Shown piece after piece: positions 1 through 64,000 of a stretch of DNA of 64,000 nucleotides (its first letter is position 1; the number at the start of each line of letters is the position of its first letter). Origin of the DNA: a virus. The DNA is taken from positions 1 through 64,000 of IMG/VR virus record IMGVR_UViG_3300032116_015796. The stretch is one strand, 5' to 3'. The position numbers were made by a program, and so were the translations under genes. Below the pieces are notes generated by a model. The model searched no databases, was not told the origin of the DNA, and was given only the letters and a program-made list of their open reading frames with translations.

Positions 1-445
1 AATGGTGTTGGATTGGAAGTTATCCCCAATGGTGTTGTATTGGAAGAAATCTCCAATGGTGTTGTATTGGAAGTTATCCCCAATGGTGTTGTTAACGCCC
101 GACCCAATGTTGTTTTGATAGAAGTTACCCCCAATGGTGTTGGATTGAAAGTTAATCCCAATGGTGTTGTATTGGAAGTCATTCCCAATGGTGTTGGATT
201 GGAAGATATCCCCAATGGTGTTGGATTGGAAGTTATTCCCAATGGGGTTGGATTGGAAGTTATCCCCAATGGTGTTGTATTGGAAGTTATCCCCAATGGT
301 GTTGTTAACGAAGTCATTCCCAATGTTGTTTTGATAGAAGTTACCCCCAATGTTGTTTTGATAGAAGTTACCCCCAATGGTGTTGTATTGGAAGTCATTC
401 CCAATGGGGTTGGATTGGAAGTTATCTCCAATGGCGTTGAAGTTG
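1..445 (-). repeat. 27-nt tandem repeat encoding the NTIGDNFQ[YS] solenoid
   Basis: About 17 tandem units of 27 nt (one is 24 nt) run from the left edge to about 445. On the + strand each unit begins AATGGTGTTG. Units are near-identical in DNA, with alternating variants (Y or S at the last position; an NNIGGNFYQ variant occurs in pairs). Upstream in the gene the same 9-residue register continues but the DNA has diverged. This suggests recent expansion at the distal end. Confidence 0.9.
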
Positions 446-1959
446 AATCCATCACAAGTATTAGATGAAAAATTGTTTCCAATTCTATTACCACTAAAAT
501 TATTTGTCCCAATAGTTAAATTGGTTCCAATAGTATTATTTCCAAAAACGTGTCCAATATTATTTTCGTAAAATTGTGAATATATGGTGTTATTATTATA
601 TCCGTTCCCGATTAAATTACGATAAAATTGTGAATAACTTTCATTACCATTATATCCATTACCAATATCGTTATTATAGAAGTCATTATAAATTTTATTA
701 TTATTAAACTGATTTCCTATTTCATTATTTTGAAAATCCCCGTTAGTGTAAACATTATCTCTAAAGTCATTTCCGATATTATTCCTATAAAAGGACCCAC
801 CAAGTAAAATATTAAACTCAAAATCACTACCAATTCGATTATTATTAAAATTTGACGTAATATAATTATTATTAAAGTTTTCCCCAATTATATTACCATC
901 AAAATCATCATTTGTTGAGTTGTTATAAAAACTATCACCTATTTGATTATTATCACAATCATCATTAAATGTGTTATTATAAGAACCATTACCAATGGTA
1001 TTGTTTCTAATTGCACCGTCAAGAAAAACATTGTTTGCCAAAAGAAAATCTCCTGTACCTTGTTCGATAAATAAATTGGCTTGGTTACCAATATAGTTGT
1101 TAACCGCACCATCAATAGCATCACCAAATGTTGTGTATTCAAAAACTTGGTCTTGCCTTACATTAGGTTGGTAATAACTCATTATACCATCATCATTTCC
1201 AAAATAATAAGGTGAATTACTGGTTTCATTTATTGTTACACCTGATATGATAGCCAAAGAATCACTCACAACAGATATAACTTCAAAAAATGAGGGATTT
1301 AAATTTTGTATCGAAACAATCGACCCTGAACCAAAATTTGAGTTAAATGTTGTACCAGTATCACCATATAATACACCAGTTGTCCCTGTTAAACCACTTA
1401 TTCCAACAAGACCACCTAATGGACTATTTTCTTCATATGAATACCCACGATATCTTTTAAATAAAATACTTCTGTTATCATAATCAGTTCTATTATTAAA
1501 GTTATCAATTCTTTCGGTAATTCTACCTTTTGCAAAACTATTCGTTATTTCAGTATTATTCCAAGTTATATCATATGATATTTTATCTTGTGGGTGTAAT
1601 GTTGAGTATACCGTAGGTGAGAATCCTGTTGTGGATACCGCCAATAATAAAATTGGTTCTGTTGTTCCTGTTTTATAGTTACCCGTTGTAATAGGGGTTT
1701 TAGTATTATCGTAGTTTGGTTGGTCATAACAAGTTTGAAAATCGGTAATTAAATAATATCCACCAGGTACTAAAGTTCCTCCTGTATATAATGAATATAA
1801 TTCATCGTAAGTTACTACTTCATAAGTTCCACCACCTGTTGATAGACCTGAATAAGGAATATGAAAAGTAAACCCACTTTGTTCAATAGCAAATAATGAA
1901 TTACTTGTTATACCTGTTGAAAGTGATAATTGACCTATTGTTTTTCCTGAAAGTATCAT
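1..1959 (-). CDS. Nonapeptide-repeat solenoid virion protein (tail fibre/adhesin-like), 3' end outside window
   Basis: From an ATG at 1959 the minus strand stays open for 653 codons to the left edge, so the C-terminus is missing. The first ~260 residues form a non-repetitive N-terminal part (begins MILSGKTIGQLSLS) that may attach to the virion. From about residue 300 the protein becomes Asn-rich with a nine-residue rhythm, N-x-x-I-G-[DN]-x-F-x, loose at first and then almost perfect (NTIGDNFQY type). Such periodicity suggests a beta-solenoid shaft, as in many phage fibres; the fold is inferred. It is the last visible gene of a minus-strand run of virion adhesins, 45 bp downstream of a PT-linker protein, and has its own upstream TATTTAT-type motif. 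I do not recognise a specific family. The long open frame on the opposite strand over the repeats is a by-product of the repeat. Confidence 0.8.
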   Translation of the reverse strand, partial: MILSGKTIGQLSLSTGITSNSLFAIEQSGFTFHIPYSGLSTGGGTYEVVTYDELYSLYTGGTLVPGGYYLITDFQTCYDQPNYDNTKTPITTGNYKTGTTEPILLLAVSTTGFSPTVYSTLHPQDKISYDITWNNTEITNSFAKGRITERIDNFNNRTDYDNRSILFKRYRGYSYEENSPLGGLVGISGLTGTTGVLYGDTGTTFNSNFGSGSIVSIQNLNPSFFEVISVVSDSLAIISGVTINETSNSPYYFGNDDGIMSYYQPNVRQDQVFEYTTFGDAIDGAVNNYIGNQANLFIEQGTGDFLLANNVFLDGAIRNNTIGNGSYNNTFNDDCDNNQIGDSFYNNSTNDDFDGNIIGENFNNNYITSNFNNNRIGSDFEFNILLGGSFYRNNIGNDFRDNVYTNGDFQNNEIGNQFNNNKIYNDFYNNDIGNGYNGNESYSQFYRNLIGNGYNNNTIYSQFYENNIGHVFGNNTIGTNLTIGTNNFSGNRIGNNFSSNTCDGFNFNAIGDNFQSNPIGNDFQYNTIGGNFYQNNIGGNFYQNNIGNDFVNNTIGDNFQYNTIGDNFQSNPIGNNFQSNTIGDIFQSNTIGNDFQYNTIGINFQSNTIGGNFYQNNIGSGVNNTIGDNFQYNTIGDFFQYNTIGDNFQSNTI

Positions 1960-1967
1960 TTTTTTGT

Positions 1968-1981
1968 TTTTTATATAAATA
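1968..1981 (-). promoter_or_regulatory. Candidate late promoter motif TATTTATnnATAAA
   Basis: The minus strand reads TATTTATATAAAAA preceded by A, and the TATTTAT core ends 15 nt before the ATG at 1959. It is one of 14 similar intergenic occurrences in this window upstream of structural or accessory genes. A promoter role is inferred. Confidence 0.45.
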
Positions 1982-2004
1982 TTATATTTTGTTTATTAAT
2001 TAAG

Positions 2005-3687
2005 TTAACAAGAACCTGAAAATGTTAATGGGAACTGACAATCAAACGCGATAGTCCCTCCAGGACCTGTACCAACATATGTGTAAGTTCCGTCTGAAAA
2101 TATTAAACCGACAACACTTGTTGACCCGTTAAAATCAGTTATAGTATCATTAAGTTGTATTTGTAAAGTTTCTGGTGTTTGTATTAGTTGTAGTGAATTC
2201 GAATTTATTGATGTGGCGCCATTCCACAATGATGGGACTACAATGTTTCTAACACAATTAGGTGTTAATGTTGGGGTCGGTGTTGGGGTCGGTGTTGAAG
2301 AGATTGGGATAGTCGTATAAGATGGTGCTAAATTTGCTCCTAAATCAATTGAAACTGAAACAGTGGTTGTTTGTGAAAAAGGTGAATCAAAAGAACCACC
2401 AAAAATATTCCACCCTAAGAATTGATATCCTGGTTGTGGAACTGATTGAATACTATAAGACTGATTTTTATTTATTGTAAGTGTAGTGTCTGTTGTATAA
2501 GTAACCCCATCGAAAATTATTGATTGTCCTCCATTTATAGTTTGTATATATAAAGTTAATTCCGCTTGAGGTGTTGTTGAGGATGTTGGTGTTATTGTTG
2601 GTGTTGGTGATGGAGTCTCAGTATTTGTTGGTGTTGGTGTTGGTGTTGGAGTCTCAGTATTTGTTGGAGTAGGAGTTGGAGTTTCAGTATTTGTTGGAGT
2701 AGGGGTTGGAGGAACTTCAAATTGAATTTGAGTTGCCAAAATCGATATTGGAAAATCATTTGGTGAAATATTTCCAACAAATAGTTCTGCAGTTTTATTA
2801 AGTGAATCATAAGCTAATGATGGGTTTGTTACAATTGCTTGACCAACAACTTGATTTGGTAACATTATAACATTTGCCGTTACATCAATTGTTCCTCCAC
2901 CAACAAGTCCCAATCTAACAGTTAAAGGAATTGTTACATTGTAATTAATAGCGAAGTTAGAGTTTACGGTAAAAGTTGTAACCACAGAACCGCTAGATAT
3001 TTCGGTTGAAATTGTGTACTCAATTTCAGGGTCAACAAACATTAGATATTCATTTTCACCAACCTCAATATACTCATCGTTTTCAGTAATTATAGGATTA
3101 ATTAATTGTTGTATTGTTGTAGTTGTAGTTGTTGTAGGATTAAATGTAGTTGTAGTTGTTGTAGGATTAAATGTAGTTGTGGTTGTTGTAAAATTTGGGG
3201 TAGGTGTTGGTGGTGGACAAGTTGGACAACTTGGACATGGTGAAGTAGTGGTGGTTGTTGTAAAAGGCCCGTTTATACAACAAGGGAACTCTGATACATA
3301 ACAACTATCGTATGGTAAATCATCGGCAATGAAAGATTCTTGTATGTTGATGTAAAGTTTTTCTCTTATAGGTAAAATTAATACCCCATCATCATTTCTT
3401 AACATGAATTGACCTTCATATCGACCAACTTTATTAGTATCTCTATTTTGAAACTGATAATAAATGTAATATTCTGGTTCTGCGTTTGGGTCTATAAAAG
3501 TTTTCTCCACAAACCCTGCAGGTCTTGATGTTACTTTTGGAATACCTGTTGCAGTATCAACCATAGAAAAGAATATTGCAGACAATTCTATGGTCTTCAT
3601 AAAATTATCGAAATCACTTCTACCGTCTTTAACTACTTGTAATTTTAATAAAGGAAGAGTAGCATTTTTTTTAATGAAAAATTCCAT
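2005..3687 (-). CDS. Virion protein with poly-Thr and Pro-Thr linkers (tail/adhesin-like)
   Basis: 560 residues. The N-terminal ~140 residues (MEFFIKKNATLPLLKL...) look like a globular attachment domain. A CPSCPTCPPP stretch and three poly-Thr blocks separated by FNP follow, then a beta-rich domain, a TPTPTPTNTE linker (about 330-375), an InlB/Flg_new-like repeat domain (residues ~380-460, 'PGYQFLGWNIFGG'), a second short PTPT linker and a C-terminal beta domain ending in Cys. Ser/Thr/Pro-rich linkers of this kind are typical mucin-like spacers and possible O-glycosylation sites, which is an inference. It lies directly downstream of glycosyltransferase genes on the same strand and upstream of the solenoid protein. 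Length and composition suggest a virion adhesin; no exact homologue is recognised. Confidence 0.75.
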   Translation of the reverse strand: MEFFIKKNATLPLLKLQVVKDGRSDFDNFMKTIELSAIFFSMVDTATGIPKVTSRPAGFVEKTFIDPNAEPEYYIYYQFQNRDTNKVGRYEGQFMLRNDDGVLILPIREKLYINIQESFIADDLPYDSCYVSEFPCCINGPFTTTTTTSPCPSCPTCPPPTPTPNFTTTTTTFNPTTTTTTFNPTTTTTTTIQQLINPIITENDEYIEVGENEYLMFVDPEIEYTISTEISSGSVVTTFTVNSNFAINYNVTIPLTVRLGLVGGGTIDVTANVIMLPNQVVGQAIVTNPSLAYDSLNKTAELFVGNISPNDFPISILATQIQFEVPPTPTPTNTETPTPTPTNTETPTPTPTPTNTETPSPTPTITPTSSTTPQAELTLYIQTINGGQSIIFDGVTYTTDTTLTINKNQSYSIQSVPQPGYQFLGWNIFGGSFDSPFSQTTTVSVSIDLGANLAPSYTTIPISSTPTPTPTPTLTPNCVRNIVVPSLWNGATSINSNSLQLIQTPETLQIQLNDTITDFNGSTSVVGLIFSDGTYTYVGTGPGGTIAFDCQFPLTFSGSC

Positions 3688-3697
3688 CCAATCTATT

Positions 3698-3711
3698 TTA
3701 TTCTATAAATA
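3698..3711 (-). promoter_or_regulatory. Candidate late promoter motif TATTTATnnATAAA
   Basis: Minus strand TATTTATAGAATAA preceded by G; the core ends 17 nt before the ATG at 3687. Same class as the other TATTTAT motifs. Promoter role inferred from position and recurrence. Confidence 0.45.
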
Positions 3712-3735
3712 CTTTACTTGTATAAAATAAACAGA

Positions 3736-5442
3736 TTAACTTTCTTTTCTTAATTTTCCATCATAGTGGTCAAATCGATTATGTTCAGTTGGTGTGAGTA
3801 ATAATAATCCTGATGATAAATTCCCTTTTATTGTTTCTTGAAACATGTGACTCATCCAAGTTTGTTCAAATGGATGACCCCACTTTGTTTCCAAGAACAT
3901 TTTTTTGTTACCTTCTTTTGAAACTATCTGAGGCCAATTACAATAATATACCTCTCCTAAAGCGTACGGAACATCTTTATGTATTTTAATCTTTGTAAAA
4001 ACTGTGTTTGGAGCATCAGGGTCTAAACCTAATTGTGGTAATGTTGGTTTTTCAGTCCAATGAGTTTCCCTGAAATTTTGTGGTACGTTATACCAACTCC
4101 ATTGAGTTGAGTTATTACCGAAAAATTCTGTGAAATTAAACTTTAAAAAATCTAATTCTTCTTTTTTAATAATTTCTAAAGATTTGTTAAACAAATTATT
4201 AACATATCTGTTAAAACCGTTTTTACAAGTTTCTCCAGGTTTTGGGTAAAAGAACATATCATCTTCAAAAAATAACATATATTCTAATTTTGTTTCATCA
4301 AAATGTTCTGCAATCCATTGTCTTCCACCACATATTCCTAAGTTATCCATTTTTATGTGGGTAAATCCGTAATCTTTACAAAGTTTTACATATTCAGGAG
4401 TTGTTGACAAATCAGTTGAGTTATCTAACAGGAATTTTTCTGTTTTATCTAAAAAGTCAGAATCATAATCTTCCATAGATTTAATTAAAGTCCTAAACTG
4501 ATTTGGACTATTAAAAGTTAAAACGTATAAACCTACCCCCTCAATTTGATTTTGTTTTATTGAATTTATTTTTTTAAGAATGTCTTTAGCGTCTTGTTTT
4601 TTTTGACCTTGTGTTTTAGTCACTAAAGAATCATTTTTCAAGTCTTCAAAAAACTTACCCACTAAACCATTTCCTTCAATTTCGAAATAGTTTATTAAAT
4701 TATGGTTTTTATATAACATTATTGAGAAGACAGATTCTTCAGTTCCCATATAACCTTTGGACAAAGTATCCTTCAATATAGAATAATATATTGTGTTAAT
4801 CTCACTTATACTATCTTTAGGTCCTCCAAAAAAACCTCCTCTTGGAACTAATTTTACATCATTACCCGCCCATTCATTTATTTTAGGATAACTAAAACCA
4901 TGGATTTCGTTATTTGCAATATATGGAAAACATACAAATGAAAATTTATTAATGTATTTGGTTAATTTGTCAAGTACTTTATCGTGTGTAAAATAACCTT
5001 GGTGAACGGTATTGGTAAGTCCCGCGTCAATCCAAAACATGTACTTAGAGTTGAACCTATCCAATAGTTTAGCATCGTGTAATAGAAAAACTTTTGACAT
5101 TACCAACGGATTGTACATCTCTAACTGAGCTTGGGTAGAATCTTTTAACCATCCAGCCTGATTAAACCATTTAGGGTCTTTTCTTATTTTTTGAATTAGT
5201 GGGTAAAATTCGTTTGTTTTAAACCAAGACTGATTTCTAACAATGAATTGAGTATTTGATTTATCTCTATGATGCCAAACAAATGACTCTAATTCAGGTT
5301 CTCCAAAAATAATCATTTTATTTTCAACCTTAAGTAATTGAGAAAACTTATCTTTATAGTGGTCAAACGACCTAGACCAACCTTCCTTAAGGTTATTTCT
5401 ACCTATATCCCATAACCCTGTTACAAGTGTAATTTCAGACAT
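3736..5442 (-). CDS. Two-domain glycosyltransferase (HtrL/YibB-like N-terminus plus GT-A C-terminus)
   Basis: 568 residues. The N-terminal ~270 residues resemble the HtrL/YibB/WlaTC family: 'LVTGLWDIGR' at the start, a 'QLEMYNPLVMSKVFLL' stretch and 'YMFWIDAGLTNTVH'. These are likely glycosyltransferases acting on surface sugars. From ~residue 295 a second GT-A (GT2-like) domain begins with 'GVGLYVLTFNSPNQFRTL' and carries a DxD-type metal site in 'MLFFEDDMFFYP'. The fusion suggests a bifunctional enzyme adding two sugars. The start overlaps the stop of the upstream methyltransferase gene by 1 nt, so the two are probably co-translated. Substrate unknown; because it lies between virion adhesin genes, modification of virion protein is plausible but unproven. 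Confidence 0.75.
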   Translation of the reverse strand: MSEITLVTGLWDIGRNNLKEGWSRSFDHYKDKFSQLLKVENKMIIFGEPELESFVWHHRDKSNTQFIVRNQSWFKTNEFYPLIQKIRKDPKWFNQAGWLKDSTQAQLEMYNPLVMSKVFLLHDAKLLDRFNSKYMFWIDAGLTNTVHQGYFTHDKVLDKLTKYINKFSFVCFPYIANNEIHGFSYPKINEWAGNDVKLVPRGGFFGGPKDSISEINTIYYSILKDTLSKGYMGTEESVFSIMLYKNHNLINYFEIEGNGLVGKFFEDLKNDSLVTKTQGQKKQDAKDILKKINSIKQNQIEGVGLYVLTFNSPNQFRTLIKSMEDYDSDFLDKTEKFLLDNSTDLSTTPEYVKLCKDYGFTHIKMDNLGICGGRQWIAEHFDETKLEYMLFFEDDMFFYPKPGETCKNGFNRYVNNLFNKSLEIIKKEELDFLKFNFTEFFGNNSTQWSWYNVPQNFRETHWTEKPTLPQLGLDPDAPNTVFTKIKIHKDVPYALGEVYYCNWPQIVSKEGNKKMFLETKWGHPFEQTWMSHMFQETIKGNLSSGLLLLTPTEHNRFDHYDGKLRKES

Positions 5443-6071
5443 TATTTTTTATATTTACAAACCCAAACTACTTTGGAAAATTTATTTTGATTATAAAATT
5501 CTAATCCGTTCTCTTTGGATGCTTCGGAAATATCATCCTCAACAATCTCCAACCAATTCCATATCTTATTATTAATCTCCTTTTCAAATGTAGATTTATC
5601 CACACAATAGTCATGTGCCATTATAAAATCACCTTGTTTAATAAACTTAGACAATAAATTGAATTCTCCTATCTTCCATCCTCCATCACAAAGTACAATT
5701 GTAGTACCCTCTGAACGAATGAAATTTTTTATATCTTCAGGTACGTCTTTAAAGTCCCCAAAAATATCCTCGACCCTAACATCAATACCTTTTTTAACCA
5801 TGTCACTATACCAAGGTCTCGCACTTATATCAAAAGTTAGGATTTTTGTATTCAATTCTAATTCTTCAGTGATTGTTTTTAAAAACATTGTAAACCCACC
5901 TAAAGCAGTACCTATCTCTAATATTCTTTTTGGTTTTACTTCTTTAATAAAATCATAAAAAACTTGATAAACATCATGGAATTGTTGAGCTGAGTGCCCA
6001 TCAAAAGAAGACAAACTGTCGTTTGCCAATAAATTTGTTTTTTTTGTTATTCTTTGTTCTATAGTTTTCAT
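5442..6071 (-). CDS. Class I SAM-dependent methyltransferase
   Basis: 209 residues. Motif I is clear, 'RILEIGTALGGFTMFLK' at about residues 50-66, followed by 'ILTFDISARPW' (acidic residue after beta-2), 'IVLCDGGWK' and 'GDFIMAHDYC'. The layout resembles cephalosporin-hydroxylase-like or Methyltransf_24 enzymes found in surface-polysaccharide clusters. It sits in a chain of glycosyltransferase genes with 13 nt to the upstream gene and 1 nt overlap to the downstream one. Probable role: O-methylation of a sugar, or SAM-dependent modification of a glycan made by its neighbours. Substrate cannot be read from the sequence. Confidence 0.75.
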   Translation of the reverse strand: MKTIEQRITKKTNLLANDSLSSFDGHSAQQFHDVYQVFYDFIKEVKPKRILEIGTALGGFTMFLKTITEELELNTKILTFDISARPWYSDMVKKGIDVRVEDIFGDFKDVPEDIKNFIRSEGTTIVLCDGGWKIGEFNLLSKFIKQGDFIMAHDYCVDKSTFEKEINNKIWNWLEIVEDDISEASKENGLEFYNQNKFSKVVWVCKYKK

Positions 6072-6084
6072 AATAAAAATATAA

Positions 6085-6792
6085 TTAAAATCTTATGTGT
6101 GTAACTCCTGTATTAGCAACAAACTTAAAAAAATTTCGTAACTCAAACATTTTTTTCCAGTCCATAACCATTTTAGCATCCACTGCTGACATACCAATCT
6201 CAACCCCCTCAGCGAATGCCCATATATCATTTTTAACCCCAAACTCATTTCGTTCTTTCCATTTTTGAACGAAGACTTTTAATTTTTGATTATTTTTAAA
6301 AACTAAAAATTGTTCATTTACTACTTGAGCGTTATCATAAAAATTAGTTTTTAATAAACCGTAAGGTTCTACTTTGTGTCTCCAAAAACACTTCTCAATG
6401 TCCCACTTACTACTACCTATTGAGTGAGGTCTTTCGTAGATAAAATCAAACTGTGATTTGTTCATCGAATTTAAAAAATCAACAAATTTATTTTCACTGT
6501 AACCATCATGAATATCCCAATCCGCATCAAAAAAAATAATAAACTCAAAATTTCTTTTTGAGCATTCCATAACAGGAATATATTTTAAATTATAGTTAAA
6601 GTAATTTTTTATTGTGGTAGTCTCTTTTTTATCAAAGTTGATAAAATCAACGTTTTCAATTTCAACAAAGGGACAATCGGTTACTATTATTATTTTATGA
6701 CCTTTAGAAATCTTATTTAAATTTCTCGCAAAATTACAAGCACTTAAAAAATATTTTTTACCTATCGCAATTGTTGTAAAAACGTAACTCAT
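6085..6792 (-). CDS. GT-A fold glycosyltransferase
   Basis: 235 residues. It starts 'MSYVFTTIAIGKKYFLSACNFARNL', typical of nucleotide-diphospho-sugar transferases of the GT6/GT8-like kind, and has a DxD motif in 'FIIFFDADWDIH' near residue 95. 'NEQFLVFKNNQKLKVFVQKW' matches the acceptor-side region of such enzymes. Its start overlaps the upstream gene's stop by 4 nt. Predicted cytosolic, using a nucleotide sugar; donor and acceptor unknown. Confidence 0.7.
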   Translation of the reverse strand: MSYVFTTIAIGKKYFLSACNFARNLNKISKGHKIIIVTDCPFVEIENVDFINFDKKETTTIKNYFNYNLKYIPVMECSKRNFEFIIFFDADWDIHDGYSENKFVDFLNSMNKSQFDFIYERPHSIGSSKWDIEKCFWRHKVEPYGLLKTNFYDNAQVVNEQFLVFKNNQKLKVFVQKWKERNEFGVKNDIWAFAEGVEIGMSAVDAKMVMDWKKMFELRNFFKFVANTGVTHIRF

Positions 6793-7481
6793 AATTTATC
6801 CGCAATTTTTAATGTTTCGGGATTAGACGGACCGTTATCATGTACAATAATTGGGTTAAACCTTTCGATAAAAATTTTACCATTTTTTATCTGAACGTGT
6901 TTTTTAGAATTTAAAGTACTCATAAAAAATTCACAGTCAGAATCAATTATAATATCATCATTCAGTAAGAACTGAATTGTCCATTTACCTTGGTCATCAA
7001 TTCCTGTATCATAAACATTATTAATAATACTTTTCATATGATTCAGTACTTTTTCAGTGTATCCGAAATAAGTTCCTGAGTTCAAATATCTGTATTCTGA
7101 GTTTATTTGTTTCTTATTATATAAATGGGTATACGAATTGGGTGGCCATAAACATTGTTCTGCACCCATAATAATTGAACAATTTTTTGATTTAAATTTT
7201 TCGATTATATTTTTTGGTGAAGAATAGAAATTTGTGTCTGTAGCGTCTAAGAAAAGTATAAATTCATATTTACCTAAAATATTTTGTTCTAAATACTCAT
7301 ACAATTTTACTATTTTATAAAAATATAGTTTATCGTAATAAGAATCACTATTACAAATACCATTGTATCTTACTACGTGTATATCTGAATTCTCAAAATA
7401 GTTTAAAGCATTCTTAACAAAAATAGGGGTATAATTTGAGGGGTAGTCAAATAATACTGTGATTAATGCAATGTTTTTCAT
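6789..7481 (-). CDS. PLOD/LH3-type glycosyltransferase
   Basis: 230 residues. The order of motifs follows the glucosyltransferase domain of procollagen lysyl hydroxylases (PLOD/LH3): 'FILFLDATDTNFYSSP' (D-x-x-D metal site, ~residues 76-91), 'IIMGAEQCLWPPNS' (the AE..CWP motif), 'YRYLNSGTYFGYTEKV', 'DDQGKWTIQFL' and a late 'IVHDNGPSN'. Known members glucosylate hydroxylysine-linked galactose; homologues occur in giant viruses. A target on protein rather than lipid is therefore conceivable here but not shown. It overlaps both neighbours by 4 nt. Confidence 0.75.
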   Translation of the reverse strand: MKNIALITVLFDYPSNYTPIFVKNALNYFENSDIHVVRYNGICNSDSYYDKLYFYKIVKLYEYLEQNILGKYEFILFLDATDTNFYSSPKNIIEKFKSKNCSIIMGAEQCLWPPNSYTHLYNKKQINSEYRYLNSGTYFGYTEKVLNHMKSIINNVYDTGIDDQGKWTIQFLLNDDIIIDSDCEFFMSTLNSKKHVQIKNGKIFIERFNPIIVHDNGPSNPETLKIADKL

Positions 7482-8722
7482 AAATTACCGACTAATCTCT
7501 CACACCAACCTTTAGATACTGAGTGAGGCCAAACAACCCAATATTTAGGTTTTTCTTTAGCGTTAAACTCTCTCCATATTTTACAGTACTTGTCAGGGTC
7601 GGTCATCATTCTGTTTATTTCATTAATATCAGCATCTCTTCTGAAAATTGTTTCATCTTTTTCATCATGGAAAGCAACAACCCAAAAATCGTAATCTGTT
7701 TCAGGTACTTGACTAAAACTAACATCAATACAGTGTTTAAATATTGAAAGGAAACTATCTTCCCATTCTTCTTCTGTTTGGTAAATTGTTGGATTAGGGG
7801 GGTAGTTTTTATCTAAAGTGTATTGTTGTACGGCTCTTTTAGAAAATCTTAAACCTGAGTAAATCTCATAATCTTTTAAGGTTCTCTCAGTTCCGAAACC
7901 GTGGTTTCCGAAATCAATGGCGGTTTCTCCATCCATACCAAATAGTTGTCTATTCTTTTTATGAGAACTTTCATTTTTCTTAAACCACTCTTTATCGTCA
8001 TCCCACTGTTTGGTTCTATTTTTTCTTGTGTATTCATGCCAAATAACAGTTCTATGTGGATGAAACAAATCATACCCGTGAGTAAATGCTCTTACCGCAA
8101 TTGATATCTCTTCCCCATGAAAATAAAATTCAGGGTCGTGTTGTACTTCTTTAGCAAATTGTCCTAAAGTAAAACAGAAGTGTGCAGAATAAAATCTTGC
8201 GGGTACTGGTTCTGTTAATTGTCCCCATCCAGGGATTGTTTCAGGTAAGAAAAATACCGCTCCTTCGGGAATAAATCTATCAAAAGCCATTCTCCATGGT
8301 TCTTTAACTCTACCTTGAGGGTCGTTATCAGGGTCAAATGATGAAACATAAGAAGTTAGTAAAGGTTTTTCAAACCCTTTTTCTTGTAATTGTTTAATCA
8401 TGTTAATTAGTGTCTCATCCCAATCCTTATCAAATCTCATATGAGAATCTAATTGTAATGTGTACTCTTCGTCTTGATATAATTGTTGTACTTTATTTCT
8501 TGCCCAACAAACTCCTTTTGATTCTGAGTACAATACATTTTCGACTCTAAATCTATGGTCAAGTTCAAATTCTGTTAAGTCGTCAAATTTGTCATCTGGA
8601 TGATATTGTCGACATATTCCTACTCTTAAATTTTCAGGGTATTTTGCATTTTCCAACATGTTATTTAATGTTGGTATAAGTTGTGGGTCTCTATAAGAAG
8701 CAATTTGGATAAAAATTTTCAT
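7478..8722 (-). CDS. GT60-like polypeptide GlcNAc-transferase family glycosyltransferase
   Basis: 414 residues. It matches the GlcNAc glycosyltransferase family (Pfam Glycosyltransferase (GlcNAc), CAZy GT60): 'IFIQIASYRDPQLIPTLNNM' at the N-terminus, 'NLRVGICRQYHP', 'SKGVCWARNKVQQLYQDEEY', 'TLQLDSHMRFDKDWDETL' (D-x-H metal site), 'FYFHGEEISIAVRAFTHGYD' and 'GNHGFGTERTLKDYE'. Characterised GT60 members add GlcNAc to hydroxyproline of Skp1 (Dictyostelium) or to Thr of mucins (Trypanosoma cruzi). That makes it notable next to Thr/Pro-rich virion proteins. It is the first of five glycan genes downstream of the BspA-like adhesin gene, and no TATTTAT motif precedes it, so it is probably read through from upstream. 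Confidence 0.82.
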   Translation of the reverse strand: MKIFIQIASYRDPQLIPTLNNMLENAKYPENLRVGICRQYHPDDKFDDLTEFELDHRFRVENVLYSESKGVCWARNKVQQLYQDEEYTLQLDSHMRFDKDWDETLINMIKQLQEKGFEKPLLTSYVSSFDPDNDPQGRVKEPWRMAFDRFIPEGAVFFLPETIPGWGQLTEPVPARFYSAHFCFTLGQFAKEVQHDPEFYFHGEEISIAVRAFTHGYDLFHPHRTVIWHEYTRKNRTKQWDDDKEWFKKNESSHKKNRQLFGMDGETAIDFGNHGFGTERTLKDYEIYSGLRFSKRAVQQYTLDKNYPPNPTIYQTEEEWEDSFLSIFKHCIDVSFSQVPETDYDFWVVAFHDEKDETIFRRDADINEINRMMTDPDKYCKIWREFNAKEKPKYWVVWPHSVSKGWCERLVGNL

Positions 8723-8769
8723 TTTTATTTTAATGATAAAAAAATAAAAACAAAACTCAATAAATCTTT

Positions 8770-10596
8770 TTAAATTCCTCCTCCGTCAGTTATTGTCCAT
8801 AATTTTGTTCCTGTTAGGTATGTTCTACTTGCACCTGCAGTTGAAATCGTGTATATAGAGCTTCCTCCATCAAATGACACTCCTGATTGTAATGAGCCAC
8901 CTAAAGATGCCCACCCATTTAGTAAAGAATCATAGTTTACGGTTGATAATGTTATACCGTTAAACATTGCCGTCATATTTGTTACATTAGAAACATTCCA
9001 TCCACCTAAATTTTGGTCAAATAAATTGGCAGATTGGAACATAGAGCCCATATCGGTTACAGACGAGACATCCCAACTACTAATATTTTGGTTAAAGTTT
9101 GTTGTGTTACCAAACATCGTAAACATATTGGTAACAGACGAAACATTCCAACCACCAATTGGTTGATTAAAAGGGGTATTATAGAACATATACTCCATAT
9201 TTGTAACTACTGAAACATTCCATAAATTTATACCTAAAGAACCTCCGTTGTTAAAACTTGTAGCATTACCAAACATAAAATACATATTTGTAACTGAAGA
9301 TACATCCCATAAACTAATATCTTGATTGAATACACTCGCTTGTGCAAACATTGTAGACATATTAGTAACCGAAGAAACATCCCAATTTCCAAGTGGTTGA
9401 TTAAATGATATTGCATTTGTAAACATACCCCCCATATTTGTAACATTAGAAACATTCCATGTATTAATATTTTGATTAAACATATTTGTACCACCAAACA
9501 TTACGAGCATTGACGTTACATTTGACACGTCCCAACTTCCAATATATTGATTAAAGTTAGACGCATTCTGAAACATAGTACCCATATTGGTTACAGATGA
9601 AACATCCCAACTATCCATATTATTAACAGTTGTTAAACTTGAACATGATGCGAACATTGAATATAAGCTTGTAATACCTGTCAAATCAGGTGTATCAGTA
9701 ACTCCCGTTAAAACCAAGTTAGTACACGCATTAAACATCGATGCGTTTGAATTAGACTCCCCTCTTAAAGGTCCCCATTTTATAATTTCTTTTATATTAT
9801 CTTTATATAATGTTGCATGAGTCGCAAAATTCCAACCTTCAATTGTTCCTGTAATTGTAATTGTATAATCACCAGGTGACGCGTAAGTGTGAGTTCTATT
9901 GGCGTATGAGTTAACAGATGTATTACCATCACCCCAATTAATTATTCCCGAATAAGTTCCTGTTGGTGAGTACGGAAGTTCAATTGTAGTTGACGCAGAC
10001 CATACTGAAATAAATGCAAAAGGTAATGGAGATGGAGTTGGTGTTAACGTAGGAGTCACAGTTGGGGTAGGGGTTGGTGTCATTGTTAGGGTAATTGTGG
10101 GTGTTGGTGTCGGTGAAAGAGGGGGTGGTAATGGTTCACAAGCACCCATAACACAAGGAATTCCAACCGATATTAAAACCCCATCCTCTGCGGTAGGTAA
10201 TTTCCCACAAAATAATAATTCGGTTGTACCGTCAATTAACCCATAGAATATTGTCCCGTTACATTGAGTATAACTAAAATCTTTCTTTACTGTGGTTATA
10301 TTACTAAACTGAATACAATTACATTGAGCAATTGTTGGTGTAGGAGTCATTGTTGGTGTCATTGTTGGTGTAGGAGACGGACAACTATACAGTTGAAAAA
10401 ATTCACAACCGTTAGAATCTATTAATTTAACTATAACAGAACTAACACTATCTAAAGGATAAACTAAAGTATATAGAAAATTTGGAGGAATATTAATCCC
10501 GACACCTGCCGACGCACAATATGTTAGAGTCGAATCACAAACATATACATCGTAAGGTCCCGTACCAGTTGCTCCTGTTATTTCTATTGTCTGCAT
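8770..10596 (-). CDS. BspA-like repeat adhesin with PKD-like domain and Pro-Thr linkers
   Basis: 609 residues from the ATG at 10596 (MQTIEITGATG), chosen because an upstream in-frame ATG lies inside the preceding gene and encodes only a frame-shadow (HQHQQ...). Order: small N-terminal domain (1-70), PTPTMTPT linker, a Cys-containing domain, a second TPTPT linker, a PKD-like domain (~185-240; 'IINWGDGNTSV' and 'HTYASPGDYTITITG'), then nine ~25-residue repeats of the type [SG]W[DN]VSSVTNMxxMFxxAxxFNQ. These match the 'surface protein 26-residue repeat'/DUF285/BspA-like family used for adhesion. It is 4 nt after the preceding PT-rich gene. Likely a tail-fibre tip or capsid adhesin; virion location is inferred. 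Confidence 0.8.
   Translation of the reverse strand: MQTIEITGATGTGPYDVYVCDSTLTYCASAGVGINIPPNFLYTLVYPLDSVSSVIVKLIDSNGCEFFQLYSCPSPTPTMTPTMTPTPTIAQCNCIQFSNITTVKKDFSYTQCNGTIFYGLIDGTTELLFCGKLPTAEDGVLISVGIPCVMGACEPLPPPLSPTPTPTITLTMTPTPTPTVTPTLTPTPSPLPFAFISVWSASTTIELPYSPTGTYSGIINWGDGNTSVNSYANRTHTYASPGDYTITITGTIEGWNFATHATLYKDNIKEIIKWGPLRGESNSNASMFNACTNLVLTGVTDTPDLTGITSLYSMFASCSSLTTVNNMDSWDVSSVTNMGTMFQNASNFNQYIGSWDVSNVTSMLVMFGGTNMFNQNINTWNVSNVTNMGGMFTNAISFNQPLGNWDVSSVTNMSTMFAQASVFNQDISLWDVSSVTNMYFMFGNATSFNNGGSLGINLWNVSVVTNMEYMFYNTPFNQPIGGWNVSSVTNMFTMFGNTTNFNQNISSWDVSSVTDMGSMFQSANLFDQNLGGWNVSNVTNMTAMFNGITLSTVNYDSLLNGWASLGGSLQSGVSFDGGSSIYTISTAGASRTYLTGTKLWTITDGGGI
8945..9615 (-). repeat. Nine 75-nt repeats encoding the W[DN]VSxVTNMxxMF unit
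   Basis: Nine consecutive ~25-residue units; one is 24 and one 29 residues. The WDVSSVTNM and MF..A..FNQ cores are conserved and the positions between vary. At DNA level only the core is shared. Confidence 0.85.
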
Positions 10597-10600
10597 AATT

Positions 10601-11074
10601 TTACGAACATTGTGTTGGAGTTGGTGTTGTAGTTTTTGTTGGTGTTGGTGTTGGTTTAGATGGTAAGCAACCACAAGGGTTTGTACAACTTACAGTTGGT
10701 GTTGGTGTCGGAGTTGGTGTTACTGTATTTGTTGGTGTCACGCTTGGTGATGGACTTATACAAGGTGTTAATGTCGGGGTGACTGAAGGTGTTAATGTCG
10801 GAGTTGGTGTTTGTGTCTTTGTTGGGGTAATTGTAGGTGTCGGTGTAGGTGTTGGTCTTGGTACGTTTAAATAATACACACAATTATTGAACAATGTTGT
10901 TATAGTATATATACCATATATTTCTTGTGGTGGATTAAGTAATCCTGCATTAAAAGTAAACGGTAATTCGTGGTCACCTAAATTCAAAACTAATTCAGTC
11001 CCCTGTGGATTGAACAAAATGTTTGCAATCTCACCATCATAATTTATACTTTGTATTGTAATAATTTGATTCAT
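10601..11074 (-). CDS. Small virion-type protein with long Pro-Thr linker
   Basis: 157 residues. Residues 1-72 form a compact beta-rich domain ([16 protein letters not shown]...). The rest is a [17 protein letters not shown]-type linker interrupted by a short Cys-containing segment '[11 protein letters not shown]'. It sits between the papain-domain protein (3 nt upstream) and the BspA-like adhesin (4 nt downstream). The same kind of linker follows the N-terminal domain of the next gene, so this may be a duplicated attachment module or a subunit of the same appendage. Function unknown. Confidence 0.65.
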
Positions 11075-11077
11075 TAA

Positions 11078-14000
11078 TTAAAAATTGTTTTCTATTGCTA
11101 GACAGACTTCACCGTTCTCGTTTATTAATCTCTGCATATCAGAGAAACTAATAAAGGCATAACCATTTTTGCCCCAAGAGCGTCCCCAACTGTTTTTAAT
11201 TCTAAATAGTTTAGTTCTTAAATCAACCCCATTTATAACATAAGCATGACCACCAACTATTCTTCCATTCACCTTTATTAATCCATTTTTATTTGGTCTA
11301 AACATACCTTGATACCAATTAGTACCAACTACAACAGGTCCTTTAACTAAAACTGTATTAATCAAAACCGCAAGGTCATATGTCCATAAATAAGATGATA
11401 TTCTTCCTGTGTTTTTCAAAAACTTAGCTCCACCTCTTACCGATGTTCCGTCATAGTTTTCGCCAAACCACTCATCTAATTTTTGAGCTTGTTTATAAAT
11501 TGTTGTTGGGTTTACTATCGGGGGGACTCCTCCGTGTTTAATAGGTCCATCTTCAATCCAATGAGCCCAAGCGTAACCAACACATTGTGGAGTACTTCCT
11601 TGATTTCCCCACCATTCCTCAGAATCCCAGTATTTTGAAGTCAATGTTGTTGGTCTGAATTGCAATTTATTTTCGATTAAGAACAATCTATCTCTTTTAT
11701 CTTCAATATAAACTCTTCCTAATGGTAAAGGTTCGGTCGTTGTTGTAGTTGTGGTAGGATTGAAAGTTGTAGTAGTTGTTGTTGGGTTAAATGTTGTTGT
11801 GGTTGTTGTAGGATTGACAGTAGTAGTTGTTGATGTTGGTGTATCCCCTGTTGTGTAATTAAAATCATCTGGTAGACATACTAAAGTTGAGCAATCAGGA
11901 CAATCAGGATTAAACATCCTAAAAGTGTTTTTTAACAACAAGAAGTTATGTTTCACTTCAGGAGCCGAAAGAGGTGTGATATACATTCTAAATTGTGAAA
12001 TCGCGCCTTCAAAAGTTCCTGCAAAATTTTGTTCTATTTGGATGTTAGTTTTTAATCCGTTTAAAGAAGTTCCTGTCAAATCATTAGTCGGGAAATTTTC
12101 AGGGTCTTGTTGGTAAGGTCCGAAATATAAAATTTCTTCTCTAGTCACCAAAGTCAAAGTATTTGTATTAGACGGATTTGTTATTACGGGAGTGTCATTC
12201 CAATGAGCAATTAGTACTCCTGATTCATTATTTAAGTTAGTTAATATTTGAGGTTCACCAAAACAATCTATATAGTCAATGTCAGTTGTTACATCACCAA
12301 TTGAATAGTTCCAAACTGAACATGCTCTGAATGTTAAGTTTTCTCTTAACCCTTGAGTTCCTCCACCCCAAGACACGTTGAAAGGAACTCCAACTTGTTT
12401 TTCTTTATCGGTGTTTAGTGCTCTTGGGATTATTTCCTCAAAATCTTCTATAGTCCAAAATAACTTACCATTGATATAAATTTTAAGTCTTCCTTTTCTA
12501 TATTTTTTTTCTAATAACCATTTCTCATTAAGATTTACAATTTCAATTTTTTCCGCCTCTTCCGCTTCAGGACGAGTATATGGTACGGTAATTAGTGAGG
12601 AAGTATTATTCGCTAAAGATTCTAAATATAACTTTTTAGTTATATCACCTAAACCTCCTCGATACCATAAATCACAATCATCAAACCAAGTATATCTTTC
12701 CCATACGGCATCGATTTGAAACCAATGTTCCAAATCTAACCATGCGGGGTTAATTTCAAAACAATCAGGATATATTGGAGGTGAACAGTAATCTAAAACA
12801 GTATAACCAGTTGTATAGGTTACCCCTGTAGTAGAACAAGAACCTGTTGTTTCACAGTCTCCTGTAAATAATAAAACTCTAACCCCTATCTGAGGGTTTT
12901 TAGGTTCTCCACATAATCTAAATGATAAAGCGTTAGACATTGCATCATATAAAGGGTCTTTTTCACAAGTGTCCTCAATTGACGTAAATCCCGTATTAAC
13001 ATTACAAGGTAAACAATCATTACATGTATTACACTTAGTACATGAAGGTGTACAAACAGGTGGTAAAATGCAACCGTCAGATATTGGTGTAGGACTTGGT
13101 GTTGGAGTTGGCGTTGGAAAAATAATAGAATCACATTTATGTGTCTGACATTCCCACCCACACGATTCACATCTTATTTCTCCACATCCACATCCACATG
13201 AAATACTTTTTTGAGCATTACCCTTACACTTATCACAACCATAATTAACATGAGTGTCATGTATTCCTCCTTCAGACCTTGGTGGATAAACAAAAATACA
13301 ACGACTATTTGTTATTGTTTTGTTACAACAAGCACAAGTTGTTAAACCTGATAATGGGGTAGTTATACGAGTATATCCTGTGAAACAATTTGGAGTTCCG
13401 TCAGCATGATGATAAAATTTATTTTCGGCTCTTGTTCCAAAATAAAAGAAAGTGTTTTTATTATTAGGATAAATTTTATTTAATGTTGTCTCACCAGGTC
13501 CTGGAAAATATTCATTAATTAACCTTGGTTTCAATATCATTTCAACTGACCAACCTTTGTTCATCCTTTCAGGAAAAATATCATAATCATATCCGAACAA
13601 CCTATAAAATCCTTGATAGAATCCACCATATAGTTCATGGTATCTACCTTCAAACGGACTAAATTTACTTACCACTTCATAAAGTACAACGTCAGGAAAA
13701 CCTGAAAATCTAACAATATCATTACCTGTATTTGCGGTAACTTGAAAAAGTTTTAGTCTTCTGTCAAAACTTAATCTATCAAATTTTTGAGTGTTATTTA
13801 GTAAACCTTCAGTAAACGTTATTGTTTGTCCTGTCATATATTCCACAAGACCGTTATCAACTCCTGTTAATCCTATATCACAAGAAGTGGATGAGGACAA
13901 ACATTTTAAATCAATTTCTTTTGGGTTGTAATAATTTTGGGAAACAAAAACATTGTTTTTATTATAGTTTTTGTAAGTAAGAGTTAAATTCTGTGCAGTT

Positions 14001-14188
14001 TCAATATTATTAATGTCGAAATAAAAAGGTAATCTATTACCATGTGTTTGGGCAATTAAATAAGGAGAGAAAACAACCTCCTGATTAAAATCCATTTCAT
14101 CATTAGTCAATGACATATCATGTGTATCCAAAGATAACTTCGGAAACAAATTAGGTCTAGCATATTGATTTATATTTTGACTCGCCAT
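11078..14188 (-). CDS. Large virion protein with lectin-like region, Cys clusters and C-terminal papain-like (C1A) peptidase domain
   Basis: 1036 residues. The N-terminal ~770 residues look like a tail/adhesin body. 'GWSVEMILKPRL' and 'AISQFRMYITPLSAPEVKHN' are typical of LamG/concanavalin-like domains, and a Cys-rich insert (~265-400) with many CxxC pairs may bind metal. A poly-Thr/FNP linker (~790-822) joins a C-terminal papain-like domain: Gln863 and Cys869 in 'QGSTPQCVGYAWAHW' (the Q-to-C spacing of papain), His981 in 'GGHAYVING' and Asn999 in 'RIKNSWGRSWGKNGYAFIS'. The triad and oxyanion Gln all appear present, so activity is plausible. Possible roles are self-cleavage of the fibre or degradation of host surface protein (inference). 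It is first in its minus-strand gene string, behind its own TATTTAT motif. Confidence 0.85.
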   Translation of the reverse strand: MASQNINQYARPNLFPKLSLDTHDMSLTNDEMDFNQEVVFSPYLIAQTHGNRLPFYFDINNIETAQNLTLTYKNYNKNNVFVSQNYYNPKEIDLKCLSSSTSCDIGLTGVDNGLVEYMTGQTITFTEGLLNNTQKFDRLSFDRRLKLFQVTANTGNDIVRFSGFPDVVLYEVVSKFSPFEGRYHELYGGFYQGFYRLFGYDYDIFPERMNKGWSVEMILKPRLINEYFPGPGETTLNKIYPNNKNTFFYFGTRAENKFYHHADGTPNCFTGYTRITTPLSGLTTCACCNKTITNSRCIFVYPPRSEGGIHDTHVNYGCDKCKGNAQKSISCGCGCGEIRCESCGWECQTHKCDSIIFPTPTPTPSPTPISDGCILPPVCTPSCTKCNTCNDCLPCNVNTGFTSIEDTCEKDPLYDAMSNALSFRLCGEPKNPQIGVRVLLFTGDCETTGSCSTTGVTYTTGYTVLDYCSPPIYPDCFEINPAWLDLEHWFQIDAVWERYTWFDDCDLWYRGGLGDITKKLYLESLANNTSSLITVPYTRPEAEEAEKIEIVNLNEKWLLEKKYRKGRLKIYINGKLFWTIEDFEEIIPRALNTDKEKQVGVPFNVSWGGGTQGLRENLTFRACSVWNYSIGDVTTDIDYIDCFGEPQILTNLNNESGVLIAHWNDTPVITNPSNTNTLTLVTREEILYFGPYQQDPENFPTNDLTGTSLNGLKTNIQIEQNFAGTFEGAISQFRMYITPLSAPEVKHNFLLLKNTFRMFNPDCPDCSTLVCLPDDFNYTTGDTPTSTTTTVNPTTTTTTFNPTTTTTTFNPTTTTTTTEPLPLGRVYIEDKRDRLFLIENKLQFRPTTLTSKYWDSEEWWGNQGSTPQCVGYAWAHWIEDGPIKHGGVPPIVNPTTIYKQAQKLDEWFGENYDGTSVRGGAKFLKNTGRISSYLWTYDLAVLINTVLVKGPVVVGTNWYQGMFRPNKNGLIKVNGRIVGGHAYVINGVDLRTKLFRIKNSWGRSWGKNGYAFISFSDMQRLINENGEVCLAIENNF

Positions 14189-14191
14189 CTT

Positions 14192-14205
14192 TTTTATGAT
14201 AAATA
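14192..14205 (-). promoter_or_regulatory. Candidate late promoter motif TATTTATnnATAAA (minus arm of divergent pair)
   Basis: Minus strand TATTTATCATAAAA preceded by G; the core ends 10 nt before the ATG at 14188. It is paired with a plus-strand copy only 13 bp away. Confidence 0.5.
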
Positions 14206-14218
14206 CACCAAAACGAAG

Positions 14219-14232
14219 TATTTATTGATAAA
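14219..14232 (+). promoter_or_regulatory. Candidate late promoter motif TATTTATnnATAAA (plus arm of divergent pair)
   Basis: Plus strand TATTTATTGATAAA preceded by G; the core ends 13 nt before the ATG at 14239. With the minus copy at 14192-14205 it forms a compact divergent arrangement in a 50-bp intergenic gap. Confidence 0.5.
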
Positions 14233-14238
14233 AAAGAC

Positions 14239-15075
14239 ATGATAAGTTTTAATAAAGAATATTTCAGAAACAATTGTTATTTCTTCTTGAAGGATAGGGG
14301 AGAAACTTTTTCTTTATATTATTCTGTTGCGGATACTTTAACTGAGTCAAGAAAAAATGACGATAAGAAAGACTTTCCAAAAAGTAAGTTAAAAAAAATA
14401 GAATCATTGATTAAAAAATATTTTACATCTAAGACAAAACCTTCAAAAAAGGAAGTGGACAAAGATTTAGATAACGTTGAAAAAACTGAAATTGATGAAT
14501 TAATTGATTCTGATGGTACTATGTTAAGTTCAAGAGTGCCATTTTTAAACATGTATTTACATCCTAAAAAAACAATGGACCAAACTGTTGTTGCTTCGAG
14601 AGTTTCTAATGACCCTGTAACAAGAGGATATCGTGCGGTTTATTGGGGTGAGAGTGAAGATGAGAAAGATAACGTAGTATCTGAAATAGATTATTCGGAT
14701 GCTTTTGGTTATGAAGAAACTGAAAATAAAGACTTTAATGATACCGTAAAAACCTTAAAAACTATGGGAGTAGATAATGCGGTAGAAAGAGCAAAACAAT
14801 TTGGTAAATTACCAAAACAAAAAAGAACAAAAGGAAAACTAAAACAAAGATTAGTCGAAAAAGGGGCTATCGAAGAAGAACAAAAGAAAATGATGTCTAA
14901 AATGGTTGAAGATATTTTGGCTAAAAAATCAAAAGACTCTTCAGACGTAGTTTCTAAAGGTGATAATGCGGTAAGTAAGGTACTTATAAAGAACTTGAAA
15001 TCCATTAAAAAAATTGCAGAAAAAGAAGGTGTTAGTATAAATAAATTAATAAACATTCTCAAAACAGATGAATAA
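14239..15075 (+). CDS. Hypothetical charged protein
   Basis: 278 residues, not recognised. After a short hydrophobic N-terminus (NCYFFLKDRGETFSLYYS) it is highly charged with Lys/Asp/Glu runs. A central stretch has 'RAVYWGESEDEKDN', and the C-terminal helix-rich part 'SKVLIKNLKSIKKIAEKEG' may be a coiled coil. It begins a plus-strand group of five genes (14239-16829) with overlaps of -8, +1, -1 and +1 nt, so they are probably one transcript ending at the terminator at 16838. It has a good TATTTAT motif upstream. Because it faces the tail-protein gene and uses the same motif type, a structural or assembly role is possible. Confidence 0.7.
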   Translation: MISFNKEYFRNNCYFFLKDRGETFSLYYSVADTLTESRKNDDKKDFPKSKLKKIESLIKKYFTSKTKPSKKEVDKDLDNVEKTEIDELIDSDGTMLSSRVPFLNMYLHPKKTMDQTVVASRVSNDPVTRGYRAVYWGESEDEKDNVVSEIDYSDAFGYEETENKDFNDTVKTLKTMGVDNAVERAKQFGKLPKQKRTKGKLKQRLVEKGAIEEEQKKMMSKMVEDILAKKSKDSSDVVSKGDNAVSKVLIKNLKSIKKIAEKEGVSINKLINILKTDE

Positions 15076-15538
15076 AGATTTATACGGACATAAAGTACCT
15101 ATTCCTGAAGAAGTTGTAACTTATTTACAACAATGTCATGATGCGGCACAAGGCGCGGATGAGAACACTGAAGGATATAGAAGAAATAAAGAACTTAGAG
15201 ATTCAAAAGAAGCTACGTACCAACAATTAAAAAGGATGAAAAATTTCTTTGACAATTTTAATGGTCATGAAAATGATTTACCATTCATATTAAATGGTGG
15301 TCATTATGTTAAGGGATGGGTAGATAGAACTTTAGGAGGTATGAGAGATGGGGTTGAATTAGGTAAAGAAATTAAGTCAGAAGTTTTACCAAATCAATTT
15401 ATCCAACAACATGATAAAAACGATTTAAAGAATTTGAATAGACCGAGTAAAAGTCATTCAAGTAACGTTGAGTATTATGATTTAGCAGTAACAGAAAGTT
15501 TAAAACGAATAAACGATTTAATAAAAAAAATAATTTAA
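15068..15538 (+). CDS. Hypothetical protein
   Basis: 156 residues, unrecognised. Mostly helical and hydrophilic, with 'PEEVVTYLQQCHDAAQGAD' near the N-terminus and 'FNGHENDLPFILNGGHYVKG' in the middle. No signal peptide or membrane segment. The start overlaps the upstream stop by 8 nt, and the next gene begins 1 nt after its stop. Same tight cluster as the neighbours; function unknown. Confidence 0.7.
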   Translation: MNKDLYGHKVPIPEEVVTYLQQCHDAAQGADENTEGYRRNKELRDSKEATYQQLKRMKNFFDNFNGHENDLPFILNGGHYVKGWVDRTLGGMRDGVELGKEIKSEVLPNQFIQQHDKNDLKNLNRPSKSHSSNVEYYDLAVTESLKRINDLIKKII

Positions 15539-15539
15539 T

Positions 15540-15836
15540 ATGGCAGTTAATGAACCTTTAAATTTTGAACAACCAAGCAATGAGTTGTCGTCTATCGCTG
15601 ATGCGGAGAGAAAAAAACTTTTACCTAAAAATGATTTTGTTAGACAGGCAAATGAGTATTCTTCGGTTAACAAAGATGCTTTGGCTGACGGAGATGATTA
15701 TGGTAAAGGTACGGGAGTATTCTTAGATGTTTATAATCAAGGAGCGGGAGCGATTCAGGATATCCTTGAAAGAAAAGCTGAAGTGGTTATTAATGAATAT
15801 CAACCAAACAAACCTTACACAACACCAAGCGCGTAA
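15540..15836 (+). CDS. Hypothetical small protein
   Basis: 98 residues, acidic to neutral, no recognised domain. It contains 'NDFVRQANEYSSVNKDALADG' in two parts and 'GAGAIQDILERKAEVVINEY'. Its last base is the first base of the next start codon. Conserved tight spacing supports its being a real gene. Confidence 0.65.
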   Translation: MAVNEPLNFEQPSNELSSIADAERKKLLPKNDFVRQANEYSSVNKDALADGDDYGKGTGVFLDVYNQGAGAIQDILERKAEVVINEYQPNKPYTTPSA

Positions 15837-16240
15837 TGAAACTAACCAACATCGCAAAATCATTAATTTTGGAAGTTGCGTCTATTGAAAATATAGTAGA
15901 TGCAATAAAAAAACGCCAAAAAATTGTGGTTTATTATGATGGTGATGAACCAGGTGGTAGAGGTTTAAGAGAAATAGAACCTGTTTGTTTTGGTTACAGT
16001 AAAGCGGATAACCCTGTGTTAAGAGCATGGGATTTAGAAGGAGCGTCTCATACAGGTTATAAAGGAGAACAACCTTTACCAGGTTGGAGACTTTTTAGGG
16101 TAGATAAAATATTATCGTTTAAACCAACAGGAGAAACTTTCAACGAACCTAAACCAAATTACAATCCTAATGGTGACAAAAGTATGAAAAGAGTTATAAT
16201 TAACGTTGTATTCGATAATCAACAACCACAAACTGTATAA
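15836..16240 (+). CDS. Stand-alone WYL-like domain protein
   Basis: 134 residues. The core matches a WYL domain: 'IVDAIKKRQKIVVYYDGDE' (residues ~18-38), 'LREIEPVCFGYSK', 'PVLRAWDLEGAS' and 'GWRLFRVDKILSFKPTGE', which is the Arg-x-phi-x-[VL]-D-[RK]-[IM] end of the domain. WYL domains usually bind ligands or nucleic acid in regulators with an HTH; here there is no HTH, only a ~15-residue N-terminal helix 'MKLTNIAKSLILEV' and a 35-residue tail. The N-terminus resembles the capsid-targeting-like starts seen elsewhere in this phage (I-L-E then V). It could act as a regulator or a modulator of host enzymes; both are inferences. Confidence 0.6.
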   Translation: MKLTNIAKSLILEVASIENIVDAIKKRQKIVVYYDGDEPGGRGLREIEPVCFGYSKADNPVLRAWDLEGASHTGYKGEQPLPGWRLFRVDKILSFKPTGETFNEPKPNYNPNGDKSMKRVIINVVFDNQQPQTV

Positions 16241-16241
16241 T

Positions 16242-16829
16242 ATGAATAGCGAGAATGAATTAATCCAAAAACTTATGATGTCCAAAAAAATAATGGACAT
16301 ACACAATAAAACACCAAGAACCCAAAATCCAGGTATGAACATTAATATGCCTGTTGTTGAGGAATTTTCCGCTCCTCAGGCATCATACAATATACCACAA
16401 GATGTGTTAACTGAAGTTAGTCATACATCATCACCTAAAAAAATGACACAAGAAATTCCTACAGAACAAAGAATTATGTCATCTAAACTACCTGATGAAA
16501 TTAAAAGACTAATGATTGAACATCCAATCGCACAACCTAACTCAATGGCGGGTCCTACATTATCAAATGACTTGGTTGAGAAAGCGTCAAGATTAATGGG
16601 AACAACTCCTCAGATTCAAGAAACAACACAACAAACAAGAAGACAAACTAATACGTCTAATATAGATTTAGACGAAATTAGGTCTGTTGTTAGAGAGACT
16701 GTTGAAGATGTTTTAAAGGAAAATGGTCTTTTAGTTGAATCCACAACTAAATCTAACGAAACAATTACCTTTAAAGTCGGTAAACACATTTTTGAAGGTA
16801 GAGTTACCAAAGTGAAAAAAATCCAATAA
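16242..16829 (+). CDS. Hypothetical protein, last gene of the 14239-16829 group
   Basis: 195 residues from the ATG at 16242 (MNSENELIQKLMM), taken because it begins 1 nt after the upstream stop; an in-frame ATG at 16206 would lie inside the WYL gene. The middle is Gln/Thr/Pro-rich and probably disordered. The C-terminal ~55 residues form a helix (DEIRSVVRETVEDVLKENGL) followed by a small beta unit 'ITFKVGKHIFEGRVTKVKKI'. It is followed 8 nt later by a strong intrinsic terminator. Unknown function, possibly a structural or assembly factor. Confidence 0.7.
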   Translation: MNSENELIQKLMMSKKIMDIHNKTPRTQNPGMNINMPVVEEFSAPQASYNIPQDVLTEVSHTSSPKKMTQEIPTEQRIMSSKLPDEIKRLMIEHPIAQPNSMAGPTLSNDLVEKASRLMGTTPQIQETTQQTRRQTNTSNIDLDEIRSVVRETVEDVLKENGLLVESTTKSNETITFKVGKHIFEGRVTKVKKIQ

Positions 16830-16837
16830 CTACCTAT

Positions 16838-16866
16838 AACCCCTCAAATAGAGGGGTTTTTTATTT
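16838..16866 (+). terminator. Intrinsic terminator
   Basis: An eight-base-pair stem AACCCCTC/GAGGGGTT with a five-base loop, followed by a T-rich tract (TTTTATTTTT). It closes the 14239-16829 gene group. Confidence 0.85.
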
Positions 16867-16875
16867 TTACAAAGG

Positions 16876-16906
16876 TTGATTAAAAACATTAGATGTACTA
16901 TATTTC
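16876..16906 (+). promoter_or_regulatory. Possible Bacteroidota-type promoter for the glycan operon
   Basis: TTGA, 19 nt, then TATATTTC: a degenerate match to the Bacteroidota primary sigma consensus (TTTG ... TAnnTTTG), 21 nt before the ATG at 16928. The gap lies directly after a terminator, so a new promoter is expected here. No TATTTATnnATAAA motif is present. Confidence 0.35.
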
Positions 16907-16927
16907 AATTATTATATTGAAAATACT

Positions 16928-18148
16928 ATGTCTAAAAAAATTAATGTTTTAATACTTCCATCAGATAAAACTGGTGTTGGTAAATTCCGCTCTGTAGACC
17001 CTCATATTATGCTACAAAACTTATATCCTGATGATTTTCATGTGGATATTGATTATGAACCTAGAATAAATGACCCTAATTTTTGGAAAAAGTACCAAAT
17101 CGTACACGTTCACAGAAACATTGGAGTTAACTACGACCAAACTCCTCATTTAATTAAATCTCTTAAAGAGATGGGTATCATTGTGATTGTTGATATTGAT
17201 GATTATTGGTTACCAACTAAAGAACATCCAATACACTCTATAATTTTACATGATAAAATTCATGAGAAAATTGTCGCTAATCTTAGAGTTGCAAGTTACG
17301 TAACTACAACAACAAAAATATTTGCTGACGAAATTCGCAAATTTAATAAAAATGTTGTCGTTTTACCGAACGCAATTAATCCTGATGAACCTCAATTCAA
17401 CCAACCAACAGAAGAATCTGATAGAATTAGAGTGGGTTGGTTAGGGGGGTCTTCCCACTTACACGATTTAAAACTTTTAGACGGTTTCATCTCAAAAAAT
17501 GGTTCTGAGATTAACAATAAATTACAATATGTTATTTGTGGTTTTGATACAAGAGGTTCTGTAACTGAAATAGACCAAAAAACAGGTCAAAGAAAACAAA
17601 GACCTATTCGACCTGAAGAAACTGTTTGGGCAAGGTATGAGGAAATTTTTACAAACAAATACGGCATAATTGATGAAAACTATAAAAAGTTCTTATTAGA
17701 ATTTAAAGAACAAGAATATGTTGGTGACAGTACGTTACCGTATCGAAGAGTTTGGACAAAACCTGTTAATCAATATGCAGCAAATTATTCTAAATTTGAT
17801 ATTTCATTAGCACCAATTAAAAATCACATTTTTAACAGAATGAAATCTCAACTTAAAGTTATTGAAGCGGGATTTTATAAAAAAGCATTAATTGCATCCC
17901 AAGTAGGTCCTTATACAATTGATTTAAAACACGCGTTAAAAGAAGGTCAATTTACTGATGGTAATGCTTTGTTAGTTCAAGAGGCACGAAATCATAGTGA
18001 TTGGTCTAAGTACATTAAAAAATTGGTACAAAACCCAAATTTAATTACTGACTTGGGAGAAAGACTATATGAAACAGTTAAGGATACCTATCACTTGAAA
18101 AACGTGACAATAACAAGAGCAGAATTTTATAAATCTATTGTTAACTAA
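16928..18148 (+). CDS. GT-B (GT4-like) glycosyltransferase
   Basis: 406 residues. N-terminal Rossmann half with 'VLILPSDKTGVGKFRSVDPH' (glycine-rich donor entry loop), 'IVHVHRNIG' and 'VIVDIDDYW'. The C-terminal half has 'RVGWLGGSSHLHDL' and a later 'FDISLAPIKNHIFNRMKSQLKVIEAGFY' region (split here: FDISLAPIKNHIFN, then KSQLKVIEAGFY), equivalent to the E-x7-E donor site of GT4 enzymes. First gene of the long plus-strand glycan operon, just after a terminator. Likely transfers a sugar from a nucleotide donor; the acceptor is unknown. Confidence 0.8.
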   Translation: MSKKINVLILPSDKTGVGKFRSVDPHIMLQNLYPDDFHVDIDYEPRINDPNFWKKYQIVHVHRNIGVNYDQTPHLIKSLKEMGIIVIVDIDDYWLPTKEHPIHSIILHDKIHEKIVANLRVASYVTTTTKIFADEIRKFNKNVVVLPNAINPDEPQFNQPTEESDRIRVGWLGGSSHLHDLKLLDGFISKNGSEINNKLQYVICGFDTRGSVTEIDQKTGQRKQRPIRPEETVWARYEEIFTNKYGIIDENYKKFLLEFKEQEYVGDSTLPYRRVWTKPVNQYAANYSKFDISLAPIKNHIFNRMKSQLKVIEAGFYKKALIASQVGPYTIDLKHALKEGQFTDGNALLVQEARNHSDWSKYIKKLVQNPNLITDLGERLYETVKDTYHLKNVTITRAEFYKSIVN

Positions 18149-18149
18149 T

Positions 18150-18623
18150 ATGGAATCACCAAAAAAAATAATAGGGTTTACCGCAGGTAATTTTGATTTA
18201 TTACACCCTGGATACATTTATACTTTTGAAACTGCGAAACAACATTGTGATTATTTTATGGTATTTCTTCAGAGAGACCCTTCTGAAACCAGATTTACCA
18301 AATACAAACCTGTAATCCCACTTTATGAAAGATATAAAACTTTAATGTCAATAAAATATATTGATGAAGTTGTAACATATCAGACTGAAGAGGATTTGGT
18401 TAAATTAATTGAATTTTATAGACCTGACGTAAGAATACTTGGTGATGATTATATTGGTAAAAGATTTACAGGAGACCATTTACCTATTAAAGTTATTTAC
18501 ACAACCCGTTCACATAATTGGTCAACCACAAAAATTAAAGATTTGATAACAATACAAACTATCAAACAAAATCCTGAGATTTTAAATAAATTAGAAGATT
18601 ATGATAAAAATACCAATAACTAA
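18150..18623 (+). CDS. Cytidylyltransferase-like nucleotidyltransferase (TagD/RfaE family) with altered HxGH motif
   Basis: 157 residues from the ATG at 18150, which follows the upstream stop by one base. N-terminal 'GFTAGNFDLLHPGYIYTFE' corresponds to the HxGH signature of the family, but the second His is Tyr22 (H19-P-G-Y22). Other features are kept: 'ERYKTLMSIKYIDEVV', 'RPDVRILGDDYIG' and 'RSHNWSTTKIKDLI' (the STT motif). Family members activate glycerol-3-P, heptose-P or similar with CTP or ATP for cell-wall and LPS precursors. Its position among glycosyltransferases fits precursor activation. The Tyr substitution could lower or change activity. Confidence 0.75.
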   Translation: MESPKKIIGFTAGNFDLLHPGYIYTFETAKQHCDYFMVFLQRDPSETRFTKYKPVIPLYERYKTLMSIKYIDEVVTYQTEEDLVKLIEFYRPDVRILGDDYIGKRFTGDHLPIKVIYTTRSHNWSTTKIKDLITIQTIKQNPEILNKLEDYDKNTNN

Positions 18624-19323
18624 AATTTTATTTTTAGATATCGAGACCGTTGGGTGTTGCCCTGATTACGAAGTTTGCCAAAACTTAAATTCTAGTATGG
18701 CCAATCAATTTGAAAAATATTTTGATTGGTTTTTAAAACGATTTCCTGAAGACAACCAACTTGGTATGGAATCTTTAAATTCACAAATGAACGAGGTCTT
18801 TAAAAAACGAGCGGGTCTTGTTCCTGAATTTGCTAAAATTGTTTGTGTGAGTATGGCCTTTGTTATGGATAATGGAGAAGTCAAAAAACAAACATTTGCA
18901 AGTGACGATGAAAAAGAAATTTTAACCCAAGTTCAAAAATTATTAATTAGATGTGGTAATTTAGATTTCTTTTTATGTGGACATAACCTGAAAAATTTTG
19001 ACATCCCTATGTTGGCAAAAAGAATGATTATCAATGGTTTAGTCCCACCTCCAATTCTTCCTTCATACGATACCAAACCTTGGGAGATAAAGGCAATTGA
19101 TACTAAAGAGATTTGGCAATATGGAGCGTATTCCTCAATAGGTTCGTTAGATTTATTATGTACTTGTTTGGGTATTGAGTCTCCTAAAGACGGTGAAATT
19201 ACTGGTGATAAAGTTCATCAGGCGTATTGGGAAGGAAATAAATTGTCTGAAATTTCACAATATTGTGAAAAAGATGTTAAGGTATTAATAGACATCATTA
19301 AAAAATTAAAAGAGTTACAATGA
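18601..19323 (+). CDS. DnaQ-like 3'-5' exonuclease (PolB-exonuclease-related)
   Basis: 240 residues. DEDD superfamily motifs: Exo I 'KILFLDIETVG' (residues 8-18), Exo II 'FFLCGHNLKNFDIPMLAKRM', and Exo III 'YCEKDVKVLIDI' near the C-terminus, the Y-x3-D form (DEDDy). Resembles the predicted PolB-related 3'-5' exonuclease family (DNA_pol_B_exo2). Probably acts on DNA ends or RNA during phage replication or repair. The start overlaps the upstream stop region by 23 nt and its stop overlaps the dUTPase start (ATGA). It is embedded among glycan genes. Confidence 0.8.
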   Translation: MIKIPITKILFLDIETVGCCPDYEVCQNLNSSMANQFEKYFDWFLKRFPEDNQLGMESLNSQMNEVFKKRAGLVPEFAKIVCVSMAFVMDNGEVKKQTFASDDEKEILTQVQKLLIRCGNLDFFLCGHNLKNFDIPMLAKRMIINGLVPPPILPSYDTKPWEIKAIDTKEIWQYGAYSSIGSLDLLCTCLGIESPKDGEITGDKVHQAYWEGNKLSEISQYCEKDVKVLIDIIKKLKELQ

Positions 19324-19910
19324 CACCAAATTTAATGGATTTACAAGAGCAATTAAAAAAGTTGCAAGATATGGTTAATAGCGAAGAGGAGATTGACTAT
19401 GAAGATATAATGAGTGAACTTGGTTTAGATGTAAAACAATTAGAAGAAGACATGAAAAACTACACTCCTCAGTTACCACTTAAATTTTCTAAATTACATC
19501 CTGACGCAGTTTCTCCAAAATACAATTATCCAACCGATTCAGGTTTTGATTTACATTCAGTTGAGGATTTGGAAATCCCTCCTTTTGGTAGAATCTTAGT
19601 CCCGACAGGTTTATCATTCGATATTAAAGATGGGTATGAAATTCAAGTTAGGTCTAAAAGTGGTCTATGTATTAAACAAGGACTAATGGTTCTTAATTCA
19701 CCAGGAACTGTAGATAACGGGTATACAGGTGAAGTACAAGTAATTGTTTTTAACACAAATAACCACAAGGTCTCGATTCCAAAAGGGATGAAAGTAGGGC
19801 AAGCAGTTCTTTGTCCTGTTGTAAATGGGAAGTGGGTTGAGTTAATCGAAAAAAATAAAATCTCTGAAAAAGACAGAGGTAGTAATGGTTTTGGAAGTAC
19901 AGGGATATGA
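19320..19910 (+). CDS. dut: dUTPase (dUTP diphosphatase) with N-terminal extension
   Basis: 196 residues. All five trimeric dUTPase motifs are visible: I 'PTDSGFDLHS', II 'VRSKSGLCIKQG', III 'LNSPGTVDNGYTGEVQV' (catalytic Asp in VDNGY), IV 'GMKVGQAVLCP' and V 'RGSNGFGSTGI' at the extreme C-terminus. Converts dUTP to dUMP plus PPi, preventing uracil incorporation and feeding dTMP synthesis. The first ~50 residues (LQEQLKKLQDMVNSEEEIDY) are an acidic helical extension absent from minimal dUTPases. Overlaps both neighbours by 4 nt (ATGA). Confidence 0.93.
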   Translation: MTPNLMDLQEQLKKLQDMVNSEEEIDYEDIMSELGLDVKQLEEDMKNYTPQLPLKFSKLHPDAVSPKYNYPTDSGFDLHSVEDLEIPPFGRILVPTGLSFDIKDGYEIQVRSKSGLCIKQGLMVLNSPGTVDNGYTGEVQVIVFNTNNHKVSIPKGMKVGQAVLCPVVNGKWVELIEKNKISEKDRGSNGFGSTGI

Positions 19911-21400
19911 TTACTATAATTTATTCAACACATAAAGATTCAGAATATAATAACAAATTTAGACAACATTTGTTACAAACTGTTGGCTTAAAAGATGTTC
20001 AAATCTTAGAATATCAAAATAATAATCAATATTCACTTGCACAAGTTTACAATAGTGGAATAACCGAATCAATTTATGATATTGTTGTTTGTTGTCATAA
20101 TGATATTAAACTTGAAAAAAATTGGGGTAAAAAATTACTTGAAGATTTTTCAAACAATACAGAATTCGGAATAATTGGAAAAGCAGGTTCTTGTTATTTC
20201 CCTGAATCAGGAGTTTATTGGGAAAAGATGAATAAGACCATGGTTGGTCAAGTTTATCACCATCCTGAAGGACAGAATAAATGGTTGAGTCAATATTCAT
20301 CTAAATTACCGTTTTTAATACCCGTTGTTACTGTTGATGGTTTGATTATTTGTTTTGATAAAACTAAAATCAAATATAAATTTGATGAGTCTTTTGGTAA
20401 GTTCCATTTTTATGACCATGGATTTTGTTTACCTAATTACATTAACGATGTTAAAATCGGTGTTACCTCATCATTTGAGATTACTCACCAATCTGTAGGT
20501 CAACCAAACCAAGAATTTTATGATAGTAAAGAAAAATTCTTAAAAAAATGGGGACATATGTTACCAATGGATTTAAAACCAAAAGAAGTTTTTTTTGAAA
20601 ATATTGTAGAAAAACCTATTAAGAACATTGGTAAAGTGGCGATTATCATACCTACAAAAGGTAAAACGGATATGTTATTTGAGTGTGTAAAATCTTTTTA
20701 CACCCACTGCAATTCAGACCTGTTTGATATTATAATTGCCGATACGGGGTCATCTGAAGAAGAAAAGGAATGGATAAAAACCAACATTTTAAATTTAGGT
20801 AATATTAAATTAATCGAATATGATTATTATAATTTTGCTAAAGTTAATAATGATGTTGTTAAAAATTACACAAATGATTACGAATTTATTTTATTCTGTA
20901 ATAATGACATAAAAATACTAAACAATGTTGTTTACGGATTACTTGAAAACTTTAAAAAGTATCCCCAAGCAGGGACTATAGGTTGTAGACTTCATTATGA
21001 AGATAACACCGTTCAACATAATGGATTGGCTGCGAAAGTGGATTCTAACAAATTTTTTAGGGTTGATAACAAATCCACAGGTTCTTACTATTCATACACC
21101 ATAAATAGTAAAGAGGTTTTAGGTAATACCGCCGCTTTATTTATGGTTAGAAAAAATGTTTTTCAAAAATTAGGGATGTTTAATGAACAGTATTCAAACT
21201 GTTTTGAAGACGTAGAATTTAATCTTAAATCAATTGTTACGGGTCACAGGAACTATATTTGTGGTAATTGTGTTGCATATCATTATGAAAGTAAAACTAG
21301 AGAAAGGAATACCGAAGTTGAGAAACAAGATTATTTTAATAACCTAATACCTTTTGTTCAAAAATACCTTGATAAATTTATCACTAAATTATATATTTAA
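19907..21400 (+). CDS. Tandem GT2-type glycosyltransferase
   Basis: 497 residues with two GT-A domains. Domain 1 (1-~225): 'MITIIYSTHKDSEYNNKF', 'YDIVVCCHNDIKLEKNWG' (H-N-D in place of DxD) and 'KFHFYDHGFC'. Domain 2 (~240-497): 'VAIIIPTKGKTDMLFECVKS', 'DYEFILFCNNDIKIL', 'VLGNTAALFMVRKNVFQKLG' and 'YSNCFEDVEFNLKSIVTGHR', typical of GT2 rhamnosyl- or other transferases. Probably adds two sugars in sequence. Overlaps the dUTPase stop by 4 nt. Confidence 0.82.
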   Translation: MITIIYSTHKDSEYNNKFRQHLLQTVGLKDVQILEYQNNNQYSLAQVYNSGITESIYDIVVCCHNDIKLEKNWGKKLLEDFSNNTEFGIIGKAGSCYFPESGVYWEKMNKTMVGQVYHHPEGQNKWLSQYSSKLPFLIPVVTVDGLIICFDKTKIKYKFDESFGKFHFYDHGFCLPNYINDVKIGVTSSFEITHQSVGQPNQEFYDSKEKFLKKWGHMLPMDLKPKEVFFENIVEKPIKNIGKVAIIIPTKGKTDMLFECVKSFYTHCNSDLFDIIIADTGSSEEEKEWIKTNILNLGNIKLIEYDYYNFAKVNNDVVKNYTNDYEFILFCNNDIKILNNVVYGLLENFKKYPQAGTIGCRLHYEDNTVQHNGLAAKVDSNKFFRVDNKSTGSYYSYTINSKEVLGNTAALFMVRKNVFQKLGMFNEQYSNCFEDVEFNLKSIVTGHRNYICGNCVAYHYESKTRERNTEVEKQDYFNNLIPFVQKYLDKFITKLYI

Positions 21401-21402
21401 AT

Positions 21403-22032
21403 ATGGCTAATGGAATATACAAAATAACGGAAGACTTTGAAAAAGAACTGTCCGATTACACAAAATCACCGTATGTTGTTACGGTAGATAATCAAAGTAA
21501 TGCTTTATTTTTGGCGTTAATGTATGAGAAAGTAAGTGGTATGGAAATTGAAATCCCCTCTCGTACTTACCCCTCAGTACCATGTGAGATAATTCATGCA
21601 GGTGCAAAAGTTAAATTTAAACCTGTGGAAGGTAAAACAATTAAAGGGTCATATCAATTGTATCCTACTAAAGTTTGGGATTCGGCTCTTTCTTTTACTT
21701 ATGGAATGTACAAACCAAATACCCATATGTGTATTTCTTTTACAGGTCCTTATAAACATTTTAAATTATCTAAAGGTGGAGCAATCTTAACTGACGACTA
21801 TGACGCTTATTTATGGTTTAAAAGAGCGAGATACAGTGGCAGAAGAGAATGTTCTTATCATGATGACCATTTTGATATGTTAGGATGGAATTTCTATATG
21901 ATGCCTGAGTTAGCTGCGAGAGGAGTACTTTTGATGAAACAATTTTATAATGTTGACGGAAGTCCTAAACATAATGAGGATTTAGAATTACCTTACCCTG
22001 ATTTATCCAAGTTCGATGTCTATAAACAATAA
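21403..22032 (+). CDS. Short DegT/DnrJ/EryC1/StrS-like sugar aminotransferase
   Basis: 209 residues, against ~370 for a typical DegT-family PLP aminotransferase. Visible landmarks: 'TVDNQSNALFLALMY' (substrate/PLP entry), 'IEIPSRTYPSVPCEIIHAGA', 'KVWDSALSF' (the Asp pairing with the pyridine N), 'FTGPYKHFKLSKGGAILTDD' (likely Schiff-base Lys in PYK) and 'RYSGRRECSY', then 'NFYMMPELAARGVLLMKQF'. The C-terminal ~150 residues of the usual fold are absent, so it may be a minimal or inactive form. Its role would be amination of a nucleotide keto-sugar. Confidence 0.65.
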   Translation: MANGIYKITEDFEKELSDYTKSPYVVTVDNQSNALFLALMYEKVSGMEIEIPSRTYPSVPCEIIHAGAKVKFKPVEGKTIKGSYQLYPTKVWDSALSFTYGMYKPNTHMCISFTGPYKHFKLSKGGAILTDDYDAYLWFKRARYSGRRECSYHDDHFDMLGWNFYMMPELAARGVLLMKQFYNVDGSPKHNEDLELPYPDLSKFDVYKQ

Positions 22033-22723
22033 ACATATCTGTGTTTTAATATGTTTTAATAACTATGAACATATAGTTAAATGTTTCGAATCTATAAAAA
22101 ATCTACCTTTAGATTTTTTTATAATAGAAAACCCATCTAAAAATTCCGATAAAATTCAAAAATATTTTAAAGAACAAAAATTAAAAGGGTATGTTAGATT
22201 CGAAGAAAATATTACAAATAACGCGGTTGATATAATAAGAGAAGATTACTCACCTTTATTTCAATCTTATGAATATATAACTTTTTCAGATTGTGATTTA
22301 TTTACTGATTCCTCCTCTTCATTATTTTCCGAAATATATAGAATATTAGAATATGAAGAAGTTGGAGTTTGTTGTACATCATTATGTATGGATAACCTTC
22401 CTAATGTTCCTGACGCAAATGGTTGGATTCCTAACCCAATATCAATTCACGAAGATTATATTAATGTAAATACAGGTGTTCATTTCATGACTATGAAACA
22501 AAAAAATTATTCATTATTATATGGGACAAAATTTAAAGACACCTTAATGGTTTCTTTAATTAGAAGTAAGAACCTAAAATGGGTTTCAACAAAAGAAAAC
22601 AAATCAATTCATTTGACTTGGGATTTGTACTACCAAGGTAACGAGTACTATAATTTTAAAATTGAGCGTGGTTTAGAATCATTGTGGTCACATAACGAAA
22701 CATCGGATTATATTATTTTATGA
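22016..22723 (+). CDS. GT-A glycosyltransferase
   Basis: 235 residues. It begins 'MSINNKHICVLICFNNYEHI', GT2-style, with 'FFIIENPSKNSDKI' and a DxD in 'EYITFSDCDLFTDSSSS' near residue 90. 'YINVNTGVHFMTMKQKN' resembles the acceptor loop of such enzymes. Starts 17 nt inside the DegT-like gene and overlaps the next gene by 4 nt. Substrates unknown. Confidence 0.7.
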   Translation: MSINNKHICVLICFNNYEHIVKCFESIKNLPLDFFIIENPSKNSDKIQKYFKEQKLKGYVRFEENITNNAVDIIREDYSPLFQSYEYITFSDCDLFTDSSSSLFSEIYRILEYEEVGVCCTSLCMDNLPNVPDANGWIPNPISIHEDYINVNTGVHFMTMKQKNYSLLYGTKFKDTLMVSLIRSKNLKWVSTKENKSIHLTWDLYYQGNEYYNFKIERGLESLWSHNETSDYIIL

Positions 22724-23295
22724 AAAGAGCGTTAATTGGTTTTGGTGGTCATGCGAGAGAAGTTATCGCTCAAATGAAAGTTAATTTACCTTGTTTTGTT
22801 GATGATTCTTTTTTAACTAAAGAAACCCTACCGTTATCTAGATTTAATCCAAATGAGTTTGAAATAATGGTTGCGATTTCAGACCCAAAAAAAAGAATGG
22901 AAATTGTAGGTCGATTACCAAAAGAAACTAAATATTTTACATTTATCCACCCTACCTCACTTATAATGTCTGAAGTTAAAATAGGTCACGGTTCTTTTAT
23001 TGGGGCGTATTCAGTAATTACGACAAATATAACAATTGGTACTCACTGTATTTTAAATCGAGGTAACCATATAGGACATGATTCAATAGTCGGAGATTTT
23101 TTTAGTGCAATGCCGTGTTCAGTTATTTCGGGTAATTGTTTAATTGGTGACAGAGTTTATTTCGGTACTAATTCATCCGTAAGAGAAAAAATTGAAGTAT
23201 GTGATGATGTAACTATCGGTTTAAATTCAGGTGTGGTCAAACACATAACAGAAAGTGGGGTGTATGTAGGTGTCCCCGCAAAAAAAATAAAATGA
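22720..23295 (+). CDS. PglD/NeuD-like sugar acetyltransferase
   Basis: 191 residues. Short N-terminal Rossmann part 'RALIGFGGHAREVIAQM' (residues 3-19) then a left-handed beta-helix of hexapeptide repeats ('VKIGHGSFIGAYSVITTNIT', 'IGTHCILNRGNHIGHDSIVG', 'IGDRVYFGTNSSV') ending 'GVYVGVPAKKIK'. This is the layout of PglD/NeuD enzymes that acetylate amino sugars or sialic acid with acetyl-CoA. With the DegT-like gene nearby it could N-acetylate an amino sugar. Overlaps neighbours by 4 nt on both sides. Confidence 0.82.
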   Translation: MKRALIGFGGHAREVIAQMKVNLPCFVDDSFLTKETLPLSRFNPNEFEIMVAISDPKKRMEIVGRLPKETKYFTFIHPTSLIMSEVKIGHGSFIGAYSVITTNITIGTHCILNRGNHIGHDSIVGDFFSAMPCSVISGNCLIGDRVYFGTNSSVREKIEVCDDVTIGLNSGVVKHITESGVYVGVPAKKIK

Positions 23296-24011
23296 TGAAG
23301 AATACAAAATTAGCAATTGTAATTGCAACATATCGTAGAGATGACGGTAAAAGTTTTGAATTTTTATACAGAACATTAGAAAGTATAAAAAAACAAACCT
23401 ATAAAAATTATAAAATATTTTTAATAGGTGATAAATACGATAAACCCGAAGAAGTTAGTCGGGTAATAAAAGATTTGTCGTTGGATAAAATTTATTTTGA
23501 AAATTTACCTATTGCAAAAGAAAGAAGTAGATATACTGGTCATGTACTTTGGTCTTACGGTGGAGTTAATGCAATTAATCATGGAGTAAAAATAGCTTTA
23601 AGTGAAGGTTTTGATTATGTGTGTCATTTAGACCACGATGATTGGTGGTACGAAAACCATTTAGAGTTAATCAATAAATGTATTTCAGAAACAGGTTCGG
23701 AATGGGTTTGTACTAAATCCACATACCGAAACCCTTTTACATTTTTACCCCCAGTAGATACTAATGATGAATATGTTGATTTTCATCCTAGGTCATCAAT
23801 TTTAATACACTCCTCAGTATGTATGAATTTCAAAAAAATCCCCTTATTATATCGGGATATTTACGAAGAAACAGGTGTAGTAGGTTTACCAACTGACGCA
23901 GATTTGTGGGAAAGATGTAGACAATATATAATATCTAATAAATTAAAAAGTACATTAATAAATAAAATAACTTGCCGTCATGATGAAGAAGGATATGAAA
24001 GACTCAAATAA
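23292..24011 (+). CDS. GT2 glycosyltransferase
   Basis: 239 residues. Classic GT2 start 'LAIVIATYRRDDGKSFEFLY', 'RTLESIKKQTYKNYKIFLIG', a metal site in 'YVCHLDHDDWWYENHLELI' and 'LPTDADLWERCRQYI' near the C-terminus. Probably extends the glycan made by this operon. Begins with two consecutive Met codons overlapping the previous stop. Confidence 0.8.
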   Translation: MMKNTKLAIVIATYRRDDGKSFEFLYRTLESIKKQTYKNYKIFLIGDKYDKPEEVSRVIKDLSLDKIYFENLPIAKERSRYTGHVLWSYGGVNAINHGVKIALSEGFDYVCHLDHDDWWYENHLELINKCISETGSEWVCTKSTYRNPFTFLPPVDTNDEYVDFHPRSSILIHSSVCMNFKKIPLLYRDIYEETGVVGLPTDADLWERCRQYIISNKLKSTLINKITCRHDEEGYERLK

Positions 24012-24642
24012 AATTAACATAACTGAAGACTCTATTAATAGAGTAAACGAAATAATTCAAAATATGGAAGGTAAATCCTTTCATAATCATTACCATATAT
24101 TGTATGATATTATTACTTCATTAGGTAAGAAAAATCAAACCTATTTAGAAATTGGTGCTTACTGTGGTGGGTCGGCATCTTTAGTATCAACAAACGAAAA
24201 TGTTTCAAAAGTTTACAGTATTGATATTGGACATCCAATACCTAAAGAAGTACCAATTAAAAATGTTAATAAATTTAAACATTCTAATTGTGAATATGAA
24301 TATTTTCATGGAAACTCTAGATTAAACAACACTATTGAAAAGGTTAAATCAAGTGTTCCTGAAATTGATGTTTTTTTTATTGACGGTGACCACTCATATA
24401 ATGCGGTTATTGAAGATTTTAATAACTATAAAGATTTAGTGTCTAAAGGGGGTGTTATTGTTTTTGATGATTATCACGATAAAATCCATAGTCCTGATGT
24501 ATTTCATGCAGTTAATGATATTGTGAAAACACTTAATTTAGATGAATATGAAATTATTGGTAGTTTAAACTATGATTTAATAAAGAAAACAAATTTCCCA
24601 AATATAGAATCAAGTAATGAGTTTATTTTAATTAAAAAATGA
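23995..24642 (+). CDS. Class I SAM methyltransferase (Methyltransf_24-like)
   Basis: 215 residues from 23995 (MKDSNKINITEDS); an in-frame ATG at 23980 would add five residues, and I prefer the shorter overlap. Motif I 'TYLEIGAYCGGSASLV', then 'KVYSIDIGHPIP', 'IDVFFIDGDHSYNAVIEDF' and 'GGVIVFDDYHDK', as in the Methyltransf_24 family common in polysaccharide clusters. Probable sugar O- or N-methyltransferase. Next gene starts within its stop (ATGA). Confidence 0.78.
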   Translation: MKDSNKINITEDSINRVNEIIQNMEGKSFHNHYHILYDIITSLGKKNQTYLEIGAYCGGSASLVSTNENVSKVYSIDIGHPIPKEVPIKNVNKFKHSNCEYEYFHGNSRLNNTIEKVKSSVPEIDVFFIDGDHSYNAVIEDFNNYKDLVSKGGVIVFDDYHDKIHSPDVFHAVNDIVKTLNLDEYEIIGSLNYDLIKKTNFPNIESSNEFILIKK

Positions 24643-25469
24643 AAAAAATAATAAACTTTACGCCTACAGGAACTCAAACTAATCGACAAAATTCTTTAGC
24701 GCCTTTAACTCCTAATGAAATTATTGAAGAGGTTCATGAAGCGTATGAATTGGGTATTACTCTAACTCATATTCATGCCAGAGACCCTATTACATTAGAG
24801 AATACTTACAATAAAAATGTATACAGAGATATTTTGGAGGGTATAAGGAAACATTGTCCTGACTTATGTGTTTGTGTTTCATTAACAGGTAGGTTATTTC
24901 CTGAATTTGAAAAGAGGTCTGAGGTTTTAGAGTTATACCCTGACATGGGGTCTTTAACTATGTCGTCATTAAATTTTCCAAGAGGAGCCTCGGTTAATGA
25001 ACCTGAAATGATATTGAAACTAATTACAAAAATGGAGGACTATGGTGTCACTCCTGAAATTGAATGTTTTGATACGGGTATGTTAAATTACACAAATTAT
25101 TTAATAAGTAAATCAATTTTAAAAGGACCTCATTATATTAATGTAATACTTGGTAATCTATATAACGCTCAAACAGATTTATCGACATTCTCATCAATTT
25201 ATAATCATAAACCCAAAGACTCTTTAATGTGTTTGGGTGGGATTGGTAATCAACAATTGAAATCAAATATTATGGGATTATTATATTTTGATGGTTTAAG
25301 AATTGGTCTTGAGGACAACCTATACTTTCGTGAAAAAGAAATTACAAAAAACATTAACTTATTAAAAAGAATACATTTAATATCAGAAGAATTAAATTAT
25401 CAAATAATGAACCATAAAGAATTCGGTGAGAATGGTTTTAAAAATAAAAAAAATGAAAGTATCAATTAA
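24639..25469 (+). CDS. BKACE-family enzyme (beta-keto acid cleavage enzyme, DUF849-like)
   Basis: 276 residues, the usual family length. TIM-barrel signature of BKACE/Kce: 'LTPNEIIEEVHEAYELGITL', then 'THIHARDP' with His44 and His46 (zinc ligands in Kce), 'CVCVSLTGRLFPEF', 'SLTMSSLNFPRG', 'VTPEIECFDTGMLN' and 'GLRIGLEDNLYF' with Arg221, Glu225 (third zinc ligand) and Asp226. Family enzymes condense a beta-keto acid with acetyl-CoA and cleave it to an acetoacetyl product plus a new acyl-CoA. The residue corresponding to the Kce N-terminal Glu looks replaced near 'TGTQTN', so the exact reaction may differ. In this operon it may supply an unusual acyl group for a sugar (inference). Confidence 0.78.
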   Translation: MKKIINFTPTGTQTNRQNSLAPLTPNEIIEEVHEAYELGITLTHIHARDPITLENTYNKNVYRDILEGIRKHCPDLCVCVSLTGRLFPEFEKRSEVLELYPDMGSLTMSSLNFPRGASVNEPEMILKLITKMEDYGVTPEIECFDTGMLNYTNYLISKSILKGPHYINVILGNLYNAQTDLSTFSSIYNHKPKDSLMCLGGIGNQQLKSNIMGLLYFDGLRIGLEDNLYFREKEITKNINLLKRIHLISEELNYQIMNHKEFGENGFKNKKNESIN

Positions 25470-26118
25470 TCAACCTTATTTTTTTCCTTACCTCCCATTT
25501 TATCAAATGGTTAATTATTCTGATGTTTTTGTGTCATTAGATAGTGTGAATTTTTGTAAAAAAAAATTCATTAATCGGAACGTTATCACCGATAACAATG
25601 GTAGAAAAATCAATTTCACACTACCAATAAGAAATCTATCTCAGAATAAAAAAATTAATCAAAGTGAAATATTTAATTTAAAAAAAACTAAAGATTCTTT
25701 TATTAAAAAATTGAAACTAACTTATGGTTTTAGGAAATCTAATTTAGAGGTTTTTGATGTAGTTGATTCGTGTTTCACGTCAAATCTAATATCAGAAGTT
25801 TCAACAAATTCGATTAAAAACGTTTTTAATTACTTAGGAATTGAAAAATCAATTTTATTGTCTTCAGAATCATTTAAGAGTTATGACGAATATAAAAAAG
25901 AAATCAAAATTTACGGAATTTGTCATGAATTAAATTGTACCGATTACATTAATTTACCGAATGGTAATTTATTATATGATAAAGAAGATTTTACAAAAAA
26001 AGAAATCAAATTATCCTTTATTTCGAATGACCTAAACTATAATACATCTATTTTAGATGTATTATTTAGGGAAGACAAACAACAAATAATAGGCAAACTA
26101 AACAATCACATTCAATAG
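25453..26118 (+). CDS. WbqC-family protein
   Basis: 221 residues from the ATG at 25453, chosen because 'MKVSINQPYFFPYLPFYQMV' is the conserved start of WbqC proteins; an in-frame ATG 27 nt upstream lies in the preceding gene. Other family marks: 'SDVFVSLDSVNFCKKKFINR' and 'INFTLPIRNLSQ'. WbqC-like proteins occur in O-antigen and capsule clusters and are thought to help modify amino sugars, but the reaction is poorly defined. Overlaps the BKACE gene by 17 nt; the next gene starts at the last base of its TAG. Confidence 0.82.
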   Translation: MKVSINQPYFFPYLPFYQMVNYSDVFVSLDSVNFCKKKFINRNVITDNNGRKINFTLPIRNLSQNKKINQSEIFNLKKTKDSFIKKLKLTYGFRKSNLEVFDVVDSCFTSNLISEVSTNSIKNVFNYLGIEKSILLSSESFKSYDEYKKEIKIYGICHELNCTDYINLPNGNLLYDKEDFTKKEIKLSFISNDLNYNTSILDVLFREDKQQIIGKLNNHIQ

Positions 26119-26744
26119 TGAATACAGTAGTTTCAATAGGATTTACCGAATCCCATTTATTAATGGTTTCTGATTTGTTATTTTCATTAAATCTAAATCC
26201 GAATATACTAATTTTTGATAACCAAAAAAGATTTAAATCAGAAAAAAACTTTATCTACCATAAATACGATTTTATTGATACTTTAGAAAATCAAGATAAT
26301 TTATTTTTTGGTTTTGCAAAACCGTTAGGTAAAAGTAAATTATTCCATTCTATAAATATAGATTCAAAAAAATTCATAAACTTAATACATTCAAAAAGTG
26401 AAATATCAAAATACTCTGAATTAGGTATTGGAATAAGAATTGAACCTGGGACAGTTATTGTGGCAAAAACTAAAATTGGTAATTTTGTTAATATAAATAG
26501 AGGTGTTAATATTGGTCACCATTGTAGTATAAGTGACTTTGTAACTATTAATCCAGGGTGTTCAATTGCAGGACATGTGACAATAGGAGAAAATACGGAA
26601 ATATGTATTGGTACAACAATAATTGACGGTATTAATATTGGTAGTAACACTATAATTGGTGCTGGTTCAGTAGTTACTAAAGATATCCCTGACAATGTTG
26701 TTGCTTATGGTAACCCTTGTAAAATAATCAGAAAAAATTTATAA
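26118..26744 (+). CDS. Second PglD/NeuD-like acyltransferase (GTG start)
   Basis: 208 residues; the only suitable start is a GTG whose first base is the last base of the upstream TAG. The N-terminal ~90 residues are a divergent Rossmann-like part without the usual Gly-rich loop. The C-terminal part is a left-handed beta-helix: 'IGIRIEPGTVIVAKTKIGNF', 'VNIGHHCSISDFVTINPGCS', 'IGENTEICIGTTIIDG' and 'IGAGSVVTKDIPDNVVAYGN', ending 'PCKIIRKNL'. Acyl-CoA-dependent transferase, likely for an amino sugar. With the BKACE and WbqC genes immediately upstream it could use a non-acetyl acyl donor. Confidence 0.78.
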   Translation: MNTVVSIGFTESHLLMVSDLLFSLNLNPNILIFDNQKRFKSEKNFIYHKYDFIDTLENQDNLFFGFAKPLGKSKLFHSINIDSKKFINLIHSKSEISKYSELGIGIRIEPGTVIVAKTKIGNFVNINRGVNIGHHCSISDFVTINPGCSIAGHVTIGENTEICIGTTIIDGINIGSNTIIGAGSVVTKDIPDNVVAYGNPCKIIRKNL

Positions 26745-26746
26745 AA

Positions 26747-27370
26747 ATGTTACATATAATAACACCCCTTTATCGATTTGAGAATTTAGAAACAACATAC
26801 AATTCTATTTTAATGAATGAAGATATTACTTGGCACATATCAAAATCAAATCAACGAGAAGACATAGTATTAGATTTTATTAAAAACGATAACAGAGTTA
26901 AAGTGTACAATGTAAATTGTACCGATGAAGAAGCATTTAAAAAACGTCAACACGTTTTGGAAAAACTAGATTCAGGATATTTTTGTTTTTTAGATGACGA
27001 TACTATATTCCATGAAAATATGTATATAAAGTATTTGGAATGTTTAGAAAACAATTTTATTGGTATGGTAATCGGACAACAAGTCATAAATGATAGACAT
27101 CTTAGATTAACCGCAAGTATACCATTATATAGACATATCGATGTTGGTAATGTTTTAAGTCACACTAAATGTTTAAGTGAATGTAAATGGCCGTCAAGTC
27201 ACATTTCAGGGGTTAATCAGAAGGATTTTCTTTTTTGGGAATCTGTCTATAATTTTTATAATAAAAAATGTATTTTATGGAATAAGCCAATTTCATATTA
27301 CAATTTTTTAAATACCGAATCAAAAAGTATAGGAAAAAATAAACTTTTTATTGCAGGAAATATAAATTAA
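26747..27370 (+). CDS. GT2-like glycosyltransferase
   Basis: 207 residues. N-terminal 'MLHIITPLYRFENLETTYNS', then a DxD site in 'SGYFCFLDDDTIFHENMYI' at about residues 75-93. The C-terminal half is short for GT2 and has 'CKWPSSHISGVNQKDFLFWE'. Very AT-rich, like its neighbours. Probably another transferase of the same glycan; substrates unknown. Confidence 0.7.
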   Translation: MLHIITPLYRFENLETTYNSILMNEDITWHISKSNQREDIVLDFIKNDNRVKVYNVNCTDEEAFKKRQHVLEKLDSGYFCFLDDDTIFHENMYIKYLECLENNFIGMVIGQQVINDRHLRLTASIPLYRHIDVGNVLSHTKCLSECKWPSSHISGVNQKDFLFWESVYNFYNKKCILWNKPISYYNFLNTESKSIGKNKLFIAGNIN

Positions 27371-27387
27371 TAAACTCAATTTGAATT

Positions 27388-28176
27388 GTGAAATATAACG
27401 ATAGGATAGACATTGAAAGAATTGGGGTTACAGGTTCTTATTATTATAACATTAGTGATAACATTATATCCGCAAGAATCTTAAGTTCTTTTTGGTTAGT
27501 TATGGAAGACTCAAATGATGAATTTGTACCTCATTTAAAAAAAGATGGATTTTGGGAATCATGGGTATCTCTTTGGATTAGTCAGAATGTCTCTCCTGGT
27601 AGTATCTGTATTGATGGGGGAGCTAATTACGGGTATTACACCTTTCAATTATTACTTCATGGTTGTGAGGTATACTCAATAGAAGCCAATCCATTTTTAA
27701 TACCGTTTTTGGAAAAATCTTTAAAATTAAACGGTAAATTACCTCTAACAATAATTAATTCCGCAATAACTGACGGGACTACCGATAAAATTGTTCTGAA
27801 CATAACCAAATCCCCATTACATTCAAGTGTTTTAAATTTTAAAACTAGCGAATCACAGGTTGAGGTGAATACAATCAGTCTACAAAGTTTTAAAGGAAAA
27901 AAAATAGATTTCATAAAATTAGATATCGAAGGTTGTGAACAACAAGTTCTCCCAGATTTGTTTTTACTTCAAAATGAAAATCCTAACATGGTATGTTTAA
28001 TAGAATGGGTTTACGATTCGTACCCAAATAAAAGTAGACAATTTTATGAGTATTTAATAAACCATTTCTATGTAACATATATTGATTTTGATGGTAAAGA
28101 AAAAAATCTTGAATCTTATGAATTTATTGAAAATGAAACTTTAGATTTAAGAATGTATGTACTCAGAAAAAAATAA
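27388..28176 (+). CDS. FkbM-family methyltransferase (GTG start)
   Basis: 262 residues. FkbM motifs: 'SICIDGGANYGYYTFQLLLH' (motif I, ~residues 72-91), 'EVYSIEANPFLIPFLEKSLK', 'VNTISLQSF' and 'KIDFIKLDIEGCEQQVLPDL'. FkbM enzymes O-methylate sugars or polyketides. The first in-frame start is GTG at 27388, 17 nt after the previous stop, and there is no later ATG before motif I that would keep the full domain. Role: likely O-methyl capping of a glycan. Confidence 0.82.
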   Translation: MKYNDRIDIERIGVTGSYYYNISDNIISARILSSFWLVMEDSNDEFVPHLKKDGFWESWVSLWISQNVSPGSICIDGGANYGYYTFQLLLHGCEVYSIEANPFLIPFLEKSLKLNGKLPLTIINSAITDGTTDKIVLNITKSPLHSSVLNFKTSESQVEVNTISLQSFKGKKIDFIKLDIEGCEQQVLPDLFLLQNENPNMVCLIEWVYDSYPNKSRQFYEYLINHFYVTYIDFDGKEKNLESYEFIENETLDLRMYVLRKK

Positions 28177-28187
28177 AAAAAAACAAT

Positions 28188-28916
28188 ATGACTAACAGAA
28201 AAAAAACCCCTTCATTAACTCAAGAACCAGAAAGAAAACTTTCTAAAAAAACATTAATAACTGAGATAATAAAGAAGAAAACAAAAGAAAAATTTTTAAC
28301 AATAAATCAAAAAAAATATTACGACACTTTAATCTCTAGTGAAATTACCGTTTGTTCAGGACCTGCGGGTGTTGGTAAAAGTTATATAACAATGAAAGCG
28401 GCGATTGATTTAATATCAGACCCGTCAACACCTTATGAAAAAATTATTATTGTAAGACCTGCAGTTGAGGCTGAGGAAAAATTAGGGTCTTTACCTGGCA
28501 ATGTCGAAGAAAAATTAGACCCGTACATTTTCCCTTCTTACTATTTGATGAATAAAATAATTGGTAAAGAAGCAAGAGAAAAATTAAAAGATATTGATGT
28601 AATTGAGGTTTTTGCATTGGCATATATGAGAGGAATGAATATTGATAACTCAATATTAATTTTTGAAGAGGGTCAAAACTCTTCCCCAAGTCAAATGAAA
28701 TTACTACTAACCCGAATAGGTTTTAATAGTAAGTTTTTTATTTCAGGTGACGTTGAGCAATCCGACAAATATAAAAACAAAACTCAAAGTGGTTTATGGG
28801 ATGCAATTGAAAAATTCAGAGATGATAATCAAGTTTCAGTATTTGAATTTAAAGATAAAAAGGATATTGTAAGAAATCCTTTAATAACTAAGATTTTAGA
28901 AAAATATGAAGAATGA
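28188..28916 (+). CDS. phoH: PhoH-like P-loop ATPase
   Basis: 242 residues. Walker A 'SGPAGVGKSYITMKAA' (G58-S65), 'KIIIVRPAVEAEEKLGSLPG', typical of PhoH, Walker B-like 'SILIFEEGQNSSPSQMKLLL' where the usual D-E-A-Q is E-E-G-Q, and 'FFISGDVEQSD' (sensor region). PhoH ATPases are frequent in phages; an RNA-related or phosphate-stress role is proposed but not settled. Positively charged 40-residue N-terminal extension. Overlaps the downstream glycosyltransferase by 4 nt. Confidence 0.9.
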   Translation: MTNRKKTPSLTQEPERKLSKKTLITEIIKKKTKEKFLTINQKKYYDTLISSEITVCSGPAGVGKSYITMKAAIDLISDPSTPYEKIIIVRPAVEAEEKLGSLPGNVEEKLDPYIFPSYYLMNKIIGKEAREKLKDIDVIEVFALAYMRGMNIDNSILIFEEGQNSSPSQMKLLLTRIGFNSKFFISGDVEQSDKYKNKTQSGLWDAIEKFRDDNQVSVFEFKDKKDIVRNPLITKILEKYEE

Positions 28917-30037
28917 TAAAGTTTGTTAATAATGCAAGTGTTACTAAAGATGTATCGGGGTCAACTCGTGGAGTAAACATTTATGGGTTTGCAAATAAAA
29001 TTTCGGGTTTAGGTCAAAATGCCAGACAAGTACTAAGAGCAATAAATAATACTGACATATCTTACAATTATTTAGATTTGTTTTCGGCATCTAAAGAGTT
29101 CAAATTTATTGAACCAACTATTAATCACAAATTCAAAACTAATCTATTTTGTTGTAATCCTGATATTGATTTGACTGATTTTATTAATCTTAAAAAAAAT
29201 AATCATAAAAAAAATATTGGTTTATGGGCATGGGAAGTAGAGGTTCTTCCTGAGTATTGGATTAAATATTCAGAGCTTTTTGATGAAATATGGACAATTT
29301 CTAATTTTACTAAAAGTATTTTTGAAAAGGAATTACCAAATAAAATTATAAAATCTTTAAATATTCCAGGAGCACCATTTAAACTGTTGGACAAGTCCAC
29401 ATGTAAACAAACATTTGGAATTAATTCCAATACTTTTTTGTGTTCATTTGTTTTTGATTCATTTAGTGATATAAATAGAAAAAATCCATTACATGTTATA
29501 GAGTCTTTTGAATCATCATTAGGGGATGAAGATTCTGTTTTATTAATAAAATGTCAAAACTTAAGTCAAGAAAACAGGGACATATTACTTAACTACCCTA
29601 AAACTAAAAAAGTTAAATTTATTTTTGAAACTTTTTCAGACGAGTTAATGAATCATTTATTTTGTGCGACTGATTTATACATTTCTCTTCATAGAAGTGA
29701 GGGGTCAGGACTGACAATAATGGAGGCATTATCAGTAGGCACACCTTGTTTAGTGACAAATTATGGTGGATGTTTAGATTTTTGTCTTCCTGAATTTTGT
29801 GAGTTAGTTGATTATAACTTTATAGAAATTACTGAAGATATTTGGTATAAAAATAACTTTTTTAAAGACAAGGAAGTTTTTTGGGCAAACCCTATAGTAA
29901 ATGACGCGTCTAATAAAATTAAAAAAATATTTGACAATTATGATGACTACCTTATTAAAACTAATGAATTAAAAAATTTCATAGAGAATAATTACAATTT
30001 AGAAAATATGTCTATTTTTTTAAAAAACAATTTATGA
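28913..30037 (+). CDS. GT4-family glycosyltransferase
   Basis: 374 residues, GT-B. 'VNIYGFANKISGLGQNARQV' near the N-terminus, 'NIGLWAWEVEVLPEYW', 'DEIWTISNFTKSIFE', and the donor-binding GT4 signature 'LHRSEGSGLTIMEALSVGTP' followed by 'CLVTNYGGCLDF'. Very likely active. Stop overlaps the next ATG (ATGA). Confidence 0.87.
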   Translation: MIKFVNNASVTKDVSGSTRGVNIYGFANKISGLGQNARQVLRAINNTDISYNYLDLFSASKEFKFIEPTINHKFKTNLFCCNPDIDLTDFINLKKNNHKKNIGLWAWEVEVLPEYWIKYSELFDEIWTISNFTKSIFEKELPNKIIKSLNIPGAPFKLLDKSTCKQTFGINSNTFLCSFVFDSFSDINRKNPLHVIESFESSLGDEDSVLLIKCQNLSQENRDILLNYPKTKKVKFIFETFSDELMNHLFCATDLYISLHRSEGSGLTIMEALSVGTPCLVTNYGGCLDFCLPEFCELVDYNFIEITEDIWYKNNFFKDKEVFWANPIVNDASNKIKKIFDNYDDYLIKTNELKNFIENNYNLENMSIFLKNNL

Positions 30038-30636
30038 GGATTGGTATAGAAATTAACGGTGTTCTTAGAAATACTTTGGGTAAAATTGAACAAACCTATA
30101 ATAAATTTTACGTGGAAAAAACCGAAGGTATTGAAGATGAAGACGAGTTCAAATATGAAGTTATTTCTGGATTGGATTCTTTAGATGTTAAATCTCATCT
30201 AAAATTTAGAGATGATGAGGAATTATTTTCTTTTTTATATGAAGAATTCCCGATGGAAATTTTTGGTCACGCTCAATCCACAGAGTACACCACGTTTAAC
30301 GATTTAAATGAATTGTATTTTCAATTAAGAGATAAGCACGAGATGATAATAGTATCAGATGAGATTGGTAAATCAAAACCAGCTTCATTGTTTTTCTTAT
30401 CTAAATTTGGTTGTCAATTTGAGAAAATTGTATTTTATAGTAACTACACTATAAATGAAATGTGGAATCAAGTTGATATTTTAATTACATCAAATCCAAA
30501 TTTATTAGAAAATCATCCTGAAGATAAAATGGTTATAAAATATAACACAATATATAATAAACAAGTTGATTCTTTTCACTCAATTACGTCTATTAGAGAA
30601 TTAGAATCTAAAATAAATGAAACAGTACTATGTTAA
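30034..30636 (+). CDS. HAD/5'-nucleotidase-like protein lacking the catalytic Asp pair
   Basis: 200 residues. It starts 'MRIGIEINGVLRNTLGKIE', corresponding to the HAD motif I 'IGIDIDGVL', but the two catalytic Asp residues are Glu6 and Asn8. Downstream 'HEMIIVSDEIGKSKPASLFF' resembles the motif II/III region of NT5C-like deoxynucleotidases and 'MWNQVDILITSNPNLLEN' the motif IV region ('aDvlIdD...'), again without the Asp pair. Looks like a catalytically dead HAD fold, perhaps a binding or regulatory protein. Overlaps both neighbours. Confidence 0.6.
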   Translation: MRIGIEINGVLRNTLGKIEQTYNKFYVEKTEGIEDEDEFKYEVISGLDSLDVKSHLKFRDDEELFSFLYEEFPMEIFGHAQSTEYTTFNDLNELYFQLRDKHEMIIVSDEIGKSKPASLFFLSKFGCQFEKIVFYSNYTINEMWNQVDILITSNPNLLENHPEDKMVIKYNTIYNKQVDSFHSITSIRELESKINETVLC

Positions 30637-30899
30637 AAATTTTAGGAGAAAATTATTATCTCGATTTAGACAAAATCGAGGACTACATCAATGTTGAACC
30701 CCCAAAAGATTATACAGGGGTTCCTGAAAATCATATAAGCGTTGTTAAATATGATATGGTTAAAGCATTAACTGAAACATTATTAACCGAAAGTGAAGAA
30801 GTTGATGAAAACTTGGGTTCTAAAGCGTCAGGTTTATCGATACCATTTAAACTAGCGTTCAATACCCTCCTTAATAAAAAATTACTAAATAAATATTAA
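30630..30899 (+). CDS. Hypothetical small protein
   Basis: 89 residues, unrecognised. N-terminal 'MLKILGENYYLDLDKIEDYI', a central 'KALTETLLTESEEVDENLG' acidic region and a C-terminal 'IPFKLAFNTLLNKKLLNKY' helix. Overlaps the upstream stop by 7 nt and is 4 nt before the next gene. Conserved spacing suggests it is real. Confidence 0.6.
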   Translation: MLKILGENYYLDLDKIEDYINVEPPKDYTGVPENHISVVKYDMVKALTETLLTESEEVDENLGSKASGLSIPFKLAFNTLLNKKLLNKY

Positions 30900-30903
30900 A
30901 AAA

Positions 30904-31968
30904 ATGAATCAAGAAAATTTATCAAAATTAGAAAAATCAATTGAGAACTTAAAAAACAAAAAAAGTAAAATTTATTTGTTGGTTCAAGACACCAAAGGTA
31001 ACGCAAAGGCTTCTATCGCGTATATCTATAATTTAGGAATGTCACTACTTAATAGTGGTTTTAATCCTATTATTCTACATGAAAAACCTGACTACACAGG
31101 TGTTGCAGGATGGTTAGGAAAAGAATATATGGATTCTTTACCTCATAAATCTATTGAGGGCGAAAATTTAGAAGTCTCACCTGAAGACTTCATCATTGTC
31201 CCTGAATTGTATGGTTTTGTAATGGCACAGTTATCAAAACTTCCTTGTGGTAAAATTGTCTTATGTCAAGCTTATGACCACATGTTAGAAACATTACAAC
31301 CTGGTATGACTTGGGGTCAAACAGGATTCCATAAATGTATAACAACTTCTGAATTCCAAAAAGAATTCATTTCAAATGTTATGAGAAATGTTTCATTTGA
31401 CGTTATTGAACCTTTTATTTCTGACAAATATAAAAAACAAACTAAACCATCTAAACCTATTATAACAATTCATTCAAGAGAACAGAGAGACACGACTAAT
31501 TTAGTTAAATCTTTTTATTTAAAGTTCCCTCAATACAGATGGGTAACGTTTAGAGATATGAAGAGTCTAACTGAAGACCAATTCGCACAAGCGTTTCAGG
31601 ATAGTTTCTTATCAATTTGGATTGACGAAACAAGTGGTTATGGTACATTTCCATTAGAATCTATGAAATCAGGAGTACCCGTTTTAGGTTTAGTACCAAA
31701 TGTACTTCCTCATTGGATGAGTGAAGATAATGGTCTTTGGATAAACAATAAAACTCAACTTGTAGATTTTGTTGCGGACTTTCTTCAAAATTGGTTAGAA
31801 GATAATATTAATGAAACTCTTTTGACTGAAATGAAAAACACTGTTGATAAACTACCAACAAAAGAAACTTTTGACTCTAAAGTATCTGAAGTTTTTGAAA
31901 GTTATATAAACACTAGATTAACTTCATTTGAAGAACAATTAAATAAATTTACAACAATAGAAGAATAA
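30904..31968 (+). CDS. GT-B-like glycosyltransferase
   Basis: 354 residues. After a 20-residue charged helix: 'KIYLLVQDTKGNAKASIAYI', 'FIIVPELYGFVMAQLSKL', 'KCITTSEFQKEFISNVM', then the second Rossmann half 'PIITIHSREQRDTTNLVKSF', 'LSIWIDETSGYGTFPLESMK' and 'SGVPVLGLVPNVLPHW', which holds the positionally conserved acidic donor site (T-F-P-L-E-S). Family-level glycosyltransferase call; substrate unknown. Confidence 0.72.
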   Translation: MNQENLSKLEKSIENLKNKKSKIYLLVQDTKGNAKASIAYIYNLGMSLLNSGFNPIILHEKPDYTGVAGWLGKEYMDSLPHKSIEGENLEVSPEDFIIVPELYGFVMAQLSKLPCGKIVLCQAYDHMLETLQPGMTWGQTGFHKCITTSEFQKEFISNVMRNVSFDVIEPFISDKYKKQTKPSKPIITIHSREQRDTTNLVKSFYLKFPQYRWVTFRDMKSLTEDQFAQAFQDSFLSIWIDETSGYGTFPLESMKSGVPVLGLVPNVLPHWMSEDNGLWINNKTQLVDFVADFLQNWLEDNINETLLTEMKNTVDKLPTKETFDSKVSEVFESYINTRLTSFEEQLNKFTTIEE

Positions 31969-31972
31969 AATT

Positions 31973-32776
31973 ATGGAAAAATTCGATATCTCGGTAATAC
32001 TACCAATTAAGTCGGCAGCGGCTAGAGGATTTGATGAACTTTTTGAAAAAGCGATTGAATCTATTAAAATACAAACTTTACAAATTAAAGAACTAATCAT
32101 TGTTCATACAGACGAAACCGCATTAGTAGAGTTTTTAGACCGATTTAATTTCGGTGATATAAATGTTAAAAGAGAAGTTTGGACAAAACCGCCAAGCTAC
32201 GCGGAACAAATTAATCACGGAGTTAGAGTTTCTACAGGTAATTGGATTTCATTGTTTGAATTTGATGATGAATACTCTAAAATTTGGATTAAAAACGTTA
32301 AACTATATTCAGAATCATATCCTGAAATTGACGCATTCTTACCAATTGTTGTCGATATTGATGAAAAAAACCAATTCGCTGGTTTTACAAATGAAGCAAC
32401 GTTTGCATTAAACATTGCATCTGATATGGGTATGTTGACAAATGAAACATTACAAACTTACCAAAATTTCCAAATATCAGGTATGGTTATTAAAAAATCA
32501 AAATTTATTGATTTTGGTTTAATTAAACCAAGTTTCAAACTTACGTTTGGCTACGAATTCTTTTTAAGAATGACACATAATAATGTTAAATTCATGTCTA
32601 TTCCAAGAATAGGGTATAAACATGTAAACCTAAGAGAAGGTTCTATTTTTTGGAATTACAAAAATGGTGACAATGTGTTATCTGAGGATGAGGTTAAATT
32701 TTGGGTTGAGTCGGCTAAGAAAGAATATTTTTTCATCAATGACAGAGCCATAAAATACGAACCTTCCGAAGTTTAA
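31973..32776 (+). CDS. GT2-like glycosyltransferase
   Basis: 267 residues. 'FDISVILPIKSAAARGFDEL' start, 'AIESIKIQTLQIKELIIVHT', 'ISLFEFDDEYSKIWIKNV' (EFDDEY in the DxD position) and 'LTFGYEFFLRMTHNNVKFMS' near the C-terminus. Last glycan gene of the operon. The next gene, the gp55-like sigma factor, begins at its final base, which couples late regulation to this operon. Confidence 0.75.
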   Translation: MEKFDISVILPIKSAAARGFDELFEKAIESIKIQTLQIKELIIVHTDETALVEFLDRFNFGDINVKREVWTKPPSYAEQINHGVRVSTGNWISLFEFDDEYSKIWIKNVKLYSESYPEIDAFLPIVVDIDEKNQFAGFTNEATFALNIASDMGMLTNETLQTYQNFQISGMVIKKSKFIDFGLIKPSFKLTFGYEFFLRMTHNNVKFMSIPRIGYKHVNLREGSIFWNYKNGDNVLSEDEVKFWVESAKKEYFFINDRAIKYEPSEV

Positions 32777-33525
32777 TGAGTGAAGTTAATGTTTTAACGG
32801 GAGCAACAGATGTATTAACAAAAAAGAAAGGTAGAAAACCAAAACAAGCAAATTATTTTGATGTCCAAGAGGAATTAGCGGTTATCAGATTTTTAGAAAC
32901 CGATTCTATGGAAGAAAAAAATAAAATCTACAACGATTTTTTGAGAAAACCTCTGGATAAGATGATATCTTCTATCATAAGAAGGTATAAATTGTATCGA
33001 AAAGATATGGATTTTTACGAAATCCATACTGACACTCATTCATTTTTAATGACTAAAATCGATAAGTTTAAGCCTTCAAAAGAGAAGAAGGCTTATTCTT
33101 ATTTTGGTACTATCTGTAAGAATTATTTGATGGGTCAAATAATTAAAGACCAAAAGGAAATTAATAGAAAAATATCTTATGAAGATATTTCGCCCATACT
33201 TGAAAATAACACCGACTATTCATATTCCATAGATTCTGATTCTGTTGATTCGGAATTAGTAATAAGAAATTTTCTTACAGAATTAGATAAATTCTTGAAA
33301 GAAGGTAATCTAAATGAAAATGAAATTAAGTTAGGTTACGCTTTATATGATTTATTTGAGAACTACGACAGTATTTTTGAAGGGAGTTCAAATAACAAAT
33401 TTAATAAAAATATTATTCTTTTGTCATTAAGAGAAATGACAAACTTGTCTACCAAAGAAATAAGAAGTTCCATGAAAAAATACAAAGTTATATATGTGAA
33501 CTTGGTTGATAAAATGGCTAAATAA
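32776..33525 (+). CDS. T4 gp55-like late sigma factor
   Basis: 249 residues. The central region resembles sigma region 2 of T4-type gp55: 'KPLDKMISSIIRRYKLYRKD', 'THSFLMTKIDKFKPSKEKKA' and 'YSYFGTICKNYLMGQIIKDQ' (the A-Y-S-Y-F-x-x-I-C-K-N-Y-L signature). The C-terminal part has 'MTNLSTKEIRSSMKKYKVIY', which could be an HTH-like region 4 remnant. gp55 redirects host RNA polymerase to late promoters; this window shows a repeated TATTTATnnATAAA element that could be its target. Start overlaps the upstream stop by 1 nt. Confidence 0.75.
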   Translation: MSEVNVLTGATDVLTKKKGRKPKQANYFDVQEELAVIRFLETDSMEEKNKIYNDFLRKPLDKMISSIIRRYKLYRKDMDFYEIHTDTHSFLMTKIDKFKPSKEKKAYSYFGTICKNYLMGQIIKDQKEINRKISYEDISPILENNTDYSYSIDSDSVDSELVIRNFLTELDKFLKEGNLNENEIKLGYALYDLFENYDSIFEGSSNNKFNKNIILLSLREMTNLSTKEIRSSMKKYKVIYVNLVDKMAK

Positions 33526-33550
33526 AATTACAGAATAACTATTTATTATT

Positions 33551-33925
33551 ATGGGAAGACCTCAAAAAAAAGAAATTAATTTATCAAAAGAATCCATTCT
33601 TTCATTGATGCAAGAGATTTATAATGAACTTGTTGAGCAGAGAAATACTGCAATAAGAATTCAAAATAAAATGTTGTCGATGATGAAAGAGCCTGAGGAC
33701 ATGACTCTAATTGGTCCTGTAATTGAAAAACAACAAAAAATTATAAATGACTGTGTAGATAAAAAATTATCGTTGTCTAAGTTGCAATCAAGTATTTGGG
33801 AAAAACAAAGTTCAAGTAAGGAGTCATTTTCTATTTCCGATATTGACATCGATGATGAGATAATTAAAGACTTGTTAGAAAAAGATATTTCTAAATCTGA
33901 CGGTAGTTACAAAATGAATAAGTAA
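33551..33925 (+). CDS. Hypothetical small acidic/helical protein
   Basis: 124 residues, not recognised. Predicted mostly helical: 'SKESILSLMQEIYNELVEQR', 'IEKQQKIINDCVDKKLSLSK', and an acidic tail 'ISDIDIDDEIIKDLLEKDIS'. It follows the sigma factor gene by 25 nt and precedes a tail gene by 2 nt. A role as sigma co-factor (gp33-like) is conceivable from position only. A TATTTAT core lies just 4 nt before its ATG, too close for a normal promoter. Confidence 0.65.
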   Translation: MGRPQKKEINLSKESILSLMQEIYNELVEQRNTAIRIQNKMLSMMKEPEDMTLIGPVIEKQQKIINDCVDKKLSLSKLQSSIWEKQSSSKESFSISDIDIDDEIIKDLLEKDISKSDGSYKMNK

Positions 33926-33927
33926 AA

Positions 33928-35835
33928 ATGGCTTCATTAGATTTAAATGCGGATTATAAGGCGATTCAGGATAAAGTCAAAGCCACTCAATCATATAAAG
34001 ATGCTAAAGCGGATTATGATAAGGCGAAAAAAAGAAAAGGAGAAAGTTTTGATAAAAAGAAATCTGAAGTTACTGAAAAAATCAATAACTTTAAAAAAGA
34101 TACTAAAAAATATCAAAAACAGATTAAATCTCAATTTGAGCAGTTATTAGATTTAAATAACGTTACAGGAGGTAAAGGAAGTAATTCATCTAAGTACATA
34201 AAAAAACTAATGTTACAGGCTTTAAAAAACATTGAGCCAAAAATATTAGAAATTTTACGACAAGAAGCGATTAACGCGGTTGGTTGTGACCAACAACAAG
34301 TATTTAATGCACAGGTCTTATACATAAAAGTTTCATCGGTTGATTTAGGGTCAATGCTAAAAAAAGACCCTGCAGATGAAATAGGTAAAGTTTTATACGA
34401 AAAAAATCCAATAGCCATTCAGTCATTCCCATTTTCAATGAATAGGGAATTATATCAAAGAATACAAAGTGGACAACCATATTCTGTGGATAATGGTCAG
34501 TTGTATTTAGGAGCGTCTACTCAACCATTGTTCGATATACAATATGTTGAGACAGATAACATAGGACAAACAGGTCCTTGGTTTAAGGTAACCTTACCTA
34601 ACAGGATTGGTAATGTTAACAAGGTTGGTGAATTCTTAGTTGATTATTACAAGACAATCAAATTAGTTGATTTTACTAATATTATCGCCCAAATTATGGA
34701 GGCGTTATGTGGAGCAATTTCAATTCAGGCGAACGTTGGTTTAGTACAAGCCGAGGACGCAAGTAAATTCATGTTAATTTTACAAAGAATACTTGGGTTG
34801 TGTTTTGATTCTGTAAAAGAAATTGATGTTAGTGGTGTTGCGAAAGTATCTGAGTTGGACGGTATTGATGAATCTTTTTTTGAATTTACTGAAATTGATT
34901 TAAGAAATATAGACCTTAGAATTGCTAACATAAAAAAAGGTGTAATACAATTTGAGGATTGTGGTAATGTAGATATCCCTGTAGACTCTACATCAATATT
35001 AAATGCTCTAAATAACTTAAATTTTGTACCTGATTCAGATTTGGAAAACGCGTCTGACCAAGTGACTAATGTTTTAGCCAATAATCCTGAACTTAATGGT
35101 TTAGGGATTGAAGCAAATATTCAAGCGTCAGTTGATTTTAACTTTATTAAGTTATTAGCACAAGGGTTAATATTCGCTCTTTTAACTCCAAAAATTTTGT
35201 TACCGATTATGACCATGTTAAAGGCTATCGGACAAAGTGCGATTGATGGTATTGATTCGTTCCAACAATTTGCGAAAACTTTTAGAAAATTTGTATTAAA
35301 CTTAGTTTCTAAAGTAGGTTCACTATTTGTTCAGGAATTATTTAATTTAATAAAAAGAGACATTCAAAATTTAATCCAACAAGTGATAATGGATTTGGCA
35401 AGAGAAAAGGCCGACAAAAGAATTATTATGATTTTGAAATTAATCCAATTGTTACTTTTAATTGCACAGTTTATATCCGATTGGAGGAAGTGTAAAAGTG
35501 TTATTGATGAACTATTACAGTTGTTGAATATCGTCGCTTCAGGATGGGGTGGTGAAGTACCATTACCACTTCTTTTTGCCTCCCAAATCTTAGACGGTTA
35601 TTCTGAAACAAGAGCCTTTATTGGTACTATAGAAGAAATGCAAAAATTAGGGATTCCTACAGGTCCTATGCCTGACGGAAGCCCCAACTTAAATGTACTT
35701 TCTAAATTCGCTCAAATGAAAGCTCAAGCTAAAGAAGAATCTGAAAATGGTAAAGTTCAAGTTGCGGTTGGTGCTCTTAGTATTACACCTGCAGGATTAA
35801 CAGTTCCATCAAGTGCTTTTGGTAAAAAAATGTAA
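33928..35835 (+). CDS. Probable baseplate/tail structural protein
   Basis: 635 residues, no family recognised. N-terminal ~75 residues are Lys/Asp-rich coiled coil. A beta-rich middle includes 'AIQSFPFSMNRELYQRIQSG'. The C-terminal part is helical with two hydrophobic stretches, 'LIFALLTPKILLPIMTMLKA' and 'IIMILKLIQLLLLIAQFISD', then 'GYSETRAFIGTIEEMQKLGI'. It is followed by a small helical protein and the gp5-like OB protein, which points to the baseplate or tail region. The hydrophobic stretches may be buried helices or membrane-active segments. Confidence 0.65.
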   Translation: MASLDLNADYKAIQDKVKATQSYKDAKADYDKAKKRKGESFDKKKSEVTEKINNFKKDTKKYQKQIKSQFEQLLDLNNVTGGKGSNSSKYIKKLMLQALKNIEPKILEILRQEAINAVGCDQQQVFNAQVLYIKVSSVDLGSMLKKDPADEIGKVLYEKNPIAIQSFPFSMNRELYQRIQSGQPYSVDNGQLYLGASTQPLFDIQYVETDNIGQTGPWFKVTLPNRIGNVNKVGEFLVDYYKTIKLVDFTNIIAQIMEALCGAISIQANVGLVQAEDASKFMLILQRILGLCFDSVKEIDVSGVAKVSELDGIDESFFEFTEIDLRNIDLRIANIKKGVIQFEDCGNVDIPVDSTSILNALNNLNFVPDSDLENASDQVTNVLANNPELNGLGIEANIQASVDFNFIKLLAQGLIFALLTPKILLPIMTMLKAIGQSAIDGIDSFQQFAKTFRKFVLNLVSKVGSLFVQELFNLIKRDIQNLIQQVIMDLAREKADKRIIMILKLIQLLLLIAQFISDWRKCKSVIDELLQLLNIVASGWGGEVPLPLLFASQILDGYSETRAFIGTIEEMQKLGIPTGPMPDGSPNLNVLSKFAQMKAQAKEESENGKVQVAVGALSITPAGLTVPSSAFGKKM

Positions 35836-35839
35836 AAAT

Positions 35840-36052
35840 ATGACAAAAAAAGAAACTGCGGAAAAAGTACTAAAAATAGTAAAAGATTATAAATCCCATT
35901 CAAACAAGGATTTAACATTTGCTATGGATTTTATCCAAGAAGATTTTAATTTAACAAAAGAAACTCTTTTGAGATTATCTACTCATTTGGATAAATTAGA
36001 AACAACATACAATTTAATTTTAAAAGAATACGAAGGTAGAGTTAAAAAATGA
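35840..36052 (+). CDS. Hypothetical small helical protein
   Basis: 70 residues from the ATG at 35840 ([20 protein letters not shown]), 4 nt after the upstream stop; a start at 35813 would lie inside the upstream gene. Two or three helices, highly charged, '[20 protein letters not shown]'. Overlaps the OB-fold gene by 4 nt. Possibly a chaperone or small baseplate component. Confidence 0.65.
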
Positions 36053-37623
36053 ATATAACTAACGACAATCAATATCAAATCATATTTCCTGGTATCGTCT
36101 TGGATGACCAAGACCCAATGATGCTTGGTAGATTAAGGGTTATGCCAGAAACAGAAGTCTACCGAGATATCATCGCTTCAGTTCCAAATTGGAGTGAGGA
36201 AAAAGATAAATGGTCAAGTAGAGACCCTTTAATATTTTTACCTTTATTACCGTTTTTTTTAAGTCAAATACCAAAAAAAGGAGAATACGTTAATATCATT
36301 TATCAAAATAAAAAATTTGTTTTTCAAAACCAATTCTATATTCAAGGACCGTATTCTTCACCTATGTTATCTCCTTTTGAATACTACCAAGGTTCTAAAA
36401 AGTTTTTAGCTACGGGTGACAGAATAAAACAAGGTTTAAGTATTAAAAATACTGATGGAACTTATAGAAATAAAAATAGTTTCGGGGTATTTCCTGAACC
36501 TGGTGATAATTCTCTTTTAGGTCGTGGTAGTGCCGATGTTATTGTAAAACAAGATGAAGTTTTAATAAGAGCGGGAAAAACTAAAACTCTTAAATCAACT
36601 CAGTTACCTGCGGGTAATCCTCTTAGGTCGTTTTTACAACTATCATATTTTCCTCAGACAAAAAATTTAGAAGACCCTGAATCATTTGCAAGACTTAAAG
36701 AAATTGTAAAAGTCGTTAAAAAAATGGTTGTGTGGGATATTATGAATTTAGAAAATACCCAAGATGTTTTTAATGGTTCTGTTAAATTTTATAACGTAAT
36801 ACCTTCTGAATCGGTTAATACTCAAAATTTTAAATCCGATACAATAACTAAATTATCTGAAGGAACAAATTATACATTTCTTTGTGGTATTAATTTTAAC
36901 TCAGTTTCTTTTGAAACTGCGGTTAATATAATTAACAAAACTATACAAGGTGTTTTTAACAGTTTTATTCAACCCGACCCAAACTATCCTTTATTACCCT
37001 CAACACCAAATGTGGTTGACCAATTCCCATTTATTGTCACACCATCAAAATTAACTTATGAAACGGGTAACAAATTTACAACCGCATCTACCGCAAACGA
37101 TATTGCTGAATTAGTTAATTTTAAAAGGTTTTATAAAAAAATAAAAATTAACGATGGTATTAAACAAAGTGGTTTCTTTTTGGTTTCAGAAAATAATAAT
37201 GGTAAACCTAAGATAGGTCCTAGTTCTGAAGTTGTTACTGAGACAGTTACTCCAGCAAATTACACTCAAAGTTCTATTACTTATGGTGTTTTAGGAGGTC
37301 AAAGACTTTATTTACTATCACAAGATTCTGCAGGTCCTAAAGGTCAAATTAGTTTAAGTCAAACTTTATATGGTATTCCACAAGAAAAATTTATTGGTAG
37401 TGAAAAAAGTATTCAAACACAAACTTACCCAACTGTAAGAGGTGATGAGTTAATGATTTTACTTAGAAAAATGTTTTCCTACTTAAAAGGACACGTGCAT
37501 CCCGAATCAACAATACCTCCTGTTCCTGTTGCCGCAGGTAATGGTCAGACAAGCACAGAAATTGACCAAATATTAGCAGACGCTGAAAATACAATTCTAA
37601 ATCAAAATATTCGAATTAATTGA
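36049..37623 (+). CDS. Baseplate central spike/hub protein with gp5-like OB fold
   Basis: 524 residues. Residues 8-110 look like the OB domain of T4 gp5/VgrG-type proteins: '[20 protein letters not shown]' (the 'GrV..n.DP..lGRvrV' start), then '[20 protein letters not shown]' and '[20 protein letters not shown]'. The middle ('[20 protein letters not shown]') also resembles spike-associated segments. C-terminal '[20 protein letters not shown]' and 'GHVHPEST' may bind metal. No lysozyme domain is present. Likely in the baseplate hub. Confidence 0.72.
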
Positions 37624-37637
37624 TATTTATTAAACAA
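37624..37637 (+). promoter_or_regulatory. Candidate late promoter motif TATTTATnnATAAA
   Basis: TATTTATTAAACAA preceded by A (GATATTTAT), immediately after the stop of the OB-fold gene; core ends 17 nt before the ATG at 37648. The 3' half is a weaker match. Confidence 0.4.
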
Positions 37638-37647
37638 ACAACGTTTA

Positions 37648-39117
37648 ATGTCAATTAATAATTCGTATTTCAGTAAAAATAACACTATTATATCTAATAG
37701 CTTCACAAACACAGGAAGAAATCCTGTGACTGAACTATTTTTTGGTTCATTAGCAACTTCTCAATATCCTAATGGGTATAGCCGATTTATATTTGATTTG
37801 GATTTGACTCTTTTAAAAGAAAAAGTAACTAATGGTACAATTTCTCTTGATTGTAATGAAAAACCAAAACACACACTTAGAATGGTTAACACCTCTTCTT
37901 TTGACCGTGAGTTATTGAATACGAGAACTTCACAAGGCAGAATGAGAGCAACATCGTTTGACCTTGTTCTTCTTAGAATTCCTTATATTAATGATGATAT
38001 GGATAGACCTCAATTATGGGATGAAGGGGTTGGTTATGATTTTGCTGACTTGGTTTATGATTATAGTGAGTTTGATAAAAACTTTTCAGATAGACCATCT
38101 AATTGGTATCAAACAACAACATTAGGTGTTTGGACAACAAATGGTATATATGACAACACAAATTCAGGAACTGGTAATACCATTCATTATTCAGCATTAA
38201 CAAAGGTTGCTGAACAACATTTTGAATTTGGTGATGAAAATATCGAGTTTGATATGACAGGTGAAATAAACGATATTTTAAATGGAGTTTTAAATAACGT
38301 ATCGGGATGGGTAATTGCTTATAAACCACAATTAGAAAACATTACAGGATTAACTGATATATATGAAACACAATTCTTTACTCGTCATACCCAAACATTT
38401 TATGAACCTTATTTAGAGACAAACTATAATGACTTTATTGATGATGATAGAAATAACTTTACGTTAGGTAGAGTTAATCATTTATACCTTTATCTATATG
38501 ATAATGGAAATCCTGTTAATTTAGACTTCAATCCTACTGTCGACATCTTAGACAACGGTGGCGATGTAATATTATCTAATCTCCCTACTTGTAAAAAAAC
38601 AAGAGGAGTTTATGAAGTTACTGTACCAGCTCTTAATAGTTATAAGACACCATGTACATTTTCAGATAAATGGAAAAACTTAAGTTTAAATGGATTTCCA
38701 ATAAATCCAATTTTAAATGATTTCACCCTTTATCCGTTTAAAAATTCAATTCAAATTGGAACTGAATCTCAAGAACCAAAACTTTATGGTTTTGATTATT
38801 ACGGAATTAAACAAGATGAAAAAATCTTTAATACTGACATAAGAAAAGTTGGGGTTGTAATTAAACAGGCATATACTACAAATAAACTTTTACAAAAAGT
38901 AGAGGCTTTTTATAGGATATATGTTAGAGAAGGTCAGACTGAAGTACAGGTTCAAGATTGGACAAAAATAAATAGAACACCAAATGAGTATTATTTCATT
39001 TTTGATACAAGAGATAAAATACCAAATGAGTATTATATCGATATACAAGTTAAAAGTTCTAACGAGGTTAACACCTATAAAAAACAAATAAAATTTCAAA
39101 TTGTAAATTATAAATAG
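37648..39117 (+). CDS. Tail/baseplate protein with DNRLRE-like domain
   Basis: 489 residues. Residues ~25-260 follow the pattern of DNRLRE/TGF-propeptide-like beta-sandwich domains: 'YSRFIFDLDLTLLKEKV', 'IEFDMTGEINDILNGVLNNV', 'GWVIAYKPQLENITG' and 'FFTRHTQTFYEPYLETNYND'. Such domains appear in adhesins and carbohydrate-binding proteins. C-terminal beta domains with 'VEAFYRIYVREGQTEVQVQD' follow. Between the gp5-like gene and the Cys-rich twin genes. Probably a virion surface or baseplate component. Confidence 0.65.
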   Translation: MSINNSYFSKNNTIISNSFTNTGRNPVTELFFGSLATSQYPNGYSRFIFDLDLTLLKEKVTNGTISLDCNEKPKHTLRMVNTSSFDRELLNTRTSQGRMRATSFDLVLLRIPYINDDMDRPQLWDEGVGYDFADLVYDYSEFDKNFSDRPSNWYQTTTLGVWTTNGIYDNTNSGTGNTIHYSALTKVAEQHFEFGDENIEFDMTGEINDILNGVLNNVSGWVIAYKPQLENITGLTDIYETQFFTRHTQTFYEPYLETNYNDFIDDDRNNFTLGRVNHLYLYLYDNGNPVNLDFNPTVDILDNGGDVILSNLPTCKKTRGVYEVTVPALNSYKTPCTFSDKWKNLSLNGFPINPILNDFTLYPFKNSIQIGTESQEPKLYGFDYYGIKQDEKIFNTDIRKVGVVIKQAYTTNKLLQKVEAFYRIYVREGQTEVQVQDWTKINRTPNEYYFIFDTRDKIPNEYYIDIQVKSSNEVNTYKKQIKFQIVNYK

Positions 39118-39119
39118 TT

Positions 39120-40964
39120 ATGGCAGCGAATTCAATAAATTGTGTAAACTTAGATGAAAAAGATATAGATTTCAATGGTAACATTATAAATTCAGGTGAA
39201 TATTGGGTTGGGATGACTGACCCATTTGACCAATTTTTCACTCAAAGAATATGTGTTGAGACAGTGTCCAATATTGATAGTCCTGGAAGTGGTTTATTTG
39301 CCACACAACAATATACAAGTTGTTATGATTGTGTAAGTAATAATAATGGTTTAATACAATTAAACCCATGTTACCAAACTGTTTTTGAAGTTTTATTTAT
39401 TAATGTAAGTGCTTTAACAGAATCACAATATTTGGAAATTTATTCAATTTCTACAGGAGACACTGGACAAGCTTTATATATAGAATTTTTAAATAACGGT
39501 ACATTACAAAAAGGGTGTTTTAATAAATCTAAAATAGTAACTGTAAGTACCGCAGAATATGTTCAAATTACTGCTCAACTACAATCTATAGGTCAACAAA
39601 TTGTAAATGATTTAAATTATACTGCTCAAACCGACTGTCAAAGTTGTTTAACAGTCTCTTCGTTTATTTATGAAGTTTCCAATTGCGTGACAGTTGACGA
39701 AATTGAGTATGTTTATTTACCTTATGATTTTCCTTCAGGACATTTAATTTCATATACTGATGGAATTAATGAATTTTGTGGTGTTGTTCGCGGTCTGACC
39801 GTTGAAAATGTTGCAACATATACTTTTGTCACTGATTACGGTCCATGTCGTTTTGAATCTTGTTGTGATACTTGTTTAGAAAATGTAAATAAAAAAGTAT
39901 TAATTGAAAATTGTGTAGATGATACAGACCAACAAGTAGTTTGGGCGTCTCTATTATTTGGTTTGGAGTCAACTAATTTTGAGTTAGGTGGGGGTTGTTT
40001 TAAAATTATGGGAGAGACATCAGACCCTATAAGTTTTGTAGGGTACTTAGATTATGAACCTCATAGTAGTTGCGAATCTTGTCTTACTTGTAATGGAGTT
40101 ATATATCAATATGCTTCTTGTGATGACCCAACAACTCCTGCTGGAGTGATTCAAACAAATCAAATATTACCAAATGGTTTTTCTTTTATAAATCCTTTTG
40201 AAGATAAATGTTGTATTATTTTAGGTTTATCAACGGGGTCACCTATTAGACCAGAATCTTTACCAAGTGTACAACCTTGTGTTTGTGATACTGTATTAGA
40301 ATATCAAGTATTTCCTGCAACAGAATGTTTAACAGGAATACCTGTAGGAGTTTTAACGGATATGAACGCCCAAGATGGTGACATAGTAAAAATAATGTAT
40401 GGTGAGGTTGAATTTTTGTGTGTTCAACTTAATAGTACGGGTAGACTTCCTAGAGTGACATACAATTCTGAACGAGATGTTAATGGTGATACAATTATAT
40501 ATAATAACTGTACGGACTGTATAAGTAACAGAGAGATTGGTGTAAGAACTGTAAATTGTGATACTCAAGAATTTAGTATTGTAAATGTTCCATATTCATC
40601 ATATACAGAATTTTTATTTAATCGAGATGATAATTTCATTTTCAATTGTTTTGTTGATGCTGAAGGTTATTGTAGAACCGTAGTTGAACCTTGTCCTCAA
40701 CCACCAACAGGACGTTTATCTATCCCTGTGACAGATTATTTTAGTTGTCCTGTGTGTCGAACGTTTAATCCTGACATACCTCCAACAACAGTATCGGCAG
40801 GAACTGAATATACCGTATGTGTGATATGTGAGGACTGTTGTCAATCAGGAACAACTGCAACTGTAATAAAACCTCCTCATCCAACTTGGTCAAGACTTAA
40901 CGGTGATGCCGTTGTTTTATTAGACGCGGTACAATTAGGAGGAATGTTTGGATTAAATGCTTAA
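39120..40964 (+). CDS. Cys-rich virion protein A (paralogue of 40992-43763)
   Basis: 614 residues. Built of several ~85-residue beta-rich modules, each ending with a paired Cys signature ('QYTSCYDCVS', 'TDCQSCL', 'FESCCDTCLENV', 'SSCESCLTCNG', 'NCTDCIS'). The end, 'SAGTEYTVCVICEDCCQSGT' then 'LLDAVQLGGMFGLN', is shared with the next gene. Cys pairs suggest metal or disulphide cross-links. Two nt after the DNRLRE-like gene. Probably tail-tip or appendage protein; function unknown. Confidence 0.7.
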   Translation: MAANSINCVNLDEKDIDFNGNIINSGEYWVGMTDPFDQFFTQRICVETVSNIDSPGSGLFATQQYTSCYDCVSNNNGLIQLNPCYQTVFEVLFINVSALTESQYLEIYSISTGDTGQALYIEFLNNGTLQKGCFNKSKIVTVSTAEYVQITAQLQSIGQQIVNDLNYTAQTDCQSCLTVSSFIYEVSNCVTVDEIEYVYLPYDFPSGHLISYTDGINEFCGVVRGLTVENVATYTFVTDYGPCRFESCCDTCLENVNKKVLIENCVDDTDQQVVWASLLFGLESTNFELGGGCFKIMGETSDPISFVGYLDYEPHSSCESCLTCNGVIYQYASCDDPTTPAGVIQTNQILPNGFSFINPFEDKCCIILGLSTGSPIRPESLPSVQPCVCDTVLEYQVFPATECLTGIPVGVLTDMNAQDGDIVKIMYGEVEFLCVQLNSTGRLPRVTYNSERDVNGDTIIYNNCTDCISNREIGVRTVNCDTQEFSIVNVPYSSYTEFLFNRDDNFIFNCFVDAEGYCRTVVEPCPQPPTGRLSIPVTDYFSCPVCRTFNPDIPPTTVSAGTEYTVCVICEDCCQSGTTATVIKPPHPTWSRLNGDAVVLLDAVQLGGMFGLNA

Positions 40965-40970
40965 GCGAGA

Positions 40971-40984
40971 TATTTATAAATAAA
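40971..40984 (+). promoter_or_regulatory. Candidate late promoter motif TATTTATnnATAAA
   Basis: TATTTATAAATAAA preceded by A, in the 27-nt gap between the two Cys-rich genes; core ends 14 nt before the ATG at 40992. One of the best matches. Confidence 0.5.
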
Positions 40985-40991
40985 ATTTAAA

Positions 40992-43763
40992 ATGGCATTT
41001 CAAAGAGTATATGTAGAACCTTGTGGTAAAGGTTTTGGTTATGATTTATTAATAGATAATTCAGTAACTTCAATTTCGGTAGGTCAAACATATTTTATAT
41101 CAGGTACTACAGGTCAACCTCCAAAACAACAACAAATAGTTGGTTGTTTTTCAGTAAAAAACATTAAAGATGTTCAATCAGGACCTGCGGATTCTTTAAC
41201 ATTTAGCACTCCTTATTTAGGTTGTGAGGAGTGTGAATTAGCCAACGCTAATTTTATCCTATTAAGAACTTGTTTTGATAGTCAATATGGTCAAATAATA
41301 ATTAATATAGGTGATATTACCCCTACACCGTCTATAGATGATGTCTTTTTAATGGAAGTGATTATTTTAGATGATTTTGGAGGGTCAATTAGATTAACTT
41401 CATGTTTTTCAGTATCTGGTTTTTTATCATCAAATTTTGATTTTAATCCCACAGGAGTTTTATCATATTCATCAAGAACTGACTGTCAAGATTGTTTAAA
41501 TAATTCACCAATAATTCATGAGGTTTATGACTGTATAGATTCTAATGAACCATATTATATCGCATTTCCATCAACAGGTTTTCAAGACCATTTAATTACT
41601 TTCACAGATTTATTTGGTATTACACAATATTGTGGAACAGTTAAAGGACAAGTTGGAGATGTTGCAATAACAGGTTTATTAGTGACAGATTTGGGTAAAC
41701 CAGACGAGACAGGAATTAAGTGTGATGATTGTTTGGCAAATGTTGCCGAAAAGAAAAAACTACAAAACTGTATAGATTCTGATGAAATTCAAATTGTTTG
41801 GGCGTCCTCATTATTTCAACCAGATAATTCAACACATTTATCAAACGCTAATGGATGTTATACAGTTCTTCCTGATGTTGTACCACCTGAAGAACCTATA
41901 ACTGTAAATGAACTTGCAAACTTTGACCCTCAAAATAATTGTGAAGATTGTTTGGAATGTTACGGTATAGAATTTGATTTTGTTACTTGTGAAGAAATTG
42001 AAGTATTTGAACCTGTAAATCAAATTAATACAAATGGAGCTGGTTTTAACTTTTTATCCAGAGAAATAACTATTGACTCCTCAAATAAATTATTTGCGGT
42101 TTTTCAAAATTCAGGTAGAATTGCAAAATATAATCTAGGTACTTTGAGTTGGGAAGAAAATTCTGTACCAGTTTTGGTCAACCCTTGGGGTATTGCAATA
42201 AATGAAACCGATGGGATTATTTGTGTTTCAAATTTATCGACTAACCAAGTCACATTTTTTGACTATAATAATATTAATCTTAGTAATTCAATATCAGTTC
42301 CATTGTTTAGTGGTCAAAAAGTTTATTTTGACCCTATTGGTTCTAAATTTTATGTAGTGTTCGCAAATACTGGTGTTCCTAACATCGCTGTTTTTGGAGG
42401 GTCGAGTTACTTAGGGATGTCTTATATTATATTTGGTAGTTCATCCGCACGATATACTGATGTTGTTAGAATTGGTACAGGAATTTATTGTTTAAACTAT
42501 AGTAATCAACAACTAGAGGTTTATGATTTAAGCTATACCTTAATTAACACTTATGGTTTAACAGGAAAACCATTGTCTTTAGATGTAGATTATATTAATA
42601 CTACTATTTACATTGCAACAAATGCTTCAAGGTATATCAAATTTAATTACACCACAATTAGTTTTGTTGACGTAAATTATAGTCCGAATTGTGTGACAGA
42701 TGAACAAAAAATTAAAATTGAACCATCTACTAATCTTTTGTACATCACTGACGTTAATTGTAATCATATCTATATTTTTGATTTGACTACCGACACTTTA
42801 GTAAGGTCTGTAACAAATTTTGATAATCAATACGGTATTAATAGCATTTATGGAATGGCGTTAGATACGTCAAATAATATATGGTTTGGTTCTAATGTTA
42901 GAATATTCCAAACTCAAACATCTAATCAATTTGTTAATGGGTCTTCAAGTACAAATGAACTTTTAACTGTAGGTCAAACTTTCTTCAATCCTGTATTAAG
43001 CGCATGTTGTGAAGTTACAGATACAAACTCAATTACTAACGACTCATTTCTAAATATAACAGAATATCCTAGTATACTTAATTTTAATGACTGTACAGAA
43101 TGTTTAAGTACTCCTGTAGAATCTTTTGTTTGTATAGACTGTATAACAGGTAATGAGGCTATTTTAGTTGCACCAGCAGGTACTTTTATTATTGGAAATT
43201 ATGTCCGTTCTCAATACGGTAACTCAGATTGGTTATGTTTTGAAATTGTTGATAACTACACTGTAGAAAACTACGGTGATTTATTTAAATTAGAATCAAA
43301 TGGTGTTGTGTATTCAAGTTGTGAAGAATGTCAATCAGGAGCGACTATAGGTATTACATTAATCAACACTGAAACATTACAACAAGAACAATACAACATA
43401 ACTTTAGATGTATGGTATCGAATTGTAGGTTTTCCTTTTTCACTACCATTATCTTGTCTTAGTGATAAAAATGGTGTTTGTTATCAGGTGATTAATGCTT
43501 GTCCTATCGATAATGTACATCCTTTATTTGAACCTGGAGATTTCTTCCTAAATCAATCTTTATGTAGATTAAATAGTGAACGATTACCTGTATCAGCGGG
43601 TACTGAATATTTGGTTTGTCAAATATGTGAAGATTGTTGTGGTTCAGGAACAACCGCAACATTAATTGTTCCTCCTCACCCTGTATGGACAAGACCTAAC
43701 GGTCAACAAGTAACATTGTTAGACGCAGTTGCTTTAGGTGGAATGTTCGGATTAAATAATTAA
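40992..43763 (+). CDS. Cys-rich virion protein B with inserted beta-propeller
   Basis: 923 residues. The N- and C-terminal parts match the preceding protein module by module ('LGCEECELAN', 'RTDCQDCLNN', 'CDDCLANVAEKKKLQNC', 'NCEDCLECYGIEF', and the end 'VCQICEDCCGSGTTATLIVP' then 'LLDAVALGGMFGLN'). Between about residues 350 and 640 an extra ~290-residue region carries repeated blades of the YVTN/NHL beta-propeller type ('LVNPWGIAINETDGIICVSN', 'SNQQLEVYDLSYTLINTYGL', 'LLYITDVNCNHIYIFDLTTD', 'YGMALDTSNNIWFGSN'). The insertion explains the length difference from its twin. Likely a receptor-binding or surface-exposed propeller on a shared scaffold. Confidence 0.75.
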   Translation: MAFQRVYVEPCGKGFGYDLLIDNSVTSISVGQTYFISGTTGQPPKQQQIVGCFSVKNIKDVQSGPADSLTFSTPYLGCEECELANANFILLRTCFDSQYGQIIINIGDITPTPSIDDVFLMEVIILDDFGGSIRLTSCFSVSGFLSSNFDFNPTGVLSYSSRTDCQDCLNNSPIIHEVYDCIDSNEPYYIAFPSTGFQDHLITFTDLFGITQYCGTVKGQVGDVAITGLLVTDLGKPDETGIKCDDCLANVAEKKKLQNCIDSDEIQIVWASSLFQPDNSTHLSNANGCYTVLPDVVPPEEPITVNELANFDPQNNCEDCLECYGIEFDFVTCEEIEVFEPVNQINTNGAGFNFLSREITIDSSNKLFAVFQNSGRIAKYNLGTLSWEENSVPVLVNPWGIAINETDGIICVSNLSTNQVTFFDYNNINLSNSISVPLFSGQKVYFDPIGSKFYVVFANTGVPNIAVFGGSSYLGMSYIIFGSSSARYTDVVRIGTGIYCLNYSNQQLEVYDLSYTLINTYGLTGKPLSLDVDYINTTIYIATNASRYIKFNYTTISFVDVNYSPNCVTDEQKIKIEPSTNLLYITDVNCNHIYIFDLTTDTLVRSVTNFDNQYGINSIYGMALDTSNNIWFGSNVRIFQTQTSNQFVNGSSSTNELLTVGQTFFNPVLSACCEVTDTNSITNDSFLNITEYPSILNFNDCTECLSTPVESFVCIDCITGNEAILVAPAGTFIIGNYVRSQYGNSDWLCFEIVDNYTVENYGDLFKLESNGVVYSSCEECQSGATIGITLINTETLQQEQYNITLDVWYRIVGFPFSLPLSCLSDKNGVCYQVINACPIDNVHPLFEPGDFFLNQSLCRLNSERLPVSAGTEYLVCQICEDCCGSGTTATLIVPPHPVWTRPNGQQVTLLDAVALGGMFGLNN

Positions 43764-43767
43764 TAAT

Positions 43768-44466
43768 ATGAAAAGAAAAATTAGATTAACAGAAACAGAA
43801 CTTAATTCTCTAATCAAAAAAATGGTTAAAGAATCTGACTTTACAGTTGAGCCTGAAATAGGTACTCAACCAAGAGAGAAAGACGTAAAATCTATGTTTG
43901 GTCAAAAATATGGAGCTTACATCCCAATGGATGTTCTTAGATACATGAGAAAGAACCCCGCATTAATCTTCAAAAGATTATATGATATCTATGGTGATAG
44001 TGCATATGATTACTTAGATAAAGCCAAGGGTAATGATGATTTAATGGAGTCTCATGAAGGTATGAGTAATCGATACATGTTCTTTAGTAATTTAGAACAG
44101 ATGGAAAGACAATGTAATCTTTTATTAGACTTAGACCAAGACACGATAGAAGGAATATTAGAAGACGGTCATGATTGGGCACAAGACCATATTGCGGAAG
44201 CAAAAAATAACATGGACCAAGTATTTGATTTTATTATGAATCAAACAAATGGTGGAGATGAATATATGGACGATGAAGAAGAAATGGTAATGATGGAATC
44301 TGAGTTATCTGAAAAAAAGAAAAAAAATGTTCCTACAAATCCATCACTTTGGCAAAGTTGTTTACAATGGGCAAAACAAAGATATAAAGTTTGTCCAAGT
44401 GCTTATTGTAATGGAGCTGCCGCCAAACGATATAAATCAAAAGGTGGTAAATGGAAAAAGAAATAA
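43768..44466 (+). CDS. Putative capsid-targeted protein with SAYxNGAAAK motif
   Basis: 232 residues. N-terminal amphipathic helix 'RLTETELNSLIKKMVKESDF' with a possible processing site after Glu22 (V-K-E then S; L-T-E then T at 7-10). A helical middle and an acidic stretch lead to a basic C-terminus 'CLQWAKQRYKVCPSAYCNGA' then 'AAKRYKSKGGKWKKK'. A W-A-x-x-[RK]-[YF]-K-V-x-P-S-A-Y-x-N-x-x-A-x-K motif recurs in many phage proteins, to my knowledge without assigned function; the basic tail suggests nucleic-acid contact. Followed by a terminator. Confidence 0.65.
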   Translation: MKRKIRLTETELNSLIKKMVKESDFTVEPEIGTQPREKDVKSMFGQKYGAYIPMDVLRYMRKNPALIFKRLYDIYGDSAYDYLDKAKGNDDLMESHEGMSNRYMFFSNLEQMERQCNLLLDLDQDTIEGILEDGHDWAQDHIAEAKNNMDQVFDFIMNQTNGGDEYMDDEEEMVMMESELSEKKKKNVPTNPSLWQSCLQWAKQRYKVCPSAYCNGAAAKRYKSKGGKWKKK

Positions 44467-44490
44467 GTGGTTTTTATACCACTTTTTTTA
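44465..44490 (+). terminator. Intrinsic terminator
   Basis: Seven-bp stem AAGTGGT/ACCACTT, six-base loop, then a run of T. It starts at the stop codon of the 43768-44466 gene. Confidence 0.8.
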
Positions 44491-44635
44491 TCTTTATAGG
44501 ATTGACAGAAATAAGGGATACACAAAAGATAATGTTGTATTATGTTGTTATTCTGCTAATATAGGACGAAATGAGAATGATGAAGATACTTGGAAAAAAT
44601 TTTTAAGTATTTTACAAATCAGTTTGAATAACTAA
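44490..44635 (+). pseudogene. C-terminal remnant of an HNH endonuclease
   Basis: In the gap after the terminator one frame encodes 'YRIDRNKGYTKDNVVLCCYS' followed by 'ANIGRNENDEDTWKKFLSIL' and a stop at 44635. D-R-x-x-x-x-x-G-Y-T-x-D-N-V-V-x-x-C-x-x-x-N is the typical C-terminal part of phage HNH endonucleases. The N-terminal His-containing part is missing and the frame upstream runs into the neighbouring gene, so this is most likely a decayed or deleted homing-type nuclease. Confidence 0.65.
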
Positions 44636-44639
44636 ATTA

Positions 44640-45119
44640 ATGTTCCTATATTTGTGGTATTGTAAATTTAAAGATATGTTTAGAGGATTGAAAAGGTTGA
44701 CAAAAAGATTTTATGTGAAATGGAAATTAAAGTCAAGGTATAAGTGGTTACAGGAAGAGAGAAAGAATACTGAGGCAGAATCCGTTTGTCTATCAATTTG
44801 TAGAAGTTTAATTTCCCACCCTACTTCTAAATTTCTGATAGCACCAATCTCGATGAAGAGATATATAAAAAATGAACAATTAGGTTTGTTTATTATATTA
44901 GAAGATAGAAACATCAGCGTAACTAACCACGTTTACCATTATGATGTGAAACTATCGGAAAGAGATTGGGATAGAATTTGTACTATGTACGATTCAAAAA
45001 CTGAAAAAATAAGAGAGGAATATGAATCTGAAATCATGCGTCAGATTCAACACTCTCTAAGAAATATAAAAGATAAGATTGAAAAATTAAATCAAACTTC
45101 TCAAGACATTTCTAACTAA
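44640..45119 (+). CDS. Hypothetical basic/helical protein
   Basis: 159 residues, unrecognised. Basic N-terminal region 'MFRGLKRLTKRFYVKWKLKS', a small central beta part 'QLGLFIILEDRNISVTNHVY', and a C-terminal coiled coil 'IRQ..' type 'SLRNIKDKIEKLNQTSQDIS'. An internal ATG at 44675 is an alternative start. Its 3' end overlaps the convergent 45087-45812 gene by 33 nt. It is isolated behind a terminator; how it is transcribed is not visible. Confidence 0.6.
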   Translation: MFLYLWYCKFKDMFRGLKRLTKRFYVKWKLKSRYKWLQEERKNTEAESVCLSICRSLISHPTSKFLIAPISMKRYIKNEQLGLFIILEDRNISVTNHVYHYDVKLSERDWDRICTMYDSKTEKIREEYESEIMRQIQHSLRNIKDKIEKLNQTSQDISN

Positions 45120-45812
45120 TCTTTCAACAGATTCGTTTTGTTTTTTTCTTGGTTTGTAACTCACCATTTTAGGTTTGTTACCTGTACCACCTTTAGGATT
45201 TGTTTTTTCCGCTCTTCTTTTTTGAGCACAAGCGGCTTTTTTCTGTGAGTCAGTCATCTTTGATGCAACACCTGCCGCTCTACATTTAGGATATCCTTTA
45301 TCAGTTGCTTCAGGTCTACCACATGGAGGATGTCCTCCGCCTTCTTTTTTTCTACAAATATTAACCCAAGGACCTTTAGGTTGTTTACTACCTTTAGGTT
45401 TCTTTTTTGTACCAAACCAAACCGCCAAATCTTCGTTTAATAAATCGTCAGTAATTTCAATCCATTCACTAACATTTTTTTTGTTATTAACTTTTTGTTT
45501 AACTACCTTAAATTTATCCGCAAATTCGTCTTCACCTTCTTCTCTATTTTGAATTTTAAAATCTTGATTACTTAGTTTTTTAGAAATCTTTTCTTTACCC
45601 CCAATATTTTTATTGTTTTTACTCATTATTCCGTCTAAAGAATCGTAATTATTTTTTGCGTTAACATAATCTGAAATTTGTTGATTAAATGGGTCTAAAC
45701 TATTTTTTAACCATTTTCTAAATCCAGGTCTAAAAGGAGGATTATATGAACCTCTTGCACCTGTTTCACTTGTGGCTTCTTTAAGAACTTTTTTAATGGT
45801 ATCTCTTAACAT
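45087..45812 (-). CDS. Putative capsid-targeted basic protein with HPPCGR/YPKCR motifs
   Basis: 241 residues. Starts 'MLRDTIKKVLKEATSETGAR', an amphipathic helix ending L-K-E then A (possible gp21-type cleavage after Glu12). The C-terminal half carries 'LAVWFGTKKKPKGSKQPKGP', 'GGGHPPCGRPEATDKGYPKC' and 'SDSQ'-type Lys/Ala/Arg-rich sequence 'KKAACAQKRRAEK'. The H-P-P-C-G-R ... Y-P-K-C-R pattern recurs in phage and large-virus proteins of unknown function (DUF5872/DUF6321-like; exact family not certain). Very basic end, probably DNA-associated. Divergent from 45860 and with a TATTTAT motif upstream. Confidence 0.65.
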   Translation of the reverse strand: MLRDTIKKVLKEATSETGARGSYNPPFRPGFRKWLKNSLDPFNQQISDYVNAKNNYDSLDGIMSKNNKNIGGKEKISKKLSNQDFKIQNREEGEDEFADKFKVVKQKVNNKKNVSEWIEITDDLLNEDLAVWFGTKKKPKGSKQPKGPWVNICRKKEGGGHPPCGRPEATDKGYPKCRAAGVASKMTDSQKKAACAQKRRAEKTNPKGGTGNKPKMVSYKPRKKQNESVERLVRNVLRSLI

Positions 45813-45828
45813 TTCAAATTATTTTCCT

Positions 45829-45842
45829 TATTATTATAAATA
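45829..45842 (-). promoter_or_regulatory. Candidate late promoter motif TATTTATnnATAAA
   Basis: Minus strand TATTTATAATAATA preceded by A (GATATTTAT); core ends 23 nt before the ATG at 45812. Confidence 0.45.
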
Positions 45843-45859
45843 TCACATAGAAACAAAAA

Positions 45860-46072
45860 ATGGAAGAAGAACTATTCGGTAAATTATTTAATACAGTTCC
45901 ACTTGTAGATGAAAATCATTTAGATACGATTTTAAGTACAATGGACAAACCACACGCAACTTATATACTCGTACAAGCAGTTAAACACGCATATCACTCA
46001 GGAGTATACTCATTGGGTGAATCCGAAGTAATCTCAAAGTGTATTAGAGTCTTAGGAAAAGAAGAGTCATAA
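45860..46072 (+). CDS. Hypothetical small protein
   Basis: 70 residues, not recognised: 'LFGKLFNTVPLVDENHLDTI' and 'YILVQAVKHAYHSGVYSLGE', a small helical fold ending 'ESEVISKCIRVLGKEES'. Single-gene unit between the divergent gene at 45812 and a bidirectional terminator at 46072-46103. Confidence 0.65.
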   Translation: MEEELFGKLFNTVPLVDENHLDTILSTMDKPHATYILVQAVKHAYHSGVYSLGESEVISKCIRVLGKEES

Positions 46073-46103
46073 AAAAAGGTCAGTTTTATAACTGACCTTT
46101 TTT
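46072..46103. terminator. Bidirectional intrinsic terminator
   Basis: Eight-bp stem GGTCAGTT/AACTGACC with four-base loop, flanked by A7 on the left and T6 on the right. It can end both the plus-strand gene at 45860-46072 and the minus-strand gene at 46124-46462. Confidence 0.85.
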
Positions 46104-46123
46104 ATTGTGATTTAATTTTTTTA

Positions 46124-46462
46124 TTAGAAGTCCGCACCTTCTCCCGCAGTTGTGTCTTTACCATCTTTACCTGTAGTTGGTTGAGTTCCTAAAGATGCTC
46201 CAGTCGGAAGTTGTTCCGCTGGTTTAGTTGGTAACTTACCAACTTCGCCTCCTTGTGTTGCAGTTTTACCTTTTAATGCGTTTTCGATTGCAGCAATTGT
46301 TTTAGAACCTAATTTACCATCAACAGTTAATCCCGCTTTAAAAGTATCATTTAATAATTGTTGTAACTCAGTTGCGGTCGCTTCGTTGATTCTTCCTTTG
46401 GAAGGTGAATACATATTAATGATTCTATTTTTTTCTGATTCTGAAATTGTCATTCTTTTCAT
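46124..46462 (-). CDS. Putative capsid-targeted peptidoglycan-binding-like protein
   Basis: 112 residues from the ATG at 46462 (MKRMTISESEKNRIINMYSP); a longer frame upstream overlaps the preceding gene and is not coding in style. The N-terminus matches the I-[SN]-E-S-E-[KR]-x-R-I start of the upstream gene and reaches 'GRINEATATE', where I-N-E then A fits a T4 gp21-type cleavage site after Glu27. A PG_binding_1-like unit follows ('LQQLLNDTFKAGLTVDGKLG', 'SKTIAAIENALKG'), then a disordered Gly/Thr/Pro tail. 22 nt behind the annexin-like gene. Likely a packaged internal protein; peptidoglycan contact is an inference. Confidence 0.65.
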   Translation of the reverse strand: MKRMTISESEKNRIINMYSPSKGRINEATATELQQLLNDTFKAGLTVDGKLGSKTIAAIENALKGKTATQGGEVGKLPTKPAEQLPTGASLGTQPTTGKDGKDTTAGEGADF

Positions 46463-46484
46463 TGTCGTATATTTTTTTATTTTG

Positions 46485-47387
46485 TTATGCTTCACCTCCA
46501 ACAACGTTTGTAGATGTTGCAGGACCTGTTGGTGTAGATTTAAGTTTATTATAAATCGCGTCAATCGTTGCTTGGTCCATCGTACCTGATTCCGTAACTC
46601 CAACTTGTTTTTGAACTGATTTAATTCTTGGTGCTAATGATGTTCCTGTTCCACCTCCTGATTGCATTTTAGAACCTGGTTTAGGACATTTCCATCCTGA
46701 GTTTTTATATCCCTCAACATCATTACCCCAACCACATTTTTGTGCGTTTGTAGCAACATCACCACCTTTTGTTGATTGGTCAGGATTTGTTTGTTGTTGT
46801 TGAGCTTGTTTAATAATTTGTTGTGTTCTTCTGTATGATTTAATCATAGGTTGATAAACATATTTATTCCATTCAGAATCATCATCAATATCACCATCTA
46901 AATCATTAAATAGTGTATATCCTGGGTGGTTCTCAGCATATCTTTTAACAACCGCACATAAATCAGGAATTGTTTGTAGTGAACCAAAAGCTTTACCGAT
47001 TGCTGCCTCATCAGTTCCTAAACCTTCCATTGCGTTCCATAATTGGTCAACAACTCCGTCAATTGCGGAGTCATCCATTGTTGTTTCACCAACACCTTTA
47101 GCATTACAACCCTGTGTAATTTTTTGTGCCGCGTCTTTTGACCCAGGACCACTAAACGCTTGATAAATAAGGTTAGCTGCTCCACCTATGATAGCTCCAG
47201 GAATAGCACCGACACCCGCGAAAGCCGCTCCACCTGCCGCTCCCGCCGCAGTTGCAGTTCCAACTTTACCCCAATCAATTTCATCCAATTCTTCAGATTC
47301 TTTTAAATATTGTTTTCTTGTTGCATATTCGTGCATTCCAAGAATTCTTTCTCTTTCAGATTCATTTATAGAAAATAAGTTCTTCAT
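46485..47387 (-). CDS. Putative capsid-targeted protein with annexin-like motif, Gly-rich segment and PGB-like end
   Basis: 300 residues. N-terminus 'MKNLFSINESERERILGMHE' then 'YLKESEEL' (L-K-E then S, possible processing after Glu30). Residues ~45-75 form a Gly/Ala-rich hydrophobic stretch ('AAGAAGGAAFAGVGAIPGAI') like a glycine-zipper membrane segment. 'LWNAMEGLGTDEAAIGKAFG' followed by 'LCAVVKRYAENHPGYTLFND' resembles one annexin repeat, including the G-x-G-T-D-E calcium loop. The C-terminal 'APRIKSVQKQVGVTESGTMD' resembles a peptidoglycan-binding unit. Suggests a capsid cargo acting on membrane or cell wall; all functional points are inferred. Confidence 0.65.
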   Translation of the reverse strand: MKNLFSINESERERILGMHEYATRKQYLKESEELDEIDWGKVGTATAAGAAGGAAFAGVGAIPGAIIGGAANLIYQAFSGPGSKDAAQKITQGCNAKGVGETTMDDSAIDGVVDQLWNAMEGLGTDEAAIGKAFGSLQTIPDLCAVVKRYAENHPGYTLFNDLDGDIDDDSEWNKYVYQPMIKSYRRTQQIIKQAQQQQTNPDQSTKGGDVATNAQKCGWGNDVEGYKNSGWKCPKPGSKMQSGGGTGTSLAPRIKSVQKQVGVTESGTMDQATIDAIYNKLKSTPTGPATSTNVVGGEA

Positions 47388-47397
47388 AACATTTTTG

Positions 47398-47411
47398 TTT
47401 ATTAATAAATA
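47398..47411 (-). promoter_or_regulatory. Candidate late promoter motif TATTTATnnATAAA
   Basis: Minus strand TATTTATTAATAAA preceded by A; core ends 17 nt before the ATG at 47387. Confidence 0.5.
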
Positions 47412-47474
47412 TCGTAATCAATAAAAAAAGTACAAATAAACTTTTCTTAATTTAATTTGTTTGTATATGAATTA

Positions 47475-47488
47475 TATTTATTTATAAA
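47475..47488 (+). promoter_or_regulatory. Candidate late promoter motif TATTTATnnATAAA
   Basis: TATTTATTTATAAA preceded by A; core ends 20 nt before the ATG at 47502. It places the host-like secreted protein under the same putative late control. Confidence 0.45.
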
Positions 47489-47501
47489 GTTGTTTTGAAA
47501 T

Positions 47502-48602
47502 ATGAAAAAATTAATCTTAATAGTAGTATTAATGATGTTAAGTTTAACGTCATTTTCACAAACATGTACCACATTAGTTGCAAATGATAGAATGGAAACA
47601 TTCGATTGGTTTGGGGATTGGTGGTTATTACAATCAAATTCAGGGTTTTATACAAATGCCTCAACATCTCCAACAACAAGTGCCGCAATATATGGACTAG
47701 GTTCAGGAACTTCTGCAATTGAACAGAATTGGTATGTTTTACCAAATATAACGGGATTAAACCCAACTAGTACATATCAATTTAAATTTAGACTTGCATC
47801 ATATAAATTTTCATCTTCCGCAACTTCAGGAGGCGTTGACGGGGGAACAAGTCCTGATTTAATTGAAGTTCAGATATCAACTGACGGTGAGGTTACGTAC
47901 ACTTCAGAAATAAGAATCAGGGGATTTTCAAACGCATTTTGGGATTACAATACAAATGGTGTAATTAATAAAACCTCAAACGGAGCTCTTACCACATACT
48001 CACCCGTTGCGGGAGGAAATAGAACAACAACAGGTGATGGTTATTCTGTTATAACACTTACAATACCTCCAGGAATTACACAAATAGCCGTTGATGTTTT
48101 GGCAAGAGTAAATGCCGCAGGTGAAGAATGGTGGTTCGATGATTTTGAATTATATGAAATATTTGATTGTACTCCATTACCAATTGAATTAATTAATTTT
48201 GACGGAACAAATAATGTTAGTTATAATAAATTATTTTGGTCAACCGCATCTGAAATAAATAACTCACATTTCACTTTAGAAAGAAGTATTAATGGTCAAG
48301 ATTGGATTACAGTATCAACCATTAATGCCGCAGGTAATTCAAACACAACACTATCATACGAATATAAAGATTATAGTTATGTAAGAACCCATGTAAATTA
48401 TTATAGGTTAAGTCAAACAGATTATGATGGAGTTAAAGAATACTTCAATATAATAGCAATTCAACCTGATGATACAAATAGTAGTTGTGACGAGTTCGAA
48501 TATTTTAGTTTGTCAGGAGTAAAAATTGATATTAATCAAGTACCGACAGGAATTTATTTAAGAAAATGTGATGGTATTGTAGAAAAAATATTTAAACCAT
48601 AA
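47502..48602 (+). CDS. Secreted protein of Bacteroidota type IX secretion style
   Basis: 366 residues. Clear Sec signal peptide 'MKKLILIVVLMMLSLTSFSQ' (cleavage probably after SFS or SFSQ). Residues ~25-225 form a beta-sandwich ending 'AGEEWWFDDFELYEIFDC'. Then comes the very characteristic Bacteroidota segment 'PLPIELINFDG', 'KLFWSTASEINNSHFTLERS' and 'NYYRLSQTDYDGVKEYF', normally just before a type IX sorting domain. The C-terminus 'IDINQVPTGIYLRKCDGIVE' plus 'KIFKP' resembles a short type A sorting signal. Looks acquired from a host. Product would be exported; surface modification or superinfection exclusion are possible roles. Its 3' end overlaps the HNH gene by 11 nt. Confidence 0.8.
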   Translation: MKKLILIVVLMMLSLTSFSQTCTTLVANDRMETFDWFGDWWLLQSNSGFYTNASTSPTTSAAIYGLGSGTSAIEQNWYVLPNITGLNPTSTYQFKFRLASYKFSSSATSGGVDGGTSPDLIEVQISTDGEVTYTSEIRIRGFSNAFWDYNTNGVINKTSNGALTTYSPVAGGNRTTTGDGYSVITLTIPPGITQIAVDVLARVNAAGEEWWFDDFELYEIFDCTPLPIELINFDGTNNVSYNKLFWSTASEINNSHFTLERSINGQDWITVSTINAAGNSNTTLSYEYKDYSYVRTHVNYYRLSQTDYDGVKEYFNIIAIQPDDTNSSCDEFEYFSLSGVKIDINQVPTGIYLRKCDGIVEKIFKP

Positions 48603-49275
48603 TTTTATTTGATTTTCTTATATTTTCTTTTCCCCACATTGGTTGAAGATTTGATAGTGACCAACATTTCATAAACTCTTCGTCACCAATTTCTTGTATA
48701 TTATACACTGAAATAGGTAATATGTGGTCGACATGCCATTCCCCATAGTTACCCCATGTCATACCGTCTTTAAATTGGTTTTCCAAATGACCAATAAGTT
48801 CTTCAGGAGAATATTTTAGAACTTCAAAATAATGACCATTCTTTTGTACATTATTCTCTTTTAATACTTGGTAGATTGCAGTTCTGAAATTATTAATTAA
48901 TTTATAAATGGGGTCGTTTGCTTTACGAGTTTTTTCGTAAGTTCTTTTATTTTTTCTATGTCTATCTATATTTTTATCTCTCCATTCTTTATGATATCCA
49001 TTAAGATAATCTCTATTTTCTTTAGACCATTTTTGGTGACTTTCTGAAAGTCTTGTTTTATTTTTTTCTCGATATTTTTTATCAGAAACTTTTTTACCTC
49101 CTAAAAATTTTCTTCCGCTCCCTTTAATATTAACACCATTCTCTTTTAATATTCTACTAATTGTAAACGTAGACCAACCAAACTTTTTAGATATTTCGCG
49201 CAATCCTTTAAGTTCATCAACGAACATTTTTTTTATTTCAGTAATCTCTTGTTCTGTGGGGATAATCTTATTCAT
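48592..49275 (-). CDS. HNH endonuclease (homing-type)
   Basis: 227 residues from the ATG at 49275 (MNKIIPTEQEITEIKKMF). The N-terminal helix-turn-helix-like part 'LREISKKFGWSTFTISRILK' probably reads DNA. A Lys/Arg-rich linker leads to the nuclease core 'GEWHVDHILPISVYNIQEIG', then 'CWSLSNLQPMWGKENIRKSN' (H...H...N). Typical of free-standing phage homing endonucleases, which sit next to conserved genes: here the MCP gene is 106 nt downstream. Confidence 0.82.
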   Translation of the reverse strand: MNKIIPTEQEITEIKKMFVDELKGLREISKKFGWSTFTISRILKENGVNIKGSGRKFLGGKKVSDKKYREKNKTRLSESHQKWSKENRDYLNGYHKEWRDKNIDRHRKNKRTYEKTRKANDPIYKLINNFRTAIYQVLKENNVQKNGHYFEVLKYSPEELIGHLENQFKDGMTWGNYGEWHVDHILPISVYNIQEIGDEEFMKCWSLSNLQPMWGKENIRKSNKIMV

Positions 49276-49330
49276 ATAATATAAATATATTATATTATTA
49301 CAAAAAAACAACTATTTAATTTTAATAATA

Positions 49331-49358
49331 AAAAAAGGTCAGATTTCTCTGACCTTTT
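49331..49358. terminator. Intrinsic terminator after the major capsid gene
   Basis: Stem GGTCAGA/TCTGACC with TTTC loop, flanked by A6 and T4. It lies 22 nt downstream of the MCP stop on the minus strand, so it mainly ends MCP transcription. Confidence 0.8.
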
Positions 49359-49380
49359 AAAGATTTATTTAAAGATTTGA

Positions 49381-51258
49381 TTATCTCAATTCTTGTAAAT
49401 CAAATGTACGAACACCATCAACAGTAATACGTGCGTAGAAGCGGTTGTTCACCATCTTTTTCGCGTATCTTGTCATAATACCTTTGATAGGTGTGAAGTT
49501 GAATGGGTTGTACATTGTAGGTGTTAATTGTAGAGGTACATACGGTGCGTAGATGTAACCTGTGTCTAACAATGATGTTCCTTTGTGCCCGATTAACACT
49601 TGGTTAGGTGGGAAGTAAGGGTCACGGTAAACTTGGTAACGTCCTGCAAGAGTACCAACTCTTTCAATACCCATGTTGTATTGGTCTTGCTCAGGAGACG
49701 CGTTAGATACGTGGAAGTATTCTAAATCGTCGAAGATTGCAGAAACCTCAGATGATACAACAATCCAGTTAGCTCCACCACGAAGTGTAGACTTGTGGAT
49801 TTGTGCTGACAATTGGTTGATTGCAGTAATCAATGTTTGATTCCAATCTTTCTGAGTGTAAGAAGTTGTTAAACCTTGAACTCTTCTCCATCCGTTGTAA
49901 TCCCAACGTAGGTTCCAAGCCGCTCCTTTACGTAAGTCACGTAAGATTTCACGGTCAATTTCAGCCGCAACTTGTTCAGAAAGAAGAGCCGTTAACTCAG
50001 CTTCTGCGTCAATGTTGTGGAATGCCGCTACGTCTTGAGCAAGTTCTGGAGACCACTGAGCTCTTAACTTTCTTTCAGTTACAGTAACTGTTACTGATTG
50101 AAGGTCAAAAGATACCTCACCAATCTTATCTTCGAACTCAAGTTCTTCGTAACGTCTGAATACCGCAGTTAAACATGTATCTCCTGTAAGAGCCGCAGTA
50201 GCCCCATCAGCAAATGTTGTTCCTGTGTAACCATCTAAAGTACCATCACCACATGTTGCACATACTGGACAAGATAAATCCATTTCTAAATAGATACATC
50301 CGTCAGGAGTACAAATGTCTTGATAAGTACCACCGTTTCCTTTGTCAGCCCAAGTAGCAGTTGCACGTTTAGTGTAAAGACCGTTAACAATACCTTGACC
50401 ATATTGTTGTGTAACAACACGGAAAAGAATTGACTTTGGTTTTGAAGTATCTCCATCTACATAGAATGGATTACAAGTTGAAGCGGTGCTCACTAAATCA
50501 CACTCATTAGACGCAAATAAACGAAGGTCAGACAAGAAAGTTTCTGTGTCATACTCGTTACCATCAGGACCAATCATTTTACCAAGACCGTCTGGTGCGA
50601 AACCACAAAGTCTTACGATAAGTTTTCTTACATTTAAACCATCAAGGTCTACTGTAGTAGCTGAAAGAGGTGTTAATACTCCATTTTCCCATACTACAAC
50701 GTCTGCATTAACAGTAACTGCTGACCAACGACCTTTAGAGTAGTCAAACAACCCTGGAGGGTCTAATTCAGGTTCGTTACCTTCGTAGAATAAATCGTAA
50801 AGGTTTTTAGCGTAAGCTCCTGCCCCTGTGTAACCATTTGATGGGTCACCAGGATAGTTACCAGGAGAACCGATAGGAGCGTAGTGGTCACCACTGAAAT
50901 CTCCTGCAGTACCACCTGAGTAACCTTGGATTTTAGGTACGAAGTAGAACAATTTACCGATAGGTAAGTTCATAGCTTGTACAGAAACGATATCATTCGC
51001 TAATAATTTAGAGAATACACGTCTAACGATAGGGAATACTACAGTTTCGAATGAACCTGAGCTACCGTCAGAAGTTGCTTCATTGATTAGGAAAGACGCT
51101 TGGTTCTCATATAACTGAGCTACGTTTTCTTTTAGGTGGCCTTTAAGACCTTCTAGGAACCCTAATCTGTCCCATTTGTTAATTGTATCTTCTTTGATAA
51201 CCTTAAGGTGCTTAAGACCTATGTTACCAACAAGACCTGATTCTAATAATGCTCCCAT
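49381..51258 (-). CDS. Major capsid protein, T4 gp23-like
   Basis: 625 residues. The gp23 landmarks are present: 'NVAQLYENQASFLINEATSD', then 'FETVVFPIVRRVFSKLLAND' and 'IVSVQAMNLPIGKLFYFVPK', and later 'VTVTERKLRAQWSPELAQDV' and 'LLSEQVAAEIDREILRDLRK'. 'F-L-I-N-E60 then A61' sits where T4 gp23 is cut by gp21 (after Glu65), so mature protein probably starts at Ala61. A large insertion (~90-350) with Cys pairs ('DLSCPVCATCGDGTLDGYTG') is absent from T4 gp23 and may form an extra surface domain. HK97 fold expected. Codon use is visibly less AT-biased than in the glycan genes. Confidence 0.93.
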   Translation of the reverse strand: MGALLESGLVGNIGLKHLKVIKEDTINKWDRLGFLEGLKGHLKENVAQLYENQASFLINEATSDGSSGSFETVVFPIVRRVFSKLLANDIVSVQAMNLPIGKLFYFVPKIQGYSGGTAGDFSGDHYAPIGSPGNYPGDPSNGYTGAGAYAKNLYDLFYEGNEPELDPPGLFDYSKGRWSAVTVNADVVVWENGVLTPLSATTVDLDGLNVRKLIVRLCGFAPDGLGKMIGPDGNEYDTETFLSDLRLFASNECDLVSTASTCNPFYVDGDTSKPKSILFRVVTQQYGQGIVNGLYTKRATATWADKGNGGTYQDICTPDGCIYLEMDLSCPVCATCGDGTLDGYTGTTFADGATAALTGDTCLTAVFRRYEELEFEDKIGEVSFDLQSVTVTVTERKLRAQWSPELAQDVAAFHNIDAEAELTALLSEQVAAEIDREILRDLRKGAAWNLRWDYNGWRRVQGLTTSYTQKDWNQTLITAINQLSAQIHKSTLRGGANWIVVSSEVSAIFDDLEYFHVSNASPEQDQYNMGIERVGTLAGRYQVYRDPYFPPNQVLIGHKGTSLLDTGYIYAPYVPLQLTPTMYNPFNFTPIKGIMTRYAKKMVNNRFYARITVDGVRTFDLQELR

Positions 51259-51296
51259 TTTATTGGTTTTTTTGTTTTTAGTTTAGTTTATTTTTA

Positions 51297-52814
51297 TTAT
51301 CTTAGTTTACCCATTAAATCTTTCATTCTAAGGAATTGAGGATTTTCATAAGTTTTTGACTCAATTAAGTTAACCGCTGAACCTGTTGAAGGTGCTTTTT
51401 CAATTACACGTTCGATAGACTCATTCATTGGTTGACTTGTCGTAGTTGAAAGCTCATCTTTAATGGTCTTATACAAATTCTTAGATTCTTTAATAGTTTC
51501 AACTCCATCGAATCTTCTAAGAATGTTGATTTTTTCTTGTTTTGATGTTGAGTGTTCAGTGAACAAACGTGTAGCGTATGCTAAGTTTGAGTTGAATACC
51601 GCAACTTCGTTTAGTTTGTTTCTGAAGATGTTAAGTGCTTTTCTGTATTCTTCATTCTTCTCTCTAAGGATTTGTAACTCTCTTAAAGTTTCACCTTCTT
51701 TAATTGCGGTGTTTGCTTTTGAATGAGCTCTTGGTTTTGGTAAACCACCCTTTCTGAAATTAGAACCACTACCATAAGTTCTTGAAGCTTCTTTAGTCTC
51801 CATTTTCTTAGGTTTGTGTTTGAATTCACCGTCAAGAGTTTCAGTATCTTTGTAAACGTTAACTTTCTTAGCGTTTCCTGTACCCATAGTCTTGTCAGAT
51901 TTTTTCTTAACCACTTTAAAACCTCCACTTGTATTAGGATTTTTAGAATAGATGTCTTTTTTAGGACCTTTTCCGATTCCAACGCCTTTTGGTTTAACTG
52001 TTTTTTTAGACTCCATCATGTAGTCGTCTTCTTCATACATTTCTTCTTCCATATCTTCTTCGTCATCCTCAAAAGAAATTTCGTAGATTGTTTCTGAATC
52101 CATACCTTCCATCATTTCGTCTTCTAAGTCTGCGTCACCGTAGAACTCTTCTTCTTCCATCATTTCGTCTTCATCTTCCATCATTTCTTCGAAGTCCATT
52201 TCTTCTTCGTCTTCGAAATCCATGTCCTCTTCATCTTCGTAATCCATATCTTCTTCATCTTCATCTCCGAAAACTTTCGATACGATTGATTCAATAGACT
52301 CATCTTCTTCGTCCATTTCTTCATAACCTTCGTTCTCTTCGTCCCACATTTCGAACATTTCCTCTTCTTCTCCTTCTTGAACAATCATGTATTCTTTGTT
52401 TGTTTCGTTATCCTTAAGATTAATATTTCCAGCACCGTCTTTTTTAACGATGATTTTATCTTCAGGGTCCATCAATTCGAATACACGAAGAACTTGTTCA
52501 TCGGATTGACCTGTCAAGTCGATTGTGTCCATAGAGTCCATGGCCATCATATCTTCGTCTTCATTATCAGTATCCATGTCTTCACCTTCTTCGTCGTCCA
52601 TTTCTGGCTCTTCCATTTCAGGCTCTTCCATTTCAACATCTGTTTCAACCTCTGCATCTTCTTCTTCTTGTTCAGATAGAGATTCTTTTACTAGTTCTTT
52701 GATTTCTTCCTTCATTGTTGAAGCAAGTATTCCTTTTGCGTTTTCAGCAACCGCTTCTTCCAAATTTTTCATTTGGATGATTGCTTCTTCTACTAAAGAT
52801 TTTTCTTTTGCCAT
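51297..52814 (-). CDS. Acidic prohead scaffold-like protein (gp22-like position)
   Basis: 505 residues from the ATG at 52814 (MAKEKSLVEEAIIQMKNLEE); a longer frame upstream is intergenic. Residues ~60-275 are extremely Glu/Asp/Met-rich ('EEPEMEEPEMDDEEGEDMDT'), probably disordered. A basic segment follows (~280-380), then a helical C-terminus 'LREKNEEYRKALNIFRNKLN' and 'IERVIEKAPSTGSAVNLIES'. Position between gp21-like protease and gp23-like MCP, and helical acidic character, match T4 gp22 scaffold. Several L-x-E/I-x-E sites suit digestion by the protease. No sequence match to gp22 can be claimed. Confidence 0.7.
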   Translation of the reverse strand: MAKEKSLVEEAIIQMKNLEEAVAENAKGILASTMKEEIKELVKESLSEQEEEDAEVETDVEMEEPEMEEPEMDDEEGEDMDTDNEDEDMMAMDSMDTIDLTGQSDEQVLRVFELMDPEDKIIVKKDGAGNINLKDNETNKEYMIVQEGEEEEMFEMWDEENEGYEEMDEEDESIESIVSKVFGDEDEEDMDYEDEEDMDFEDEEEMDFEEMMEDEDEMMEEEEFYGDADLEDEMMEGMDSETIYEISFEDDEEDMEEEMYEEDDYMMESKKTVKPKGVGIGKGPKKDIYSKNPNTSGGFKVVKKKSDKTMGTGNAKKVNVYKDTETLDGEFKHKPKKMETKEASRTYGSGSNFRKGGLPKPRAHSKANTAIKEGETLRELQILREKNEEYRKALNIFRNKLNEVAVFNSNLAYATRLFTEHSTSKQEKINILRRFDGVETIKESKNLYKTIKDELSTTTSQPMNESIERVIEKAPSTGSAVNLIESKTYENPQFLRMKDLMGKLR

Positions 52815-52829
52815 TTTGCGTGTTGATTT

Positions 52830-52843
52830 TTTATATATAAATA
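52830..52843 (-). promoter_or_regulatory. Candidate late promoter motif TATTTATnnATAAA
   Basis: Minus strand TATTTATATATAAA preceded by A; core ends 22 nt before the ATG at 52814. Excellent match to the consensus. Confidence 0.5.
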
Positions 52844-52897
52844 TTACCAATTCCTAAAAAAGTCGTTTTTTGACTTTATTCAGAATTAGTTTTTTTA

Positions 52898-52911
52898 TTT
52901 GTATATAAATA
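52898..52911 (-). promoter_or_regulatory. Second upstream TATTTATnnATAAA-like motif for the scaffold gene
   Basis: Minus strand TATTTATATACAAA preceded by A, about 68 nt upstream of the first copy. Tandem copies may strengthen expression of scaffold and MCP. Confidence 0.4.
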
Positions 52912-52931
52912 TTTCCTTTTTTGGGAAAAAC

Positions 52932-52960
52932 AAAAAAGGAGGTCAAAGACCTCCTTTTTA
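52932..52960. terminator. Intrinsic terminator
   Basis: Seven-bp core stem GGAGGTC/GACCTCC with AAA loop, flanked by A6 and T5. Ends the minus-strand transcript after the 52991-53200 gene. Confidence 0.85.
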
Positions 52961-52990
52961 AAATTGATTATTAAATTATTGAAATTTAAA

Positions 52991-53200
52991 TTATTCTATC
53001 ACCTCATCAATCTTACTTTCAACAATCGCGGTTATTCTCCAATCTTGAGTATAATGTTCGAACACCTTGGTTACTTTTGCTTCTACATCAGTTGGATTAT
53101 AACCCTTAACCAACTTTTCTTCTTTTTGTTTTTTTACTTTTCCTGATTCTGCGTCAACCATGTCGATGGTAACTCTTGCAATGAAATATTTTTCGTCCAT
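52991..53200 (-). CDS. DUF4494-like small protein
   Basis: 69 residues: 'YFIARVTIDMVDAESGKVKK', 'EEKLVKGYNPTDVEAKVTKV' and 'WRITAIVESKIDEVIE'. The pattern (beta strand with K-x-x-x-E, 'aEa+v', final 'I..i..skI.Ev') resembles DUF4494, a small Bacteroidota family of unknown function. 12 nt downstream of the prohead protease gene and followed by a terminator. Confidence 0.6.
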   Translation of the reverse strand: MDEKYFIARVTIDMVDAESGKVKKQKEEKLVKGYNPTDVEAKVTKVFEHYTQDWRITAIVESKIDEVIE

Positions 53201-53212
53201 AATAAAATGTTT

Positions 53213-53935
53213 TTAATATCCTAAATAATCGGATAATTTTTTCATTAAGTCAAGAGATTTGTTTGCTGAAGGTCCAACTTCTCTTTCTGCCCTCATTCTA
53301 TTTTCTTCTTCTAAGTTCTCCTCAAACTGATGTCTTCCATCGGGTTCTAAGAAAAGATAAGCTCCTGGGGTGGATGGGGATGATACCAAGTCAAAACAAA
53401 TTAATTCAAAATCATCTTGAACTTCATTTTGTTCCCCAACTTTTTTAAGTGAACCAACCCCTCTTGAAGAGATTCCTAATGTAACACCTTGTCTTAAATA
53501 ATTTGCAGCTAAATCTCCTTTAGTTGAACAAACTCCTCTTTCATGGAAACCAGGACTTGTTAATAGTTTAAGTTTTCCCATAAGTACAGGTCCGTCCCAC
53601 CATATATCAGTTATAATATGAGATACTCTATCTAAGTCAATTAAAGATGATTCAGGGTGGTTTAACTCAGAAAGTGATGTACCTTTCTGAATCATCTTTT
53701 TGTAGTTTTCAGCTTCTCTTTTTAAAATTCTTTCAGGGTAAATTCTACCGTTTCTATTTGGAGTATTGTATTTTTGTAATACCGCATAAAACTCAAATGG
53801 TTTTGAGTAATCCAAAAGATTTTTAGATTCCATGATATATTGATTATTGTCGGTTTTAGGATTTATATATCCTGCATCATACTCAATCAATATCCCTTTT
53901 CCTGTTTGGCCAGGTTGTATAATTTGTAAACTCAT
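53213..53935 (-). CDS. Prohead core protease, T4 gp21-like (peptidase S80-like)
   Basis: 240 residues. Key features: 'NTPNRNGRIYPERILKREAE' (typical N-R-N-G-R-x-Y), 'GTSLSELNHPESSLIDLDRV' (catalytic His in L-N-H-P), 'VTLGISSRGVGSLKKVGEQN' (nucleophile Ser in I-S-S-R-G) and 'FELICFDLVSSPSTPGAYLF'. Cuts scaffold, MCP and internal proteins at [I/L]-x-E sites during prohead maturation. Its presence supports the CTS-like cleavage sites seen in several neighbouring genes. Conserved location in the head cluster. Confidence 0.92.
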   Translation of the reverse strand: MSLQIIQPGQTGKGILIEYDAGYINPKTDNNQYIMESKNLLDYSKPFEFYAVLQKYNTPNRNGRIYPERILKREAENYKKMIQKGTSLSELNHPESSLIDLDRVSHIITDIWWDGPVLMGKLKLLTSPGFHERGVCSTKGDLAANYLRQGVTLGISSRGVGSLKKVGEQNEVQDDFELICFDLVSSPSTPGAYLFLEPDGRHQFEENLEEENRMRAEREVGPSANKSLDLMKKLSDYLGY

Positions 53936-53943
53936 TGTCTATT

Positions 53944-53957
53944 TTTAATAATAAATA
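53944..53957 (-). promoter_or_regulatory. Candidate late promoter motif TATTTATnnATAAA
   Basis: Minus strand TATTTATTATTAAA preceded by A; core ends 15 nt before the ATG at 53935, in the gap after the upstream stop. Confidence 0.45.
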
Positions 53958-54428
53958 TTAATGAGTTTCTAATTTTACCTTACTTTCCTTTGTTTTACCG
54001 TTTTTAGTTAAATGAAATTTAAAATAGTCGTTTTTAGAAAAACCATGTTGTATAACATTTTTTACCATTTGTTTTAATTCATCTCGTAGTTTAATTGATT
54101 TAAAGTCGGTGATTAACTCTTTAAGGTATAAATTAATTTCTAAATTCAAAAAGGATTTTTTCCCGACTGTAATACCACTTGACCTTAAGTCTAAGTCAAC
54201 GATAAATTTGTCATCAAAAAAAGACCTGTCTAATGTTTCATAAATTACATGTTTAATTGACCTACTAAAATTAAGAACAATACGATTCCAATTTTCAGAA
54301 TCTTTTATGGGGTCTACCCAAGTTTGAATGTTTAAATAGAGTGATTTAAAATTTACTGAGTCTACTGTACCGTATAGTACTTTGACTGTTTTGAATCCTT
54401 GGATTCGAGAGGTTTTCCCCTTTTTCAT
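53958..54428 (-). CDS. Hypothetical head-region protein
   Basis: 156 residues, unrecognised. Beta strands and helices, e.g. 'FKTVKVLYGTVDSVNFKSLY', 'LNIQTWVDPIKDSENWNRIV' and 'GKKSFLNLEINLYLKELITD'. Neutral to basic. It lies upstream of the protease gene, 22 nt apart. The gap on its other side contains the divergent promoter of the bS21 gene. Possibly a head-completion or assembly protein. Confidence 0.65.
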   Translation of the reverse strand: MKKGKTSRIQGFKTVKVLYGTVDSVNFKSLYLNIQTWVDPIKDSENWNRIVLNFSRSIKHVIYETLDRSFFDDKFIVDLDLRSSGITVGKKSFLNLEINLYLKELITDFKSIKLRDELKQMVKNVIQHGFSKNDYFKFHLTKNGKTKESKVKLETH

Positions 54429-54472
54429 TAATATTCATATTTTTCTGTTTATTTTACTAAAAAATAAGAATA

Positions 54473-54504
54473 TTTGTGTGATTAGTCAAAATTTATTATC
54501 TTTG
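54473..54504 (+). promoter_or_regulatory. Bacteroidota primary-sigma type promoter of the bS21 gene
   Basis: TTTG (54473-54476), 20 nt, TATCTTTG (54497-54504): this matches the Bacteroidota consensus TTTG ... TAnnTTTG with normal spacing. The ATG is 18 nt further on, giving a very short leader with no Shine-Dalgarno. It implies expression by host RNA polymerase, likely early. Confidence 0.75.
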
Positions 54505-54521
54505 TGGATATTTGTATATAT

Positions 54522-54713
54522 ATGTTGATTATCACCGTTAAAAAAAACAATTTAGAGAGAGCTCTAAAAGAATACAAAAGTAAGGTCATTAAAACAAGAC
54601 AAATGACTGAATTAAATAACCGTAAAACTTTTGTTAAGCCGTCAGTAAAACGCAGAAACCAAATTTCTAAAGCAAAATATGTTCAGAAGAAGTTTGGGGA
54701 CAATCAAGATTAA
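54522..54713 (+). CDS. rpsU: Phage-encoded ribosomal protein bS21
   Basis: 63 residues from the ATG at 54522 (MLIITVKKNNLERALKEYKS), chosen over an ATG 18 nt upstream because it fits the family start. Typical bS21: 'VKKNNLERALKEYKSKVIKT', 'RQMTELNNRKTFVKPSVKRR', 'NQISKAKYVQKKFG'. bS21 sits at the 30S platform near the mRNA exit and is a known phage auxiliary gene; in Bacteroidota it helps hide the anti-Shine-Dalgarno tail. The phage copy could exchange into host ribosomes and favour phage messages. Only plus-strand gene in the head cluster; its stop overlaps the convergent gene by 4 nt. Confidence 0.85.
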   Translation: MLIITVKKNNLERALKEYKSKVIKTRQMTELNNRKTFVKPSVKRRNQISKAKYVQKKFGDNQD

Positions 54714-55423
54714 AGATTTTCTTTTAATCCTTTTAACTTGAAATAAGTTAACTTGTCGTATTTCTCAGCGGAAACTTTATTGATAGTTTCATTTATTCTG
54801 TTCATAGTTTCAGAATCAGAACCCTCTTTAAGATTTTCTAATTTGTTTAGTACACCTTCTTTTAGAGAATCAAAATTATTTTTTAATTCACTATCATCCG
54901 AGTTTAAAAATTTAATTAGTTCTTTTTTCTCAGATTCATTTAATGACTCCATGTAATTTTGAATTGTTTTGTTTGCAACACTAATCATCGTACTCATAGG
55001 GAGTTTAACAATTTCTTTTTCAATTGGTCTTGGTCTTTTTAAAGATTCCGCAATTATTTTTTTACTTTTAATTCTTGATTCGATTGTTAAAACATCATTT
55101 GAGAATAAGTTATCAATATTTTCATATTCATTAGTCGTCTCAACTTTGTTCACCCAATTTTTTAAAATCTGTAAATCAGAAGATTTAATCTTATTAAGAC
55201 TATTCTCATAAATTGTAATACATTCATGAATATAATCATTCACGTATGATTCATTTAGACCTTTTTTCGAGTTTAACTCATCATATAAATAAAAAATCTT
55301 AGCAATGTTTTTTTTGTCTAAAACATTTGTTTTAAAATTTTTCAATTCATTTTTAAAAGTATTATTAGAGTATGATTCCAATAATACTTTTTCTATTTTA
55401 GATTTTAAAATTCCGAACTTCAT
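54710..55423 (-). CDS. Putative capsid-targeted helical protein
   Basis: 237 residues, almost all helical and charged. N-terminus 'MKFGILKSKIEKVLLESYSN': a short amphipathic helix ending L-L-E then S (possible cleavage after Glu16), like the T4 capsid-targeting starts. The remainder ('YDELNSKKGLNESYVNDYIH', 'SLNESEKKELIKFLNSDDSE') is probably coiled coil. Situated 21 nt downstream of the portal gene with its own TATTTAT motif. Internal core or scaffold-associated protein is the best guess. Confidence 0.65.
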   Translation of the reverse strand: MKFGILKSKIEKVLLESYSNNTFKNELKNFKTNVLDKKNIAKIFYLYDELNSKKGLNESYVNDYIHECITIYENSLNKIKSSDLQILKNWVNKVETTNEYENIDNLFSNDVLTIESRIKSKKIIAESLKRPRPIEKEIVKLPMSTMISVANKTIQNYMESLNESEKKELIKFLNSDDSELKNNFDSLKEGVLNKLENLKEGSDSETMNRINETINKVSAEKYDKLTYFKLKGLKENL

Positions 55424-55430
55424 TTTCTTT

Positions 55431-55444
55431 TTTATTTATAAATA
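55431..55444 (-). promoter_or_regulatory. Candidate late promoter motif TATTTATnnATAAA
   Basis: Minus strand TATTTATAAATAAA preceded by A; core ends 14 nt before the ATG at 55423, immediately after the portal stop. Identical in 14 bases to the motif at 40971. Confidence 0.5.
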
Positions 55445-57256
55445 TCAATCTCTTAAAAGTTTTCCTAATTGATTCTCTATTTCCCCCAAATAATTCTTTC
55501 CTTTGGATAAATCAATAAATGAGTCTTCGTCAGTTAAACTTTCAGATTCTAAAAGAATTTTTAAATTATCCCGATTAAATGACTCGGGTGTTACCCCCGA
55601 TTCACCTCCTGGTGGTGGGGGTGGTGGAGGTGGTGGTGCTCCTCCTTCTTCTCCTCCAGGTGGAGGTGGTGGTGCGGATGCTCCTCCTGTTGCTCCTGAA
55701 ACACTCTTATATAATTTATCAACGTTATCAAATATTCCTGTCTTAGTTATAATTGTTGCGGTATTAGTTAATTCAGCTCCAACCGCCTTTTCAATTCTTT
55801 GTTGTTGTAGGTCAAGTTTAATTTCTTCATCAGACAAACCAAGAATGTGTTTTTTAGCCCAAGATACTGATACAGGGGCGATTCCTTCAATAGCGGCAAC
55901 CGCGTCTTTGTATAGTAATATTTTCTCTTTCCAAACATCTACCTTTAACAAATCGGCTTGTGTCGAAGGGTTTGTGAGACCTAATGTAAAGTTACTTAAT
56001 TCGTCTTCAAACCCTAAAAGGAATAAGTGAATAATCGCTATTTTATTAAGTTCGGCAATCATAGATTTTTGAATCCTGTTGATTGTTCGAGCAAAACGAA
56101 TGTCGAGTAATGATAAGTTTTTACCGTCTCCAACCGCCTCTTCAAACCCAAGATACGCCTTAGGTATTCTAAGAGCGGTAACAAGTTTTTTCTGAATATA
56201 TTCAATATCCGCAATTTCCGCTAAGTTTTGAGCTCCAGGTAAAGTGTCAATAGGATTTGGTGCTGCTGGGTCACGAACAGGAATAAAATAATCTTGGTCA
56301 ACTGCCATTTGATTGAACCTCATGTCAACATTACCTGATTGACTATCAACAACTTGATTTCTTTTAAATTTGTTTGCAACACGTTGTACATATGGTTCAA
56401 CATCTGCGTCATCCATATTTCCCACAAACACTTTAAAAACACGTCTTTCAGGGGCTCTTGATGTTCTATAAATCAACATAGCGTCTTCTGAAAGAAGTAA
56501 TTGTTTCCATATACGTCTCGCTTTTTCTAACATGGATGTTCCGTAAGGAAGTTTTCTGTCATCACCTAATAATCTGAAGTGAGCGATTTCCCAAGAGTTA
56601 AATTCCATGTCTTTCGCTTTCCACTTAAATCTTAACCCTCTATTTTCTTTTGGTTCATCAACCTTTTGAGCAGACCCTTGTGAAGGCATACCTCTTTCTA
56701 ATCGTTCAATTTCAATGTTGGGTAGTTGCATACATCCTACAACCCCTTTTTCAGCATCTAATTTTAAGTAAACAAAATTATCACCATACTTACATGTGTT
56801 TCTTGTCCACATAGGTAAATTAGTGTTTACGTCAAGTACATTGTTAAATAAATCGGCTAAAATACCTTTAATTCTTTTTGACTCAGAATATATCTGTAAC
56901 ATATAACCATTTTGGTCAACAGTTGTTGATTCTTCTCCGTATATGTCAAGAGCGGCGGAAATCTCAGGCGTATATTCCATAGATTCGTAATCATAAAATG
57001 ACGCCAATCTAGTTGGTTCATAATATACGGCTTGTGTATATAAATTACTTTCTATTTTAGTCCATTGATTTGCTAAATAGTAAGTTTGTTGAGCCTGTAG
57101 TAATTCTTTATCAAATTCTTGTTTAGAAGTGGTTTTGAGTAATTCTTTTCTATCGAATTTATAAGTTGGATAATCTTGGTTCAGTAAAGCGTTGGGTCCG
57201 AACGCGTGGGACAACCTTTGCCAAACTGTCAGATTATTATTTTGTGTATTTTCCAT
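55445..57256 (-). CDS. Portal vertex protein, T4 gp20-like
   Basis: 603 residues. Recognisable gp20 features: 'LASFYDYESMEYTPEISAAL', 'NVLDVNTNLPMWTRNTCKYG', 'SSWEIAHFRLL'-type region ('FNSWEIAHFRLLGDDRKLPY'), and the hallmark 'MLIYRTSRAPERRVFKVFVG', followed by 'LVTALRIPKAYLGFEEAVGD' and 'LSLLDIRFARTINRIQKSMI'. Forms the dodecameric DNA gate at the capsid vertex. The C-terminus carries two poly-Pro/Gly runs (about residues 530-560) not found in T4 gp20, then an acidic helix. Downstream of terminase and the inserted adhesin gene. Confidence 0.92.
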   Translation of the reverse strand: MENTQNNNLTVWQRLSHAFGPNALLNQDYPTYKFDRKELLKTTSKQEFDKELLQAQQTYYLANQWTKIESNLYTQAVYYEPTRLASFYDYESMEYTPEISAALDIYGEESTTVDQNGYMLQIYSESKRIKGILADLFNNVLDVNTNLPMWTRNTCKYGDNFVYLKLDAEKGVVGCMQLPNIEIERLERGMPSQGSAQKVDEPKENRGLRFKWKAKDMEFNSWEIAHFRLLGDDRKLPYGTSMLEKARRIWKQLLLSEDAMLIYRTSRAPERRVFKVFVGNMDDADVEPYVQRVANKFKRNQVVDSQSGNVDMRFNQMAVDQDYFIPVRDPAAPNPIDTLPGAQNLAEIADIEYIQKKLVTALRIPKAYLGFEEAVGDGKNLSLLDIRFARTINRIQKSMIAELNKIAIIHLFLLGFEDELSNFTLGLTNPSTQADLLKVDVWKEKILLYKDAVAAIEGIAPVSVSWAKKHILGLSDEEIKLDLQQQRIEKAVGAELTNTATIITKTGIFDNVDKLYKSVSGATGGASAPPPPPGGEEGGAPPPPPPPPPGGESGVTPESFNRDNLKILLESESLTDEDSFIDLSKGKNYLGEIENQLGKLLRD

Positions 57257-57296
57257 ATTACAATTTTAATGTTAAATCTATATAATTAAATATTTC

Positions 57297-58436
57297 TTAA
57301 GTTATTCCCCATCTATTTTTCAAGAATAAAACAACATCGTCATGGACTGCAACACTGTGTTGAGTATTGAATATTATTAATTCTGCTAAGTAACCATTAT
57401 ATGGGTATTCTCCAGGACCTCCATCAAACGAACTACCAATTCTTAGTGGACCGTGAGAGGCATTATTTAAACTAAGACTATTTTGTGTGACTCCTGTAAC
57501 AAAAACACCATTCACATATGAATTAGCAGCAATTGTAACTAAATCACCTGGGTCTGATGCTCTTACCGAAAAAACTCTTAAATCTTTACCATCTAAAACA
57601 GGACCACTTCCATTAACTTCAATTGGTAATGTTATCATATTGACAGGTCCTGGACCTAAACCTGTGTTTACTTCTAAATAAACATCTGAATTAGAATTAA
57701 TATATAAACTTTCACTATTACGTGAAAATGATGGACCTGATATTCTAGTACTAAATACAAAAGAATCGGCTGATACTGACAATGGTTTTGCAACTAAATA
57801 TATCGTATAAGAATATCCTGTTTTGTGAATAAAAGTGATATCATCTGTTGTCACATATTGACTTGCACACGTTCCTGTACAAGGTGGTGGCCAACAACCT
57901 CCTGGGTCGCCAGAGAAAAACAACATATTATACCCACTTAAATTATCGTAACTAGCAACACATCCCGTATCTCCTGTCGCAATTTCAACACTATCACTAT
58001 ATCTGTAAAGTTCTGTTATTCCATCTCCTGAAATTGGTGAAGAAGGGTTTAGGTAATTAGTATCAAATGTTTGATAATATAATACAGGTTGACCTAAACT
58101 AATAGGGTTAATTCCCTGATATGATAATGACGGTGTAATTGTAGGGGTTACTGTAGGTGTAGTTGTTTGAGTAATTGTAGGTGTTACAGTTGGTGTTGGT
58201 GTTTGAGTAATTGTAGGGGTTACAGTAGGTGTTTGAGTAATTGTAGGGGTTGGTGCTGGTGTTTCTGAATTAGTTACTGAAGGTGTTTTTGTAGGTCTTG
58301 GTACTCTACCAATTTGTTTATGGATATGTACTTTATCATTAGGACTTCTCTCAACTGTAAAAATACCTTGACCTGGCACATTTAATTTAGTACCACCAAA
58401 GTCTCTACCTGATTTTTTTCTTCTCTCTAAACCCAT
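57297..58436 (-). CDS. Pro-Thr linker adhesin with LamG/concanavalin-like domain, inserted between terminase and portal
   Basis: 379 residues. N-terminal ~65 residues 'MGLERRKKSGRDFGGTKLNV' and 'VERSPNDKVHIHKQIGRVPR' probably anchor to the virion. A TPTITQTPTVTPTITQTPT linker (~68-115) follows, then a beta-sandwich: 'VLYYQTFDTNYLN', 'GYSYTIYLVAKPLSVSADSF', 'ISGPSFSRNSESLYINSNSD', 'PLRIGSSFDGGPGEYPYNGY' and the LamG-type end 'LAELIIFNTQHSV' plus 'VVLFLKNRWGI'. Same architecture as the left-hand adhesins, but placed inside the head cluster, so it may be a capsid decoration. A TATTTAT core is 5 nt before its ATG. An accessory insertion is likely. Confidence 0.75.
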   Translation of the reverse strand: MGLERRKKSGRDFGGTKLNVPGQGIFTVERSPNDKVHIHKQIGRVPRPTKTPSVTNSETPAPTPTITQTPTVTPTITQTPTPTVTPTITQTTTPTVTPTITPSLSYQGINPISLGQPVLYYQTFDTNYLNPSSPISGDGITELYRYSDSVEIATGDTGCVASYDNLSGYNMLFFSGDPGGCWPPPCTGTCASQYVTTDDITFIHKTGYSYTIYLVAKPLSVSADSFVFSTRISGPSFSRNSESLYINSNSDVYLEVNTGLGPGPVNMITLPIEVNGSGPVLDGKDLRVFSVRASDPGDLVTIAANSYVNGVFVTGVTQNSLSLNNASHGPLRIGSSFDGGPGEYPYNGYLAELIIFNTQHSVAVHDDVVLFLKNRWGIT

Positions 58437-58448
58437 TTTTCATAAATA

Positions 58449-60215
58449 TTACCTACCACCAAATAGCCACCCATATTTCATATATTCTTCTTTTCCAATG
58501 TTACCATTACTAAATTGACTTTTTCTTTCATTATAGTGAGGAATAACAGGATTGAACGATATTGAATTAGCGACATTTTCATTATTGTTTACTGACCAAG
58601 AATCAATCATAGCCTTTGTTTGTTGAGTAACTTTTGTTAGGTTACTAAATGATGATTCAGCAACATAAGTGGCCATAGATATCGCCATAATTAAGTCATC
58701 ATGATGACCTTTTTGGTGGTCGGGTCTACCATTTATATAAACAAACGTGTTCATTTCATTATATAAACGTGTACTGTAAATTCTAAATTCATGTCTCATA
58801 GCTTCCTCAAAAGAAGCAATTATTTGAACCCTTTTGTTATTGAAGTTGATACCAGGAATTTTCTCATTTGCTTTAGGGTCATACTTCCACTTGTTTCCAA
58901 TTTCAATACCATCTACGTATAAATTTTTGTAACCCATTTCTTGGAGTTTTCTTGCAGTAGAAACACCCATACCACCCGTGATATCAATCACAATATAACA
59001 AGAATACATATTAGCCCATTTATAACAAATCTCTGCCATAGTATCAGGAGGAAGTTTTCCAACATATTCTGCAACCTGTTCTCTTGTGTCAAAATCAATT
59101 ATTTGGAATGAACTAAAGTCTTCAGAGTCACCTCTCGATACATCGACACCCATTACATATTTGTGACCTACAACAGGTTCTTTCCATATCCAAAGAGCGT
59201 TACCCATCATTTTGTTTTCAGGGTCTTTAATCATATTTTCTCTAACTTTTTGCATCAAGTTGGAATCAAATACATTATCTCCTGAACCTAAGAAATTACA
59301 TTCTAATTCCTGAGAAACCTTTCTCTTATCATATTTTAGTTTTTTAACCATGCTTTCAAACCAATAGGAACATGGTTTGTACCCATCATCCATTAAACTT
59401 TGTAGTTCTTGATAATCTCTTTCAGGAAATGGTATTGATTGCCAACTAAGAATATCAGATTCTGTATATTCTTCTTTGTTTAGTAGGTAATGAATAATAT
59501 CTTTTGTTTTAACTAAATATAAATCTTTGGTGTACCTTGGGTCTCTAAACCAATACATCTCAGAAATTTTGAAGTCATTCATGTTTCTTAATGCTTGGTC
59601 GTAAATTTCATAATAAATTGGGTCGTATCCATTTGGAGTTGAGACAACGATAACCTTACCACCTGTAGAGAGTGAAGCCATACAAGCCGCCCAAAAATCA
59701 CTATCTGCTTCAATAAACGCCGCCTCGTCAAAAATAAGTACTGTCGGGGTAAATCCACGTAAAGCATCTTTTGATGTTGCGACCGCTTTAACCTCACAAC
59801 CATTTGTTAATTTATAATGTTTTTGAGAATTTTTTTCAGGTGCAAAATCTATATTCACCCAAGACGGCCATTGACCAACAAATGCTCTAATTTTGTTTGC
59901 CATCTCTAAAGATGTATCAAGTTTGTTAGCGATAATTAGAATTTTTTCAGGTTTTTCTTTTTTCGCAAAGGCTAATTTTTTTGAAACCCAAGCGGCGGTT
60001 ACTGTGGATACTCCCGCTTGACGATATTTTAATGCAATATTTTCATTGTATTCTTCATAATCTTGTAATAAAGATATTTGGTCAGGAAATAACTCTAAAG
60101 GGACATATTTTGATACTGTATTATCGTAAGTCTGTAAATACGTTTTAAGCGCGTATGGAGTATCTCTCATACATTTTACGTATTCCATAATTACTTGTTC
60201 TTTTGTTAAACTCAT
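58449..60215 (-). CDS. Terminase large subunit, T4 gp17-like
   Basis: 588 residues. ATPase: Q-motif/Walker A-like 'NIALKYRQAGVSTVTAAWVS', 'ILIIANKLDTSLEMANKIRA', 'ALRGFTPTVLIFDEAAFIEA' (Walker B with catalytic Glu), and coupling motif 'GGKVIVVSTPNG'. Nuclease: 'YVMGVDVSRGDSEDFSSFQI' (Asp 1), 'YIVIDITGGMGVSTARKLQE' (Asp 2) and 'HQKGHHDDLIMAISMATY' (Asp 3). Packages DNA into proheads and cuts concatemers, docking on the portal. Has its own TATTTAT motif. Confidence 0.95.
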   Translation of the reverse strand: MSLTKEQVIMEYVKCMRDTPYALKTYLQTYDNTVSKYVPLELFPDQISLLQDYEEYNENIALKYRQAGVSTVTAAWVSKKLAFAKKEKPEKILIIANKLDTSLEMANKIRAFVGQWPSWVNIDFAPEKNSQKHYKLTNGCEVKAVATSKDALRGFTPTVLIFDEAAFIEADSDFWAACMASLSTGGKVIVVSTPNGYDPIYYEIYDQALRNMNDFKISEMYWFRDPRYTKDLYLVKTKDIIHYLLNKEEYTESDILSWQSIPFPERDYQELQSLMDDGYKPCSYWFESMVKKLKYDKRKVSQELECNFLGSGDNVFDSNLMQKVRENMIKDPENKMMGNALWIWKEPVVGHKYVMGVDVSRGDSEDFSSFQIIDFDTREQVAEYVGKLPPDTMAEICYKWANMYSCYIVIDITGGMGVSTARKLQEMGYKNLYVDGIEIGNKWKYDPKANEKIPGINFNNKRVQIIASFEEAMRHEFRIYSTRLYNEMNTFVYINGRPDHQKGHHDDLIMAISMATYVAESSFSNLTKVTQQTKAMIDSWSVNNNENVANSISFNPVIPHYNERKSQFSNGNIGKEEYMKYGWLFGGR

Positions 60216-60222
60216 AAAATCA

Positions 60223-60236
60223 CTTTATTATAAATA
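60223..60236 (-). promoter_or_regulatory. Candidate late promoter motif TATTTATnnATAAA
   Basis: Minus strand TATTTATAATAAAG preceded by A; core ends 14 nt before the terminase ATG at 60215 and lies just after a terminator hairpin, so a fresh promoter is expected. Confidence 0.5.
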
Positions 60237-60239
60237 TCA

Positions 60240-60269
60240 AAACCCTCATTTAATACTAAATGAGGGTTT
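60240..60269 (-). terminator. Intrinsic terminator-like hairpin
   Basis: Thirteen-bp perfect stem AAACCCTCATTTA/TAAATGAGGGTTT with a four-base loop, 19 nt after the stop of the 60289-61611 gene. The T-run on the minus strand is short, so strength is uncertain. Confidence 0.7.
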
Positions 60270-60288
60270 CAAAGTGTGTAGGTTTGAT

Positions 60289-61611
60289 TTAGAATAAACC
60301 TGATATGTCTATATCATCTAAATCGTCATCATCATATTGTTTCATTGAATCTTCATAATCTTTTTTCTTCAAGTCAGACACGATTTCATCAACCATTCTT
60401 TGTATAAATTGAGTTCCTTTAGGGTCGTCTTTTAGAATTAACTTTGCAATTCTCATGAATTCTTTAGCGTCCAATCTTGAGAATCTCATAAACAAATAAT
60501 GTTGGATGTGTTTTTTATCTTCATCAAACAGTTCAATAGGATAAGTTTTTGTAAATTTTTCCCAAAAGATAGGTCCTAATCTTGAATCCCATATCTCGGC
60601 AGGTAATGTATCTTCCGCAGCTAAAACCATTTCAGCTTGTCTTGGGTCATCAGGTAAACCGTGTGTACCGAATATCTCATAGACACCTTTTACTAATTCG
60701 TGAACAAGTAATGGGAATGTTCCTGCTCTCGCCTTAACTGTCGGTGGGTCGGTTTGGTCATCAATTTCTGATTGTCCCATTTGTCCTCCTCCTGAACCTG
60801 CCATGGATTCCATATCAGGATATACCCAATACAAGTGTTCCATTAACGATTGTGTTACACCATATAAATTAAGTAGTCTTGGGTCTAATCTATTTAATTC
60901 CTGACCTACCAAAACATACATGTGACCTCCTTTGAACGCGGCGCCTTGAATTAATGAGTTTAAAAATCTTCTTTTTGCTCTCTCAAGGTTAAATTGTTCA
61001 AATGCGTCTGCAAATTCTTCTAAATCTTCTTTGTGTTTAAATGCTTCTTCAACATCCTCTTCATCAGGTTCTTGACCTTGAGTTTGCATTCCCTCCGCAG
61101 CTCCCATAGGACCGAAAACAAGTTTCGCGTCAAATTGTAAAGAACCTTCGGGAATACCTAATTCTTTTTTAACTAAGTCAACCGCCAAGTTTTCTAAATA
61201 TTCTTTGTTTTGTCTTTCAATCGATGAGATTTGTTGTAAACCTCCCATTGCCATTCCCATTAATCTCATTAATGGATTAGGACCTTGTATCGCTCCTGTA
61301 TCACCTAAATAACGTCTAACTTTTTCTACTGAATCCTTAAATCTTTTAGAAGCAATTAATTCAATAAAATCTCTATCCCCTTCAGGAATTGCAGGATGCT
61401 GATGGTATGGGGTTTGTTTCGAAGTGATTTTTCTTTCGATTCCAGGTTCCATTCTTTCAGGTCCTTCGTAATCTATCGGAGCTTCTTTTAATATTTTTTT
61501 AGTTTCATTTAATAATGAACGTTCTTTTTTTGTCAAACCCTCTGAAACTAATTTTTTTTCCAAATTAGATTTGGTTTTAAGTACTTTTTCCATTTTCGCG
61601 TTTAAACTCAT
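60289..61611 (-). CDS. Putative capsid-associated structural protein
   Basis: 440 residues, not recognised. N-terminal helical region ending 'LLNETKKILKEAPIDYEGPE' with L-K-E43 then A44 (possible gp21-type site). Helical middle with 'MRLMGMAMGGLQQISSIERQ' and 'FNLERAKRRFLNSLIQGAAF', 'LNRLDPRLLNLYGVTQSLME', 'FPLLVHELVKGVYEIFGTHG' and an acidic C-terminus 'KQYDDDDLDDIDISGLF'. Directly upstream of terminase. An acidic tail of this type could contact packaging or portal proteins (inference). Confidence 0.7.
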   Translation of the reverse strand: MSLNAKMEKVLKTKSNLEKKLVSEGLTKKERSLLNETKKILKEAPIDYEGPERMEPGIERKITSKQTPYHQHPAIPEGDRDFIELIASKRFKDSVEKVRRYLGDTGAIQGPNPLMRLMGMAMGGLQQISSIERQNKEYLENLAVDLVKKELGIPEGSLQFDAKLVFGPMGAAEGMQTQGQEPDEEDVEEAFKHKEDLEEFADAFEQFNLERAKRRFLNSLIQGAAFKGGHMYVLVGQELNRLDPRLLNLYGVTQSLMEHLYWVYPDMESMAGSGGGQMGQSEIDDQTDPPTVKARAGTFPLLVHELVKGVYEIFGTHGLPDDPRQAEMVLAAEDTLPAEIWDSRLGPIFWEKFTKTYPIELFDEDKKHIQHYLFMRFSRLDAKEFMRIAKLILKDDPKGTQFIQRMVDEIVSDLKKKDYEDSMKQYDDDDLDDIDISGLF

Positions 61612-61613
61612 TT

Positions 61614-62654
61614 TTACTTTAAATTAATTCCGATTGATTTAAATGACAACCAATTAGGTAATTCTTCTTTACCCGCCTTTGGTGCTGGTTTAGGACCTGG
61701 CTTTGGTCTATAAGGGGTATCAGGAGTTGTCGGTTTTGTTGGTGTTTTTGGTTTTGGTGGTGCAATTGTTGGTGACCCTTGTTCGTTAGTCTCTTCTTTA
61801 TTTGCTTTAGGATTTGGTTTAGGTCCTGGTTTTGGTTTATAAGGATTGTCACGTTCTCTTTCCTTAGTTCTTTCCTTTTCCTTGGTTCTTTCCTTTTCTT
61901 TAGTCCCTTGTTCAGAAACCAAAGATAAAAATTCTTTTTTAGACATTTTTGGTGTCAGATGTTTTTCCAATATATTCATAATTCCTTTTTCTAAGTTACT
62001 TTCAAATTTTAAACTTGGACTAATGTCAGCAATTTTATTTTGCATATTTTTGTTAAACGCATTTCCAACCATATCCATATAGTTTTCGTTAGTTTCTTTT
62101 TTCTTTTTGTATTTTACTGTTTTCTCAGGGTGTAACTTTTCAGGTAATTTCTGAAACTGTTTTTTAGATGTCTTATCTGAAAACTCTTTAGCTTTTTTAC
62201 ACCATTCTTCTTTTTGTTTACCTTTACTTTTATCACATTTTGCCCAAAAATATTTTTGTTGAGCTTTAGACGCAAATTTTTCGGTTAATTCCATATTAGA
62301 TAACGCTAACGCCATTTCGTCATCACCTTTAGCACCTAATGATAGTGCAATATCATCATTTTCCAAATCGTCAGTTTCTTGAACGACCCTCATTCCACCA
62401 TCAGGTAAAGGTTGTAATTGACCCCCTTGTGGAATATTTATTGATTGTCCTTTACTCTTCATTGTGCTAACCTCTCCTGATGTATAATCAGTATAAGTTT
62501 TGGTCTCAGTTTTGGTGGTGGCTTCTTTAAGTTCTTTTTTAGACTCAACAAGTTTTCTGTATAAAACATTCACTTGTGATTCGTTTAATTCACCAAGAAG
62601 ATTACCACTAAAACCATGGTTTAACAAATGTAACAATTTATCGTTAGTTTTCAT
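61614..62654 (-). CDS. Putative capsid-targeted protein with repetitive basic/Pro tail
   Basis: 346 residues from the ATG at 62654 (MKTNDKLLHLLNHGFSGNLL), overlapping the upstream gene by 11 nt; a start 18 nt upstream is less likely. N-terminal helix then 'VESKKELKEATTKTETKTYT' with L-K-E44 then A45. 'EKFASKAQQKYFWAKCDKSK' plus 'WCKKAKEFSDKTSKKQFQKL' is a motif repeated in many phage structural proteins. The C-terminal third has K-E-K-E-R-T repeats and two copies of PY[KR]PKPGPKP, so it is disordered and basic, likely touching DNA. Confidence 0.68.
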   Translation of the reverse strand: MKTNDKLLHLLNHGFSGNLLGELNESQVNVLYRKLVESKKELKEATTKTETKTYTDYTSGEVSTMKSKGQSINIPQGGQLQPLPDGGMRVVQETDDLENDDIALSLGAKGDDEMALALSNMELTEKFASKAQQKYFWAKCDKSKGKQKEEWCKKAKEFSDKTSKKQFQKLPEKLHPEKTVKYKKKKETNENYMDMVGNAFNKNMQNKIADISPSLKFESNLEKGIMNILEKHLTPKMSKKEFLSLVSEQGTKEKERTKEKERTKERERDNPYKPKPGPKPNPKANKEETNEQGSPTIAPPKPKTPTKPTTPDTPYRPKPGPKPAPKAGKEELPNWLSFKSIGINLK

Positions 62655-63054
62655 AAACAACTTTCTTTTCAAATTCTAAAACGATGTCTCGTTCATATAA
62701 TTTATCTTTTACGGAAGATTCGGTTTCCCCAAATCTGAATACCAATCTTTTATTTAATTCAAAATTAACCTCATCAGATTCATTTTCCCAAGCCAATGCA
62801 ATAACTCCGTCAACCGCATCGACCATTGATAACCAATCGGATTTTTGAATCACTGAAAAATTAATTATATCGTGTTTCAATACTCCGACTTTTTTTATGT
62901 GTTCTAAATCAGGTGGTAAAGGATAACCATTTGCGGGTTTTGATTCCCAAGATTCCCCCCATATGTCCTCTATACTATCTGAGAAAATAAATTCGTAAAT
63001 ATTATCTCCTTTATAGTTCGGTCCTAATTCATTCACATAAATTAAAAAACTCAT
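62644..63054 (-). CDS. Hypothetical head-region protein
   Basis: 136 residues, no recognised domain. Mixed alpha/beta with 'MSFLIYVNELGPNYKGDNIY', 'EDIWGESWESKPANGYPLPP', 'VIQKSDWLSMVDAVDGVIAL' and 'VNFELNKRLVFRFGETESSV'. Overlaps the upstream gene by 4 nt and the downstream gene by 11 nt. Compact and well ordered in appearance; position beside terminase-linked genes suggests an assembly role. Confidence 0.7.
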   Translation of the reverse strand: MSFLIYVNELGPNYKGDNIYEFIFSDSIEDIWGESWESKPANGYPLPPDLEHIKKVGVLKHDIINFSVIQKSDWLSMVDAVDGVIALAWENESDEVNFELNKRLVFRFGETESSVKDKLYERDIVLEFEKKVVYEN

Positions 63055-64000
63055 ATAATACTACCTTTTGGTGTTACTTTAAGAGTTTTATTCTGTACTT
63101 CAAAAACTAAACATTTGTTATTTTTATTTTTTCCAACAAGTTTTGCGTTAGGGTATTTTTTTACCAACTTTGCTGAAGCAACTTCTTGGGAAATACTTTC
63201 TGACAAACTTTTAATTCTTTGCCTTGTCTTATTAGTTTTTTCAGTTTCAATATTTTTTTCTTTTTTCTTTTCTTCCAACATCAATCTTTCTTTTTCATCA
63301 ATTTTGAAATACTTAGTTAATACTTTTTCTACCTTAGACTCACCGAATAAACCTTCAATCATCTCTTCCATTCTACTAGCTTCTTCGTCTTTAATACCGC
63401 GGTGTTTAAGTTTAGAAGTTGCTCTACTTCCACCTGGTTTTCTATGTCTTGGGTAGTCGTCCTCCATATCGTCTTCTTCAGTGAAAAAACTTGCAACTAA
63501 ATTTTCCTTTTCTTTTTCACTCATGAAATCATCTTCTTCCGCCATTTCACCTTCAGGTTGTGGAGGTTCAGGAGCTTCCATACCCATTTCTTCTTCTCCA
63601 CCTTCAATTCCCATTTCTTCTTCTCCACCTTCGAATTTAGACATAATTTCATCTCTATCTTCTTCATCTAACGAGTTCAAATCTAAAGCCGATAATACTG
63701 AATTAATAACGTACTTTATATCCTTAGATGTCATTTCATTTTCTTCGTTAGATAAAAATGTTCTAATTTTTTGACCTAATTTACCTGTTAGTTTTTGGAT
63801 AGTTTTAAACGTAACCTCTTCTTCATCGTCTTCCATGTCTTGAGTATCGACTTCATCTTCCATTCCCATGTCATCTTCCATTCCCATATCATCAGTAGGA
63901 GCGGGTGCAGGAGCAGGTGCAGGTGCGGGAGCAGGAGCGGGTGCGGGAGTAGGTGCAGCTGGGGCTGGCATCTGTTCGTTAGTTTCGTGTTTTAAAAAGT
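63051..64000 (-). CDS. Acidic/Pro-Ala-rich head-region protein, 5' end outside window
   Basis: At least 316 codons. The frame stays open from an internal ATG at 63971 to the right edge (upstream codons read FLKHETNEQ), so the true start is probably beyond 64000. Features: a PAPAPAPAP stretch, an acidic part 'DMGMEDDMGMEDEVDTQDME', a helical segment 'LGQKIRTFLSNEENEMTSKD', another acidic part, 'RHRKPGGSRATSKLKHRGIK' and a basic C-terminus 'LVKKYPNAKLVGKNKNNKCL' ending in a small beta unit. Looks like a scaffold or core-type protein. Overlaps the downstream gene by 4 nt. Confidence 0.72.
   Translation of the reverse strand, partial: FLKHETNEQMPAPAAPTPAPAPAPAPAPAPAPAPTDDMGMEDDMGMEDEVDTQDMEDDEEEVTFKTIQKLTGKLGQKIRTFLSNEENEMTSKDIKYVINSVLSALDLNSLDEEDRDEIMSKFEGGEEEMGIEGGEEEMGMEAPEPPQPEGEMAEEDDFMSEKEKENLVASFFTEEDDMEDDYPRHRKPGGSRATSKLKHRGIKDEEASRMEEMIEGLFGESKVEKVLTKYFKIDEKERLMLEEKKKEKNIETEKTNKTRQRIKSLSESISQEVASAKLVKKYPNAKLVGKNKNNKCLVFEVQNKTLKVTPKGSII

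What the first reader, a model, noticed from the sequence alone, without database searches (positions are those of the whole stretch)
2005..14188. Possible phage protein-glycosylation system: GT60 and PLOD-type glycosyltransferases among mucin-like virion proteins
Seen: the gene at 7478-8722 has the motif series of the GT60 polypeptide GlcNAc-transferase family, 6789-7481 has the PLOD/LH3 motif series, and two more glycosyltransferase genes and a methyltransferase gene follow, all overlapping. On both sides in the same orientation lie virion-type proteins with poly-Thr (TTTTTTFNPTTTTTT) and TPTPTPT linkers. Known: GT60 members modify Thr of T. cruzi mucins, which carry poly-Thr/Pro repeats, or hydroxyproline in Skp1; PLOD enzymes glycosylate hydroxylysine. 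Inference: these enzymes decorate the linkers, giving a glycan-coated, mucin-like phage appendage.
Basis: partly seen in the sequence, partly recalled or inferred. Interest (0 to 1): 0.88.

Follow-up and report, generated by a model that had tools for sequence, protein, structure and literature searches.

The report
Phage sugar-coating gene cassette
A virus of bacteria carries a set of sugar-attaching enzymes, one of them related to the enzyme that starts the sugar coat of parasite mucins, next to genes for mucin-like (threonine/proline-rich) surface proteins; in dozens of related viruses the first and last enzymes stay the same while the enzymes between them are swapped, so these viruses probably wear interchangeable sugar coats.

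Summary
7478-8722(-) is a GT60-family protein (PF11397, E=1e-71), 6789-7481(-) a PLOD-type transferase (E=4e-20); a DxD GT-A-like protein, an O-methyltransferase and a YibB-type two-part enzyme follow in one operon among poly-Thr and TPTPTP proteins. Relatives turn this into a system. In 74 environmental phage loci GT60 is the first and YibB the last gene of a cassette; between them lie 1-8 swapped genes (44 families, 38 layouts): GT25, GT10, GT11, GT34, GT7, PLOD, sugar methyl-, acetyl- and carbamoyl-transferases. None of 235 such proteins has a membrane segment. Thr/Pro-dense proteins flank the cassette (21/30 just before, 23/36 just after, 0/41 just behind GT60; 24/800 genes in relatives). 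The gene after YibB encodes a baseplate-anchor-like domain, usually with a Thr/Pro tail; all 54 loci carrying that domain with 10 kb upstream have GT60. Best explanation: cytosolic, GT60-started O-glycosylation of the phage's own Thr/Pro adhesins, with exchangeable glycan extensions. A hydroxyproline/hydroxylysine route is unsupported (no hydroxylase found). Thr/Pro proteins also occur in relatives without detected GT60, and GT60 genes in Acidobacteriota lie elsewhere, so the acceptor is inferred. No modified residue has been seen here.

The parts
11078..14188 (-). 1036-aa protein with (T)n-FNP-(T)n linker and C-terminal papain-like peptidase; first gene of the operon, conserved also in GT60-negative relatives
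   Evidence: PF00112 1.2e-6, phrog_16701 3.6e-55; synteny
10601..11074 (-). 157-aa protein with TPTPTP tract; candidate acceptor
   Evidence: homologues
8770..10674 (-). 634-aa protein, TPTPTP tracts plus DUF285 (BspA-like) repeats; gene immediately before GT60; candidate acceptor and adhesin
   Evidence: PF03382 1.3e-83; position -1 Thr/Pro-dense in 21/30 dereplicated loci
7478..8722 (-). GT60 glycosyltransferase, first enzyme of the cassette, predicted polypeptide alpha-GlcNAc (or other HexNAc) transferase with DSH metal motif
   Evidence: PF11397 1.3e-71; D92-S93-H94 invariant in 39 homologues; fold like GalNAc-T2/T4
6789..7481 (-). PLOD/LH3-type GT domain without hydroxylase; variable middle gene
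   Evidence: PF25342 3.6e-20; R699 and LH3 matches
6085..6792 (-). GT-A-like protein with invariant DxD; variable middle gene
   Evidence: 11-sequence alignment
5442..6071 (-). sugar O-methyltransferase (RMNT_CmcI/Methyltransf_24 type); variable middle gene
   Evidence: PF04989 3.2e-9
3736..5442 (-). YibB-type two-part transferase, last enzyme of the cassette, conserved partner of GT60
   Evidence: PF09612 3e-16; last enzyme in 74 loci; paired or fused with GT60 in bacteria
2005..3687 (-). 560-aa protein: conserved ~140-aa baseplate-anchor-like N-domain, poly-Thr runs, TPTPTP tracts; partner of the cassette and candidate acceptor
   Evidence: 45-sequence alignment; model pLDDT 82.5; phage baseplate fold hits; 54/54 loci with this domain have GT60 upstream
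1..1959 (-). 3'-truncated repeat protein (N-x-I-G-x-x-F-x-x-N repeats); in the position of the 930-975-aa gene that follows the anchor gene in relatives
16928..32776 (+). second glycan island: conserved transferases (16928, 19907, 30904, 31973) and a variable interior (DegT, hexapeptide acyltransferases, WbqC, BKACE, FkbM, GT2)

Best explanation
The segment is a phage cassette for cytosolic protein O-glycosylation aimed at the phage's own appendage proteins. GT60 puts the first sugar (probably alpha-GlcNAc or another HexNAc) on Thr (or Ser) of the Thr/Pro-dense, mucin-like regions of the proteins encoded just before and just after the enzymes. The YibB-type enzyme makes a conserved second step, and the swappable enzymes between them (here PLOD-type, GTx and an O-methyltransferase) extend and cap the glycan. 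At least one acceptor (2005-3687) is anchored to the virion through a baseplate-type N-domain, so the result is a sugar-coated fibre whose glycan type can be exchanged by replacing the middle genes. Shown: gene content, conserved order, linkage, lack of membrane proteins in the cassette. Inferred: catalytic activities, acceptor residue, order of steps, virion location, biological role (stiffening, protease protection, receptor masking or binding).
For: Family assignments. Cassette architecture GT60 > 1-8 variable genes > YibB in 74 loci, 44 middle families, 38 layouts, all 235 genes co-oriented, none with a membrane segment or Thr/Pro-dense region. Middle genes are sugar-decorating enzymes. 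Thr/Pro-dense genes sit at the cassette's edges: 21/30 just before GT60, 23/36 just after YibB, 0/41 just after GT60, versus 24/800 in GT60-negative relatives. Reverse search with the anchor N-domain: GT60 lies 2.5-8.8 kb upstream in 54/54 loci that hold 10 kb upstream, 28 after dereplication; no homologue in GT60-negative relatives. N-domain folds like phage baseplate proteins. GT60 fold search is dominated by mucin-type polypeptide GalNAc-transferases. No prolyl/lysyl hydroxylase family in 15 large records, so Thr/Ser is the likelier acceptor; T. cruzi GT60 acts on mucin Thr (PMC3769586). GT60-YibB pairs in four unrelated bacteria lie beside Thr/Pro/Ser-rich proteins with an RR signal-like N-terminus. 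XacN1, a phage with a homologous GT60-YibB pair, has at least two glycoproteins by proteomics (PMC5852040).
Against: No glycopeptide or enzyme assay. Thr/Pro linkers (including T6 runs) exist in related phages with no GT60 on contigs up to 100 kb, so the linkers do not need GT60. The anchor protein lacks a Thr/Pro region in about a third of loci. GT60 homologues in 13 Acidobacteriota (36-40% identical) have no YibB and no Thr/Pro neighbour. The fold search also returns teichoic-acid transferases TarS, TarP and RmlT. The baseplate fold match is moderate (E 1.4e-3, TM 0.48) and the GT60 model rests on 35 close sequences. XacN1's glycoproteins were not identified in the text I could read, and in XacN1 and RAS14 the nearest Thr/Pro-dense gene is 9 and 6 genes away.
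Confidence: 0.62

Rival explanations
1. The enzymes modify the host surface glycan (O-antigen, capsule or LPS), for superinfection exclusion or host masking; the Thr/Pro proteins are plain flexible-linker adhesins that happen to share an operon.
For: A jumbo-phage survey reads phage transferase clusters this way (PMC7824862). GT25 is a family named for LPS biosynthesis and the YibB/HtrL family is known from LOS loci. Some bacterial GT60 genes neighbour GT9/RfaE-type genes.
Against: No flippase, polymerase or any membrane protein among 235 cassette proteins. The obligate partner is a baseplate-anchor-like protein in the same operon. The GT60 fold is closest mainly to polypeptide transferases.
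Confidence: 0.15
2. The enzymes glycosylate hypermodified phage DNA, as in T4.
For: T4-like phage by head genes; weak hit of the YibB-type protein's C-terminal domain to phrog_842, beta-glucosyl-HMC-alpha-glucosyltransferase (8.7e-4).
Against: The thymidylate synthases of relatives keep the Asn and Cys motifs of true TS, so no dCMP-hydroxymethylase signature was found (dUMP-hydroxymethylase not excluded). Linkage is to structural genes, not nucleotide metabolism; enzyme content is highly variable.
Confidence: 0.05
3. Virion glycosylation is real, but the acceptor is another residue or domain (for example Ser/Thr in the anchor N-domain or the DUF285 repeats); the Thr/Pro tracts are only stiff spacers.
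For: Anchor proteins without a Thr/Pro region keep the GT60 cassette; Thr/Pro tracts persist without GT60.
Against: 39 of 41 dereplicated loci still have a Thr/Pro-dense gene in the same-strand run; unrelated bacterial GT60-YibB pairs also sit beside Thr/Pro/Ser-rich proteins.
Confidence: 0.15

Closest known systems
T. cruzi mucin-type O-glycosylation (GT60 pp-alpha-GlcNAcT on Thr; PMC3769586)
   Same: Starting enzyme of the same family (PF11397); Thr/Pro-rich acceptor candidates; variable extension giving diverse glycans
   Different: Phage genes, no Golgi or membrane anchor, one operon with the acceptor candidates; activity not shown
Skp1 cytosolic glycosylation (Gnt1, GT60, on hydroxyproline; PMC6939170)
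   Same: Cytosolic GT60 followed by stepwise soluble transferases
   Different: No prolyl hydroxylase family found in 15 large records; Thr-rich rather than single-Pro acceptors
Mycobacteriophage virion glycosylation (Freeman et al. 2023, cited through PMC12619734)
   Same: Glycans on phage structural proteins
   Different: There at the C-termini of capsid and tail-tube subunits; here a GT60-YibB cassette beside Thr/Pro appendage proteins
Mimivirus R699 / LH3 (PLOD) glycosyltransferases
   Same: 6789-7481 belongs to the same GT domain family with motif residues kept
   Different: No lysyl hydroxylase, no collagen-like acceptor seen; rare, exchangeable part of the cassette
Bacterial LOS/O-antigen loci with conserved ends and a variable middle
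   Same: Conserved bookends, swapped transferases, serotype-like diversity
   Different: No membrane steps; the linked acceptor candidates are virion-type proteins
Moraphages (aquatic Bacteroidota jumbo phages, PMC12619734)
   Same: Aquatic phages with Bacteroidota hosts and four core transferase groups; possibly the same or a neighbouring lineage (not tested)
   Different: GT60, YibB or a mucin-like linkage not mentioned in the passages read

Membership tests
GT60 (PF11397) | Whole-domain profile match above the curated cut-off | tested here: met
   242 bits vs cut-off 21, profile positions 97-350 in the best stretch plus the N-terminal stretch
GT60 (PF11397) | Putative metal motif (DxH type) conserved | tested here: met
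   D92 S93 H94 invariant in 39 sequences down to 54% identity
GT60 (PF11397) | Transfers alpha-GlcNAc to Thr or hydroxyproline of a polypeptide | not testable with these tools
   needs an enzyme assay
PLOD-type GT domain (PF25342) | Profile match and DxxD, W, DDQ, HxNGP motifs | tested here: met
PLOD pathway (hydroxylysine glycosylation) | Accompanying lysyl hydroxylase (2OG-Fe(II) oxygenase) | tested here: not met
   no PF13640 match in own record or 15 large relatives; other oxygenase families not searched
Skp1 pathway | Prolyl hydroxylase present | tested here: not met
   same searches
Mucin-type O-glycosylation | Thr/Ser/Pro-dense acceptor genetically linked to a polypeptide-transferase-like enzyme | tested here: met
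Mucin-type O-glycosylation | Glycans on the Thr/Pro region | not testable with these tools
   needs mass spectrometry
BppU-like baseplate anchor | Fold match of the N-domain | tested here: inconclusive
   best hits are phage NF5 baseplate and TP901-1 device (4v96), E 1.4e-3 to 5.6e-3, TM up to 0.48

The most novel reading that the evidence does not exclude
A widespread 'phage serotype' system: a GT60-YibB module with exchangeable glycan genes builds mucin-like, O-glycosylated baseplate fibres directly in the bacterial cytosol, and the same module in bacteria glycosylates Thr/Pro-rich proteins before Tat-type export. This would be a mucin-type protein O-glycosylation pathway shared by phages and bacteria, undescribed in the literature searched.
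Probability: 0.4. Interest if true: 0.88.

Novelty: new variant of a known kind. Interest (0 to 1): 0.74.

Why it matters
Virion protein glycosylation in phages is known in few cases and thought to be rare. Here a conserved two-enzyme frame with a swappable middle, found in hundreds of environmental matches (361 stretches for GT60), is bound to mucin-like appendage proteins. That would give phages exchangeable surface glycans comparable to bacterial serotypes, a prokaryotic counterpart of mucin-type O-glycosylation, and a source of soluble polypeptide transferases for glycoengineering. It gives concrete, testable acceptor predictions; the close form of the cassette was not found in any isolate phage record searched.

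Tried and rejected
Exact T5-FNP-T5 linker as a marker: only 12 stretches (11 contigs) in IMG/VR, 5 with GT60 against 1 of 22 portal relatives; suggestive but weak, as contigs are fragments. T7 DNA-pattern counts did not separate GT60-positive from GT60-negative records. Hydroxyproline/hydroxylysine route: no oxygenase found. DNA glycosylation: TS motifs are those of true TS. A Bacteroidota genome survey gave only one strong GT60 genome, the one already known, so the bacterial Thr/Pro link could not be widened there; the Acidobacteriota survey went against a general rule. No solved GT60 structure by sequence. No paper joining GT60 with phage was found.

Full report
What is there. The window is part of an 80,256-bp IMG/VR virus record. 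It is a T4-like tailed phage by its major head protein, portal, prohead protease and terminase; the nearest isolate terminases are only 26-28% identical and include Flavobacterium phages. Reading the minus strand from 14188 to 2005 gives: a 1036-aa protein with poly-Thr linkers and a papain-like C-terminus, a 157-aa TPTP protein, a 634-aa TPTP plus DUF285 protein, GT60, PLOD-type GT, a DxD protein (GTx), an O-methyltransferase, a two-part YibB-type enzyme, and a 560-aa protein with an N-terminal domain followed by poly-Thr and TPTPTP tracts.

Enzymes. GT60: PF11397 at 1.3e-71; the DSH motif and much of the domain are invariant in 39 homologues, down to 54% identity in jumbo phages. Its predicted structure (pLDDT 80.6) matches polypeptide GalNAc-transferases T1, T2, T4, T10 and T12, and also teichoic-acid transferases TarS, TarP and RmlT. 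So fold alone does not settle the acceptor. The PLOD-type protein matches Mimivirus R699 and LH3 and keeps DxxD, W, DDQ and HxNGP. GTx has an invariant D-x-D.

A cassette with fixed ends and a swapped middle. A search with GT60 gave 361 stretches in IMG/VR; the best 80 are 74-81% identical. In 74 of them GT60 is followed on the same strand by 1-8 genes and then the YibB enzyme. The 235 middle genes are all co-oriented, belong to 44 families in 38 orders, and none has a membrane segment by a hydropathy scan. Pfam names them GT25, GT10, GT11, GT34, GT7, GT2, PLOD, RMNT_CmcI and FkbM methyltransferases, GNAT, carbamoyltransferase and DegT. This is the pattern of a glycan locus with exchangeable extensions, but without any membrane step, so the glycan is most simply built directly on a soluble acceptor (inference).

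The acceptor candidates. After dereplication (41 loci), a Thr/Pro-dense gene (>=45% T+P in 40 aa) is directly before GT60 in 21/30 loci and directly after YibB in 23/36, never in the two places directly after GT60 (0/41 each); in GT60-negative relatives 24/800 genes are Thr/Pro-dense (Fisher p about 1e-22 for each edge, not corrected for relatedness). 39 of 41 loci have such a gene in the same-strand run; the two exceptions have few upstream genes. The gene after YibB shares a conserved ~140-aa N-domain (77% mean column identity) followed by poly-Thr/TPTP and varied C-termini, or by nothing, or directly by the papain-like domain. The N-domain model (pLDDT 82.5) finds phage NF5 baseplate and TP901-1 device proteins at the top, ahead of Ig-fold noise, with moderate scores. 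Searching in reverse with this domain, GT60 lies 2.5-8.8 kb upstream in 54 of 54 loci that hold 10 kb upstream (28 after dereplication); the nine loci without GT60 all end within 5.6 kb upstream. These are the best 80 of 485 matches to an alignment taken from GT60 loci, so distant copies were not sampled.

Controls that limit the claim. Portal relatives without a detected GT60 (G018, G023, G024, G025, G032, G015) still have the papain, TPTP and DUF285 genes with poly-Thr or TPTP tracts, but none of the anchor-domain or YibB genes. So Thr/Pro linkers are a general trait of these phages and the cassette is an addition; these contigs are fragments. In other phages and bacteria, GT60 comes paired with the same YibB enzyme (XacN1, RAS14, Saprospiraceae, Jiulongibacter, Gemmatimonas, a Neisseriaceae contig) and YibB and GT60 lie in one open frame in a Vicinamibacterales and a Vicingus contig. 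In four of these (L251, L255, L256, L263) the neighbour is a Thr/Pro/Ser-dense protein with an RR signal-like N-terminus; over the 21 loci outside the main phage group, Thr/Pro-dense genes are enriched within two genes of GT60 (10/75 against 5/192, p=0.0016). Against this, 13 Acidobacteriota GT60 genes at 36-40% identity have no YibB and no such neighbour; they lie beside GT9/RfaE-type genes and a conserved ~195-aa protein, or a PAAR-like 133-aa protein (these neighbour names rest on my reading of the sequences). GT60 alone is therefore not diagnostic; the GT60-YibB pair with Thr/Pro neighbours is the meaningful unit.

Chemistry. No 2OG-Fe(II) oxygenase (PF13640) was found in this record or in 15 large GT60-positive records totalling over 2 Mb, which argues against hydroxyproline and hydroxylysine acceptors and for Thr/Ser as in T. 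cruzi mucins (PMC3769586). The PLOD-type enzyme then most likely adds sugar to sugar (inference). Thymidylate synthases in the large relatives carry true TS motifs, giving no support to hydroxymethyl-cytosine glucosylation.

Independent experimental hint. The XacN1 paper reports at least two glycoproteins by proteomics and names ORF334 as one of two transferases that could make them (PMC5852040); ORF334 is the GT60 homologue found here and a YibB homologue lies four genes on. The glycoproteins were not identified in the text I could read.

Verdict. Existence of a conserved, recombining glycan cassette tied to mucin-like phage proteins: well supported. Acceptor being the phage's own appendage proteins: likely (about 0.75). 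Thr in the Thr/Pro tracts as the site: more likely than not (about 0.55). Known kind: phage virion protein glycosylation; new: the GT60-YibB frame, the exchangeable middle, and the anchor-domain partner.

Noticed in passing
window 16928-32776 (+): Second glycan island: transferases 16928, 19907, 30904 and 31973 are conserved in most portal relatives covering the region, while the genes between 19907 and the PhoH-like gene 28188 are replaced from phage to phage.
   Followed up: partly
window 24639-25469 (+): A beta-keto acid cleavage enzyme (BKACE, PF05853 1.8e-58) inside the phage glycan island, next to WbqC and acyltransferases; unusual for a phage.
   Followed up: no
window 57297-58436 (-): A Thr/Pro-rich gene inserted between portal and terminase; relatives carry different Thr/Pro or DUF285 genes, or none, at the same spot (G014, G015, G032, G033), so it is a second insertion point for such proteins.
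   Followed up: partly
window 1-1959 (-): Repeat protein with N-x-I-G-x-x-F-x-x-N units, cut by the contig end; in the position of a 930-975-aa gene that follows the anchor gene in relatives.
   Followed up: no
L255 7945-15142 (Jiulongibacter sediminis): Two GT60 genes (one only 29% identical to the window's) flank a Thr/Pro-rich protein with an RR signal-like start, followed by YibB: possible bacterial cytosolic O-glycosylation before Tat-type export.
   Followed up: partly
L319-L331 (Acidobacteriota): GT60 genes without YibB sit beside GT9/RfaE-like genes and a conserved ~195-aa protein, or beside a PAAR-like protein, suggesting a different acceptor for this branch.
   Followed up: partly
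L263/L294 (Vicinamibacterales) and L260 943-3111 (Vicingus): YibB and GT60 domains lie in one open reading frame, in support of a functional pair.
   Followed up: partly

Follow-up and report, generated by a model that had tools for sequence, protein, structure and literature searches.

The window analyzed here, a stretch of 64,000 nucleotides, is part of an 80,256-base virus record and includes T4-like head genes, with profile matches to a terminase, a major head protein, a portal, and a head maturation protease. The best-ranked terminase matches among 2543 records are less than 30% identical and come from uncultured phages, a Microcystis phage, and Flavobacterium phages. The gene of interest is transcribed leftwards and comprises a large body, a linker, and a C-terminal peptidase domain (Table 1). 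Its start codon choice is supported by the conservation of N-terminal residues, as M1, Q4, N5, I6, and N7 are invariant in an alignment of 32 bodies, each cut where its BLAST match begins. Elsewhere in the window, the phage encodes a beta-keto acid cleavage enzyme (BKACE; 24639-25469, E 1.8e-58), and a 27-bp tandem repeat of 16 copies (1-439) lies within a minus-strand frame that runs off the window start.

Table 1. Features of the peptidase gene and associated genes in the window; codon coordinates of the four catalytic residues are arithmetic from the position of the open reading frame
Feature	Coordinates	Strand	Basis
Whole gene, 1036 aa	11078..14188	-	ATG-started ORF; N-terminus kept across 32 aligned bodies
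Carrier body (residues 1-778), probably a surface protein of the virion; weak concanavalin-like signal	11855..14188	-	
Linker, residues 779-822; Thr-rich, with 27-nt repeat	11723..11854	-	
Predicted C1A papain-like peptidase domain, residues 823-1036	11081..11722	-	Profiles, predicted structure, residue conservation
LGR...D.RD..YLI segment, N-terminal part of the peptidase family, residues 823-842	11663..11722	-	Alignment
Gln863, oxyanion-hole glutamine by papain analogy	11600..11602	-	75/75 rows
Cys869, nucleophile by papain analogy	11582..11584	-	75/75 rows
His981, catalytic base by papain analogy	11246..11248	-	75/75 rows
Asn999, third catalytic residue by papain analogy	11192..11194	-	74/75 rows, remaining row incomplete
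157-aa gene adjoining the peptidase gene	10601..11074	-	Homologue fused to body end in L049
560-aa protein; its first ~140 aa serve as another peptidase carrier (8 distinct proteins)	2005..3687	-	
Separate head maturation protease	53213..53935	-	PHROG profile (phrog_207, E 3e-43)

The preliminary description proposed a papain-like protease domain at the end of this protein and suggested structure prediction as a check, and both profile searches and modeling bear it out. The last 230 residues match Pfam Peptidase_C1 (PF00112) with E 2e-7 and 31.7 bits (29.2 bits with the whole protein; the cut-off is 20.7), and residues 823-1033 match phrog_16701, annotated as 'peptidase', with E 5e-57 over profile positions 5-231 of 234. 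Peptidase_C1 is matched by all 27 family members scanned (Pfam, E 0.1 or better), and the further Pfam families found at E 0.1 include C1_2 (22 members), C70 (3), C39_2 (2, best E 0.046), and C2 (1); an NCBIfam scan of five proteins returned no families. An AlphaFold model of the domain, built from 27 sequences, has a mean pLDDT of 87.8 and a pTM of 0.87, and among PDB structures it most resembles xylellain (Foldseek E 1.5e-10; Z 20.6, 202 residues, 3.2 A), with a cathepsin B next (Z 17.8). Profile alignment to xylellain pairs the Q-x5-C, GGHA, and NSWG motifs, and the first match in a viral structure library is a Streptomyces phage C1A protein. The model and profiles thus support a predicted papain fold of the C1A type, and a chance motif match is rejected by the Pfam and PHROG scores together with the predicted structure.

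The four catalytic residues lie at the positions and in the motifs first described. In an alignment of 75 rows (the window, 62 IMG/VR sequences, one metagenome-assembled genome [MAG] contig, and 11 cultured phages), Gln863, Cys869, and His981 are kept throughout and Asn999 in all but one row, which is an incomplete sequence. Patterns able to include Cys869 or Asn999 fetched 34 of these rows; the 41 chosen otherwise show the same conservation. Between the window and its nearest relative, the domain has dN 0.042 and dS 1.48, much like the carrier body (dN 0.050, dS 1.06), and omega has a median of 0.22 across some 250 pairs whose dS is below 1.5, although these figures are rough because several dS values are near 1 or above, close to saturation. 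The peptidase domain is under purifying selection and is probably active; its conserved catalytic residues and this selection lead us to reject a decayed copy.

The domain is complete and C-terminal, as first described, but its start lies at residue 823 (11722), upstream of the 11700 boundary initially drawn, because the conserved 'LGR...D.RD..YLI' stretch belongs to the domain and recurs, less strictly, in standalone relatives. Within this segment, G824 is kept in 63, R825 in 65, R832 in 65, and D833 in 57 of the 75 rows. In several relatives (L013, L235, L236, L241, L244, and L245) a Pro/Thr-containing stretch separates the segment from the peptidase core, and the segment may thus dock back as a separate piece.

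The carrier body is less readily identified. A search with the 778-residue body plus its linker (819 aa) found nothing among 50,697 cultured phage records at E 1 but 76 loci in IMG/VR. Of 32 members scanned, 5 match Laminin_G_3 on the body (best E 0.012) and 11 match phrog_8510, annotated as 'virion structural protein' (best E 9e-4). The AlphaFold model of the body is poor (pLDDT 45): a Foldseek search with it gave no match at E 0.001, and the best second-look structure match of this low-confidence model is to a CBM40 (Z 11.5, 173 residues, 3.9 A). A PDB sequence search with the body profile gave no matches at E 1. The only tail PHROG matched by the whole protein is phrog_14018 (E 0.006), across residues 776-818, which correspond to the Thr linker. 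The length of 1036 residues given in the preliminary description is correct, but its tail-type identity depends on weak matches (Laminin_G_3, phrog_8510, and CBM40), and we regard a lectin-like or tail identity of the body as weak because of its low-confidence model. At locus L048, the gene next to a related body matches virion structural (E 1.6e-8) and tail-fiber (E 4.5e-6) families, and the carrier is probably a virion surface protein. We note that the carrier has about 20 cysteines by eye count between residues 285 and 395, approximately (13000-13340), several of them invariant in 32 relatives; this stretch is possibly metal-binding.

The poly-Thr linker noted initially is present in the window protein, but it is a local feature. 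Among 43 proteins joining body and peptidase, linker length has a median of 21 aa and a range of 8-530, no common linker motif is apparent, and only 12 of the 43 linkers have 40% or more Thr plus Pro, so we do not use poly-Thr as a defining feature. Closely similar 27-nt repeat units, encoding approximately FNPTTTTTT, are found at 3118-3190 and 11739-11836, in the linkers of two different genes; both genes are peptidase carriers in this phage group, and the shared repeats could be sites of domain exchange. Sugar-related genes are numerous at 3736-8722 and 19907-30037, with matches for 8 of 10 scanned proteins, including a GlcNAc transferase, GT_PLOD, Glycos_transf_1 and 2, a rhamnosyl O-methyltransferase-like protein, and a hexapeptide transferase. 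Their products might decorate Thr-rich linkers.

The peptidase is an optional ending of the body. Of 68 distinct bodies, 24 have the peptidase at their end and 26 extend fewer than 40 residues further; 10 carry another domain, 5 finish in a short Thr-rich stretch, and 3 are incomplete. This tally is restricted to loci fetched by the body (from the 76 loci plus the best 80 of 384 matches) because the remaining loci had been found via the peptidase; it excludes bodies without a match at both ends, and it counts distinct sequences, as several loci are from the same contig. No peptidase is encoded anywhere in 18 records picked for a body without it, of which 4 are at least 149 kb, although the records may be fragments; all three positive controls were detected. 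Eight of the 10 other body tips were scanned in Pfam together with two inserts, giving DUF285 in one and VWA in two (one above the cut-off), with no Pfam match for the other seven of the 10 sequences scanned. DUF285-, LRR-, and VWA-like tip domains are usually surface-binding. At locus L049, a homologue of the window's 157-residue protein is fused to the body end (81/153 identical, partly Pro/Thr-rich). The carrier gene's neighborhood also includes a DUF285 repeat protein with a PKD match below the cut-off (8770-10674), and DUF285 tips the carrier in relative L390. A second site of insertion lies near body residue 357-400, where L096 and L084 have extra domains.

The peptidase is likewise found on other carriers. 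Of 62 distinct peptidases, 42 are joined to the body (5 of these just to its second half), 8 to the N-terminal domain of the 560-residue protein family (the 560-anchor, provisionally labelled BppU), and 2 to another shared N-terminal domain; 5 have other N-termini and 5 are standalone. On a tree of these 62 rows, from which L234 (5' end missing), the 12 rows from neither IMG/VR nor the window, and rows with under 150 aa of the domain are left out, carrier type changes at least 9 times compared with 17 or more in 200 shuffles, with changes counted without direction and the state 'other' pooling five proteins with differing N-termini; the carrier is thus mostly inherited yet repeatedly changed. 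Trees with a single clade are rejected for both the 560-anchor rows (p 9.6e-177) and the body rows (p 1.9e-4), with carrier groups assigned by BLAST and a quick tree already viewed before these tests. One of the remaining carrier types shows weak sequence kinship to a gene in the window, in that the N-terminal domain of the 157-residue protein distantly resembles the carrier of the L219 and L009 peptidases; 12 of 41 residues are identical to the L219 carrier (E 3e-6 for a single comparison), and another comparison with L009 or L219 gives no match at E 1e-4.

The 560-anchor has a varied set of tips. Its family of 65 distinct proteins, a tally that includes loci fetched via the peptidase, has 45 with other tips, 9 with no tip, 8 with the peptidase, and 3 that are cut. 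Ten of these tips were scanned, with DUF285 in three, LRR_5 in one, a P-domain in one, an InlB-type repeat below the cut-off in one, and no Pfam match in four; the 560-residue protein itself has no Pfam match. The distribution of the peptidase is patchy and exchangeable, and because relatives hang the same domain on different proteins, it is suggestive of an exchangeable tool with which to cut host-cell proteins. On both the body and the 560-anchor the peptidase replaces tips resembling binding domains, as would be expected if the domain were mainly a binding module and its catalysis incidental. We consider this very improbable, in that a pure binder is expected to lose some catalytic residues and these are invariant in 75 rows save the one incomplete sequence.

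A single copy is present in every one of 40 records selected for encoding the peptidase, although a second could lie outside because many of these records are fragments. The single copy and the C-terminal position after a linker are both consistent with a role in virion maturation or self-release, in which the peptidase would act during assembly on its own linker or on a different structural protein of the phage. The head maturation protease is encoded separately, however, the linkers have no apparent common motif, and the 18 records with a peptidase-free body show no peptidase elsewhere, although perhaps as fragments. The LGR segment is also present in standalone forms and is thus not a fusion-specific cut site; we have set it aside as an autocleavage motif. 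A maturation role is therefore rather improbable, and the earlier suggestion that the peptidase releases part of the fiber is weakly supported, given the absence of an apparent common linker motif and the changes of carrier.

Peptidase relatives are encoded on 192 IMG/VR stretches, of which the best 80 were used. In genome contigs, the best 80 of 197 matches include one standalone relative with 49% identity, on a 3.1-kb Tissierellales MAG contig (L105), and the next is 27% identical. The 11 cultured-phage relatives that are annotated or translated are all standalone proteins of 214-286 aa. Of 12 cultured phages inspected, 5 have the relative within or next to lysis genes. Four are Gordonia phages (Aleemily, Lilbeanie, Forza, and GMA2), where the gene is flanked by lysin and holin genes, separated from the lysins by a single hypothetical gene, or itself annotated as a 'putative lysin'; in the fifth, Arthrobacter phage Mufasa8, it adjoins a holin gene. 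These locations suggest a lysis or cell wall enzyme that would cut peptide bonds of peptidoglycan or envelope-linked proteins, either locally at entry or during lysis, and papain-fold NlpC/P60 proteins are sometimes tail-associated, according to PMC7824862. However, all 27 scanned members match Peptidase_C1 and none matches CHAP or NlpC/P60 (Pfam, E 0.1), and no annotated lysis gene is beside the relative in the stretches inspected of XacN1, RAS14, BillNye, Quesadilla, Shaeky, or GX15bay (Lak-B7 is without annotation). We thus view a lysis function as unlikely.

The standalone forms, of about 230 aa and without a carrier, also raise the prospect of a host take-over enzyme, either delivered with the genome or made intracellularly, for which fusion would merely ensure packaging. 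The standalone peptidase gene at locus L254 lies upstream of one for a DNA polymerase, an arrangement also compatible with an intracellular role. But the large body, to which 42 of the 62 distinct peptidases are joined (5 to its second half), would then have to enter the cell, and we regard take-over as quite improbable.

Phage surface enzymes are known mostly for acting on sugars and peptidoglycan, and several known systems resemble parts of this one. The domain is similar to xylellain (PDB 3ois), one of the short bacterial C1A peptidases, in its fold and its Q-C-H-N residues, and xylellain presumably also has an N-terminal extension; however, the two are 24% identical over aligned residues, and xylellain is a free bacterial protein, whereas here the domain is the end of a phage protein. 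The PHROG 16701 peptidases, including those of XacN1, RAS14, BillNye, and Gordonia and Mycobacterium phages, belong to the same family and have the same catalytic residues in 11 aligned sequences, but these 11 cultured proteins are standalone, in contrast to the C-terminal fusion here. NlpC/P60 and CHAP enzymes, the latter also phage-tail-associated, have in common the papain-like superfamily fold and a phage tail setting but are of different families. Polysaccharide depolymerase tailspikes and polypeptide-capsule peptidases are similar in the job proposed here, the enzymatic clearing of the host surface by what would be an active peptidase, and they differ from this domain in folds and substrates. 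The T4-type head maturation protease is likewise a phage protease, but is a separate gene in this phage.

Phage C1A peptidases are already known, as PMC10380794 states that xylellain-type C1A peptidases have been acquired by Myoviridae and Siphoviridae, and virion-associated polypeptide-cleaving enzymes are mentioned in PMC5380687. The preliminary description considered C1A domains on virion proteins to be rare; in the accessible portions of the open-licence PMC literature we found no report of such a fusion, which agrees with this, but C1A peptidases of tailed phages are in print and relatives are numerous in IMG/VR. The novelty is in the carriage of the domain, not in the fold.

Overall, we favor, at slightly better than an even chance, the interpretation that a xylellain-type C1A peptidase displayed at the tip of a virion surface protein cleaves host surface proteins and is one of a pool of swapped tips. 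The peptidase would be displayed at the flexible C-terminal end of a fiber or baseplate-associated protein, where it may cleave surface-exposed host proteins and so strip away a protein layer or a receptor during adsorption; alternatively, cleavage could free the virus from debris after lysis, much as polysaccharide depolymerases act on glycans. It would be a member of a C-terminal tip pool swapped among several anchor proteins. We infer the virion location, the proteolytic activity, and the host surface protein as substrate in each case. Cutting of host surface proteins is plausible and is the leading reading because the C-terminal site that the peptidase occupies has DUF285 or VWA in some relatives. 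PMC7824862 notes patchily distributed peptidases that may target the host. We count against a virion tip that the body has no cultured-phage match, that standalone forms exist, and that 14 of the 21 records with the peptidase off the body have no body match. Of the other seven, 6 have a clear body in a frame separate from the peptidase, which counts in favor of movement between carriers, and 1 has a distant body match.

A recurrent and exchangeable protease tip, if true, would mean that protein layers or receptors are among the things that phages strip from their hosts, and the pattern of one copy and several carriers is a natural experiment on the purpose of the tip. More tentatively, these phages might keep a single displayed cysteine protease as a mobile catalytic tip, in competition with LRR-like and VWA adhesion tips for the ends of several virion anchors, and the protease would determine which protein-coated hosts can be entered. 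Such a movable tip would be the protein-cutting counterpart of the glycan depolymerases, shuffled between anchors.
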